From: a virus
DNA length: 37,051 nucleotides
Direction: 5' to 3' (one strand)
IMG/VR virus record: IMGVR_UViG_3300031111_000022
Location: 1-37,051 of that record
Below the pieces are notes generated by a model that saw only the letters and a list, made by a program, of their open reading frames with translations, had not been told where the DNA came from and searched no databases. Both the position numbers and the translations under genes were made by a program. Shown here piece after piece: positions 1-37,051 of the stretch. Position 1 is the stretch's first letter; each line of letters starts with the position of its first letter.

Positions 1-20
1 CTCATCAACCCCGCCACCGG
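1..20. other. Putative host flank, left side
   Basis: These bases lie outside the candidate phage terminus at 21. All three forward frames are open, so it could be coding, but it is too short to identify. The last five bases (ACCGG) should match the first five beyond the right terminus (ACTGA) if this were a clean Mu-type insertion with a 5-bp duplication; only three of five agree. Confidence 0.35.
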
Positions 21-59
21 TGTGCCTTGCCAAAATGCCTGACCCGTTTTGCCAAAATG
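21..59 (+). repeat. Candidate phage right terminus with two transposase-binding-type repeats
   Basis: The sequence starts TGTGCC and is followed by two identical copies of TTGCCAAAATG at 27-37 and 49-59, 22 bp apart. The opposite end of the phage, read inward, starts TGTAGA followed at the same distance by TTGACAAAATG, with a further variant TTGCCACAATG deeper in. Terminal TG and repeated inverted sites are what MuA-type transposases require. This end lies beyond the fibre genes and so corresponds to the right end of Mu. Assignment is by pattern only. Confidence 0.6.
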
Positions 60-80
60 CGGCACTGGTAATGGGTGCAG

Positions 81-106
81 GCCGACCCATGGATTAGGTC
101 GGTTTT
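81..106 (+). terminator. Possible rho-independent terminator reading into the phage
   Basis: CCGACC (82-87) and GGTCGG (97-102) form a 6-bp stem with a 9-base loop followed by TTTT on the plus strand. It would stop transcription entering the phage from the left flank; the T-run is on the wrong side to serve the leftward late operon. The stem is short, so confidence is modest. Confidence 0.35.
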
Positions 107-120
107 GGGCGTTAGAACGA

Positions 121-144
121 ACCTTCAAACGACGTTTACAAGGT
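121..144 (-). terminator. Dyad downstream of the last late gene, possible terminator
   Basis: ACCTT (121-125) pairs with AAGGT (140-144), and AAACG (127-131) with CGTTT (133-137), giving an interrupted dyad 26 bases after the stop of the fibre gene. It is the only clear structure at the end of the late operon, but it lacks a strong T-run on the minus strand. It could equally be a protein-binding site, since TTCAAACG also occurs near the other phage end. Confidence 0.3.
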
Positions 145-169
145 CTTCAAAGAACAGGGCCAGAGACTG

Positions 170-1690
170 CTACGAACCGAACGGCTTGATGCTGGAGTGG
201 GCGAGGTCGAAGGCGGCCCGGAATCCGATGTCGGGAGCGCCCACATTGGCGCACATCATCGTGGCGAAGCCGGACACAGCCGGGGAACTGTCAGCATGGC
301 CACCGCCACGACACAGTGCCATGTCGTCGTCGCCCTCACCCCAGGTGATGTACAGATAGTCGTCGTAGTCCGGGTCGGCCCCAGGTGCACGCATCGTTGC
401 GGGCAGCGCTGCGTACTTCGACCAGCTCATGTTGGCGATAGACAGCAGCTCGTCGATAGCACCCTTCTGGGTGACGACCAGGCCGCCATCGGTGGTGATG
501 CCGTACGTGCAGTCCGTCCGGATGCGCACGAAGGCCGTGTCGTCGGCGTGGGATGCCGGCGTGCTGCCGCCGTAGCCACGCGTCACCGTGACATCGCTCC
601 CTACGACGTTCGTGACCTCAAGCAGCTCGTCCTCGCACTTGAGAATGTGGCCAACGGCGGGAGCGTCGCCCAGGTCCTCGGTGTAGGCGAAAGTGACCGG
701 GTCGGTCGTGTTGTCGAGGCCGGAGCTGACGTAGTGCCGGTAGCCCTCGGGAACAAGGCAGTGGTGTGTGGTCTGGAACACGGTTGCGTTGTTGCTGTGC
801 GCCGATGCGGCGGTGCCCTTCTGACCACGGAGGCAACCACTCAGCGTCCAGTTTCCCTGGACGTCATTGTAGGTCATCTCGTCGTACCAGACCCACTCGT
901 CAGTGTTGCCTCCCTCGCCCTGGATGAAGGCAAGGGAGTTGCCTGCAGGCCAGTTCTCCGACTCCTGGACCCGGTCGATGGTGATCTCCGTGTCCACGGC
1001 CGTGATGCCGTCAGCGTCATCGATGAGAGCCTGCTTGGCATGGCCGTAGACTCCGTAGTCAATGTCCATGTTCATCCATTCCCAGACGTTCCCGACCACG
1101 TCGAAGGGGCCGTCCGGAGTGCTGAAAAGCGAGGTCCCCCCCTGGCCAGTCCCGGCCAGCCAGGCCTCGTCACTGAACAGCCCCTTGATGCACCCGCCAT
1201 CGCCCCAGTCCGCCGAACTGCCGACGACATTGCCGGCCACTTCAGCGCCGATGAGCTTAGCGAGCACGATTAGGCTGGCGTACTCGTACGCATTCACCAG
1301 ATGGCACGCCTGCCCACCGAAGATCTGCCGGTTGTAGCAGGCCACCACCGCGCTGTCCTTGCTGATGCGCCGCCAGGTCTGCACGCCGAGGCGAGACGTT
1401 GCCACATTGCCATCTCCGGCAGTCACAACCAGATCCGGGTCGCATCCCATCACCGACGGCGTGGCGTCCTGGTGACTGCAGGGATACTTGTCGATAAGGA
1501 ACCCACCCATGTCGAGGTCCTCCGAGGGCCACGGGCCCGGGAGTGCTCCCGTGGGCACCGTGAACGGTGGCACATAGACCATCTCCGAGACCTGGCCGGA
1601 GGTCTCATCCGTCACGAACGTACTGCGCATGCTCTGCAGCATTCTGGACAGGATGCTGCCCAGGCTCAGGTGTCCAATCTCCTTGGTCAT
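170..1690 (-). CDS. Tail fibre/receptor-binding protein with FGE/C-type-lectin fold
   Basis: A 506-residue protein, last gene of the late operon. Residues about 38-75 (MVYVPPFTVP, then GGFLIDKYPCS) and later DVVGNVWEWM match the start and middle of formylglycine-generating-enzyme-like C-type-lectin domains. The C-terminus (LCRGGG ... PDIGFRAAF) has the end signature of such domains, as seen in variable proteins of diversity-generating retroelements and in some phage adhesins. The lectin fold is interrupted by about 180 residues holding two copies of a short beta-module common in phage structural proteins, each ending in a GxxGT/S-A-H pattern (LRGQKGTAASAHS and TRGYGGSTPASHA). It probably sits at the fibre tip and binds the host surface. 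GGGAGG lies 5 bases before the ATG. No reverse transcriptase or template repeat was seen in the window. Confidence 0.65.
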   Translation of the reverse strand: MTKEIGHLSLGSILSRMLQSMRSTFVTDETSGQVSEMVYVPPFTVPTGALPGPWPSEDLDMGGFLIDKYPCSHQDATPSVMGCDPDLVVTAGDGNVATSRLGVQTWRRISKDSAVVACYNRQIFGGQACHLVNAYEYASLIVLAKLIGAEVAGNVVGSSADWGDGGCIKGLFSDEAWLAGTGQGGTSLFSTPDGPFDVVGNVWEWMNMDIDYGVYGHAKQALIDDADGITAVDTEITIDRVQESENWPAGNSLAFIQGEGGNTDEWVWYDEMTYNDVQGNWTLSGCLRGQKGTAASAHSNNATVFQTTHHCLVPEGYRHYVSSGLDNTTDPVTFAYTEDLGDAPAVGHILKCEDELLEVTNVVGSDVTVTRGYGGSTPASHADDTAFVRIRTDCTYGITTDGGLVVTQKGAIDELLSIANMSWSKYAALPATMRAPGADPDYDDYLYITWGEGDDDMALCRGGGHADSSPAVSGFATMMCANVGAPDIGFRAAFDLAHSSIKPFGS

Positions 1691-1700
1691 TTCAGCCTCC

Positions 1701-2084
1701 CTACGCCGGAATCGAGTTGTCGAGAACCACCAGGCTCACCCGCACGGAAATGCCCGCCAGGCCGCTGTTGTGGATCTTCAGTGTGTTCTCAGCGATGGTG
1801 AACCAGACCTCTCCAAGCTGGCCCTCCGGGTCTCCCAGCGCTGCAAACGATGGCACGTAGAGACCAGACCCCAAATTGTGGGTCCAAAGCGTGCCAGCGG
1901 GCCCCCCGGTCGAGACGTCGTCGTACAGCATGCGGACGGCTCTGTCCTTGAGGTACTCGGTCCGCTGCAGCAGTTGCAGGTGGGGCAGATTGGCCGGCGA
2001 GTTCTCATCGGCGGCCAGGACGTCGTCAGTGTCGGCCAGTTGGTAGACGTCCGACCAGACGCTGGTTTCGGGCAGGTTCGCCAT
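1701..2084 (-). CDS. Small tail-fibre-region protein
   Basis: A 127-residue protein between the gp48-proximal fibre protein and the lectin-type fibre. Residues 33-47 (LPHLQLLQRTEYLKDR-like stretch) resemble the attachment segments of short phage fibre proteins, followed by a beta-rich C-terminal half (LWTHNLGSGLYVPSF, then GEVWFTIAENTLKIHN). It starts with an ATG preceded by a very strong GAGGAGGAGG site. It probably contributes to fibre structure or oligomerisation. The family is not identified with certainty; position and composition are the main support. Confidence 0.5.
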   Translation of the reverse strand: MANLPETSVWSDVYQLADTDDVLAADENSPANLPHLQLLQRTEYLKDRAVRMLYDDVSTGGPAGTLWTHNLGSGLYVPSFAALGDPEGQLGEVWFTIAENTLKIHNSGLAGISVRVSLVVLDNSIPA

Positions 2085-2099
2085 TGGTTCCTCCTCCTC

Positions 2100-2540
2100 C
2101 TATGCAACCTTCGTGGTCCACGTCCCTTCGATGGACATGGAGCTGTCTTTGATGCCGATGGCCTTCAGGCGGCGAGCGTGCAGCACGGTCTCGGTGTCGT
2201 CCACCAGGCCGAACTCCTGGATACTGAGGCCGTTGGCCTCGTCCGTGGCGATGGTAAACGCATACGCCGCCTGGCCAGTCGCCGGGAACGTCACGCCGTC
2301 AACCGCCTTCGCAAAGGGGTTCGTCAGCGCGGTATCGGTCTTCTGCGGCGCTCCCGTGCCCTCGCCCACGGCGACCTTCGCAACCGGCTTTGCGCCGGCA
2401 TCTCCGGCCTGGCACTTGGCGTAGTGGTCGAGACCTCGGTTCGTGATGAGGTTCTCCAGGACAACCTCTTCGGCCAGCTTCCCGTTCCGGTAGATGCGCA
2501 AGTGCAGAATACCGGTGAGCCTGTTTCGCTCAGTGAACAT
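2100..2540 (-). CDS. Tail fibre/collar-type structural protein
   Basis: A 146-residue beta-rich protein whose start overlaps the end of the tail protein I gene by 11 bases, with GGAGGTGA 6 bases before the ATG. It has the pattern N-L-I-T-N-x-G-L-D near residue 30 and then VGEGTGAPQKTDTALTNP, typical of small phage fibre or tail structural proteins that follow the baseplate genes. It is likely part of the fibre network attached to the baseplate. A more exact role cannot be read from sequence alone. Confidence 0.5.
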   Translation of the reverse strand: MFTERNRLTGILHLRIYRNGKLAEEVVLENLITNRGLDHYAKCQAGDAGAKPVAKVAVGEGTGAPQKTDTALTNPFAKAVDGVTFPATGQAAYAFTIATDEANGLSIQEFGLVDDTETVLHARRLKAIGIKDSSMSIEGTWTTKVA

Positions 2541-3255
2541 GTACAGTCACCTCCAACTCGTCGCTGTTGCCATCGTAGGCAATGGTCCCATCGTGTCTGT
2601 ATGTGCCGTCGTACTTCGCAATCGCTTGTGCCGAGTCATCCATCGACAGCCCGAGGACCAGGTCCATCGACTCATCAGATGCCGTGGCCTCGTCGGCCAG
2701 GTCGTGCTTGACCACGAGCTGCAGGAGCTTGGCATGGGCAGCCTTCCACTTCGCAATCGAGCGACGGAAGTTGGCCCACGTCGTGGCGTCCATCTCGATC
2801 CCGTCAGGCAGCACCACCTTGATGAGGAACTCCGCCCAGTTCATCAGCACGGCATATTGCACCGTGCCGTCGTACTTGTACGTGCCGTCGTACTTCGGTC
2901 CTGCCGGTCCCTCCTGATACTCCACGTCCTCAAACCCGAGGCCGACCATAGCAAGCAGGACGCCGCCAGGTGTCCCCCCGAGCTGATAGAGGTTGAATGC
3001 GCTGGCGAGGCGTTTCAGGTACGCAGCGTCAGCCTCCCCACTCAGGCGCCTGATTCCCCGAGCCCGGCCAATGAGGTCGAGAGCGAAGCCACTGGCGGTC
3101 GGGGCGCTCCATAGCTTCCGCGTCTCCATCAATGCTGCCCTGACCCCATCGAAGGCCGCACCGACCGCACCGGCCAGACGCCACATCTCGCCATCCTGCA
3201 CCTTCTTCAGTGGCGGGTGGAGTCGAGCCCAAAAGTACTGGCGGAAGTTGAGCAC
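2530..3255 (-). CDS. Tail protein I / Mu gp48-like baseplate protein
   Basis: A 241-residue baseplate protein of the gp48/DUF2313 kind, directly after the J-like gene as in Mu. The N-terminal half (W-R-L-A-G-A-V-G-A-A-F near residue 25, then LDLIGRARGIRR) matches the family. Start chosen as GTG 3255: the preceding stop and this start overlap as TAGTG and GGAGG lies 7 bases upstream. Two clusters of YDGT repeats (KYDGTYKYDGT near residue 120 and three more copies near the C-terminus) stand out. The family caps the baseplate wedge and connects to fibres. Confidence 0.7.
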   Translation of the reverse strand: MLNFRQYFWARLHPPLKKVQDGEMWRLAGAVGAAFDGVRAALMETRKLWSAPTASGFALDLIGRARGIRRLSGEADAAYLKRLASAFNLYQLGGTPGGVLLAMVGLGFEDVEYQEGPAGPKYDGTYKYDGTVQYAVLMNWAEFLIKVVLPDGIEMDATTWANFRRSIAKWKAAHAKLLQLVVKHDLADEATASDESMDLVLGLSMDDSAQAIAKYDGTYRHDGTIAYDGNSDELEVTVHVH

Positions 3256-4412
3256 TATTCGTCCTCCCACTCTTCCACAGTGACTGACACGCTAGCGGGG
3301 ACAAACAACTGGCCACTGGCGACTGCGACGTTGCCTGGCGGGCTCGTCCAAAGGACATCCACAGCGTCCTGCAGAGCAATCAGCTTGGCGGACACCTGCG
3401 CCTGAACGAAGTCGTCGCCGGGTCCCAGCGGGGTGATGTCCAAGTCCTCGTCGGCCACGCTGTACGCGGCCAGAATTGCCTCGGCGTCGGCCTCGGTCGT
3501 CGAGAGGTCAGTGCCAGGCCGCACGCGCACGGTCACGTCCAGGTCCTGTTCCACGGCCTCTGGAGCGATGACATCAACGTCAGCGCACTGCGGCCGACGG
3601 GCATCGATGTACGCCTGGACCTCCTGCAGCAAGGTCTCGGAGGGGATACCGGCGCTGCCGGTGATGACCACGTCTACCGTGCCGGGCCCGTGCGGATGCT
3701 GGTCGTCAACGGAGACGCCGGCTACGCCACTGACGGCCCGCGCCCAGGACCGGTAGGCGTCTGCCGTGGCTCCCCGAGACAGCTCCGCCCATCGCAGCAG
3801 GCAGCGTTCGCGCAGGGCATCGTCCGTCTCCTCGTCGGTGCCTTCACTGGTGAGCCAGTCAGGCCCATTGGTGACGGCATCGAGGCCGACGACAGGCGTC
3901 AGGATCTCCTCGATCACACCGGCCGCCGCATTGAAGGCAATTCCCGTCCCCATGGCACGCACTGCAACGTCCGCTTCGGCCTCCCCGTCAGGCATGGTGT
4001 AGTCGGTCATCGTCGTGTAGGTGCGACGCTCTCCGGCGCTGTCCAGCTTCGTGGCCACCAGCGTGCCGGCCGGGACTATGAGCGCGCCCGCTGCATCCTC
4101 CCGAGAGAAGGTCACCTCGCCCTCGGCCGCCGTAGCCTCGTGGCGCAGCAGCGACTGGTCGGCCGCACGCAGATCAAGCCAGAACCCGGTAGCTGTCTCC
4201 ACGTAGCCCTGCTTGATGACGTCGAGGAGCAGCATGTGCAGCTCTCCGATGAGCTTGGACGTGACTGTGAACGTCGTCCGCAGCACGCCGCCCTCATTGA
4301 AATTGGTCAAGCTGCTGCCCTGGGCCACCAGGTAGTCCCGGGAGTCCTCAAGGAGGTCCTGCCAGGTCTTGTAGCCGATGAGTTCCTTCAGCTTGTCAGT
4401 CAGTGACGCCAT
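3255..4412 (-). CDS. Baseplate J-like protein (Mu gp47-like)
   Basis: A 385-residue baseplate wedge protein. The central region (FNAAAGVIEEILTPVVGL, then D-A-L-R-E-R-C-L-L-R-W near residue 200, then GTVDVVITGSAG and ARRPQCADVDVIAP) is diagnostic of the baseplate J / gp47 family in contractile-tail phages. It overlaps the gp25-like gene by 17 bases at its start and the next gene by one base at its end. GGAGG lies 6 bases before the ATG. Normal length for the family. Confidence 0.9.
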   Translation of the reverse strand: MASLTDKLKELIGYKTWQDLLEDSRDYLVAQGSSLTNFNEGGVLRTTFTVTSKLIGELHMLLLDVIKQGYVETATGFWLDLRAADQSLLRHEATAAEGEVTFSREDAAGALIVPAGTLVATKLDSAGERRTYTTMTDYTMPDGEAEADVAVRAMGTGIAFNAAAGVIEEILTPVVGLDAVTNGPDWLTSEGTDEETDDALRERCLLRWAELSRGATADAYRSWARAVSGVAGVSVDDQHPHGPGTVDVVITGSAGIPSETLLQEVQAYIDARRPQCADVDVIAPEAVEQDLDVTVRVRPGTDLSTTEADAEAILAAYSVADEDLDITPLGPGDDFVQAQVSAKLIALQDAVDVLWTSPPGNVAVASGQLFVPASVSVTVEEWEDE

Positions 4413-4830
4413 ACAGCACCTCCCTCGATGCGCTCTCGCCTCCGTATCCGATAACCAGGCTGAACTGCTGGTCGGTCCCTGCCACCTTGCCCGTCACCTT
4501 AAGCCGGATCGTCTCGAGCTCCCAGTTCAGCACAATCACTTCGACGGAGCCCTTCTCGACCCGGATGTCCGACTCGCACTGCTCGACGATGTCCTGGGAG
4601 ATGCCCGTGAGCAACGAGCTCGTCATCTCGCTCTGCAGGTAGTCGGTCACATCCACGCCGTAGTTCTCGTTGCCGTCCAGCGACCCTCTTGGTGTCTGCA
4701 GGCGGATCCAAAGGTCCTGCTCCAGGCAGGGCAGTCCACTCACCTGCCCGGTGTCTCCCGATGCAGCCACACTCACGTCGCCGACGGTGAGGTCCAGCGC
4801 AATGTCTGTCCCGAGCTCCTCAAGCATCAT
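4396..4830 (-). CDS. gp25/gpW-like baseplate wedge protein (Mu gp46-like)
   Basis: A 144-residue protein in the position of Mu gp46. The pattern LQTPRGSLDGNENYGVDVTDYL near residues 45-66, where an early turn leads into YGVD, is characteristic of gp25/GPW lysozyme-like wedge proteins that help initiate sheath assembly. The start overlaps the spike gene stop (ATGATG over TGA), suggesting translational coupling. Only a weak SD is seen. Confidence 0.8.
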   Translation of the reverse strand: MMLEELGTDIALDLTVGDVSVAASGDTGQVSGLPCLEQDLWIRLQTPRGSLDGNENYGVDVTDYLQSEMTSSLLTGISQDIVEQCESDIRVEKGSVEVIVLNWELETIRLKVTGKVAGTDQQFSLVIGYGGESASREVLYGVTD

Positions 4831-5525
4831 TTCACCATCACTGTGAGCGAGCCAAGTTCCACGCCGGCCACCACGACAGGCGGCTTCGTCAGCACTGGCG
4901 GGTCAGGCGGCGGTGGCGATAGGGGCTCAGGGAGCGGGTGGGTGTGCTGGTTGAGCCACGACAGGAGCTCTGTCAGCCTCACGGCCTTTGTGTCAGCTCC
5001 ATCGCCGAGCTTGATTTGGGCGCCGGTCACGGTGGCAATGCTGCCGCTCAGGTGCACCGTGGCACCTCCGCTATCAACGCTCACGTCGCCGTTCTTCACT
5101 ACGAGGCTGGAGTCCCCAACCTTGACAGCCAGCTCGCCGGTGTGCTGCTCCGGCACCTGGTACCCGAGATGCAAAACGGACGCGACATAGGGCCTGCCAG
5201 GGTCCCAGTAGTCGAACGCCACACGCACGATGGCTCCCTTAGGGGGCAGGGAGAAAAGCCCCACTCCATCCCCAACGAGCAACTGCGGAAGCGGCACATC
5301 CTCCATCACCGGTGCGTCAGTGTCTTTCGCCCCATCTTTGGTGAGCGCCCGCACGTCTACTGAGTAGCGATGGTGCAAGCCGTCTGCCTTGCCTCCCCCA
5401 GTGCGCACCTTGACCACCTCGGCGTGTATCGGCCACGCCGTCTTGGCCCGAAACGCAGGCACCACGGCCTGGAGCAGCCGGCGGAAAAGCTCCTTGAGCT
5501 CTACGGGCGTCATATTTCCCTGCAT
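4827..5525 (-). CDS. Baseplate assembly protein V, tail spike (Mu gp45-like)
   Basis: A 232-residue spike protein. An OB-fold region is visible at residues about 35-115 (SVDVRAL, LLVGDGVGLFSLPPKGAIVRVAF, RPYVASVLH), followed by a repetitive beta-helix region. Near the C-terminus LNQHTHPLPEP supplies the His-x-His motif that in related spikes coordinates a metal at the membrane-piercing tip. A proline-rich tail follows. The ATG at 5525 has GGAGG 4 bases upstream; a second ATG at 5513 is possible. Confidence 0.85.
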   Translation of the reverse strand: MQGNMTPVELKELFRRLLQAVVPAFRAKTAWPIHAEVVKVRTGGGKADGLHHRYSVDVRALTKDGAKDTDAPVMEDVPLPQLLVGDGVGLFSLPPKGAIVRVAFDYWDPGRPYVASVLHLGYQVPEQHTGELAVKVGDSSLVVKNGDVSVDSGGATVHLSGSIATVTGAQIKLGDGADTKAVRLTELLSWLNQHTHPLPEPLSPPPPDPPVLTKPPVVVAGVELGSLTVMVK

Positions 5526-6274
5526 GTGACCTCCGAGAGTAGCCTCCCAAGCTTGTGCACCGCACGGTCGACCACGCAGATCCTGGCGCCACCAAACAGC
5601 ACCGGGTCGTAGACGATGGCCTTGCTGCTGTGCTGCACGAATGGGTCGTAGACCGCAGTCAGATGGTGCACCCCTTCGCCAGGCGTGAGTGAGATGATAT
5701 TCAGGCCCTCCTCGAAGGTGTGCGTGGTGTCGTCTTGAAACCTCGGAGAAAGCTCCATCGGACCCCAGTACGCCCAGCCCTCCGGCTCGGCGTACAGGTC
5801 CCAGTCAAGCCCCCAAGCATGATCGCACGCTCGCAAGACGTCCAACGCAGCCATGTCGTTGAATGCCATGCTGTGCTTGAGGCTCGCCGACTGCGGAGCG
5901 ACAATGGGCAGGCCCAGTACGTCACCAAGCCAGCCGGCAACCATCGCTGGGGTGCACATACGGAAGGACTGGCTCACCTTGCGCTCCTGCAAGCGACGCA
6001 TGGCGTCCGTTCCGACGATACGAAAGGCATCCGTGTCGTCGACCTCATCCACCTGCCCACCGAAGACAAGGCCCTGGTCGTTGCCGTATCCGGCGAAAAC
6101 AACCAGGTCGTCGTCCCTGGCGACCTCTATCTCATCGCTCCGGAGCGTCAGTTCGACCTGGTCGACGGGGGTCTGCCGGGCCGTAGTCAGCACCATGTCC
6201 TGCAGCGCCAGCACGGTGTGCGAGCCAATGTCCACGGTGACGGCCGGAGCCGAGTATTTGAGGGCATCTTGCAT
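5510..6274 (-). CDS. Baseplate hub / tail protein D-like (Mu gp44-like)
   Basis: A 254-residue hub protein located between a hub-associated protein and the spike, as in Mu. The N-terminal segment (VTVDIGSHTVLALQDMVLTT, then VDQVELTLRSDE) and the middle (DVLGLPIVAP, then DVLRACDHAWGLDWDLYAEP) resemble gp27/gpD-like hub proteins on which the spike sits. It begins with TGATG overlapping the previous stop. It is shorter than many gpD proteins (often 300 or more residues), fitting the compact Mu form. Confidence 0.7.
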   Translation of the reverse strand: MQDALKYSAPAVTVDIGSHTVLALQDMVLTTARQTPVDQVELTLRSDEIEVARDDDLVVFAGYGNDQGLVFGGQVDEVDDTDAFRIVGTDAMRRLQERKVSQSFRMCTPAMVAGWLGDVLGLPIVAPQSASLKHSMAFNDMAALDVLRACDHAWGLDWDLYAEPEGWAYWGPMELSPRFQDDTTHTFEEGLNIISLTPGEGVHHLTAVYDPFVQHSSKAIVYDPVLFGGARICVVDRAVHKLGRLLSEVTCREI

Positions 6275-7074
6275 CAGTTGAACGTCTGCAATGGCAACAG
6301 GTCTGCGGCCAGATTCTTGCCCGGGACTCCTGTGTCATCCTGGGTCGGCGTGTTGTACAGGTCGAAGGCCTTCGCCATGAGGCTCTTCTCCGGTGCGATG
6401 TTGATTGGCCGCGGCGTGTTCTTCCACGATTCCATCAGCTCCCTCGCCTCGCCGCGGGCGACCAGACCCTTGTAGCTCAACCTGGCCGTGCGCAGCTCAG
6501 CCCCCAGCGTCTGGATCGCTGCCTGTACGACGTCCGGGGCAACGGCTCCAGCAAACGCAGCGGCCGCTTTTGCCTCGTCCACTGCGCGCTTAGCCAGCTC
6601 CTGGATGGTGGCCAACTGAGCCCGCCTACGCGCACGCGCAAGCGTCTCTTTCTTAATGATGAGGGGGCGGTGCTCAACAAGCTGAAGTTCGACAACAACT
6701 ACGTCCGTCTGGTTGGTGCCGACGGACCGGAGCTGCTCGACGACGACCTGGCGAATGCCACGCGCAGCCATGTGGTCATTGACGACCCGGTAGACGAACG
6801 GCTCCACTTGGTCGTCTGTGCTCTTGAATATCTGCTCGTAGACGGCCAGCTTCTCCAGGGGCGTAGTGCCGCCAACGTCCGAGTCGTCCGTGAGCTGGAC
6901 TACTACCCGAGCTGAAGCGTCATTGTAGCCCGCAGGGATCTTCGCACTTCCGCTGCCACGATTGAGCTTCAGCTCCTTGAAGTTCACCTTGTTGGACACT
7001 TCGACGTGGGCCTCCACCCCGGGGAGCTCCTCGCCGCCCAGGCGGATCCTGCCATTGTCAATCACCAGGTTCAT
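6274..7074 (-). CDS. Tail/baseplate hub-associated protein after the tape measure
   Basis: A 266-residue protein between the tape measure gene and the hub gene, the place of Mu gp43 (the DNA circularisation protein N family). The N-terminal half is beta-rich (ELPGVEAHVEVSNKVNFKEL, GSGSAKIPAGYNDA) and the second half is helical and Ala-rich with a charged stretch (KKETLARARRRAQLATIQEL). It may bridge tape measure and hub. I do not recognise the exact family by motif; assignment is positional. ATG overlaps the tape measure stop (ATGA), with GGGAGG just upstream. Confidence 0.5.
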   Translation of the reverse strand: MNLVIDNGRIRLGGEELPGVEAHVEVSNKVNFKELKLNRGSGSAKIPAGYNDASARVVVQLTDDSDVGGTTPLEKLAVYEQIFKSTDDQVEPFVYRVVNDHMAARGIRQVVVEQLRSVGTNQTDVVVVELQLVEHRPLIIKKETLARARRRAQLATIQELAKRAVDEAKAAAAFAGAVAPDVVQAAIQTLGAELRTARLSYKGLVARGEARELMESWKNTPRPINIAPEKSLMAKAFDLYNTPTQDDTGVPGKNLAADLLPLQTFN

Positions 7075-9260
7075 CCGACCTCCCTGGTGAGCCGGCGCAG
7101 GTCCTCCACGAACCGCTCGCCGTCCTGCACGTTGTTCATCTGTACGTGGAGGTTCTCAATGTGGATCTTGCGGCCATCTTCCCGGCTGCCTGTGTTCAGG
7201 GCCATGTTGACGGCAGGGGCTGCAGGGGCTGCCGCCTGAAACGGCATCTGCTGCGGGATGGTTGCCGCCCGGCGGACGTACGCCATGACGCTCCCGATGC
7301 CGTCCTCGACGGAGCGGCTGTTCTTGAGGCCCCCCGCCCAGGTGGCCCAGAACGCCCGGCCTGACTGAGTAAGGTTCGACAGCGGTCCGGTATGAGCATC
7401 CGAAAACGGTAGATACTCGCGGACATTCGCCAGCATGTCCTGGACAGCCTCGACTGGCGCCATGGCCGCCGACTTGATGCCATCAACAAACGCGTTGACC
7501 AGGCCAACACCGGACGCCTTGAACTCTCCCCACAAGCCGTCCAGCCAACTCATCGCTGCGTCAATTGCATCGTTGAAGGCGTCCGGGACACCAAGCACGC
7601 CGTCGATGATGGCATTGACGACGGCGAGAGACCCATCCTCGAGCTGAGCCCACCAGTCACCCATCGTGGTCACCAGGCCGTCTGTGGCGCCGAGAATCCA
7701 GTCGTATGCTGCACTGAATGCGGCCCGGACCGTGTCCCAGTGCTTTACAAGCAGGTAGATGCCGGCGCCTAAGGCCACCACCCCACCAATGACCCAGGTC
7801 ATAGGGTTGGCCAGCAGTGCAGCGGTCCAGGCCCAGGTGGCAGTTGCAGCCGCGCCCAGTCCAGCGACCAGGCCCGGCATTGCGCCGACCAGCGCAGACC
7901 CAATCCACGCACCGAGCTGCAGTACCAGCCCGCCAGCGAATGCCAGCACTCGGCCCAGGTGGCCGATGGCCTGGATGCCGTAGCCAGCAAACATGGTGAT
8001 GGCTGCACCGGCCTGAAGAAGTGGAGCCATGATCGTCAGCCCAATGGTGCCGATGCCGAACAGGAGCATGCCTGTCTCAAGGAGCTGCGGGTGCGTGTCG
8101 GCAAAACCTGCGAAGGCAGTCAGTGCTGACATGATCGTCGGGACAAGCGCCTCGATGACCGGCATGAGCTTCTCGGCGAGCGTCATCTTCACCCGGTTGA
8201 CCCGGTTACTGATGATGTCCCATTTCGCGCTCGTCGTGTTCTCCATCGCCTCCATACCGGCCTGCATCGCGCCGGTGGAGTTGACGACCTCGCCCATCAT
8301 GTGGCGCAACTCGTCCGTCTGGCCCATCAGCAGTGCGACAGCCCGAACGCCCTCTTCGCCGAAGGCCTTCTGCACCTGCTGCTTGACGTCGTCCGACATG
8401 TCGCCGAAGTCGCCCAGGGCTCCGCGCATGTTGGCCAAGGTGCCGATCAGGTCAATGCCTCCCGAGCGCGTCCTGGAAATGCCAAAGCCGAGCTGGTCTG
8501 CCGCCTTCAGAATGTTGCGCATCGTAGCCGACAGTGCCGTGCCGGCCATCGAACCCTGCAGGCCAGCCGTGTTCAGCGCGCCAACGACGGTGTAGAGCTC
8601 TGCGAGCTCCATCCGATACTGTTTTGCGGATGGGATCCCGTACTTCAGCCCCTCGTTGAGCTGGCCGAGGTCCCTGATTTGGAAGGCTTGTTGGGTCTTG
8701 GTCGTCATGTCGCCCAGCCGCTGCATCTCCTGCGACACGTCCCGGCCCTTGTCGCCGAGGTTGTTGTACATCGTGGCAAGCAAGTTTGCGGCGGTCGCGT
8801 TGTCTCCCATCGTGGCCGTGGCCAACGCCAGGGCCGCTTCGGTGCCGGCGATTGCTTGGGTGTCGGCCAAGCCGGCCGAGGCCATCAGGTAGCTCGCCCC
8901 GATGAACTTGTCGGCCGCCTGGCGGTGCTTGTCGGCCCACGCAAGAGCGGCCCCCTGTGCTGCCTCCATGGACTGCTCGACGCCTCCCATCGTGGACGCC
9001 ATCACGGTCGACAGCTCGGCCGATCGGTCCTCCAGGCTCATCAGGGGGCCCATCATGGACCCCAGCGCACCGCGGGCTCGCCGTGCGAAGTCATCAACCA
9101 GCACGGCAGAGACACCCATCCGCTGACCGAACTCCGTGACCTTCTTGCCCATCTCGACAGTCTTCTGCAGCTTTGACATGGCTCCGGTCATCCGGCCAGC
9201 CGGCCCGGAGAGCTTGTCGATCAGCGTTACGATTGCCGCGAGTTTGAGCGTCTGGCTCAC
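7071..9260 (-). CDS. Tail tape measure protein
   Basis: A 729-residue protein, the longest in the phage. Residues about 75-260 form a TP901-type tape measure core (GAALAWADKH, MYNNLGDKGRDVSQEMQRLGDM, GTALSATMRNIL), followed by several long hydrophobic segments between about 385 and 515 that could cross a membrane during DNA injection. The start is GTG, overlapping the frameshifted chaperone stop. About 730 residues would predict a contractile tail near 100 nm under the usual 1.5 angstrom per residue rule, comparable to Mu. Confidence 0.9.
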   Translation of the reverse strand: MSQTLKLAAIVTLIDKLSGPAGRMTGAMSKLQKTVEMGKKVTEFGQRMGVSAVLVDDFARRARGALGSMMGPLMSLEDRSAELSTVMASTMGGVEQSMEAAQGAALAWADKHRQAADKFIGASYLMASAGLADTQAIAGTEAALALATATMGDNATAANLLATMYNNLGDKGRDVSQEMQRLGDMTTKTQQAFQIRDLGQLNEGLKYGIPSAKQYRMELAELYTVVGALNTAGLQGSMAGTALSATMRNILKAADQLGFGISRTRSGGIDLIGTLANMRGALGDFGDMSDDVKQQVQKAFGEEGVRAVALLMGQTDELRHMMGEVVNSTGAMQAGMEAMENTTSAKWDIISNRVNRVKMTLAEKLMPVIEALVPTIMSALTAFAGFADTHPQLLETGMLLFGIGTIGLTIMAPLLQAGAAITMFAGYGIQAIGHLGRVLAFAGGLVLQLGAWIGSALVGAMPGLVAGLGAAATATWAWTAALLANPMTWVIGGVVALGAGIYLLVKHWDTVRAAFSAAYDWILGATDGLVTTMGDWWAQLEDGSLAVVNAIIDGVLGVPDAFNDAIDAAMSWLDGLWGEFKASGVGLVNAFVDGIKSAAMAPVEAVQDMLANVREYLPFSDAHTGPLSNLTQSGRAFWATWAGGLKNSRSVEDGIGSVMAYVRRAATIPQQMPFQAAAPAAPAVNMALNTGSREDGRKIHIENLHVQMNNVQDGERFVEDLRRLTREVG

Positions 9261-9855
9261 TTCGAGAACCCCTTTCGTATGCCGGCAGCGACCAGGTCCA
9301 CCAAGTGTTCCTCAAAGTAGAGGACCTGGGCCGCTGCGTCGGCGTACTCTTCTTCTGTCAGCTTGTCAGGTGCAGCATGCAGCCAGATACGAATCCTGGC
9401 GTCGAGCTTGAGCAAGTCGCTCTCGGCCAGGTCGGCCCCGGCTGCCTCTACAGCTTTCCCACCGTGGGTTCCTCGTCGACCCCAAGGCACTCGGCGAGCT
9501 TCACCGCTGCGTTTACCATGAGGCCTGGCCGGCGGTTGAAGATGTCGGCCAGAGACGGCCAGCTCGGGTGGAGCAGACAGCTTGCCACCAGGTTCTGATT
9601 GGCCGCCACCAGATCCTTCTGACCCTTGCGCACCAAGTGCGACATGTCCTTCTTGGTCGGGTGCCGGAACACAAGCACCTCATCAATTTCCTCGAAGGAC
9701 ATGGTGATCAGGTCGCCACACTCCTGCTTCCACTTTGCCACCTGCTCCTCTGTGAACGTCTTCTTCATCTGGCCCTCCCTGAAGGACATGGTGATCAGGT
9801 TGCCACGCTCCTGCCTTCGCTTTGCCACCTGTTTTTGAGTGGGCGTCTTCTTCAT
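9257..9855 (-). CDS. Frameshifted tail assembly chaperone (gp41/gp42-type fusion)
   Basis: The chaperone frame ends with TAG at 9448-9450, but just before it the minus strand reads G GGA AAG, a classic -1 slippery heptamer (plus-strand 9455-9461). Slipping back one base gives GGG AAA GCT and enters an open frame running to 9257, which encodes a helical acidic extension (ESDLLKLDARIRIW, EEEYADAAAQVLYFEEHL). The fusion would be 199 residues from the first ATG or 170 from the second. Such -1 frameshifts directly upstream of the tape measure gene are conserved in tailed phages; the long form binds tape measure protein. Confidence 0.8.
9448..9855 (-). CDS. Tail assembly chaperone, short form (Mu gp41-like)
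   Basis: A 135-residue protein between the tail tube and tape measure genes. Its first 29 residues (MKKTPTQKQVAKRRQERGN...) are a second, diverged copy of residues 30-58 (MKKTFTEEQVAKWKQECGD...). The duplication is visible in DNA (9694-9777 and 9781-9864, 87 bp apart), and each copy has its own ATG and G-rich SD (GGGAGGG before 9768, AGGGGG before 9855). The ancestral start is probably 9768, giving a 106-residue protein. The C-terminal half (ADIFNRRPGLMVNAAVKLAE) is the chaperone-like helical part. Confidence 0.75.
   Translation of the reverse strand: MKKTPTQKQVAKRRQERGNLITMSFREGQMKKTFTEEQVAKWKQECGDLITMSFEEIDEVLVFRHPTKKDMSHLVRKGQKDLVAANQNLVASCLLHPSWPSLADIFNRRPGLMVNAAVKLAECLGVDEEPTVGKL
9455..9461 (-). 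promoter_or_regulatory. -1 programmed frameshift slippery site GGGAAAG
   Basis: On the minus strand, in the chaperone frame, the heptamer is divided G GGA AAG, fitting X XXY YYZ exactly. It lies five bases upstream of the in-frame stop, and the -1 frame is open upstream and downstream. No stimulatory hairpin was clearly identified. Confidence 0.8.
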
Positions 9856-9864
9856 GTGGCCCCC
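9694..9864 (-). repeat. Tandem 84-bp direct duplication around the chaperone start
   Basis: Two diverged copies, 9694-9777 and 9781-9864, share long identical runs (GAAGGACATGGTGATCAGGT on the plus strand) at an offset of 87 bp. The offset is a multiple of three, so the coding frame stays open and both copies retain an ATG and SD. Confidence 0.85.
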
Positions 9865-9880
9865 CTTCTTTGAACAGTCG

Positions 9881-10327
9881 CTACCCGCTGATGGCCTCCT
9901 GGCCGTTGCGGTTGATGCCCTTCGTGATGATGAACGGAATCTTGACCGTGCTGCTCTTGTCGCCCTGCTTCCGGGCCTCGTCGAACTCGGTGAGTTTGAC
10001 GCCCTTCAGCACGTCGACCTGCATGGGCTGGTCGTCATTCTTGTACTCCACGACGATAGGGAACGGCTTGTGCCGCATGTAGCCCTTGCCACCAGACAGG
10101 ACGCTGAGCCCGACCAGGAGAATCTGCATTTCCTCCTTGTCGATCTCAATCTCGCCGCTGGCCGTGTAGTTGCCCGTGCCATAGCCCCTGGGCCTGGACC
10201 CCTTGCCGTGCACGTGCTCGACGTCGAGAGAGTCCTTGTAGCTGATGGCCTGAATGTCCACGACCTGGCCCTGCGGCATGGTCACTTTGATGCTCTCCCA
10301 GTCGTACCGCTGTCCATTGACAGACAT
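9881..10327 (-). CDS. Tail tube protein (Mu gpM-like)
   Basis: A 148-residue protein directly after the sheath gene. The sequence (GQRYDWESIKVTMPQGQV near the start, then YGTGNYTASGEIEIDKEEM, then FPIVVEYKNDD and VKLTEFDEARKQGD) fits Mu-type tail tube proteins, which form the rigid inner tube of the contractile tail. Sheath-tube-chaperone-tape measure order supports the call. Confidence 0.85.
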   Translation of the reverse strand: MSVNGQRYDWESIKVTMPQGQVVDIQAISYKDSLDVEHVHGKGSRPRGYGTGNYTASGEIEIDKEEMQILLVGLSVLSGGKGYMRHKPFPIVVEYKNDDQPMQVDVLKGVKLTEFDEARKQGDKSSTVKIPFIITKGINRNGQEAISG

Positions 10328-10353
10328 GGTGCTCCTCCTTGCTCAGCTCCCGG

Positions 10354-11784
10354 CTACGACGCCAGCAGCGGGTTCTCGAATCCGATCTCGGTCTCGATGT
10401 TGCGGACCGTCCCGGTCGGGGTCAGACGAACCTTCACCTGGACCGTCTCGGTTCCCAGGATGTCCTGGCCGTCTGGGATCCAGGCCCGGCCTGCCGCGAT
10501 CTCACGCGTGCCCGGGTCCATCATGTCGTCCAGAGGGTCCTGGCAGTCCGCCTCAATGGCCGCGATCGTCGTGGCCTCCGTCTGGATCGACCCGACCGCC
10601 GCGATGTGGACCAGCCGGCAGGCCTTGTCCATGACTCGCTTGTATTCGCCATAGGCGAAGTCGCTGGTCGGAGCGCCCATCGTACGCCAGTTGGTGACGT
10701 AGAAGCCGGTCCGGCCGGGGTGCTGGCGGATGGTCACATACCGGGACGTGTCCAGGTCTGCGATCTGCGCATCGGTGAGGCCGTCCGACTCGTCCTTGTC
10801 GTGACGGTCCGGCAGGATGCGCGTGACCATCGGCAGGCCGCCACGCATCACCTTGCCCGGAGAGACGTTCGTGCGGCTCGCACCGATCCAGCCACACACG
10901 ATGGCCGCAGCGTTACGGGCCTTGAGAAACCCGTCGGCCGGGCACATCAACTCGACCCACCCGCTGCACACGGAGACGCGGTAGTTCTCGACGCTGAGCG
11001 ACTGGTTGACCAGATCCGTCACCCACTCAGTCGTGGTCTCGGCTGCGCCCCGGTAGTCGGCCATGGTCACGATCTGGAGGAACCGCGGAACGCTCGCCGT
11101 CTCCAGCCCAAGCGTCTTCGTCCCCATCGACGTCCAGAACGTGTTGTCGGTAATCTGGGCGACCAGGACGATGTCGAAGTGGTAGCTGGAGGCCGTCAGC
11201 CGGTCAATGGCCGTGCCGAGGTCGTTGGTCGTGGCGACCGGGGCGGTCGTCGCGAAGGTGAACGCATCGTCCTTGGCGAAGTCGCCGGCGGCGTCGTCGA
11301 ACGTGAGGGTGACGTTGGTGTTGGGGATCTCGTACGTGCCGGCCGCCGGGACGAGGAGTTGCCGGCTCCAGTTCTGGCCGTTGTCGAGCGAGTACTGGAA
11401 GATGGCCACGCCATTGCCGCCGGCACGGGCAATCTTGACCTTCACGGGCCAGGCGTCATACGCCTCACCGGCGACCGTCACGACGCCGAGGCCGGTCTTG
11501 TCGTCCGTCACGGCGCCGCACTCACCAGGGGTCCCGGTGGTCGCCTTGGCGGCGTACACCTGGGGACAGCCGGCGGCCAGCATCTGCACCACGGCGTCGG
11601 ACAGGGGGCCGTAGCCCAGCTTGGTGCGGACGTCCTTGAAGTTGGTGGGGTCGTTGAAGCTGAAGACCTGGTCGGCGTCACCACCGCTGCAGACGCCAAC
11701 GACGGCCTGCGGGATGTCTCCACCATCGGCCGAGCGCCCCAGCCCGCCGTCCAGCACGGTCACTTTTGCTCTGGGCAACGTCAT
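10354..11784 (-). CDS. Contractile tail sheath protein (DUF2586/gpL-like)
   Basis: A 476-residue protein ending 26 bases upstream of the tube gene start. It has the early G-x-G-G-D-A-D-Q-V-F-S-F-N-D segment, a variable beta domain in the middle (SLDNGQNWSRQLLVPAAGTY) and a conserved C-terminal half with GFYVTNWRTMGAPTSDFAYG and AYGEYKRVMDKACRLVH-like text, typical of sheath subunits whose C-terminal domain polymerises around the tube. Its presence defines the phage as a myovirus. Confidence 0.85.
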   Translation of the reverse strand: MTLPRAKVTVLDGGLGRSADGGDIPQAVVGVCSGGDADQVFSFNDPTNFKDVRTKLGYGPLSDAVVQMLAAGCPQVYAAKATTGTPGECGAVTDDKTGLGVVTVAGEAYDAWPVKVKIARAGGNGVAIFQYSLDNGQNWSRQLLVPAAGTYEIPNTNVTLTFDDAAGDFAKDDAFTFATTAPVATTNDLGTAIDRLTASSYHFDIVLVAQITDNTFWTSMGTKTLGLETASVPRFLQIVTMADYRGAAETTTEWVTDLVNQSLSVENYRVSVCSGWVELMCPADGFLKARNAAAIVCGWIGASRTNVSPGKVMRGGLPMVTRILPDRHDKDESDGLTDAQIADLDTSRYVTIRQHPGRTGFYVTNWRTMGAPTSDFAYGEYKRVMDKACRLVHIAAVGSIQTEATTIAAIEADCQDPLDDMMDPGTREIAAGRAWIPDGQDILGTETVQVKVRLTPTGTVRNIETEIGFENPLLAS

Positions 11785-11789
11785 CTGAA

Positions 11790-11999
11790 CTACCTCCGTT
11801 TCACGTTACCGGGGCTGGCGAGCCACGCCTCGACGGCGCCAGTGAACTCCGCATCCCCGACTTTCGATTTTCTGGTCCAGCCGCGCCAGGAGGCGACACC
11901 TGCCACCACCCAGTCTTCCACGGCGTGCTTCTCGGCCAACTCCGCAACGCTGTACGTCCGCTTCGGGGGCTCGCCGCCTTTCTTCTTTCGCTTGGCCAC
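11790..11999 (-). CDS. Small basic protein upstream of the sheath gene
   Basis: A 69-residue protein with a Lys/Arg-rich start (KRKKKGGEPPKR) and a helical body (AELAEKHAVEDWVVAG, then DAEFTGAVEAWLAS). It occupies the slot of Mu gp38 but I cannot match it to that family with confidence. It starts with GTG overlapping the preceding TAG (TAGTG) and has AGGAGG upstream, so translation looks genuine and coupled. Probably a structural or assembly factor. Confidence 0.55.
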   Translation of the reverse strand: MAKRKKKGGEPPKRTYSVAELAEKHAVEDWVVAGVASWRGWTRKSKVGDAEFTGAVEAWLASPGNVKRR

Positions 12000-12511
12000 T
12001 ACAGATCCTCCTTTGCATGCAGGCCGTCAGGCGCGACTTCCACCTGCGAGACCTTCAGCGCATCCTCGTCTTCGTAGATGCCGCCGTCGAACTGGAGCAC
12101 CACGCTCACGCCCGCTTCGTCAGAAGCTACCTTCTCAGGTTCGTACCATTCGACGCGTCCGACGGTTACGTGGATATGGTTGTCCATCGCATCGTGGACG
12201 TGGGTCTTCACCAGGCGCCGAAGGAAATCCTCGTACCTGGCTTCGAGCGTGGCCAGGTCGATGTCCTCAAGCCGGACGACCAGGTACAACTCCCGGGTGA
12301 AATACTGCCGGCGCAGCTTGACCTGATCGCCGTCCTTGTACGTCCCCGACAGCCGCTTGTTTCTGGTTGCGTCCTCAGCGTTGGCGTCGATCCATGCCTT
12401 CGGGCAGGCACGATGCTTGGTCCCGCCACGCGGCGAGCCGAAGCAATCGCCCGCCGGGATCCCGGTGGCAGCAAGTTGACTCAGCACAAACGCCTTCGCT
12501 TCCGAGATCAC
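11999..12511 (-). CDS. Mu gp37-like (DUF1834) tail terminator-type protein
   Basis: A 170-residue protein in the gp37 slot between gpG-like and sheath genes. It contains YFTRELYLVVRLEDID near residue 70, VHDAMDNHIHVTVGRVEW near 105, and an acidic C-terminus. Start is GTG 12511, overlapping the preceding TGA, with GGAGGTGGG upstream. The family is thought to cap the tail and join it to the head; the function is inferred from position. Confidence 0.65.
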   Translation of the reverse strand: MISEAKAFVLSQLAATGIPAGDCFGSPRGGTKHRACPKAWIDANAEDATRNKRLSGTYKDGDQVKLRRQYFTRELYLVVRLEDIDLATLEARYEDFLRRLVKTHVHDAMDNHIHVTVGRVEWYEPEKVASDEAGVSVVLQFDGGIYEDEDALKVSQVEVAPDGLHAKEDL

Positions 12512-12960
12512 AGGCCCACCTCCCGTTGCAACCGGTTCATCACGTCGTCGATGGCTGCCTGCGCGTTGTCACCGATGCCCAGGTACTCCCGGGCAGGGAT
12601 GTTCACGCGATGGCTCTTGCGACCGGCCTCCCCGCCAAACTGATGGATGGCGGCGTACACCACGTTGGTGCCCACCTCGGCCATCTCCACGGTCGCTCGT
12701 CGAGTGATGGACTTGCGCAGCCGACCGGAGCGCTGCAGTATCTGCCGCCGGCGTCCCTTCTTGATGCCAGCCAGCGTGGCCTCGGACAACCATGGCCACA
12801 TCTCCCCCTCGGGTGACGTTGCGCTGCGGAACGCGTCCATGGAGTCGGCAAGGAGAGCTTCCCCGATCACCTCGTGGTCACCCTTGAAGTCATGGGCCGC
12901 TAGCTTGCGCAACGCTCGCCCCCACTTCGTCCAGTCGCCCTGCAACGTCACTCCACTCAT
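12508..12960 (-). CDS. Virion morphogenesis protein (Mu gpG / gpS-like tail completion)
   Basis: A 150-residue protein with the family pattern W-P-W-L-S-E-A-T-L near residue 55, ILQRSGRLRKSI near 75, then VYAAIHQFGG and IPAREYLGIG. This combination (R-S-G-x-L-x-x-S, Y-A-x-x-H-Q-F-G, P-A-R-x-F/Y-L-G) is diagnostic of the phage virion morphogenesis family. Start ATG 12960 is in a TGATG overlap with the gene before. Confidence 0.9.
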   Translation of the reverse strand: MSGVTLQGDWTKWGRALRKLAAHDFKGDHEVIGEALLADSMDAFRSATSPEGEMWPWLSEATLAGIKKGRRRQILQRSGRLRKSITRRATVEMAEVGTNVVYAAIHQFGGEAGRKSHRVNIPAREYLGIGDNAQAAIDDVMNRLQREVGL

Positions 12961-13391
12961 CAAAACACCTTCATGCCGTCTCTTGAGAAGACCCGATCCG
13001 CGGAGTCAATCTCGGCGCCCATGTCCTTGGCCGGCGACTGGACTCCCAGGCTTGCGCGCCCGGCCGCGAGCTGCTTCAGCCAATCGATGGCATCGTTGCG
13101 AGCCAGCCGGAACTCGCTGTCAGCCTCCTGGTCGTAGCCGCGACGCAAGACCAGGCGATACACAGCCAGGTCCACGGTCGCTGACTTGAGGCTGGCCGGC
13201 ACACTCGGCAGCGGGAGCGTGTGGCGCATCATCACGTAACTGTCCACCTCGGCTTGCGCCTCATCAACGGCATCCTGGATGCGAGCAGTGTCCTCTGCCC
13301 CCAGTTCCGAGTTGCCGGTATTGGTGAGCCGCAGAACAACTGACTCGGTGAACCTGTCGATGATGTCCTGCGGTGTGCAGTACGTGGCCAT
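12960..13391 (-). CDS. Mu gp36-like protein (DUF1320), head-tail connector
   Basis: A 143-residue protein opening M-A-T-Y-C-T-P-Q-D-I-I-D-R-F and continuing with IQDAVDEAQAEVDSYVMMRHTLPLP and a helical end (DAIDWLKQLAAGRASLG), all typical of DUF1320. These proteins resemble the head-completion/connector adaptors of other phages. Its stop overlaps the next gene by one base. Confidence 0.9.
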   Translation of the reverse strand: MATYCTPQDIIDRFTESVVLRLTNTGNSELGAEDTARIQDAVDEAQAEVDSYVMMRHTLPLPSVPASLKSATVDLAVYRLVLRRGYDQEADSEFRLARNDAIDWLKQLAAGRASLGVQSPAKDMGAEIDSADRVFSRDGMKVF

Positions 13392-13401
13392 GCCTCACTC
13401 C

Positions 13402-13872
13402 CTACTTGTTGCGCTTGCCGGCCTTCTTCGCCGCGCCCTTCTTCGCCGCGCCCTTCTTCGGCTGAGCCTTCTTCGGCTGAGCCTTTCTTGGCTCGGGCTT
13501 CGGCTCGGGCTTCGGCTCGGGCTTCGGCTCGGGCTTCGGCTCGGGCTTCGGCTCGGGCTTCGGCTCGGGCTTCGGCTCGGGCTTCGGCTCGGGCTTCGGC
13601 TCGCGCTTCGGCTCGCGCTTCGGCTCGGGCTTCGGCTCGGGCTTCGGCTCGGGCTTCGGCTTGGGCTTCGGCTTGGGCTTCGGCTCGGGATCGGCAAAGA
13701 CCAGTTCAACCGTCAACTCTGGCTCACGCTCAAGCTGCTCGAGCTGCGCGAGCGAGAACCGATCCGCCGGGTGGACGACCAGGTGCGACGGGTGAAAGAC
13801 TCCGCCCCGCCAGAAGCCACGCGGTGAGTTCGCTGTGACGTGCACCTCTTCGAGTACAAGTTCGTTTTCCAT
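13402..13872 (-). CDS. gp35-like protein with Lys-Pro-Glu-Pro repeat tail
   Basis: A 156-residue protein. Residues about 16-58 ([13 protein letters not shown], then [18 protein letters not shown]) fit the short gp35 family that lies between capsid and gp36 in Mu-like phages. From about residue 62 the protein becomes a low-complexity rod of [12 protein letters not shown] units, then a Lys/Ala-rich tail ([18 protein letters not shown]) resembling histone H1 tails. The gp35 core is normally around 60-100 residues, so the tail is an expansion. Start ATG 13872 has AGGAGG 5 bases upstream. Confidence 0.7.
13490..13689. repeat. 12-bp tandem repeat array encoding KPEP units
   Basis: About sixteen tandem copies of GGCTCGGGCTTC (plus strand), with occasional G-to-C or C-to-T changes producing KREP or KPKP variants. 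The 12-bp unit keeps the reading frame, so copy number can change without disrupting the protein. On the plus strand the same DNA gives an Ala/Arg/Ser repeat that is not a real gene. Confidence 0.9.
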
Positions 13873-13945
13873 TGCTGCCTCCTGCAATCGGCTTCCAATG
13901 CGTTAGAACCCCGTTTGAAACCGTTAGAACGGGGCCGGTCCGACC

Positions 13946-13987
13946 GAGGGGGCCGGAGCGACCCGTGCGATCGCCCTCGGCCCCCTC
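13946..13987 (-). terminator. Hairpin downstream of the major capsid gene
   Basis: GAGGGGGCCG (13946-13955) and CGGCCCCCTC (13978-13987) form a perfect 10-bp GC-rich stem with a 22-base loop, beginning 12 bases after the capsid stop. A second smaller dyad, CCCCGTT (13909-13915) with AACGGGG (13928-13934), follows. There is no T-run, so transcript processing or stabilisation is as likely as termination. Confidence 0.45.
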
Positions 13988-13998
13988 AGGAGGTCAGA

Positions 13999-14901
13999 CT
14001 ACCCCTCGCCCGCTCCGGTCGATCCGTAGGCCAACTGCCACAGCCCGTAGCCCGCGTTGTGACGGGCCTCGACGCTGTACTTGTAGGTGGCCCGGTCGAA
14101 AACGCTGTCGCTCTCGGGGTTGGTCTGGCTCACGAGCACCGGCTTCTTCCGCACCTGCATGATGAGCGGCTTCAGCGCCCGCCCCGTGTCCATGAGGTAC
14201 CATTTCGTGCCCAGGCCCGGAATGACCTTGACGGTGGCCGTCTTGTAGTACGGGTTGTCTTCACCGCCATCCAGGGTCTTGTTCTCCACGATGAGCTTCG
14301 CAGTCCCCTCGTTGGCCGGATCCACGACCAGCAGGTTGGGTCGGATGAACAACGGGTGCACCCCGCTTTCGTCCTTGAGGTTCATCATCTTCGCCCGAGC
14401 CGCCGCATAGGCATCGGCGGAGAGCACCGCCGTCCCGGCGTTCGACACGGTCGTTTTGGCCCACGGGTGGTCAGTGTCGAAGAAGTACTGGCCGTCGTAG
14501 CACTTTGCGGCAAAGCCGCCCGTAAGCAACTGCAGCACGAGCAGGTCGTAGTGCCGTGCACCCTCCTCCCCCATGTCCGTGAACATCGGGCCGTAGAGCC
14601 CCATGTTGTCATCCTCGATGTCGTCTCTGGACACCTCGACCGAGGCCTCCCACGACTTGTTGAGGACGCTGTAGCCGTGGGCTTCGAGTTGCTGGTAGAC
14701 CTTGTCGCCGATCCACTCCCGCATGCGGGGGAACTTGCCGAGCCAGGCGTAGGTCTCCATCTTGGTGGTGCTCTTGACCTCGGTCGCCAGGTCCTTCCAG
14801 AAGGTCGGCGTCTCGGTCAAGGCCTTCACAAACAGCCCCTTGAAGCTCGTGAAGAACGCAACCAGCAAGGCCGCGCTGATGATTCTCTTCGGTTGTGCCA
14901 T
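13999..14901 (-). CDS. Major capsid protein (Mu gpT-like)
   Basis: A 300-residue protein of the Mu major head subunit family. Recognisable segments are F-T-S-F-K-G-L-F near residue 18, KMETYAWLGKFPRMREWIG near 47, KSWEASVEVSRDDIEDD near 83, and CYDGQYFFDTDHPW near 133. Length matches Mu gpT (about 305). It is flanked by hairpins on both sides and preceded by a good SD, consistent with high expression. Confidence 0.95.
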   Translation of the reverse strand: MAQPKRIISAALLVAFFTSFKGLFVKALTETPTFWKDLATEVKSTTKMETYAWLGKFPRMREWIGDKVYQQLEAHGYSVLNKSWEASVEVSRDDIEDDNMGLYGPMFTDMGEEGARHYDLLVLQLLTGGFAAKCYDGQYFFDTDHPWAKTTVSNAGTAVLSADAYAAARAKMMNLKDESGVHPLFIRPNLLVVDPANEGTAKLIVENKTLDGGEDNPYYKTATVKVIPGLGTKWYLMDTGRALKPLIMQVRKKPVLVSQTNPESDSVFDRATYKYSVEARHNAGYGLWQLAYGSTGAGEG

Positions 14902-14931
14902 CGGATTCCTCCTTGTTGTCAGTCCGATTGA

Positions 14932-14964
14932 GCCGGCTGCCAGGGGATACCTGGCAAGACCGGC
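14932..14964 (-). promoter_or_regulatory. Intergenic hairpin between decoration and capsid genes
   Basis: GCCGG (14932-14936) and TGCCAGG (14938-14944) pair with CCTGGCA (14950-14956) and CCGGC (14960-14964) around a 5-base loop. The structure lies at the decoration gene stop and about 30 bases before the capsid start. It could be an RNA processing site or partial terminator that separates expression of the two genes. Confidence 0.4.
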
Positions 14965-15575
14965 TACGCGTCGGCCACCATGTGGTCGGCAGCCTTCATC
15001 GCCGTCAGGATCGCGTTGATCTTGGTGGCGCAGTCCTCCGCGGTGGCCGTCCCGGGATCGGCGATGGCCGCGACGTTGTCCATCTCGACGGCGTCCGCAC
15101 CGTCCGCACCGTCCGCACCGGCGGCGCCATCCGCCCCGTCTGCGCCATCCGCCCCGGCCGCACCGGTGGCACCGCGCTTGTCAATGTTCACCCAGGCCTC
15201 GTCCGTGCCGACAAGCTCCGTCAACCGGCCGACGTAGACCGAGTTGGTGGTGGACGACTTCACCGTGGCATCGTCGTTCACGAACATCGCCTGGCCGAGA
15301 TTGGCGATGGTCAGTCCGCTGTGCTTGACCAGGATTTCCCCGGCCTTCACAACGCGCACGCTGACGTCGCCGTCGGCCCCGCCGGTGTTGTCAACCGACT
15401 CGATGGCGTACCCGATGAAATCGAAGTCCGCCGTGTCGGCAGCGGGCACGCCATACCCGGTGGCGTTGGCGCAGACCATCGCACCGTTGTAAATGACCGC
15501 ATCGGCCGCCAGCTTGACGTCCATCTCGTGGCCGGCCCGGGTCAGCAGCTCTTTGTCCTTCGTGAGTGCCGTCAT
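14964..15575 (-). CDS. Collagen-like head decoration protein (DUF2190-type)
   Basis: A 203-residue protein between protease/scaffold and capsid. Residues about 1-130 resemble capsid decoration proteins of the DUF2190 type (AGHEMDVKLAADAVIYNGAM, then VDNTGGADGDVSVRVVKAG). At about 135-161 there are nine uninterrupted Gly-X-Y triplets rich in Ala and Asp (GATGAAGADGADGADGAAGA...), a collagen-like stretch able to trimerise, followed by a helical tail (CATKINAILTAMKAADHM). The collagen stretch may project from the capsid surface. Confidence 0.7.
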   Translation of the reverse strand: MTALTKDKELLTRAGHEMDVKLAADAVIYNGAMVCANATGYGVPAADTADFDFIGYAIESVDNTGGADGDVSVRVVKAGEILVKHSGLTIANLGQAMFVNDDATVKSSTTNSVYVGRLTELVGTDEAWVNIDKRGATGAAGADGADGADGAAGADGADGADAVEMDNVAAIADPGTATAEDCATKINAILTAMKAADHMVADA

Positions 15576-15637
15576 GTTGCTCCTCCTTCTTGGGTCTGTT
15601 GAGCCGGGCCACTGGCCACGGCCTTGGGTTCAGTTCG

Positions 15638-16141
15638 CTACGCCTTCTTGGCGGCGAGCATCTCCTCCTCGGTGAGGTCGTAGAGCTCCGCCACTTCCTT
15701 CTCCTCGGCGGTCAGCGCCTGCTGCTCGCCATCGGCCTGGGGCGCCTGGGCGTTCCCAACCGGCACCTGGGTCCCCTGGGTCTTCAGGAACGAGCTGAAC
15801 CCATCCAGGTCGTCGCTGGCGTAGTTCATGGCCCAGTCCTTCTGGGCCGGGGTGAGCTTGCCGGCGGACAACGCCTCGTCCACCACCCGCTCGGCCTTGA
15901 GGCGGTCCACCTCTTCCCGCAGCGCGGTGTGCTCTTCCACGCTCACGACGTGCTTGCCCTGCAGCTCGCGCACAACACGGCAGATTTCGGTGCTGGTCGC
16001 GGTGGCGGACAGGCCAACCACCTTGGCCACCTCGCCGAGCGGCTTCTGCGCTGCCAGCGCACTGAGCTTCTCGGCATACTGCTCTTCGCTCAGCCCCTCG
16101 CCGAAAGCGGCTTCAAGGGCTTCCTTCAACTTCTTGTCCAT
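15638..16141 (-). CDS. Nested scaffold protein from an internal start in the protease gene
   Basis: Within the protease gene, ATG 16141 (opening MDKKLKEALEAAFGEG) is preceded by GGGGAGG 8 bases upstream, a strong internal ribosome binding site. It falls exactly at the junction between the protease half and the coiled-coil scaffold half and would yield a 167-residue scaffold. Mu (I and Z) and lambda (C and Nu3) use the same in-frame nested arrangement. Inferred from sequence; expression is not proven. Confidence 0.75.
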   Translation of the reverse strand: MDKKLKEALEAAFGEGLSEEQYAEKLSALAAQKPLGEVAKVVGLSATATSTEICRVVRELQGKHVVSVEEHTALREEVDRLKAERVVDEALSAGKLTPAQKDWAMNYASDDLDGFSSFLKTQGTQVPVGNAQAPQADGEQQALTAEEKEVAELYDLTEEEMLAAKKA

Positions 16142-16651
16142 GGGTTCATCCTCCCCTTGCTGTGAGTTGACGACCGGCTCCAACTGGTTGAGAGCCGGAG
16201 TATTCGTGAGGGCCACGCTGTGAAGACCGACCACGACGCGGTCCTTCTTGCGGGTGTAGATGACCGGCGACAGATAGCGGAACTCCCTGGCAGCGAGGCG
16301 TTCTTTTGCCTTGTCGGTCCATTCCATCTTCGCCCAGAGGCCGGTTTCTCTCACCTCGAGCTGCTCGACCCAGCCCGCCGCCGGGGCCTCCGCACCGGTG
16401 AACTGAGCCCACAGGCTCTGGTGGTGATAATCGCAGTGCAGGTCCCGACCGAGCTGCTGGCGCTCCTCCATCACCAGGCGGAGTCCGTCGTCTGTCACAT
16501 GGAACGGGCGACGGCCGTCTACCGGCGTCGCCTTGCCCATCGGCAGAACATGAATCCACTCGGGGATCTCCGACCCGCCGACGTCGGTTGCAAAGAGCAG
16601 TGTGTCGCATCCGGTTCGCTCGGGGAGCTTGACCTGGTTCTTCTTCGCCAC
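15638..16651 (-). CDS. I: Prohead protease/scaffold fusion (Mu gpI-like)
   Basis: A 337-residue protein of the phage I protease family. The protease half (EWIHVLPMGKATPVDGRRPF, HCDYHHQSLW, AAGWVEQLEVRETGLWAKMEWT, REFRYLSPVI, HSVALTNTPA) covers residues about 30-155; the D-Y-x-H-x-S segment carries likely catalytic residues. The C-terminal half is a charged helical scaffold. It begins one base before the MuF gene stop. Cleavage and scaffolding of the capsid is the expected role. Confidence 0.9.
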   Translation of the reverse strand: MAKKNQVKLPERTGCDTLLFATDVGGSEIPEWIHVLPMGKATPVDGRRPFHVTDDGLRLVMEERQQLGRDLHCDYHHQSLWAQFTGAEAPAAGWVEQLEVRETGLWAKMEWTDKAKERLAAREFRYLSPVIYTRKKDRVVVGLHSVALTNTPALNQLEPVVNSQQGEDEPMDKKLKEALEAAFGEGLSEEQYAEKLSALAAQKPLGEVAKVVGLSATATSTEICRVVRELQGKHVVSVEEHTALREEVDRLKAERVVDEALSAGKLTPAQKDWAMNYASDDLDGFSSFLKTQGTQVPVGNAQAPQADGEQQALTAEEKEVAELYDLTEEEMLAAKKA

Positions 16652-17925
16652 TATTGACCTCCATGCTGGATGTCGTATGATTGAGTTGAGGCCGGGCGGT
16701 GTGCCTCAGCCACATAACCGCTCGACTGGTCCACGTGCTGCTGAGTGAGCGCGGCGGACGTCCGCTCGTATATCCTGATCCCACGCCGCCTCTTGTTGAA
16801 CTCCTTCAGCTTGTTCATCGGCAAGACGTTGAAACCAGTCCACACCCCAGCATCCGCCTGAACCACGACAAGCATCTCCTTGTCTGCAAACCGCTTGAGG
16901 TAGTGTTTCCGCAGGACAACACGGCCGTCCTGATAGCGCATCGGCAGCATCCACACTTCTGCAGGCCGCTCGATTGTCGGGCGTACGGCAGCCAAATGTC
17001 TGGCCCGCTTCCTGTCGACATCCTTCTTGTCGAGGTAGTCCGCCAGGCGGTCGTTGAGTAGCACCGGCTTTCCGGTGGCGTCTGACAGGGCAAGCTGCCG
17101 CCTGCGGAACGCTGTCTGCCATGCGTCCTTGACCGTATCCGCATCGATGCGCTGGTAGTCCTCAGTGTCAGGCGGCACGGCCGGCAGTGACCCTGACGGC
17201 GAGCTGCCACCGACCATACTCGGGGATCCCGCCACGGCCTTCTGCTGGCGCACAAGCTCGTCCCCCCAATGGGCTTTGGCGACGTTGCTGTTCCAGCCCT
17301 TGTCCGGCTGCACCACAACGGACTTGCCGTCCACTTCCGCCATCTTACCCAGCACGTCGCTTCCCTTTTCCACCTTCGTGCCGTCACGGTCCAGGTCCGA
17401 CTGCGACCTGGTGCGCACAGTGCAGCGACAGAGGAATCCGTTTGGCGGGTAGATGCTGTCCCAAATTGGGTCGCTGGCGGCGAAGACCTTCCCGTCGAGT
17501 GCGGCATGCGTCGGCCGGGTCTGGCTATCAATGACGGCCAGGTACTCCCAGAACGGCCGAGCCTTGAGAACAGCAGGGGCCTGCATCTGCTTGTACCTGC
17601 CGACCGAGTACGCGGTGAGCACGTTGGTGTAGACGGAAGTGCGCAGACGCCACGGCCGCTCCTCTTCCCAGCCGGCCTTCTCCAAGACCGGCGCTACGTT
17701 CTTCTTGAACTCCTCGTAGGTGATGCCGTCGGTCAGCGCCTTCGCCATCTCGCCCATCACCTGGGCCACGATGGACTGCTCAGTGAGGCCGGACATAAAG
17801 AAGGCCTTCGCTCTGGCATCCTCGGCCAACTGAGCAAACTCCTCGTTGCTCAGCGGGACCTTGTCCTGCCAGTACTCGATTGCCTCCTCCATCGGGAGGT
17901 TCTTGAGCTCGACACTACTCCCCAT
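16651..17925 (-). CDS. F: MuF head morphogenesis protein fused to PBECR-type nuclease toxin domain
   Basis: A 424-residue minor head protein. Residues about 90-175 are a MuF domain (RTSVYTNVLTAYSVGRYKQ, EYLAVIDSQTRPTH, IYPPNGFLCRCTVR). After a Ser/Gly/Pro linker (230-255), residues about 265-390 carry a second domain: GKPVLLNDRLADYL, IERPAEVWML, RVVLRKHYLKRF, LVVVQADAGVWTGF and RRRGIRIYE. This pattern fits the PBECR2-type (barnase/EndoU/colicin/RelE-like) domains found at MuF C-termini. Such domains are thought to act as nucleases delivered with the virion. ATG 17925 has a weak SD and overlaps the portal gene end by 11 bases; the start is less certain than the rest. Confidence 0.8.
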   Translation of the reverse strand: MGSSVELKNLPMEEAIEYWQDKVPLSNEEFAQLAEDARAKAFFMSGLTEQSIVAQVMGEMAKALTDGITYEEFKKNVAPVLEKAGWEEERPWRLRTSVYTNVLTAYSVGRYKQMQAPAVLKARPFWEYLAVIDSQTRPTHAALDGKVFAASDPIWDSIYPPNGFLCRCTVRTRSQSDLDRDGTKVEKGSDVLGKMAEVDGKSVVVQPDKGWNSNVAKAHWGDELVRQQKAVAGSPSMVGGSSPSGSLPAVPPDTEDYQRIDADTVKDAWQTAFRRRQLALSDATGKPVLLNDRLADYLDKKDVDRKRARHLAAVRPTIERPAEVWMLPMRYQDGRVVLRKHYLKRFADKEMLVVVQADAGVWTGFNVLPMNKLKEFNKRRRGIRIYERTSAALTQQHVDQSSGYVAEAHRPASTQSYDIQHGGQ

Positions 17926-19492
17926 CGTGCACCAACGCCCTCCCGAACATCTCGGAGTTGAACATCGACCTGGCCAACAGCTCCCGCACCTGCGCAAGGT
18001 CGAGCGCGGGGTATGCCTGTGCCAGGCGTTCAAACGCCTGCTCGTAGCTGTCTGCATCCTGGATAATTTGCAGCAGCTCTCTCATCGTGTTGTGTGTATC
18101 GGTTGCCGCCTGGCCGGTGGACGCTTCAACCACGCTCTCGATGGCGGCGGCGTTAGTCTTGTCCTGCGAACTGGCGGTCAGCAACACCTGAGCCAACGGC
18201 CCGAGGCTGTTCTCCTCGGCGTTGCCTTTTGGCGCCCCGGCCTGGCCCTGGTACACGTCCTCGCCGTCCTTCGGTATCGGTACTCCGAACTTCTCATGCA
18301 GCCACTTCACGGGGACCTTGACCCCCACGTCCTTCACCAGCTTCGACAGCCAATCGGAGGCATCCTTCAGGTCCTCCGGCTCTTCGATTACCAACTCGAA
18401 CTGCGGGGCGTGTTCGGCTGCGTCCCAACCGTGATTGAACCCGACCAGCGGAACGACCAGGTCACGCTGCAAAGTGTCGGCCAGCGCCTCGGCGTCAGCG
18501 TCCCGCAGGTCATCACGGACCTCGTCATGCACCTTTCCTGCCGAGTACGTGCCGGTCGACCCGGAGGTGTCGACTGTCAGCGTCTGCCCGAGGATCGCCT
18601 TCGAGATCTCCCGGCCCATCGACTGATAGAGCAGGTTGTAGACATCGCCGCCCTTCCCGCCGTCGATGGCTTTCACGAGATCAATCTCGGTTGCTTTCGA
18701 GATGACGCCGGCGGCATCCGTGCCCAGCATCTGGACCGCTGTCTTCAGCGCGTCCTTGTCCTCCTTCGATGCGCTCGGGTCATACTTGCCGATTCGCATC
18801 GGCATGCCGTAGACCTCGGCGAACGTCAGCCAGTCCTTGATGGTGTAGTTGCGGAACAGGTAGGCCCAGGCGGCGACCCTGTAGATACCGCCACGGGCTG
18901 GATGACCACTCTTGGCCTGGTACTGGTGCACGATGAATTTGCGCGGCACCAGGTCGTGGAGGTCACTTCCGGACTCGTCACGCAACTGCAAGCGACGTCC
19001 CTCGCCAAAGGCGAAGCACCGCTGATGTACCCAGTCCCCACGCTCGACATCTGCACCGTTTGGCCCGACCTTCCACGTGAGCTCAACAGCCGAGAAGCCC
19101 TTGCCGATGGCATCGAGCGCGTCAAGCATCAGTTGGCGGAAGTTGAAGATCCCCTTGATGCGCTCAGTGATCTCCTCGGCGAGCTTCTTGTCCGCCGCCT
19201 GATCACTGGCAGGCCGGAGCCGCCAGTCAAGCCGGGCCACGGCCAGCTTGCGAGTCCCGACGCAGCTCAGGAGGTGGGTGTCCTTCTCCTCCATCTCCTC
19301 AAACAGTTCCATCTGGCTGTAGATGTCGCCCTCATTGGCCGCCGTGAAGATAGCCGCCAGCTTCCGAGGAGTGAGGCCGCGGCTGGGGGTGCCGTCCTGG
19401 AACGCATCCCGCACGGCCAGTGCGGCCGAGACGGTGCTCGGTTTCGACGGGTACTCAATCGGCCGACCGAATGCGTCGTACAGCTTCGCCAT
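17915..19492 (-). CDS. Portal protein (Mu gp29-like, DUF935)
   Basis: A 525-residue portal. Diagnostic stretches include ILSRA-like N-terminus replaced here by RKLAAIFTAANEGDIYSQ, then LFEEMEEKDTHLLSCVGTRK and LDALDAIGKGFSAVELTW, and VYGMPMRIGKYDPSASKEDK in the middle. These are hallmarks of the DUF935 portal family of transposable phages. Length is typical. It forms the ring through which DNA is packaged and to which the tail attaches. The start overlaps the terminase stop by one base. Confidence 0.92.
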   Translation of the reverse strand: MAKLYDAFGRPIEYPSKPSTVSAALAVRDAFQDGTPSRGLTPRKLAAIFTAANEGDIYSQMELFEEMEEKDTHLLSCVGTRKLAVARLDWRLRPASDQAADKKLAEEITERIKGIFNFRQLMLDALDAIGKGFSAVELTWKVGPNGADVERGDWVHQRCFAFGEGRRLQLRDESGSDLHDLVPRKFIVHQYQAKSGHPARGGIYRVAAWAYLFRNYTIKDWLTFAEVYGMPMRIGKYDPSASKEDKDALKTAVQMLGTDAAGVISKATEIDLVKAIDGGKGGDVYNLLYQSMGREISKAILGQTLTVDTSGSTGTYSAGKVHDEVRDDLRDADAEALADTLQRDLVVPLVGFNHGWDAAEHAPQFELVIEEPEDLKDASDWLSKLVKDVGVKVPVKWLHEKFGVPIPKDGEDVYQGQAGAPKGNAEENSLGPLAQVLLTASSQDKTNAAAIESVVEASTGQAATDTHNTMRELLQIIQDADSYEQAFERLAQAYPALDLAQVRELLARSMFNSEMFGRALVHDGE

Positions 19493-21174
19493 TACCAGGC
19501 CCCCTTGTCGCCGCTCCAGCGGCGCTGCTGAACGGACTGATACTCAACCGGGCCCTGCCCGAAGAGTCGGGCCACAGCCAGGTACTCGCAGATGATGGAG
19601 GAGTTCATCGCCATGCCGAAGTGGTTGGCCACGTTCTTGCGGTAGCGGTAGGCGACATTGCCGCGGGCGTCTTCGACCTTCTCCTTCTGCAGCATCTTGA
19701 GTTGCAGGTGAACCTGGTCGAGAACCGCCGGCGACTCCGACGTCACCGCCGGCAACAGCACCTGCGACGGCTCCACGGAAAACATCCCAGTGAAGTCGTC
19801 GAGGCTCGTGTCTCGGTTGGCCTTCACCCGGGGAATCTCCTTGCCCATGTGCTCGAACGTGTCTTCCTGCAGCTCCTCGCCACCGTAGAAGTTCTGCACC
19901 CAGACCTGGCCAGGGTGGTCGTACGTCAGGCCTCGAGCCAGATTGGTGAGCGGCTTGTAGTCAATCACCAGACCGGACAGGCCGAGCCGGGCCCATAGCT
20001 CGTTGATGCGCCCCTGGGCCTGGTCTCCGTCGATGTCCTCAAACCAGATGTACCGCTTGCGACCATCGGGCAGCAGCTCGTGCACAGCCAGGTGAACCTG
20101 GTTGCCGGTGTCAACGCCGGCGAAGCGCGGCAGGCTGCCGACCCCGAGCTCCATGTGGTAGTCGGCAGACACCCCCTGGAGGACCGCATCGGTGATGGGC
20201 TGACGGTCGCCGGCGTCCGGCTTGGCCAGCGTGGAGCAGCGGAACTTCGCCAGCTTGCTCTTGCTCTCCTTCGCCTTCTCCCAGCGACGCATGATGTAGC
20301 CGAGGTCGATAGCCGACAAGGCGAGCTGCGACAACCGGAATCCGTAGCGGTGGTCTCGTTCGGCCTCCGGATTCTCGGCGACGTACCGGCCCTCGAGGTC
20401 GCGGTCGATTGCCTTGCCGCACTTCGTGCAGATGAAGCCGTATGAACCGCCTTCAAACCGCTTTACATTGCGGGGAAACTCGTCTTCGAGGATGTGATCG
20501 GTGTTGCATGCTGAGCACCGGACAAGCCACTGGTACCTGCAGGTGTCCTGGAAGAGCTTGTCGATACCGCTGCCGGGGAACATCGGAACGCAGAAGTACA
20601 TCCGGAATCGCCAGTCGGATGCGGCGATACGGTCGTCGGACCACTCCATGTTCTCGGCGGGGATGACATCCACCTCGTCGTAGAACATCGCGTCCAGCGG
20701 AATCGAGATGGCGCTGACCACAGACTCCAGGCCAAGGCTGTACAGGAAGCGGCCGTTGAACTCCTTCAGGCCCTTCGTGTTCACTCCCTGGTGCGCGCCG
20801 TCCCGCATCATCCCCTGGAGCACCTGGCTGCGACGGATGGCAGCCGAGAATCTGGTAGCGCCAAAGCGCTCAGCGAACTCCTGGGTCGGCAGGTAGTAGC
20901 CCGCGTTCATGCGCATCATGGCCGGGACGAAGGTCGCCGTGCCGACGTTCAACGTCGAGATGCCGGTCTGGGCGCCCTTGTGGATGACGAACTCGACGTC
21001 GGCGATGCGCTTGGACATCACCTCGTCGAGCTTGTCCACCATCGCTTCGACCGGGCGACGGCCGGCAAACGAGAATCGGCCCTTGTCCGTCCCGACTTCC
21101 TTGACCAGGAACTCCTTGAAGCTGTCGTATCGTCGGGCGCCAGTCCCGACCAGGTCACCGAGGAGCCCGCTCAT
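19492..21174 (-). CDS. Terminase large subunit
   Basis: A 560-residue packaging ATPase-nuclease. A degenerate Walker A (HKGAQTGIST, residues 65-74), Walker B (MFYDEVDVI, 163-171), and a nuclease-type acidic motif (FAGVDTG, Asp355) are visible. Between them a Cys4 zinc knuckle (Cys220, Cys223, Cys249, Cys252) resembles the lambda GpA-like terminases. Its neighbours are the DUF3486 protein (likely small subunit) and the portal, as in Mu. It drives headful packaging from the phage end. Confidence 0.88.
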   Translation of the reverse strand: MSGLLGDLVGTGARRYDSFKEFLVKEVGTDKGRFSFAGRRPVEAMVDKLDEVMSKRIADVEFVIHKGAQTGISTLNVGTATFVPAMMRMNAGYYLPTQEFAERFGATRFSAAIRRSQVLQGMMRDGAHQGVNTKGLKEFNGRFLYSLGLESVVSAISIPLDAMFYDEVDVIPAENMEWSDDRIAASDWRFRMYFCVPMFPGSGIDKLFQDTCRYQWLVRCSACNTDHILEDEFPRNVKRFEGGSYGFICTKCGKAIDRDLEGRYVAENPEAERDHRYGFRLSQLALSAIDLGYIMRRWEKAKESKSKLAKFRCSTLAKPDAGDRQPITDAVLQGVSADYHMELGVGSLPRFAGVDTGNQVHLAVHELLPDGRKRYIWFEDIDGDQAQGRINELWARLGLSGLVIDYKPLTNLARGLTYDHPGQVWVQNFYGGEELQEDTFEHMGKEIPRVKANRDTSLDDFTGMFSVEPSQVLLPAVTSESPAVLDQVHLQLKMLQKEKVEDARGNVAYRYRKNVANHFGMAMNSSIICEYLAVARLFGQGPVEYQSVQQRRWSGDKGAW

Positions 21175-21707
21175 GGAGTCGCCTCCTCGAGCTTCTGCTC
21201 GATGATGCGCTCCAAGCGGTCCAGCAGGTCCGGGTGGTCCTTCAGTTCTGCCGTCAGCTCCGCCTTCAACTCCGTCGCCGCAGCCGACTTGGCCTTCTCG
21301 TACTGAAGCGACAGGCGCTCCCTGGCCACCGACGAAGACTGCAGTCTCGCCAAAGCGTGAACCATCGAGGAGAATTTCTCCTCGCTCATGTCCGTGTGCG
21401 ACATCATGAAGTCGACGATGCGAGCCGTTGCCACTCGTGCCGCTGCGTCCTCAGCCACGTCCAGGTCGCCGCCAGTTTCCGAGACTATGGCCCGGGCCTG
21501 CTCGTTGATGCTCTTCAGCCGCTCCAGCGTAGTCAGGAACTGCTTGCCGTACCGGGCGACACTGCTCTTGCCGATCTCGTACCCCTCGCCGTCGAGCACC
21601 GCGGCGATGTCCCGGTACGTGCTGCCGTTGGCGATCATCTGATCGACCTGGCGTTGCAGCGCGTCCGGGAGCTCCTGGAGCTTGAAATGTCGCCGGCGGT
21701 CACTCAT
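21171..21707 (-). CDS. Mu gp27-like protein (DUF3486), likely small terminase subunit
   Basis: A 178-residue protein beginning with R-R-R-H-F-K-L-Q-E-L-P-D-A-L and continuing with an HTH-like segment (GSTYRDIAAVLDGEGYEIGKSSVARY), then a long helical region. This is the DUF3486 signature. The DNA-binding N-terminus and position directly upstream of the large terminase support a small terminase role in recognising the packaging site. Confidence 0.85.
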   Translation of the reverse strand: MSDRRRHFKLQELPDALQRQVDQMIANGSTYRDIAAVLDGEGYEIGKSSVARYGKQFLTTLERLKSINEQARAIVSETGGDLDVAEDAAARVATARIVDFMMSHTDMSEEKFSSMVHALARLQSSSVARERLSLQYEKAKSAAATELKAELTAELKDHPDLLDRLERIIEQKLEEATP

Positions 21708-22006
21708 AGCTCGATGGTCACCCCGCAGTCCTGGATGATGTTGCCCTCGAGGAGGTCCTTGCCGTGCGCAGTCAGCCGTGCGACATGCAGCTCATCGCCC
21801 ATGTCGTCGATGACTTCGAGGCGCACATAGTCCTTGTCTTCCAGGTACGCCAGGTCCCGGGAGACCTTCGTCTCATCCGCCGGCAGGCGGGCTTCGGCCA
21901 GCATCATCACGAGGGTCTTGGTCGGCAGGTCGCCGGGGTAGACCATGTCCAGGGCCCGGAGAATCCGTCCGCGTCGCTGCTTCCGTCTGAGCTGATGGAT
22001 GTCCAT
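21704..22006 (-). CDS. Mu gp26-like winged-helix protein
   Basis: A 100-residue protein with a winged-helix pattern: basic start (RRKQRRGRILRAL), helices around PTKTLVMMLAEARLP and ADETKVSRDLAYLEDKDYV, and a beta wing (LHVARLTAHGKDLLEG). It lies between the gp25-like and gp27-like genes exactly as gp26 in Mu. It may help in packaging or late transcription; function is not established. Confidence 0.75.
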   Translation of the reverse strand: MDIHQLRRKQRRGRILRALDMVYPGDLPTKTLVMMLAEARLPADETKVSRDLAYLEDKDYVRLEVIDDMGDELHVARLTAHGKDLLEGNIIQDCGVTIEL

Positions 22007-22381
22007 CTATGCCACCTGCTTGCCCGTGCGCTCCTGGAGAGCGGACAGGCTGCTGTTGAAGTCGGTCATCTGCTGCCGCTGCAGCTTCTGCTCTTTGGAG
22101 ATCTCCCGGAGCAGCTCCGTCACTCCAGTCTCAAAGCGGCTCATCTCCCGCACAAAGTGGTCCTTCGTCGCGTATCGCTCAGCAACACGCTCCTTATGGG
22201 CTGCGAGGTCCTCACGAACGGCAGCGATAGCCTCGTCAGCCTCGTCGGCCCTGCGCTCACTGCGCTCTTCCACGGTACGCGTCTTGTCACGGAGGTCCTT
22301 GAGGTAGAACAGGATGAACGCGCCGAGGATAGAGACCAACGGCGGCACCACGTATCGCATCACTTCAAGGACGGCTTCCAC
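22007..22381 (-). CDS. Mu gp25-like membrane-anchored coiled coil (DUF2730-type)
   Basis: A 124-residue protein with one transmembrane segment near the N-terminus (YVVPPLVSILGAFILFYL, residues about 10-27) followed by a long charged coiled coil (RTVEERSERRADEADEAIAAV...). This layout and the position in the lysis-to-packaging interval match DUF2730 proteins of Mu-like phages, whose function is unknown. Confidence 0.7.
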   Translation of the reverse strand: MEAVLEVMRYVVPPLVSILGAFILFYLKDLRDKTRTVEERSERRADEADEAIAAVREDLAAHKERVAERYATKDHFVREMSRFETGVTELLREISKEQKLQRQQMTDFNSSLSALQERTGKQVA

Positions 22382-22685
22382 CGCACCCCTCCATCAGCAC
22401 GTCGAAGCGGCTCTCGTAGAGGTCGAAGTAGGCCTCCGCCTCAACCCGGATGATGCGCAGCGCTTTCTCCAGCTCGAGGACGTAGTTGAACAGCTCGGCC
22501 ATCTCTTCGGCATCGACGACAACGGCTTCTCCAAACTCTGGGTCACTCATTCCCCGGGCCGACGTGACCGTCGGCTTCAGCGGATCGGCCGGCAGCTCCG
22601 GCCTGGTCGGCTTCACCATCCAGGAGACCTTCCCGGTCGCCGGACTGCAGCCCACCAAAGTGGCGCAGGAGAGCACCAGCAACAT
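22365..22685 (-). CDS. Rz1-like spanin lipoprotein (o-spanin)
   Basis: A 106-residue lipoprotein candidate in a different frame from Rz and overlapping it. From ATG 22685 it reads MLLVLSCATLVGC, a short hydrophobic signal ending in the lipobox LVGC, then a proline-containing stretch (TRPELPADPLKP), then an acidic helix. A basic stretch just upstream in frame (RRWTRR) suggests the true start could be further upstream at a non-ATG codon such as TTG near 22772. It would be tethered in the outer membrane and join Rz to disrupt the envelope. The long C-terminal helix is unusual for Rz1. Confidence 0.7.
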   Translation of the reverse strand: MLLVLSCATLVGCSPATGKVSWMVKPTRPELPADPLKPTVTSARGMSDPEFGEAVVVDAEEMAELFNYVLELEKALRIIRVEAEAYFDLYESRFDVLMEGCGGSRP

Positions 22686-22935
22686 CACCGCCGCTGATGC
22701 CCTCCGGGTCCACCTTCTCGTCCTCGACCTGGCGCTCGATTGCGTCGAGCTGCTCCGACGTGCGGCGCTCAAGAGCCCGCTCGTACTCGAGCTGTCCTGC
22801 CAGGTTTGCGCTGATGCGCTCGTATTTGGTTGCCTCGTCACGGGCTTCATCCCTCTGACGTTTCAGGAGTACGGCGACCAGCACGGCCACGGCTACAGCC
22901 AGGCCGAGGATGAGGATGGTTGCGACCTGCCACAC
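22543..22935 (-). CDS. Rz-like spanin (i-spanin)
   Basis: A 130-residue protein with an N-terminal membrane anchor (ILILGLAVAVAVLVAVLL, residues about 7-24) and a periplasmic coiled coil (KRQRDEARDEATKYERISANL, then RRTSEQLDAIERQVEDEK). An Rz1-type lipoprotein is encoded in an overlapping frame, the classic spanin arrangement. Start is GTG 22935, directly following the holin stop, with GGAGG 5 bases upstream. Confidence 0.78.
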   Translation of the reverse strand: MWQVATILILGLAVAVAVLVAVLLKRQRDEARDEATKYERISANLAGQLEYERALERRTSEQLDAIERQVEDEKVDPEGISGGDVAGALLRHFGGLQSGDREGLLDGEADQAGAAGRSAEADGHVGPGNE

Positions 22936-23616
22936 TCACGCCTCCAGCGCGCAGAAGACCGACCAGGCGGGCGGCATCAACGTCGTTCTGGCCACTGCCG
23001 ATTGGTCGGTTTGCTGGGAGGCGCCCTGGTCATGGGGGCACTTGAGCAGCAACGCACGGAGTTCGTTCCCCTCTTCGTCAACCAGGTCAAGTACGTGATC
23101 ATCGAGGTGCAGGTAGTCCGGTTGGCCGGTCTTGAGTTCGTCTGCCAGGACCATCACGTACAGCTCGCCGTCCAGTTCCACGAAGGACGCGAGCGGCTCG
23201 TTGCCGGCCAGGTCCTGCAGCATCATCATGGCCACCAGCGGGGCTGCGGCCTTGCGCATGGCCATGTCCATCGCATCCGCGGCAAGCACCCCTGCGCTGT
23301 CGGCCGGCTGTACCGTGTCGGTCGTCACGGCGTCGCACGCCGCATCGGCCGTGGACCGGCTTTTCACGCAACCCTGGACGAATAGCGCCCCCTGCAGGAG
23401 CATCAGCACCACGAGGCCCGTCACGGCCTTGCCGGCACCGGTGTCGCCCCAGCTCAGTTCCTGCTTCGTCACGGCCCGCAGGATGACGTTGATGACCCCG
23501 AGAACGGCCATCGTCACCTCGGCCGGAATCTCGAACCCGACGACGTACGAGACGACGGCCAGCAAGACGGCCAAGACGTTCACCCAGAACATCTTCGACA
23601 ACCAGAACGCTTTCAT
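22936..23616 (-). CDS. Holin-like membrane protein, first gene of the late/lysis block
   Basis: A 226-residue protein. The N-terminal part (SKMFWVNVLAVLLAVVSYVVGFE, then GVINVILRAVTKQ) fits phage holins of the type with VNIVLRxxT motifs. A second hydrophobic segment (TGLVVLMLLQGALFVQGC, residues about 67-84) ends in a cysteine in lipobox-like context, then a 140-residue soluble domain follows. Typical holins are about 100 residues, so the C-terminal part is an extension or fusion of unknown function. ATG 23616 has GGGAGGG 5 bases upstream. It precedes Rz/Rz1 directly. Confidence 0.6.
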   Translation of the reverse strand: MKAFWLSKMFWVNVLAVLLAVVSYVVGFEIPAEVTMAVLGVINVILRAVTKQELSWGDTGAGKAVTGLVVLMLLQGALFVQGCVKSRSTADAACDAVTTDTVQPADSAGVLAADAMDMAMRKAAAPLVAMMMLQDLAGNEPLASFVELDGELYVMVLADELKTGQPDYLHLDDHVLDLVDEEGNELRALLLKCPHDQGASQQTDQSAVARTTLMPPAWSVFCALEA

Positions 23617-23677
23617 CGCTGCCCTCCCCACGTGTTCTTCTTCATGACTTCCTCCTCATTTGGTCTTGGTCTGCCTG

Positions 23678-23751
23678 CCGGCGGGAGGGTGCGTCTGGTG
23701 ACGAGGAACAGATTCGGGGGCGTGCCCGGTCGATTGGCACCCTCCCGCCGG
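23678..23751. repeat. 15-bp perfect inverted repeat upstream of the late operon
   Basis: CCGGCGGGAGGGTGC (23678-23692) and its exact reverse complement (23737-23751) are 44 bases apart; allowing one bulged base the pairing extends by CCTG/CAGG. It lies in the gene-free stretch 23617-23909 between the holin-like gene and the divergent accessory gene. It could be a large mRNA hairpin or a transcription stop insulating the two directions. Confidence 0.8.
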
Positions 23752-23867
23752 TCAGGAGGTCCCACATGCACCTTCAGTGTGCCCGACTCCCCACGCGGGC
23801 GCATTCGCACGTTGCGCCTGTTGCACAAGAAAGGAGCTTGCATCGCCGAGATTTCACATTACTTTGG

Positions 23868-23889
23868 GGTTGTACAATCGTGTACAACC
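23868..23889. promoter_or_regulatory. Perfect palindromic operator GGTTGTACA-N4-TGTACAACC
   Basis: Nine-base arms (23868-23876 and 23881-23889) flank ATCG, ending 20 bases before the ATG of the plus-strand gene at 23910. A related dyad (TGTA-N6-TACA, with TTTGTACA) lies at the repressor promoter near 36.13 kb. This looks like the binding site of a dimeric regulator, possibly the phage repressor. Confidence 0.65.
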
Positions 23890-23909
23890 ACAACAGAGGA
23901 AATACGCAA

Positions 23910-24380
23910 ATGGAGACGTCTGACCTATTTGATGCTGCCCAGGCCGTGGTTGACTACGCCAAAGAGTTGGGGAAAAAGAGAGAGGCGTGCCGACATGCCA
24001 TCGCCCAGTGCGAACAAGAGATCCTGCCCTTGCTGAAACAAATGAAGAAGTATGGTGACTTCGCACCGCAAACCAATGGCCGGCTTACGTTCACGGTAGC
24101 TGCGCAGCCGCGCATCAATGGCTGGGACCCGGCCTCCCCCCTTGCCCGGTTCGGGCTGGCAGTGACCCCGACCTCACGGTTTGACATCCGATTGCACGCT
24201 CAGATTCCAACCCCAGAAGGCGAGTTCGGCTTTGAACGATGCGTTCCGCTGGAGAAGATCGGCCAGGGCTTCTTCGCTCTCCAGTTGAGAGAGGCCATTG
24301 TGGCCTGCGGGAATCATCTCCAGAAGCCGGGCTACCTGCAAGAAGCAGAATGGACAAACGACTGGACGCCTGTGCGCTAG
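23910..24380 (+). CDS. Unknown accessory protein, plus strand
   Basis: A 156-residue protein and, with the repressor, the only plus-strand gene in the phage. The N-terminal third is helical and charged (DAAQAVVDYAKELGKKREAC); the rest is mixed (TNGRLTFTVAAQPRINGWDP, then FDIRLHAQIPTPEGEFGFER). I do not recognise a family. ATG 23910 is supported by GAGGA about 9 bases upstream and by the palindrome just before it; an upstream in-frame ATG at 23766 would run through both and is unlikely. Orientation opposite to the lytic genes suggests expression in the lysogen. It converges on the membrane protein gene ending at 24404. Confidence 0.6.
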   Translation: METSDLFDAAQAVVDYAKELGKKREACRHAIAQCEQEILPLLKQMKKYGDFAPQTNGRLTFTVAAQPRINGWDPASPLARFGLAVTPTSRFDIRLHAQIPTPEGEFGFERCVPLEKIGQGFFALQLREAIVACGNHLQKPGYLQEAEWTNDWTPVR

Positions 24381-24403
24381 CAACTCCACTTCCTTAGGGA
24401 AGA

Positions 24404-25015
24404 CTACTTCTTCCTTCTGCCGCGCGGGTCAACGCCACTGGCCATCGTAACGGAATCGTATGCAGTGCGCACTGCATCCCATAGAACAAGAAACTCGAGG
24501 ACGGCAAGGAACGTCACCACTGAAAAGCCAATGCCATAAAGGACCTCGGCTACATCGTGCGGGAGGATGCTGGTTTCCATCCCCCGGACAGTAGCGCTTC
24601 CAACTACCGCCACACACAGGAAGAACAGCATGTTCTCCCGCTGTTCCAAAACCACCCTCGCAAGCATTGGCTGGAGGGACGTTCGACGGCTGGGTTCTTG
24701 CCCGTCAAGCACGCCCTTCAGCTTCGATATTGCAGACCTACTGAACGCCCAGACTGCAGTCAACCCAATCCCAGACATGAGAAGGACGAGGTCTCTAATG
24801 CCCAGGAGTATCCTCGCTTCCGCAACCGACGGAAGCACCCCAGAAACAGACACGACGTTGGCCAGCAAGCCGAACAGCGCGGCCGGCGCCAACTGCCGAA
24901 ACCGGCGAGCATACTCGACGAATGGACCGCCCCGCTTCCTACTCGGCGTCTTCTGGTTCTTCCGAATCACGCTCAAGTCCCCCTGCGCGAGGGTCAGGCT
25001 CTTGGCTTCCGTCAC
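24404..25015 (-). CDS. Four-helix membrane protein of accessory cassette
   Basis: A 203-residue protein with a basic, hydrophilic start and about four transmembrane segments (APAALFGLLANVVSVSGVL, LLGIRDLVLLMSGIGLTAVW, MLFFLCVAVVGSA, IGFSVVTFLAVLEFLVLW). Start is GTG 25015, with AGGAG 6 bases upstream, overlapping the end of the preceding gene by 77 bases, so the two are co-expressed and probably act together. No family recognised. Such soluble-plus-membrane pairs are common in superinfection exclusion and abortive infection; that role is inference. Confidence 0.6.
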   Translation of the reverse strand: MTEAKSLTLAQGDLSVIRKNQKTPSRKRGGPFVEYARRFRQLAPAALFGLLANVVSVSGVLPSVAEARILLGIRDLVLLMSGIGLTAVWAFSRSAISKLKGVLDGQEPSRRTSLQPMLARVVLEQRENMLFFLCVAVVGSATVRGMETSILPHDVAEVLYGIGFSVVTFLAVLEFLVLWDAVRTAYDSVTMASGVDPRGRRKK

Positions 25016-25913
25016 CTTCTTCTCCTACAAGTTCATGATAGGTCTTCACGCCACGGTCCTTCAATAGGCGTCTCGCAGTTTCTCCAGGAATCAAGTCTGT
25101 CTTCTCTGGCTCTGGAGGCTCATCTACCTTCCCCTGGCTACCAGCGCTTCTGATCGGCTTGGTCTTCTTGTCGCCTTTTGGCGACCTGTAGATCGTCCAG
25201 CTCCCCGCACCTTTCGCAGCCATGTCCACGGCCGGCTCCAGGATCCTCTTCAACTTCGCTCCGATTCGCAGATTCCCATCCCGGTTGCTCGCGGACAACG
25301 ATAGTCCCTGCGTGTTGGAGTCGCCATGCAATTCCGTCAGGAGCTCGTCAAGCGCAGGAAAACCGTCTCCGATGTTCGGTCCCCACACGGAAACCTCCAC
25401 TCGATACATCGTACTGGCTGACCGTACAGCCTTCCAGAAGTCTGATTTCTTGGAGACCGCCTTCATCTCCACGATGTAGCCTCGTGGCCTCATCTTCCGC
25501 CCTATGATGTCCGAAAGCAAGCGCGCTAGCTGCATCTTGCCAAGCCTTGCGGAGCGATTCTCCTGCACCATCAGGAGCTGCTTGGGCGTTGCCAACCACA
25601 TAAATCTGACGAACGGCCAGTCTGGGACAAGGACCTTCTTGCCTGACGGATCGTCGTGCTCGTGCGATCCATCAACGGCAATGTTGCCAGTGACCCAGTA
25701 GTCCCCATCAGCGAACTCATCTGGAAGCAGGCTAGCAGATGGGAGCCTGACGTCGTTCACCCGCAACTGGAATGTTCTTCCGGCGTGCTCGTAGAGACCT
25801 TGCTCCAGTGCCTGTGCTGCTGTCCTGATGCGCTCAAGCTCAGCCATCGGCTTGCTGACGATCTCGGACTCATCTCTGATCAGCTGATACCTGAACAACT
25901 GGTAGCGACCCAT
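24939..25913 (-). CDS. Unknown soluble protein of accessory cassette
   Basis: A 324-residue protein opening MGRYQLFRYQLIRDES, with a conserved-looking middle (WPFVRFMWLATPKQLLMVQENRSARL, LARLLSDIIGRKMRPRGYIVEM) and a charged, probably disordered C-terminus. No signal peptide or membrane segment. I do not recognise the family. ATG 25913 has AGGGG 6 bases upstream and is preferred over 25943. The gene has its own promoter-like sequence upstream and the coding DNA looks less GC-rich than the structural genes. It could be a sensor or effector partner of the overlapping membrane protein. Confidence 0.6.
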   Translation of the reverse strand: MGRYQLFRYQLIRDESEIVSKPMAELERIRTAAQALEQGLYEHAGRTFQLRVNDVRLPSASLLPDEFADGDYWVTGNIAVDGSHEHDDPSGKKVLVPDWPFVRFMWLATPKQLLMVQENRSARLGKMQLARLLSDIIGRKMRPRGYIVEMKAVSKKSDFWKAVRSASTMYRVEVSVWGPNIGDGFPALDELLTELHGDSNTQGLSLSASNRDGNLRIGAKLKRILEPAVDMAAKGAGSWTIYRSPKGDKKTKPIRSAGSQGKVDEPPEPEKTDLIPGETARRLLKDRGVKTYHELVGEEGDGSQEPDPRAGGLERDSEEPEDAE

Positions 25914-25969
25914 TGCATACCCCTGCTGCGGAAAACGGAACAATCGAACTAGACGCTGCGATCAACGAC

Positions 25970-25996
25970 AGTATAACGAGAGATGCCAGTAGGCAA
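25970..25996 (-). promoter_or_regulatory. Promoter of the accessory two-gene unit
   Basis: On the minus strand TTGCCT (25991-25996) is followed after 15 bases by TATACT (25970-25975), a near-consensus sigma-70 -10 box. It lies about 60 bases before ATG 25913, in the 113-base gap after the HTH gene. The spacing is 2 short of ideal. It suggests independent expression from the early operon. Confidence 0.45.
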
Positions 25997-26026
25997 GGAC
26001 AAATCCGTACCGCAAGGAAACCTACA

Positions 26027-26221
26027 CTAGGCAAGTGCCCCACGTAGCAGTCCGAGAATGCTGTCCCGCGTCACCCGCACGCTGCGCTGGCCGATTCTGA
26101 GGCCGTCCAGGCGGCCATACTCGATGTGGTAGTAGACCGTCCGCTTGCTGCACTGCAGGATCTCTGCGACCTCGTCCACTCTGAAGAGCTGCTTGTTTGG
26201 GAGCTTGATGGATGTTGTCAT
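26027..26221 (-). CDS. Small excisionase-type HTH protein
   Basis: A 64-residue protein consisting essentially of one MerR/excisionase-like helix-turn-helix (LFRVDEVAEILQCSKRTVYYHI, then GRLDGLRIGQRSVRVTRDSI). GAGGAGG lies 6 bases before its ATG. It follows the double-HTH gene by 14 bases and closes the middle region. In a phage without a visible Mor/C gene it is a candidate regulator of middle or late transcription, but a simple accessory DNA-bending role is equally possible. Confidence 0.75.
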   Translation of the reverse strand: MTTSIKLPNKQLFRVDEVAEILQCSKRTVYYHIEYGRLDGLRIGQRSVRVTRDSILGLLRGALA

Positions 26222-26235
26222 GCGGGCCTCCTCTC

Positions 26236-27075
26236 CTATCCCATCTGGTCTTCCTTGTAGTCTTCCCTGGCCACGGCCGGCACCTGATCGCCGGTGTCAA
26301 CTCGCTGCACGCCGGCCCCAGACTCCTTCCTGTTCCAGTAATCGTCGCCAGACGGACGACCGCGCCTGCGTGGCGTCGCAACCGTCGGGTTGCCGCGTGG
26401 TCTCGGCTTCGGGCCGCGCCGCTTTGGTCGATCCCGGTAGGCCTCCACGTCCTCGCGTTTCAACGAGACCACGCCACCAACCTTCTCCGCTGGCAGCCGG
26501 CCCTCGATGATCGCCTTGCGCACGGCAGCGTCCGTGACGCCAAGAATCTCTTTTGCCTCTCCGACGCCCACGAGCTCGCCAGTCGGCGTGGCCTCATCGA
26601 CGATCGGGTTCCCCGGGCTTGGCTTCCCTTTTCTCGCAGCAGCTCGCTCAGCAACCATCTTCTCCACCGACTCCTTGTCAATCCGGACCTGCCCGCCAGG
26701 CAACTTGTAGCTGACCAGGCGACCAAGCTTCGCGTACCGGTACACGCTGGCCTGTCCCAGGCCGAGCATGGCGGCAGCCTCCTTCGCAGTGACCAGCTCC
26801 GGCAGCTCCACGACCCGGGCCCCTGTCTCCTCGGCCGGCTCGTCCGCCTTGACAATCTCCGGGATCTGCGCCGCCGGAACCGTCGCATGCTCGTGATTCC
26901 CATGGAAACCCGGGGAGGCGTCCCCGAATGCACAGCGGCACTCATCATCTCGCTTCCACTGTTCCAGCGTGTTGCCCCACAGCTTCCGCTGGCGTTCCGC
27001 TGGGTCCAGCACGTCGGACAACTCCTGCAGCGCCCTGGACGCCAGCCTCACCACCTCCGCCAATCTCCTCTTCAT
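26236..27075 (-). CDS. Double helix-turn-helix regulator with AT-hook-like tail
   Basis: A 279-residue protein with two excisionase/HTH_17-type domains: residues about 94-142 (LVTAKEAAAMLGLGQASVYR, then GGQVRIDKESVEKM) and about 167-213 (LVGVGEAKEILGVTDAAVRK, then GGVVSLKREDVEAY). Basic segments follow, RRGPKPRPRG (219-228) and RRRGRPSG (236-243), the latter with an AT-hook RGRP core. The first 90 residues are unassigned. AGGAGG precedes the ATG. It probably binds tandem sites and bends DNA; it sits where Mu has Mor/C-type functions. Confidence 0.75.
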   Translation of the reverse strand: MKRRLAEVVRLASRALQELSDVLDPAERQRKLWGNTLEQWKRDDECRCAFGDASPGFHGNHEHATVPAAQIPEIVKADEPAEETGARVVELPELVTAKEAAAMLGLGQASVYRYAKLGRLVSYKLPGGQVRIDKESVEKMVAERAAARKGKPSPGNPIVDEATPTGELVGVGEAKEILGVTDAAVRKAIIEGRLPAEKVGGVVSLKREDVEAYRDRPKRRGPKPRPRGNPTVATPRRRGRPSGDDYWNRKESGAGVQRVDTGDQVPAVAREDYKEDQMG

Positions 27076-27084
27076 ATCGACCTC

Positions 27085-27648
27085 CTATAGCAGTTTCCCT
27101 CTCGCCTGGTCGGCGACTCTGTCCTTTGGTTGGATGTACGCCCGTACCCTGGGGCCGAGAGCCCTGTCGACACGGCCGGCAACGAACACGGCCAGCACCG
27201 ACGGGTGCCTGTTGTCGTCCTTGGGCACACCGTCCTCGAGGAAGGCGATGCGACCTCGGACGAACCGGAGTTCGGTGGCCCGCATCATGTACTCGTGCCA
27301 CCACGCCGCATCGGTTCTGGGCGGAACCAGGAGCACCCACGTCTCATCCCCGGCAGCAGCGCCCTCGTAGGCCATCCGCGCAAAGCGCTTTGCCACTTTC
27401 CCATAGGGCGGGTTGCACCACACGGTCTCGCCACGGAAGTCATTCCCGAAGGCGGAGCTGGCCGGAGAACAGTAGCGCTCAAGCTTGTGGTTGTGCTGGT
27501 TGGCGCAGGCATCGATGGTGAAGCCGAACTCCTCGTGCAGCGCCTGGAAGAAGTCGTCCGGAGTCTCCCAGTCGTCCCGAGAGCCGCTGCTCCGTCCAGC
27601 GTCTCTGCTGCGACGGGCGTCCTCGATGTCGATGAGAGACCTACGCAT
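27085..27648 (-). CDS. Phage-type DNA N6-adenine methyltransferase
   Basis: A 187-residue protein of the phage Dam family. DDWETPDDFF (residues 25-34), FTIDACAN (43-50) and the catalytic VWCNPPYG (77-84) are present, followed by the conserved W-V-L-L-V-P-P-R-T-D segment and the R-G-R-I-A-F motif. It likely modifies phage DNA against host restriction or marks regulatory sites. The ATG immediately follows a hairpin that contains its G-rich ribosome binding site. Confidence 0.88.
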   Translation of the reverse strand: MRRSLIDIEDARRSRDAGRSSGSRDDWETPDDFFQALHEEFGFTIDACANQHNHKLERYCSPASSAFGNDFRGETVWCNPPYGKVAKRFARMAYEGAAAGDETWVLLVPPRTDAAWWHEYMMRATELRFVRGRIAFLEDGVPKDDNRHPSVLAVFVAGRVDRALGPRVRAYIQPKDRVADQARGKLL

Positions 27649-27676
27649 AGGCCCCCCCGTGAAAGCGGAGGGGCCT
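27649..27676 (-). promoter_or_regulatory. Hairpin covering the methyltransferase ribosome binding site
   Basis: AGGCCCC (27649-27655) pairs with GGGGCCT (27670-27676), with an inner CCG/CGG pairing (27657-27659 with 66-68). On the minus-strand message the G-run of this stem is the only SD for the methyltransferase, and the ATG follows directly. The structure should limit translation unless opened. Confidence 0.5.
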
Positions 27677-27681
27677 GTCGG

Positions 27682-28041
27682 TCAGGCAGACCTGGCTGCT
27701 TCGAGGAGGGAGCGGAAGTTGTGTCTGACCGTCCAGTCGAAGACCACTGAGTTGAGGACCTCTGCTGTCGACTCCTCGTCCAGGCACTGGGAGAGCCCGA
27801 CCATCCGAACATTCTCCGCCATCCACCTTGCTGCCCACTGCCAGAGCGAGACAATGCCTCTGTGCACCCCGTCCCGCCTCTCCATGTATCCACCGAGAGA
27901 CATGTCCGAAGCGAAGTGTACCAGGACGGCGATCCCGTCCGTCGCATCCATCCGCAGATGGCCTCGGTCCAGCGACAGCTTTAGCTCGGAACCTCCACAG
28001 CGAAACACAAGACAGTCGTTTTCGGCAAAGACCTGGGGCAT
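27682..28041 (-). CDS. Unknown protein upstream of methyltransferase
   Basis: A 119-residue protein starting MPQVFAENDCLVFRCGGSEL. It alternates short beta-like stretches (LKLSLDRGHLRMD, GIAVLVHFA) with a helical C-terminal half (RGIVSLWQWAARWMAEN). No family recognised. ATG 28041 is preferred over 28107 because AGGAGG lies 6 bases upstream of it. Confidence 0.5.
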   Translation of the reverse strand: MPQVFAENDCLVFRCGGSELKLSLDRGHLRMDATDGIAVLVHFASDMSLGGYMERRDGVHRGIVSLWQWAARWMAENVRMVGLSQCLDEESTAEVLNSVVFDWTVRHNFRSLLEAARSA

Positions 28042-28103
28042 GGCCTTCCTCCTGGAAGATGATGAAGATGTGCCATTTGAGTCTAGCCATGCCACAGCCC
28101 CTG

Positions 28104-28490
28104 TCAACCGTTCACGAGGAAGCGAACGGCGGTCTCCGTTCCCTGGTCCGCCGAGATGAAGATCCTGACGTACATCCCGCGAAGGGACTTCACATCCGGC
28201 AGGTACGTAAAGCCGTTCTGGCTGTTGCCGATCAGGTTGCGGGCACTCCCTGCCTCCAAGTACAGATACTCCCAGCCGTCCGTCTCGGTCGCCTTCAGCT
28301 CGTCGATGCCGTGGTCGTCGCCCGTCGGCATGTCATCCGCGGCATAGACCTCCAGCTTCACGTACGAGTTGGTGTCCATCCCAGACACGTGGATTCCGAG
28401 ACCCACAGTATCCTGCGGGATGTAGATGGCCTTCGTGCGGTTGTCGCCAGCGGCGACGGTGGCCTTCACGGCCTTGATCCTGGTGCTCAT
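28104..28490 (-). CDS. Unknown beta-rich protein after GemA
   Basis: A 128-residue protein with mostly short beta-type segments (KAIYIPQDTVGLGIHVSGM, SYVKLEVYAADDMP, RGMYVRIFISADQG). It reads more like a virion surface or jelly-roll protein than a regulator, although it lies in the middle-gene region. AGGAGG stands just upstream of the ATG and the gap to GemA is one base. Family unknown. Confidence 0.5.
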   Translation of the reverse strand: MSTRIKAVKATVAAGDNRTKAIYIPQDTVGLGIHVSGMDTNSYVKLEVYAADDMPTGDDHGIDELKATETDGWEYLYLEAGSARNLIGNSQNGFTYLPDVKSLRGMYVRIFISADQGTETAVRFLVNG

Positions 28491-28491
28491 C

Positions 28492-28938
28492 CTACTCCTC
28501 CTCGGCCGCCTCGGCCGACGAGCTCCGTGCCCGGTAGCCCCTGGCGGTCATCTTCTTCAGTGACTCGATGATGATGCGCGCCTCGTCACGTGTCTGCGGC
28601 CAGAACCGGTTCCCGAGTTGCCTGCGGCAGAACCCCGCCTGGCGCTTCGTGTCGGTCATCCCGACCTCGTGGAAGAGGTACCGGATGTAGCCCTGCTGTT
28701 TCTCCGTGATCGCATCGGCCAGCTCCACGTCCAGGTCGGCAGGTCTCTTCCGCGGCTTCTTCGACTTGAAGCCGAGTTCGCAGAGGCGCTCCATGACCCG
28801 CTCGAAACCATCGAAGTCCAGCCCCTTCGCGGACCGAACGCCCGCCTGAACATAGAGAATGTCGCGATAGGTCTCATCGTCCAGGGAGAGCTGCTTCTTG
28901 GCGATATGCAGCAGAGCCATGTGCCGGCGCTCCAGCAT
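28492..28938 (-). CDS. gemA: GemA-like protein (Mu gp16, DUF1018)
   Basis: A 148-residue protein with the family opening (LLHIAKKQLSLDDETYRDIL), then TEKQQGYIRYLFHEVG and a C-terminal Q-T-R-D-E-A-R-x-I-I-E-S-L-K segment. This is the gp16/GemA family of transposable phages, reported in Mu to influence host gene expression and DNA gyrase. Usually followed by Mor in Mu; here it is not. The start may be ATG 28938 or the internal ATG at 28920. Confidence 0.88.
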   Translation of the reverse strand: MLERRHMALLHIAKKQLSLDDETYRDILYVQAGVRSAKGLDFDGFERVMERLCELGFKSKKPRKRPADLDVELADAITEKQQGYIRYLFHEVGMTDTKRQAGFCRRQLGNRFWPQTRDEARIIIESLKKMTARGYRARSSSAEAAEEE

Positions 28939-28939
28939 C

Positions 28940-29992
28940 TCAGACCCCCTTGGCCAGCTCGGGGATCCCGGGCTGGTACTCGTGGCCGGCCAGCACGAAC
29001 GGCCAGGTCACGCGGCCGGCCAAAGGGCCGTCCTCGGGGCGGCCGTCCAGGCCGATCTCCCGGACCCGGTAGATGCGGGCCCGGTTGGTGGTCAGTCGTT
29101 CCGTCGGCGGAACCCACCGGAACGTGGTCCGCTGCGCCCGGTAGTAGGTGACTCCGTTGCGCTTCGTGCTCCAGCCGTCGGCACCGAACCGGTACAGGCC
29201 CCGCCGGCACGGGTCGCCCGTGCGCGGGTCGTAGAGCTGGAACTCGTCGTCCACCTTGAGCAGAAAGACGATGTGCGACGGGTACTCGATGATGTTGACG
29301 TGGCCGAGCAGGTGCGCCAGGCCGTAGCACCGCAGAAACAGGTCACGGTCCTTCACCCAACGGTGCGTGAACACCGGCTCGCAGTACTCGGCATAGCCGG
29401 AGTGCACCTTGCCCTTGTGCTCCTGCCCGCCCACCGGATACCGCAGGATGTACTCCTGCCAGCGCCCGGTGCGCCACGTGTAGAAACCGTTCATGTTGAG
29501 CCAGTAGCCCATGACGAGGGCCACGCATGTCGAGCACACCCAGCCGTTGGTGTAGGGCTGCGTGAAACCTTCCTTCACGGCCCTGCTCATGGGCTGCGCC
29601 CCTTTCCCCCAGCCGTTTGCGACGACCCACTGGCCGTCCTTCTTGTGCTGGACGCCGGGACCGTAGACGATGCCACGGCCGCCGAAGCTCTTGATGGCCA
29701 GGTCGAGGACCCGCTGCATCTTCTCCTCGCGGGCCGTCTGCTGCACGACGAGCTGGTGGTCCGGGGTGATGTACCGATAGCCGACGCGGTTGACCAGGTC
29801 GAGCATGTCAACCGTGTTGGTGCCAACGATTCCGTCCGGGGTCAGACCATGGTCCTCCTGGAAGGTGCGCACGACGGCGTCCATGTGCTCGTCGAAGAGC
29901 GTTCTGGGGGTGGGCATCCAGTACCCGGCCGCCCCCAGGCGGACAGCGATGCGAGACACGTCGATTGCGTTGTCGCGAAACTTCAGGTTCAT
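28940..29992 (-). CDS. Endolysin-like protein: peptidoglycan-binding plus NlpC/P60-like domain
   Basis: A 350-residue protein. Residues about 8-65 form a peptidoglycan-binding repeat (VSRIAVRLGAAGYW, then AVVRTFQEDHGLTPDGIVG). Residues about 85-250 look like a cysteine peptidase of the NlpC/P60 superfamily: YGPGVQ, then NGWVCSTCVALVMGYWL (Cys153/Cys156), and HVNIIEYPSHIVFLLK (His231/His240). The C-terminal 100 residues are unassigned. No signal peptide. It begins with ATGA overlapping the previous stop. Its placement in the early cluster rather than with holin and spanins is unusual. Confidence 0.65.
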   Translation of the reverse strand: MNLKFRDNAIDVSRIAVRLGAAGYWMPTPRTLFDEHMDAVVRTFQEDHGLTPDGIVGTNTVDMLDLVNRVGYRYITPDHQLVVQQTAREEKMQRVLDLAIKSFGGRGIVYGPGVQHKKDGQWVVANGWGKGAQPMSRAVKEGFTQPYTNGWVCSTCVALVMGYWLNMNGFYTWRTGRWQEYILRYPVGGQEHKGKVHSGYAEYCEPVFTHRWVKDRDLFLRCYGLAHLLGHVNIIEYPSHIVFLLKVDDEFQLYDPRTGDPCRRGLYRFGADGWSTKRNGVTYYRAQRTTFRWVPPTERLTTNRARIYRVREIGLDGRPEDGPLAGRVTWPFVLAGHEYQPGIPELAKGV

Positions 29993-30252
29993 GCTTGCTC
30001 CTTCACTGCCCAGCGCCTGCCGTGGCGCTCTTCGAGCTCCTCTCGGCGCGTGCGCAACAGCTTGGCGCAGCGACGACATACCCGCAGGCCAGGCTGCGAC
30101 GTGGAGAGCTGGACGCATCGCATCGGTCCGGCAACCTGGTCGCACTCTCGCACGTAGGTGTCCTCGTCCAGCGGGACAATCAGGTGCAATGTGGTGCCGG
30201 TCTCTGTGAGGCCCCATCCAAAAAGCACCGCTCCCGTTGACTTCGCCTTCAT
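29989..30252 (-). CDS. Small Cys-containing early protein
   Basis: An 87-residue protein starting MKAKSTGAVLFGWG. It has a beta-type first half (TTLHLIVPLDEDTYV) and a possible zinc site formed by REC, RC and VCRRCAKLL (the last a CxxC). A basic C-terminus follows. TGATG overlap with the preceding gene. Function unknown; one of several tiny metal-site proteins in this block. Confidence 0.6.
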   Translation of the reverse strand: MKAKSTGAVLFGWGLTETGTTLHLIVPLDEDTYVRECDQVAGPMRCVQLSTSQPGLRVCRRCAKLLRTRREELEERHGRRWAVKEQA

Positions 30253-30506
30253 CACGCCCCCCGCTTCCGCTTCGCCACGGGGGCCCGCTGGGCCTCACGC
30301 AGGCGACGCTTCGCCATGCCCTTGAACTCGGTGCCACGCAGCCGCTCGACGAGCATCTTCAGGGCCTTCACGCCCTGCTTCTTCCCGTCCCGGTCGCCGG
30401 CTGCCGCAGCCGCCTGGGCCCCGAGGGACACCTTGACCACGACCGTGTACATCTCCTCGAGCTGTCGGCGGCTCTGCTCCTTCCGTTTCCGTCGAATCGT
30501 CCACAT
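30252..30506 (-). CDS. Small basic early protein
   Basis: An 84-residue, strongly basic protein (MWTIRRKRKEQSRRQLEEMY at the start and AKRRLREAQRAPVAKRKRGA at the end), with a central segment rich in Ala and Gly. ATG 30506 is chosen because it sits in a TGATG overlap with the preceding gene and has AGGAGG 6 bases upstream; the longer frame from 30701 would overlap that gene entirely. It may bind nucleic acid. Confidence 0.6.
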   Translation of the reverse strand: MWTIRRKRKEQSRRQLEEMYTVVVKVSLGAQAAAAAGDRDGKKQGVKALKMLVERLRGTEFKGMAKRRLREAQRAPVAKRKRGA

Positions 30507-30733
30507 CAGAGAGACCTCCTGCATGTCTGGCAATAGGAGGTCCACCTGGTCGTGTAGAGCCATCTCATGGTCGACCGTCCCGCGCCCCTGTACTTCCCAA
30601 TCACTGAGCTGCGCTCGCTGAACATTCGGAGCCACACCGTTGCGCCGCACATGACACAGGTTTTCGGCGTCCACGCAAACCGGCGCCTCCACCGGATCCA
30701 CTCACCTGCCTTCTTCCAGCGGCCACCAGCCAT
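30506..30733 (-). CDS. Small zinc-ribbon early protein, 75 residues
   Basis: A 75-residue protein starting MAGGRWKKAGEWIRWRRRF, with two CxxC pairs (TCVMCG near residue 26 and YCQTC near 68) that would form a zinc ribbon. TGATG overlap with the preceding gene and GAGGAGG upstream of the ATG support translation. Highly basic and aromatic. Function unknown. Confidence 0.6.
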   Translation of the reverse strand: MAGGRWKKAGEWIRWRRRFAWTPKTCVMCGATVWLRMFSERSSVIGKYRGAGRSTMRWLYTTRWTSYCQTCRRSL

Positions 30734-30882
30734 CAGTCCTCCTCGACGCCGAAGCGCTCGGCACATTTGGGGCAGACCCAGCCGCATCCGTACTCGTCGA
30801 ACGTCCCGCACTTGAGACAGAGCGGCGCGCCGCAGTCCGGGCAGCATGTCGCAGCCTTCTTTCCGCACACGGAACAAGTCAT
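30733..30882 (-). CDS. Tiny zinc-ribbon protein, 49 residues
   Basis: A 49-residue protein made almost entirely of metal-binding pairs: CSVCGKK, CCPDCGAPLCLKC and CPKCAERFG. This arrangement of four CxxC units suits two zinc ions. ATG 30882 overlaps the preceding stop (ATGA) and is preceded by GGGGGG. Rubredoxin-like or treble-clef folds are possible; role unknown. Confidence 0.65.
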   Translation of the reverse strand: MTCSVCGKKAATCCPDCGAPLCLKCGTFDEYGCGWVCPKCAERFGVEED

Positions 30883-31049
30883 CGGGTCCCCCCATGTCCG
30901 GTGCGCCTGGCGCACTCCGCACATACCCAGCCGGTCTCGCCAAAGCGGGAGTCGCCGACACGGGCCCTGGTGGCGCACTGGCCACAGATGGAGCGGCCGC
31001 AGATGCGACACGCCCTGTCAGGCCCATGCGGATGCGTGCAATTGCTCAC
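30879..31049 (-). CDS. Tiny zinc-ribbon protein, 56 residues
   Basis: A 56-residue protein (opening SNCTHPHGPDRACRICG after the initiator) with CRICGRSICGQC and WVCAEC, giving a two-zinc treble-clef-like pattern. Start is GTG 31049, with GGAGG 5 bases upstream. It shares design with the next two genes, suggesting duplication and divergence. Confidence 0.6.
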   Translation of the reverse strand: MSNCTHPHGPDRACRICGRSICGQCATRARVGDSRFGETGWVCAECARRTGHGGTR

Positions 31050-31091
31050 GGGAACCTCCGTCTCACCGGCACAGCCGGCCCAGGGCGGCCA

Positions 31092-31107
31092 CCGAGCCGA
31101 AGCTCGG
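31092..31107 (-). promoter_or_regulatory. cUUCGg-type RNA hairpin between small early genes
   Basis: On the minus-strand message CCGAGC and GCTCGG pair around TTCG, the exceptionally stable cUUCGg tetraloop. It lies in the 80-base gap between two zinc-ribbon genes, the largest gap in this block. No T-run follows, so it looks like an RNA stability or processing element and not a terminator. Confidence 0.55.
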
Positions 31108-31129
31108 GAGCCCCCTCGGCATGCCCCGC

Positions 31130-31327
31130 CTACCTCTTCTGGTCCTCCGCCAACGTGACGAAGAGCTCGAGGTGTGTCAGGCAGACCACGCAGACTGCGT
31201 CGAGGCAGACATCCGGGCCGTCCTGGTCGTCGGCCACGCTGAACAGCACCCATTCGCCGCAGCACGGGCAGTACGTGCCCTTGCGTTGCGCCGCCGCATC
31301 CATCCTGATTTCGCTTGCGTTCCTCAT
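31130..31327 (-). CDS. Small zinc-ribbon protein after Gam, 65 residues
   Basis: A 65-residue protein with CPCCGEW near residue 20 and CVVC near 46, typical of a short zinc ribbon. ATG 31327 overlaps the Gam stop (ATGA). Function unknown; first of the run of Cys-rich early genes. Confidence 0.65.
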   Translation of the reverse strand: MRNASEIRMDAAAQRKGTYCPCCGEWVLFSVADDQDGPDVCLDAVCVVCLTHLELFVTLAEDQKR

Positions 31328-31827
31328 GGGTTCACCACCTCGTGCTTCTCAGACTCAACGAAGAACACGTCGAGCTGCACCACAGTGGCGCCCACCTGCT
31401 CAAGGGTCTCCTCGGGGTATTCCCGGAGCTTCGTCTTGTCCACGCGCTCGGACACCTTGACGCAGTCGTCCATGCCCTTCTTGCGCAGGAGCTCGATCAC
31501 CTCCTTCGGCTTCTTCGTCAGTTTGAGCTGGGCACTGCGGCGCCAGCCTATGGTGCCGTGGTTGAGCTTGCGGCTGCGCTTGCCGCGAAACCCGTCCTGG
31601 TTCTTCTCCGCAAACACCTCCAGCGACTTCAAGACCTTGTCCAGCTCCTCCTGGACGCCCGCCGTCAGCCTCTTGTGCTCCTCCTTGATGGCGGCGATTC
31701 TCGCCGTCATCTGCTCGTTCACCTCGTCCAGGTTGCGCTGGAGCTCGCCGGCGCGCATCAGCAGCTCGTCGACCTGCTTCCAGGTCAGCACCTGGTCCTC
31801 GCTGCGCATTCTCGTTGCCTTGGCCAT
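31324..31827 (-). CDS. gam: Gam-like host nuclease inhibitor
   Basis: A 167-residue protein of the Mu Gam family. It has a long N-terminal coiled coil (ELLMRAGELQRNLDEVNEQM), then the conserved G-x-x-x-x-R-S-R-K-L-N-H-G-T-I-G-W-R region and the KKPKEVIELLRKKGMDDCVK stretch, a characteristic helical motif. Gam is Ku-like and protects linear double-stranded ends from exonuclease, important for replicating transposable phage DNA. AGGAGG precedes ATG. Confidence 0.9.
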   Translation of the reverse strand: MAKATRMRSEDQVLTWKQVDELLMRAGELQRNLDEVNEQMTARIAAIKEEHKRLTAGVQEELDKVLKSLEVFAEKNQDGFRGKRSRKLNHGTIGWRRSAQLKLTKKPKEVIELLRKKGMDDCVKVSERVDKTKLREYPEETLEQVGATVVQLDVFFVESEKHEVVNP

Positions 31828-31836
31828 GGGATCCTC

Positions 31837-32376
31837 CTATCCTCTTCTTATTGCCTCCGCCGCCGCTTCCTCTTCGCTGAGGACCGACTGCGGGAGCAGA
31901 CTCACTGCATCCGACAGCGCCGCCTGGGCGGCCGCCAAGCAATCCCTTGCGGCGCTGTCGTCCAACTGCTCTTCCTTCTCTCCTGCCAGCCTCAGTGCCG
32001 CCGCTGCCTGCCCGATCCGCAGGAGCCGCTTGATACGCAGCGCCCGCTCCGCCACTCCGTCGTCCACCTCGGGCGCGAACTGGGTGCACTCAAGTCCCTC
32101 CAACCAGGCCTCCGGAACCACCAGCGGCGCACCCTCGTCCTCCATCTTGTTGCCGCTGTACGCCAGCTCATCACGGCAATTCAGCATGAACCACGTGCCC
32201 CGGGTGAAGCACTCGTCCTCGCCGTCGTCCACGACGATGACACGTCCGTCTGCCCGCCATGCCACAATCGGACTCGCCGACAGCTTCGTGCCATCCAACA
32301 GGATCTCCACCCCACGCGTGCGAATCAGGTTTCTCAAGTCGTCCAGATTGACTCTCGTCGGCTCTACGTTCTGCAT
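31837..32376 (-). CDS. Unknown early protein between B and Gam
   Basis: A 179-residue protein. N-terminal half is beta-like (GVEILLDGTKLSASPIVAWR, GRVIVVDDGEDECF), C-terminal half is acidic and helical (ERALRIKRLLRIGQAAAALR, SEEEAAAEAI). No family recognised. AGGAGG lies before the ATG. Confidence 0.55.
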   Translation of the reverse strand: MQNVEPTRVNLDDLRNLIRTRGVEILLDGTKLSASPIVAWRADGRVIVVDDGEDECFTRGTWFMLNCRDELAYSGNKMEDEGAPLVVPEAWLEGLECTQFAPEVDDGVAERALRIKRLLRIGQAAAALRLAGEKEEQLDDSAARDCLAAAQAALSDAVSLLPQSVLSEEEAAAEAIRRG

Positions 32377-32415
32377 GTCAAACCTCCTGCAAAGCCCGCC
32401 GTAAAGCGGTGTAAA

Positions 32416-32431
32416 GGCGCTTCAAAGCGCC
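32416..32431 (-). terminator. Small hairpin at the end of the B gene
   Basis: GGCGCTT (32416-32422) and AAGCGCC (32425-32431) form a 7-bp stem overlapping the B stop codon. A TTTA follows on the minus strand. It may attenuate transcription from the transposition genes into the Gam region, but the T-run is weak. Confidence 0.3.
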
Positions 32432-33345
32432 GCTCCAATGATGTGTTTCGCTGCCGCCTTCGCCTGGCCAAGCCCGACCTTGCCATCGTGGGCCGTCGTG
32501 CTCTCGGCCAGCCTCCAGCACTTCTCGATCAGCCGGTAGGCACCAGGCATGGTCCCCATGGTCTCCGTCAGCCAAGCCAACGTCCTGGCGTCAGGGTCGC
32601 CACCCATCGACTCCACGAACGCCCGCACGTCGTCGATGCTGGGACCCGCGTCGATGTAGCGCTGGATACCGATGCGGCTGTACATCTGTGCGTAGACGCT
32701 CTGGCCGGCCCCGAACATCCGGTCGTAGAGCATGGTGTGGCCACAGAGGACAAGCCCGACCTCGGCCTCGTCATGGATGCGGCGCAGAATCTCCGCCGCC
32801 TTGAAGCCCAGGTGCTGGGCCTCGTCGAGAATGATGCAGTGACCCGTGCCCTCCAAGGCCTCCACCAGGTCCGCCACAGCCAGGTAGAGCGGGTCGTTCT
32901 GACCCAGCTTCGCCCGCAGCAGCTTGCGCAGCAGGCCTGCAACCACCGGCCGCTCCTTGGCTGCGCTCGGGTCGAGGAGCACGTACGTCACGCCGGTGTG
33001 GCTGGCGGCGTAGTGCTTGAGCGCAGCCGTCTTCCCGGTACCAGGCTCCCCGTACACCAGCGCGATGTCCCGGTTTACGTGGGCGAACTCGGCGCACGTG
33101 AGCACCGTGTTGGCCGCAGCAGTCGGCACGAACGCCTTCTTGCGCGCCTGGGCCGTTCGCATCGCCTCGAGGTCGAGATAGCGGGTCACCTGCTCGCCCA
33201 TCTTCTCGTTGTCCCCGCGGTAGCTGCCCTTGAGAAACTGACTGACCGTCGCCGCAGACATACCCAGCGCCCGGGCCACCGAGCTCTGCGTCACGCCCCC
33301 GTCGATGTGGCGCTTCAGCGCCGCCCTCACTTCATTCAATTGCAT
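32422..33345 (-). CDS. B: Transposition target-selection ATPase (Mu B-like)
   Basis: A 307-residue AAA+ ATPase, close to the 312 residues of MuB. An N-terminal HTH (SSVARALGMSAATVSQFLKG, residues about 21-40) precedes Walker A (GEPGTGKT, 99-106) and Walker B (CIILDEAQHL, 170-179), with a sensor-type VLCGHT. MuB binds target DNA and stimulates the transposase. ATG 33345 is chosen because AGGAGG lies 6 bases upstream and the gene then follows the transposase stop by one base. Confidence 0.92.
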   Translation of the reverse strand: MQLNEVRAALKRHIDGGVTQSSVARALGMSAATVSQFLKGSYRGDNEKMGEQVTRYLDLEAMRTAQARKKAFVPTAAANTVLTCAEFAHVNRDIALVYGEPGTGKTAALKHYAASHTGVTYVLLDPSAAKERPVVAGLLRKLLRAKLGQNDPLYLAVADLVEALEGTGHCIILDEAQHLGFKAAEILRRIHDEAEVGLVLCGHTMLYDRMFGAGQSVYAQMYSRIGIQRYIDAGPSIDDVRAFVESMGGDPDARTLAWLTETMGTMPGAYRLIEKCWRLAESTTAHDGKVGLGQAKAAAKHIIGAAL

Positions 33346-33346
33346 G

Positions 33347-35308
33347 TCAGACCTCCTCTGCAAGTCGCCGGCGTTCAAGGTCGGCCCTCAAGGCCGCCAT
33401 GAACGTCTGCTCGTCAATCTCCTCTTCCGCTTCCTCGGACTGCTTTCGCACCAGCAGCTCGTGCAGCTCGGCCGTCTCTTCCGGCGCCGGCCGCTTCCTC
33501 TCTGCCGTAGGGTCCAAGTGGTCAAACTGAGTGCGCACCAGCTCCGTCACGGCCGGGTCGTCGAAGTCCTGCTCAACAACCTCGGGCTTGGCGGCCAGCT
33601 CCACGCTCCGCTTCGAGATACCGGTGCCCTTCTTGAACTGCTCACGCTGGTCCTTCAACAGCTTGCGGAGCCGCTTCACCTGGCGTTCGTGCTCTTCGTA
33701 CCCCTCGATGTCGAGGAAGCCGACCCGGCCCCGCAGCTCCGCCCTGACGATGAAGTTGCCGGCCAGGTCGTAACAGTCCACGAAGCCGAGGTCGTCCGGG
33801 TCGTACTTCACCAGCACTTTCTCGCCCTTGCGGATGGCGACCTCCTCGTGCCAGTAGTACTGCTTCGCAAACCGGATGCCCTGCTTGCCAACCTTCGCCA
33901 CGCGATGGGGCAGGAAGAGCAGGCGGAGGGCGCTTGGGGCGATGCGGCGAATCGAGTTGCTCTCGAACCAACGGCGCCAGACTGCGTCCGGGGTCTCACC
34001 GCCCATCGAGTCGCCGTGATGGGGACGGGTGGCGTATGCCTCGAGGCCGTCGCGCACGATGGCCTCGAAGGTCTCGTAGTCCAGCAGCCGGCCGGCCTTG
34101 ATGTCCCCGTCGACATTCTCGGGGCGATTGGCCGTGCAGTTGCCTCGGTAGCCAGGCAGCAGCCGCAGCACGTCGTCCTGGATGGTCTTGAACATCCGCT
34201 CCACCGGCTTCGCCCGGGGATTCCCGGGGATGGCGAAGATGACTCGCTCCAGGCCGATGTGCTTGTATGTCCCGGTCAGCTCCTCCTGCTCGTCCTGCGT
34301 GAGCCGGCGGAACTTCTTGTACCCGCCGACCAGCATCTTGCTGCTGTAGTCAGCGCCGTTGTCGATGTAGAGCGAGGTGGGCAGCCCGAACCGCTCGACG
34401 CCACGCTTGAGCGCGGTGTTGATGGTGCGGCTGCTCGGGACCTCGCAGATGTCCCACCCCATCGGCCGGCGACTCCGGACGTCCATCCACATCGTCAGCC
34501 AGTAGAAAGTGGGCTTGCCCGTCTCCGGGTGCTTGACGGCCACGTCGAACTGCATGTGGTCGCCGCACCACACCTGGTTGGGCACAAGGGTCGAGTAGTC
34601 GCGCAGCCGGGTGAGCATCCAGACTTGCTCGAATGCTCCCCGGCCCTCGCGATAGAACTCCCGGGTCGCCGCGGGTATGGACTCAAGGAAACGGTGCATT
34701 GTGCGAGTGCTGGGCAGAGTCCAGCACTGCTTCTTGGCCTCGCGGCGAACCCGGGAAATACAGGAGGTAGCAGTAGGTTGGTTGGGCGAGAGATACAGAT
34801 CGGCCAGGAGCTTCTTCGCCTCCTGGGCCCACACCGTTTCCTTCCTCCCGGTTTGGGGGCTATCACTGTGCGCCTTCTTGGCGCCCTTGAACTTCTTCCG
34901 CCAACGGCCGAGCGTCTTGACCGACACGTCCAGCCCGCTGGCATTGATGTACTCACGCATGAGGGACTTCTGCGAGCCCTTCTGGCCCATGGCCCACTTC
35001 TCGAACGACTGGACAGCCGCCAGCCGGCGGGCGTCCTCATCGCCGGCCCGCTCTGCTGCTACGTCGTGCAAATCCTGCCGGCGCTCACGCTCGGCGAGCT
35101 CCCGCCCCTCGATGGCCACAGCAACCTTGGAGCGGATCGGGTCCGGAAGGTCAGACAGGGTGAACGTCGGCTGGGCCCAGCCGCCGCCGGCAGGCTTCAC
35201 CGACCCGGCCGCAGGCCACCCCTCCTTCTTGCTGCGAAACCGCAGGTAGCTGTAGGACAGCTCGCCGAGTTCGCACAGCTCATGCAAGGAGTAGGCCCGG
35301 TCCGTCAC
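33347..35308 (-). CDS. A: DDE transposase A (Mu A-like)
   Basis: A 653-residue transposase (MuA is 663). The N-terminus has the MuA-type DNA-binding pattern (KKEGWPAAGSVKPAGGGW, then F-T-L-S-D-L-P-D-P-I-R), followed by end-binding helical domains. The RNase H-like core carries Asp250 (VWCGDHMQFD), Asp316 (LYIDNGADY) and Glu370 (AKPVERMFKT), with spacings of 66 and 54 very close to those of MuA. A beta-barrel and basic C-terminus follow. Start is GTG in a TAGTG overlap with a good SD (GAGGTGG). It catalyses integration and replicative transposition. Confidence 0.95.
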   Translation of the reverse strand: MTDRAYSLHELCELGELSYSYLRFRSKKEGWPAAGSVKPAGGGWAQPTFTLSDLPDPIRSKVAVAIEGRELAERERRQDLHDVAAERAGDEDARRLAAVQSFEKWAMGQKGSQKSLMREYINASGLDVSVKTLGRWRKKFKGAKKAHSDSPQTGRKETVWAQEAKKLLADLYLSPNQPTATSCISRVRREAKKQCWTLPSTRTMHRFLESIPAATREFYREGRGAFEQVWMLTRLRDYSTLVPNQVWCGDHMQFDVAVKHPETGKPTFYWLTMWMDVRSRRPMGWDICEVPSSRTINTALKRGVERFGLPTSLYIDNGADYSSKMLVGGYKKFRRLTQDEQEELTGTYKHIGLERVIFAIPGNPRAKPVERMFKTIQDDVLRLLPGYRGNCTANRPENVDGDIKAGRLLDYETFEAIVRDGLEAYATRPHHGDSMGGETPDAVWRRWFESNSIRRIAPSALRLLFLPHRVAKVGKQGIRFAKQYYWHEEVAIRKGEKVLVKYDPDDLGFVDCYDLAGNFIVRAELRGRVGFLDIEGYEEHERQVKRLRKLLKDQREQFKKGTGISKRSVELAAKPEVVEQDFDDPAVTELVRTQFDHLDPTAERKRPAPEETAELHELLVRKQSEEAEEEIDEQTFMAALRADLERRRLAEEV

Positions 35309-35754
35309 TACTTTCCACCTCTCGACGACAGGAGCTTCTCCAGCATGCGGCGCTCGCTGCGGAGGCGCTTCTCTTCCATGTCCATGCGCGCAATCTCGCT
35401 TCGCATGTAAGTCTCTTCTGTGACCATTCGGTAGCCGGCCGACTCCACGAGCAGGCGGAGCGGAGCCGGGTCATGGAGCACAGCAACCAGGTCGGGCAGG
35501 TACTCCGCCGGCAACCGGTGCGTCCGCTTCGACTCCGCCGTCCACGTATCCAGGGTCGTCTTCGCTACTGATGCGCCCAGGCGAGCCGACAGCGCGTCAG
35601 CAATCTCGTCCCGCGAAAGCCGACAATCGGCGATGGCCGACTTGATGGTGCGGCGCAGTCGGACGCCGAGCCCATGTCCGTGACCTGCTTCTTCCGTGGA
35701 CACCCTTGTCCGCCTGGCGGCCTCAAAGAGGTCCATCTGCTGACTAGCGGCCAT
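35308..35754 (-). CDS. Small HTH-type early protein between Ner and A
   Basis: A 148-residue protein starting MAASQQMDLFEAARRTR, with a central helical domain (TIKSAIADCRLSRDEIADAL, SVAKTTLDTWTAESKRTHRL, LPDLVAVLHDPAPLRLLVESAG) resembling an unusual HTH found upstream of transposases in many Mu-like phages. The C-terminal 40 residues form a charged coiled coil. Start is ATG 35754, with GGAGGG about 5 bases upstream and overlapping the Ner gene end by 11 bases; a longer frame from 35859 is unlikely. Confidence 0.65.
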   Translation of the reverse strand: MAASQQMDLFEAARRTRVSTEEAGHGHGLGVRLRRTIKSAIADCRLSRDEIADALSARLGASVAKTTLDTWTAESKRTHRLPAEYLPDLVAVLHDPAPLRLLVESAGYRMVTEETYMRSEIARMDMEEKRLRSERRMLEKLLSSRGGK

Positions 35755-35998
35755 CGTCGCCCTCCTGGCCTTCCGGCCACAGCTCGGACACGGGGCATCC
35801 GACGACCTCTCCGATGCGATCCCGAATCCTGCGATTGTAGCGCTTGCCGGCGACAACAAAGCTCACAAGCGTTACTGAGTATCCGAGCTCCCTGGCAAGC
35901 CTGGAAAGGCTATACCCCTTGGCCTCCAGCATGTACCGAATCTCCAGGGCCCCGACTGCACCGTCTATTCCTTTAATGAACATAGGCGTTGTTCGCAT
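35744..35998 (-). CDS. ner: Ner-like transcriptional regulator
   Basis: An 84-residue DNA-binding protein with the Ner pattern (SLSRLARELGYSVTLVSFVV, then RIRDRIGEVVGCPVSELWPE). The closing I-G-x-x-x-G-x-x-x-x-x-L-W-P is diagnostic. In Mu, Ner turns down early and repressor transcription. ATG 35998 has AGGAGG 5 bases upstream. It is the first gene of the early operon. Confidence 0.9.
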   Translation of the reverse strand: MRTTPMFIKGIDGAVGALEIRYMLEAKGYSLSRLARELGYSVTLVSFVVAGKRYNRRIRDRIGEVVGCPVSELWPEGQEGDDGR

Positions 35999-36100
35999 GT
36001 GAACCTCCTGCTAGTCTACAAACGACGGCATCGGGTAGGGCAGAGCCGCGGGGGCGGCCTTGCCGTGTGAGCCTCAGGGATTTCACTAGCGTGAACACCA

Positions 36101-36130
36101 TTGACGGGCTCCCAGCTGCCGACGTGTATA
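36101..36130 (+). promoter_or_regulatory. Candidate repressor promoter
   Basis: TTGACG (36101-36106) is followed after 18 bases by TGTATA (36125-36130); TATATT (36127-36132) is an alternative -10. The -10 lies inside the TGTA-N6-TACA dyad and overlaps the opposing early promoter, so repressor binding would affect both directions. Confidence 0.45.
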
Positions 36131-36139
36131 TTTGTACAC
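36124..36139. promoter_or_regulatory. Operator-like dyad GTGTA-N6-TACAC
   Basis: An inverted repeat with 5-base arms (36124-36128, 36135-36139) at the point where the leftward and rightward promoters overlap, 15 bases before the repressor GTG. The half-site TTTGTACA recalls the perfect TTGTACA palindrome at 23.87 kb, though the spacing between half-sites differs by two bases. Confidence 0.5.
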
Positions 36140-36160
36140 AGGGGGCCAGGACTGTGTCAA
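36131..36160 (-). promoter_or_regulatory. Candidate leftward early promoter
   Basis: On the minus strand a perfect TTGACA (36155-36160) is followed after 18 bases by TACAAA (36131-36136). It would produce an untranslated leader of about 125 bases before ner and drive the transposition genes. Its -10 overlaps the operator-like dyad. Confidence 0.5.
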
Positions 36161-36534
36161 CCAAAAAGCACATGTTAGACGAAAAATTCTTCCTGAGGCT
36201 TCGCGCTGCTTTAGATGACGCCGGAATTCAGGTGGCAGACATAGCTCGGCGCACCGAGTTCAGCAGGGGCGCAGTGTACAAGTACCTGGGAGGTCAAGAC
36301 CCTCCGCTTTCATTTGTTGTGGCGTTTTGCCAAGAGGCGCAAGTTGACATCGGATGGCTGACAGTCGGCGCACCACCGCCAATGTCGCCTGACACTCAGA
36401 CCGGATCGCTATGCAGGACGATTGTTGACTTTGTGGAAGCCAACGGGCCAGTGGTCGACAAGCTGATTGCCAAACTCATCTCCGAAGAAGTGTACGTCCA
36501 CATCGCAGACATCATTGAGGATACTCCGCAGTAG
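36154..36534 (+). CDS. CI-like phage repressor (XRE-family HTH)
   Basis: A 126-residue protein, oriented opposite to the lytic genes as for the Mu c repressor. The N-terminal HTH (IQVADIARRTEFSRGAVYKY) is followed by L-S-F-V-V-A-F-C-Q-E-A-Q-V-D-I-G-W-L-T-V-G, the common C-terminal helix of XRE repressors, and a short oligomerisation-type helical tail (GPVVDKLIAKLISEEVYVHI). There is no peptidase domain. GTG 36154 has a G-rich SD about 10 bases upstream; ATG 36172 is the alternative. It should maintain lysogeny by binding the dyad upstream. Confidence 0.8.
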   Translation: MSTKKHMLDEKFFLRLRAALDDAGIQVADIARRTEFSRGAVYKYLGGQDPPLSFVVAFCQEAQVDIGWLTVGAPPPMSPDTQTGSLCRTIVDFVEANGPVVDKLIAKLISEEVYVHIADIIEDTPQ

Positions 36535-36595
36535 TTGTGCAGCATGGCACTCTAGTTTGCCTTATGCTCCAATTGCCCCGTTTCGCATCTACAAC

Positions 36596-36614
36596 GGGAG
36601 GGGGGGGGGAGGGG
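36596..36614 (+). other. G-tract with quadruplex potential
   Basis: Runs of 3, 10 and 4 guanines separated by single adenines lie 62 bases after the repressor stop. The tract could form a G-quadruplex on the plus strand or pause polymerase. It may also simply be a homopolymer prone to sequencing error. Confidence 0.5.
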
Positions 36615-36860
36615 TTGCCAGGCCTCGACTCAAATATTTTAGTCTTATCCTCTGGCACCGACCGCGCGCGACTCGCTGTCCCGGACAACTTGCGGCCAAG
36701 AAGCCTCGCGGCCAGTGGCCATGCGGCCACGGTCGCGAGTCGCGCGCCTTGTCCCGACGAGTCGCGCGATTTCGCAACCGGTCAGCATCTTCAATGTGCG
36801 CTATAGGCAGCAGTGAGGCGGCATTGAACGACTTTCAAACGCCGCTCAAAGTCGGGACAA

Positions 36861-37005
36861 CATTGTGGCAAAGCGCGCGACTCGTTTTCGCCCTTGGCCA
36901 GTGAGCCCGTTGCCTCGCAAACCCGCTTGAACACTGCGTTGTCCCGTCGTGTCCCGCCCTATCTCGGGTTGTCCCGCCGTCTTGTCCCCATTTTGTCAAT
37001 CTACA
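36861..37005 (-). repeat. Candidate phage left terminus with transposase-binding-type repeats
   Basis: Read inward from 37005 the end is TGTAGA followed by TTGACAAAATG (36989-36999 on the plus strand as its complement). A second, diverged copy TTGCCACAATG lies at 36861-36871. These match the two TTGCCAAAATG copies at the other end in inverted orientation, and in both ends the first copy begins exactly six bases from the terminal TG. The pattern defines a phage of about 36,985 bp. Confidence 0.6.
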
Positions 37006-37051
37006 ACTGACACCATCGAGCAGATCGGCAAGAGCACCCTCCAGCACGGCC
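37006..37051 (+). other. Putative host flank, possible start of an ablB-like gene
   Basis: In one frame this flank reads DTIEQIGKSTLQHG, resembling the N-terminus of beta-lysine N6-acetyltransferases (D-x-I-E-x-I-G-x-S-x-x-Q-H-G) that make the osmolyte N-acetyl-beta-lysine. There is no start codon inside the flank, so the gene would begin on the other side of the insertion. Only 14 residues are available, so this is tentative. Confidence 0.3.

Follow-up and report, generated by a model that had tools for sequence, protein, structure and literature searches.

A run of small cysteine-rich open reading frames between gam and gemA in the early operon of a Mu-like phage

The 37,051-base record analysed here, referred to below as the window, is that of a Mu-like transposable phage in which MuA, MuB, Gam and GemA were identified. 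The early operon is encoded on the minus strand in the order HTH protein, MuA, MuB, a 179-aa ORF, Gam, a block of small Cys-rich ORFs (A-E), a lysin-like gene and GemA. The small HTH protein occupies the place of Ner, with Pfam HTH matches below cut-off. MuA carries Mu transposase domains, and MuB combines an AAA ATPase domain with a weak MuB C-terminal match. The 179-aa ORF (31837-32376) between MuB and Gam has no assigned family. Gam is a Mu Gam-like host-nuclease inhibitor (31324-31827, minus strand; PF07352, E 9.3e-33). On the other side of the block, a peptidoglycan-binding, lysin-like protein (28940-29992, minus strand; PF01471, E 5.6e-11; best PHROG endolysin match 9.8e-07) is followed by GemA (28492-28938, minus strand; PF06252, E 1.5e-16), which bounds the variable early block on this side.

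A first-pass annotation, made from the sequence alone, had proposed a run of five tiny Cys-rich proteins in the early operon, and the five ORFs are indeed found on the minus strand, between Gam and GemA and downstream of MuA/MuB. ORF A (31130-31327) encodes 65 residues with CxxC at residues 20 and 46. ORF B (30879-31049) starts with GTG and encodes 56 residues with seven Cys and three CxxC. ORF C (30733-30882) encodes 49 residues with ten Cys and four CxxC, and ORF D (30506-30733) 75 residues with a net charge of +15 and CxxC at residues 26 and 68. ORF E (29989-30252, 87 residues) departs from the proposed rule of CxxC pairs in all five, which applies to A-D: it has one CxxC (residue 59) and two spread cysteines, Cys37 and Cys46. 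The only interruption, as had been noted, is one small basic protein between D and E (30252-30506, minus strand; 84 aa, net +17, no Cys). The Cys content of A-E is 4.6-20.4%, compared to 0-2.2% in the other window ORFs examined.

Overlaps of the ATGA or TGATG type had been described for successive genes, and between gam and the lysin gene this applies to six of seven junctions: gam/A, B/C and E/lysin are ATGA, and C/D, D/basic and basic/E are TGATG. The exception is the A/B junction with its 80-nt spacer (31050-31129). By folding, a stem-loop with a UUCG loop is found here (31068-31130, minus strand; -54.3 kcal/mol over 101 nt, z -2.36), and 7 of 200 shuffles are as good. The stem-loop lacks a U tract. 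A terminator between A and B was rejected, as the spacer has no terminator-like site. A known RNA element was rejected as well, as an Rfam search of positions 28400-33400 gave no match. A consensus scan of positions 28400-36600 revealed no sigma-70-type promoter, with 0.8 expected. The shared orientation and the coupling of the genes suggest that A-E would be transcribed early together with the MuA/MuB genes.

To judge whether the ORFs are genes, their starts and codon usage were evaluated. Among the 292 ATG, GTG and TTG codons in the early region, the Shine-Dalgarno sites of A, B, C, D, the basic ORF and E rank within the best 10, 4.5, 8, 1.4, 2.7 and 6%, respectively. D thus has the best site among the six starts, despite its weak coding signal. 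In a synonymous codon score, each of the six ORFs does better in its own frame than in the other two frames of that strand. The score is strong in the case of the basic ORF (27.6 bits) and weak for A, C and E (8.7, 4.8 and 5.8 bits); B reaches 3.7 bits versus 2.4 in another frame, and D -0.4 bits over 64 codons versus -6.2. For A (9.2 versus 8.7) and D (6.9), the own frame is outscored by an antisense frame; that antisense frame, however, also scores above zero in clear genes, the lysin gene (56.7) among them. In a composition-aware codon score, B (-0.32 per codon) does not surpass its alternative frames, and D scores -0.04 versus 0.08 in another frame. Proteins rich in Cys, Trp and Arg are expected to score poorly by this measure; the result was nevertheless counted against B and D. 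Overall, A-E are real ORFs and probably genes, most of them coupled. Their atypical codon use can be read as resembling that of recently acquired accessory genes, with B and D having the weakest codon support.

The run was compared with shuffled sequence and with related loci using a script that searches for chains of non-overlapping ORFs of 40-110 aa with at least two CxxC each. The window yields a chain of three, or four with the starts of the first-pass annotation. When the 1339-base region was shuffled 2000 times, the longest chain was 0 in 1860, 1 in 135, 2 in 5 and 3 in 0 cases; for the 4.9-kb early stretch, shuffled 300 times, the longest chain was 0 in 255 cases, 1 in 42, 2 in 3 and 3 in none. 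Among 99 related loci the longest chain is 0 in 32, 1 in 65 and 2 in 2. CxxC ORFs were also counted in the MuB-GemA interval of 87 of these loci, the other 12 being outside the counts for want of a MuB or GemA match on the plus strand. If any start yielding 40-110 aa is allowed, the window holds four, and the loci hold 0 (66 loci), 1 (19) or 2 (2). If only the longest ORFs under 120 aa are considered, the window holds two, and the loci 0 (70), 1 (16) or 2 (1). The contrast between the window and the loci therefore depends on the counting rule, as the longest-ORF rule places the window level with the best other locus. All locus counts are rough, because the 99 loci are partly redundant (same contig or near-identical prophages, not collapsed) and GemA was placed in them by an iterated profile. 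About one fifth of the related operons contain a single small CxxC ORF, and four in a row are unusual. Small early genes are common in Mu-like phages, while many Cys-rich ones in a row are not.

The first-pass annotation had also suggested duplication within the run. This is supported for B and C, which are 39% identical over 38 positions (BLASTP 2e-06; 45% in another alignment) with six Cys in register, and which probably are a tandem duplicate pair. They are the only detectable duplicates: A, D and E match neither one another nor B/C at E < 0.5. B and C have the motif CxxC-x4-CxxC-x(4-22)-CxxC in common. C has a further CxxC ahead of it, and B carries Cys4 with His6/His8 in its place. The stop-to-stop ORFs with a minimum length of 25 aa from the window and the loci L001-L101 amount to 33,312; in a scan of this set that skipped L001 and L002, which duplicate the window region, the motif was found in B and C only. 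The four-CxxC spacing of C arises in 2 of 20,000 shuffles of its own residues.

CxxC-x4-CxxC-x(n)-CxxC is the spacing of two-zinc cross-brace fingers. The small zinc ribbons that had been proposed for the run are accordingly retained for A and D, by motif only, and B and C are better described as cross-brace-like. The ligand spacing of FYVE and B-box fingers is the same as that of C, and as that of B if a His possibly replaces one Cys. Both proteins remain below the Pfam cut-offs, however, and no common function is implied: B matches FYVE (PF01363) at E 0.0029 with 18.1 bits (gathering cut-off 27.8) and B-box (PF00643) at E 0.017 with 15.7 bits (cut-off 24.1), and C reaches 15.5 bits with the latter. 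Structure prediction, which had been recommended as a check, was applied to C and A. One of five models of C is confident (80.8 versus 49-53); its best structural match is 2zet_C (Z 5.6), followed by three FYVE entries at 5.2, and Z values under 8 may reflect a common arrangement. Foldseek found no match to the C model at E <= 0.001 in the PDB or in a viral library. The AF2 model of A (pLDDT 55) is too poor for use, and A has no family match above cut-off. A two-zinc cross-brace-like fold is predicted for B and C, and the FYVE-type likeness of C is suggestive only.

Homologues of the ORFs were searched for in several collections, and the absences given here are incomplete in that the searched sets may leave out records very near the window. 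In INPHARED (tblastn), A, D and E gave nothing at E <= 1. No convincing homologue was found there for C (two records, best E 0.7) or B (eight Caulobacter phage records, best E 0.04), and the best match of B falls inside a 387-aa hypothetical protein. The 99 related loci contain no convincing homologue of A-E and no match to the basic ORF or the 179-aa ORF. Scans of viral contigs with C, with B/C, with MuB alone and with MuA alone found no relative. In PDB sequence searches, A had no match at E <= 5 and the best match of C was at 0.031; a match of B to PRDM9 zinc-finger arrays (0.00072) was taken as a result of Cys/His composition. With respect to the phage as a whole, a genome scan by terminase alignment gave three loci at 38-40%. 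Two overlapping draws of 398 genomes gave four and three MuB matches at E <= 1e-40, the best of them (38%) in the centre genome itself, and a MuB alignment scan returned only the contig of locus L010 again.

L010 is the nearest relative found (MuB 41-43% and terminase 58% identical). Here, gam (5927-6427) and GemA (7595-8005) enclose an ORF whose first part by eye is peptidoglycan-binding-like, and no small CxxC ORF. In another locus, L099, two ORFs recognized by eye lie between MuB and GemA: one is subtilisin-like, and the other is an ATPase whose N-terminus carries a Cys cluster. Among the 42 loci in which both genes were found, the Gam-GemA gap ranges from negative values (reversed or overlapping) to 2757 bases, compared to approximately 2.4 kb in the window. 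The content of these two loci and the range of the gap indicate that the Gam-GemA interval is a variable block.

In transposable phages, the part of the early operon from the transposition genes to gemA, with its small ORFs, is known as the semi-essential early (SEE) region. The window has the same arrangement, with small early ORFs downstream of MuA/MuB up to gemA and around gam. In PMC8705779, the region is described as rather long and poorly conserved, with small uncharacterised proteins, and PMC3325207 and PMC3820752 describe SEE genes as largely of unknown function and as affecting host survival. PMC3325207 further states that the viability of wild-type E. coli infected with MuBam phage rises from approximately 20% to 100% when the semi-essential region is deleted. 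The deleted region also contains kil, and the result hence does not single out Cys-rich genes. The window differs from other SEE regions in its larger number of CxxC ORFs (four versus at most two by the any-start rule, and two versus at most two by the longest-ORF rule, among 87 loci) and in the lysin-like gene inside the block.

Our preferred explanation, with a probability of roughly 0.6, is that the run is a variable part of the SEE region that encodes small zinc-stabilised accessory proteins binding host factors. It is based on the placement of A-E between Gam and GemA and downstream of the MuA/MuB homologues, on six good Shine-Dalgarno sites and the stop-start overlaps, and on the Cys enrichment, the B/C paralogy, the length of the run relative to shuffles and related loci, and a likeness to gp13 of phage D108. 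The evidence against it consists of the missing homologues of A-E in the sets searched, the weak codon bias, the single confident model of C and its lack of good Foldseek matches, the weak sequence match of B/C to gp13 and the count under the longest-ORF rule. According to this explanation, A-E would be made early from a transcript that also carries the transposition genes A and B. A and D are predicted to fold as small zinc ribbons, and the duplicates B and C as two-zinc cross-brace modules. The proteins may then serve as small adaptors, binding protein or possibly nucleic acid, by which host factors are adjusted either during takeover or in the lysogen. A role in host takeover, as suggested in the first-pass annotation, is plausible; its best support is of a general kind, namely the nature of the SEE genes and the gain in host viability when the semi-essential region is deleted. 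The locus is best read as ordinary SEE content that is unusually enriched in putative small zinc proteins and includes one tandem duplication.

Phage D108 has the same MuA, MuB, Gam, GemA order as the window, its genes being arranged as A, B, kil, 6-9, gam, 11-14, gemA and mor. Two of the small early proteins are Cys-rich, namely gp6 (73 aa, nine Cys, two CxxC) and gp13 (Mup13, PHROG 5584; 60 aa, eight Cys, four CxxC), the latter annotated as hypothetical protein. The gene of gp13 is located between gam and gemA, the same interval as that of B and C. Its spacing, CxxC-x(n)-CxxC-x4-CxxC-x(n)-CxxC, is fitted by all four CxxC of C and the last three of B, and by alignment also by the Mu gene Mu_13. 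D108 has one such gene, in contrast to two adjacent copies and three other Cys-rich ORFs in the window. In sequence comparison, C and gp13 are identical at 11 of 34 positions within Cys-rich stretches (E 0.001, a value that refers to this one pair), and B matches gp13 at E 0.20. An hhalign comparison of B/C with gp13 gave a probability of 25% (E 0.00075, 20 columns). Neither B nor C matches PHROG 5584 at E <= 1, whereas D108 gp13, used as a control, does so at 2.7e-44. The four-CxxC match is a likeness, judged from sequence, and not membership in the gp13 family. It is conceivable, although doubtful, that B, C and Mu gp13 form one much-diverged class of two-zinc cross-brace phage proteins, fixed in position between gam and gemA and duplicated here amid further zinc proteins as multi-part early adaptors that bind the host. 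Titles and abstract openings of open-access papers pointed to no study of what Mu gp13 or gp6 does, and to none describing such a Cys-rich run.

The host-binding explanation competes with the view that part of the run is untranslated and that its CxxC motifs are by-products of G+C-rich sequence. This would account for the weak synonymous bias of A-E, lowest in D, and for the failure of B and D in the composition-aware score. We consider it unlikely, since a chain of three was never reached in the region shuffles and the B/C paralogy is hard to account for without coding. A variant concerns D, which may simply be the basic ORF's N-terminal extension read out of frame, the basic frame being open upstream to a GTG at 30701. 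The extension scores -5.7 bits, however, and the Shine-Dalgarno site of this GTG is within the best 14%, compared to the best 1.4% for the start of D.

Translated proteins could also serve other purposes. At least one of them may be a Com-like RNA-binding regulator, whose zinc finger binds an mRNA hairpin and opens translation of the next gene; A, for example, could target the A-B stem-loop that precedes B with its GTG start. The stem-loop is stable and lies just upstream of B, and A (65 aa) resembles D108 Com (62 aa, CxxC at 6 and 26) in size and, as it does Mu Com, in its two CxxC. The gene position differs, as D108 com is found near the right end and overlaps mom, and the stem-loop exceeds its shuffles only moderately. 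None of A-E matches Zn_ribbon_Com (PF10122) at E <= 1, a profile that D108 Com matches at 2.7e-09, and by BLASTP Com matches only two of the early proteins, C weakly (E 0.36, 29% over 31) and MuB over four residues. Membership of A-E in the Com family was rejected, as neither profile nor BLASTP links A to Com, and a Com-like action is rather improbable. Even less credit is given to a metallothionein-like role, in which the Cys-rich ORFs, C above all, would buffer or scavenge metal without binding a partner. C does consist of 20% Cys, and its model has a weak viral Foldseek match named prokaryotic metallothionein (rank 11, E 0.83). Its four CxxC are regularly spaced, though, and the last three are common to B and D108 gp13; this common spacing and its rarity in shuffles of C suggest a defined fold and argue against such a role.

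Should B, C and Mu gp13 share a function, gene 13 of laboratory phage Mu could reveal it for this class of tiny early proteins. Should they not, the window adds to the cases in which unrelated small zinc proteins have accumulated in the SEE region. A link to anti-phage defence was rejected: the sole PADLOC match at E <= 0.1 among ten proteins, that of A to a restriction enzyme (0.015 over 49 residues), was judged to be chance. A zinc finger of another kind, the DksA/TraR type, is described for KS10 in PMC2628397.

A small reading frame of 19 codons is found within the spacer (31050-31129) between A and B, the first two of the five Cys-rich early genes. Read by eye, it runs from an ATG at about 31122 to a TGA at about 31063 and lies inside the UUCG-loop hairpin of this spacer. 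The frame could couple A to B or encode a leader peptide.

The early block, in the interval from gam to gemA, also contains a peptidoglycan-binding lysin-like gene (28940-29992), whereas the endolysin gene of the Mu relative D108 is located downstream of its gene C and outside this interval. The C-terminal part of the lysin-like protein is without a Pfam match. On inspection by eye, this protein may have the active site of a cysteine peptidase, made up of Cys, His and Asp.

Phage D108 encodes two Cys-rich early hypothetical proteins, namely gp6 and gp13 (4490-4711 and 7431-7613). A relative of gp13 (47%) is found in Klebsiella phage Kpn BU9, with an exonuclease gene adjoining and the gene of an ssDNA-annealing protein nearby. 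In a Mu-like prophage of a Tepidanaerobacteraceae MAG, a subtilisin-like protease reading frame (4830-5867 of that locus) was recognized by eye in the MuB-GemA stretch.

Downstream of GemA, the window carries an adenine methyltransferase-like gene (27085-27648), the product of which scores 70.3 bits (1.3e-19) against TIGR01712, below the curated cut-off of 97.05. A relative of this gene is present at 8568-9434 in L010, the nearest relative of the window found. The protein encoded at 13402-13887 has a Mu-like FluMu_N domain and a tail consisting of a long Glu-Pro-Lys-Pro repeat.
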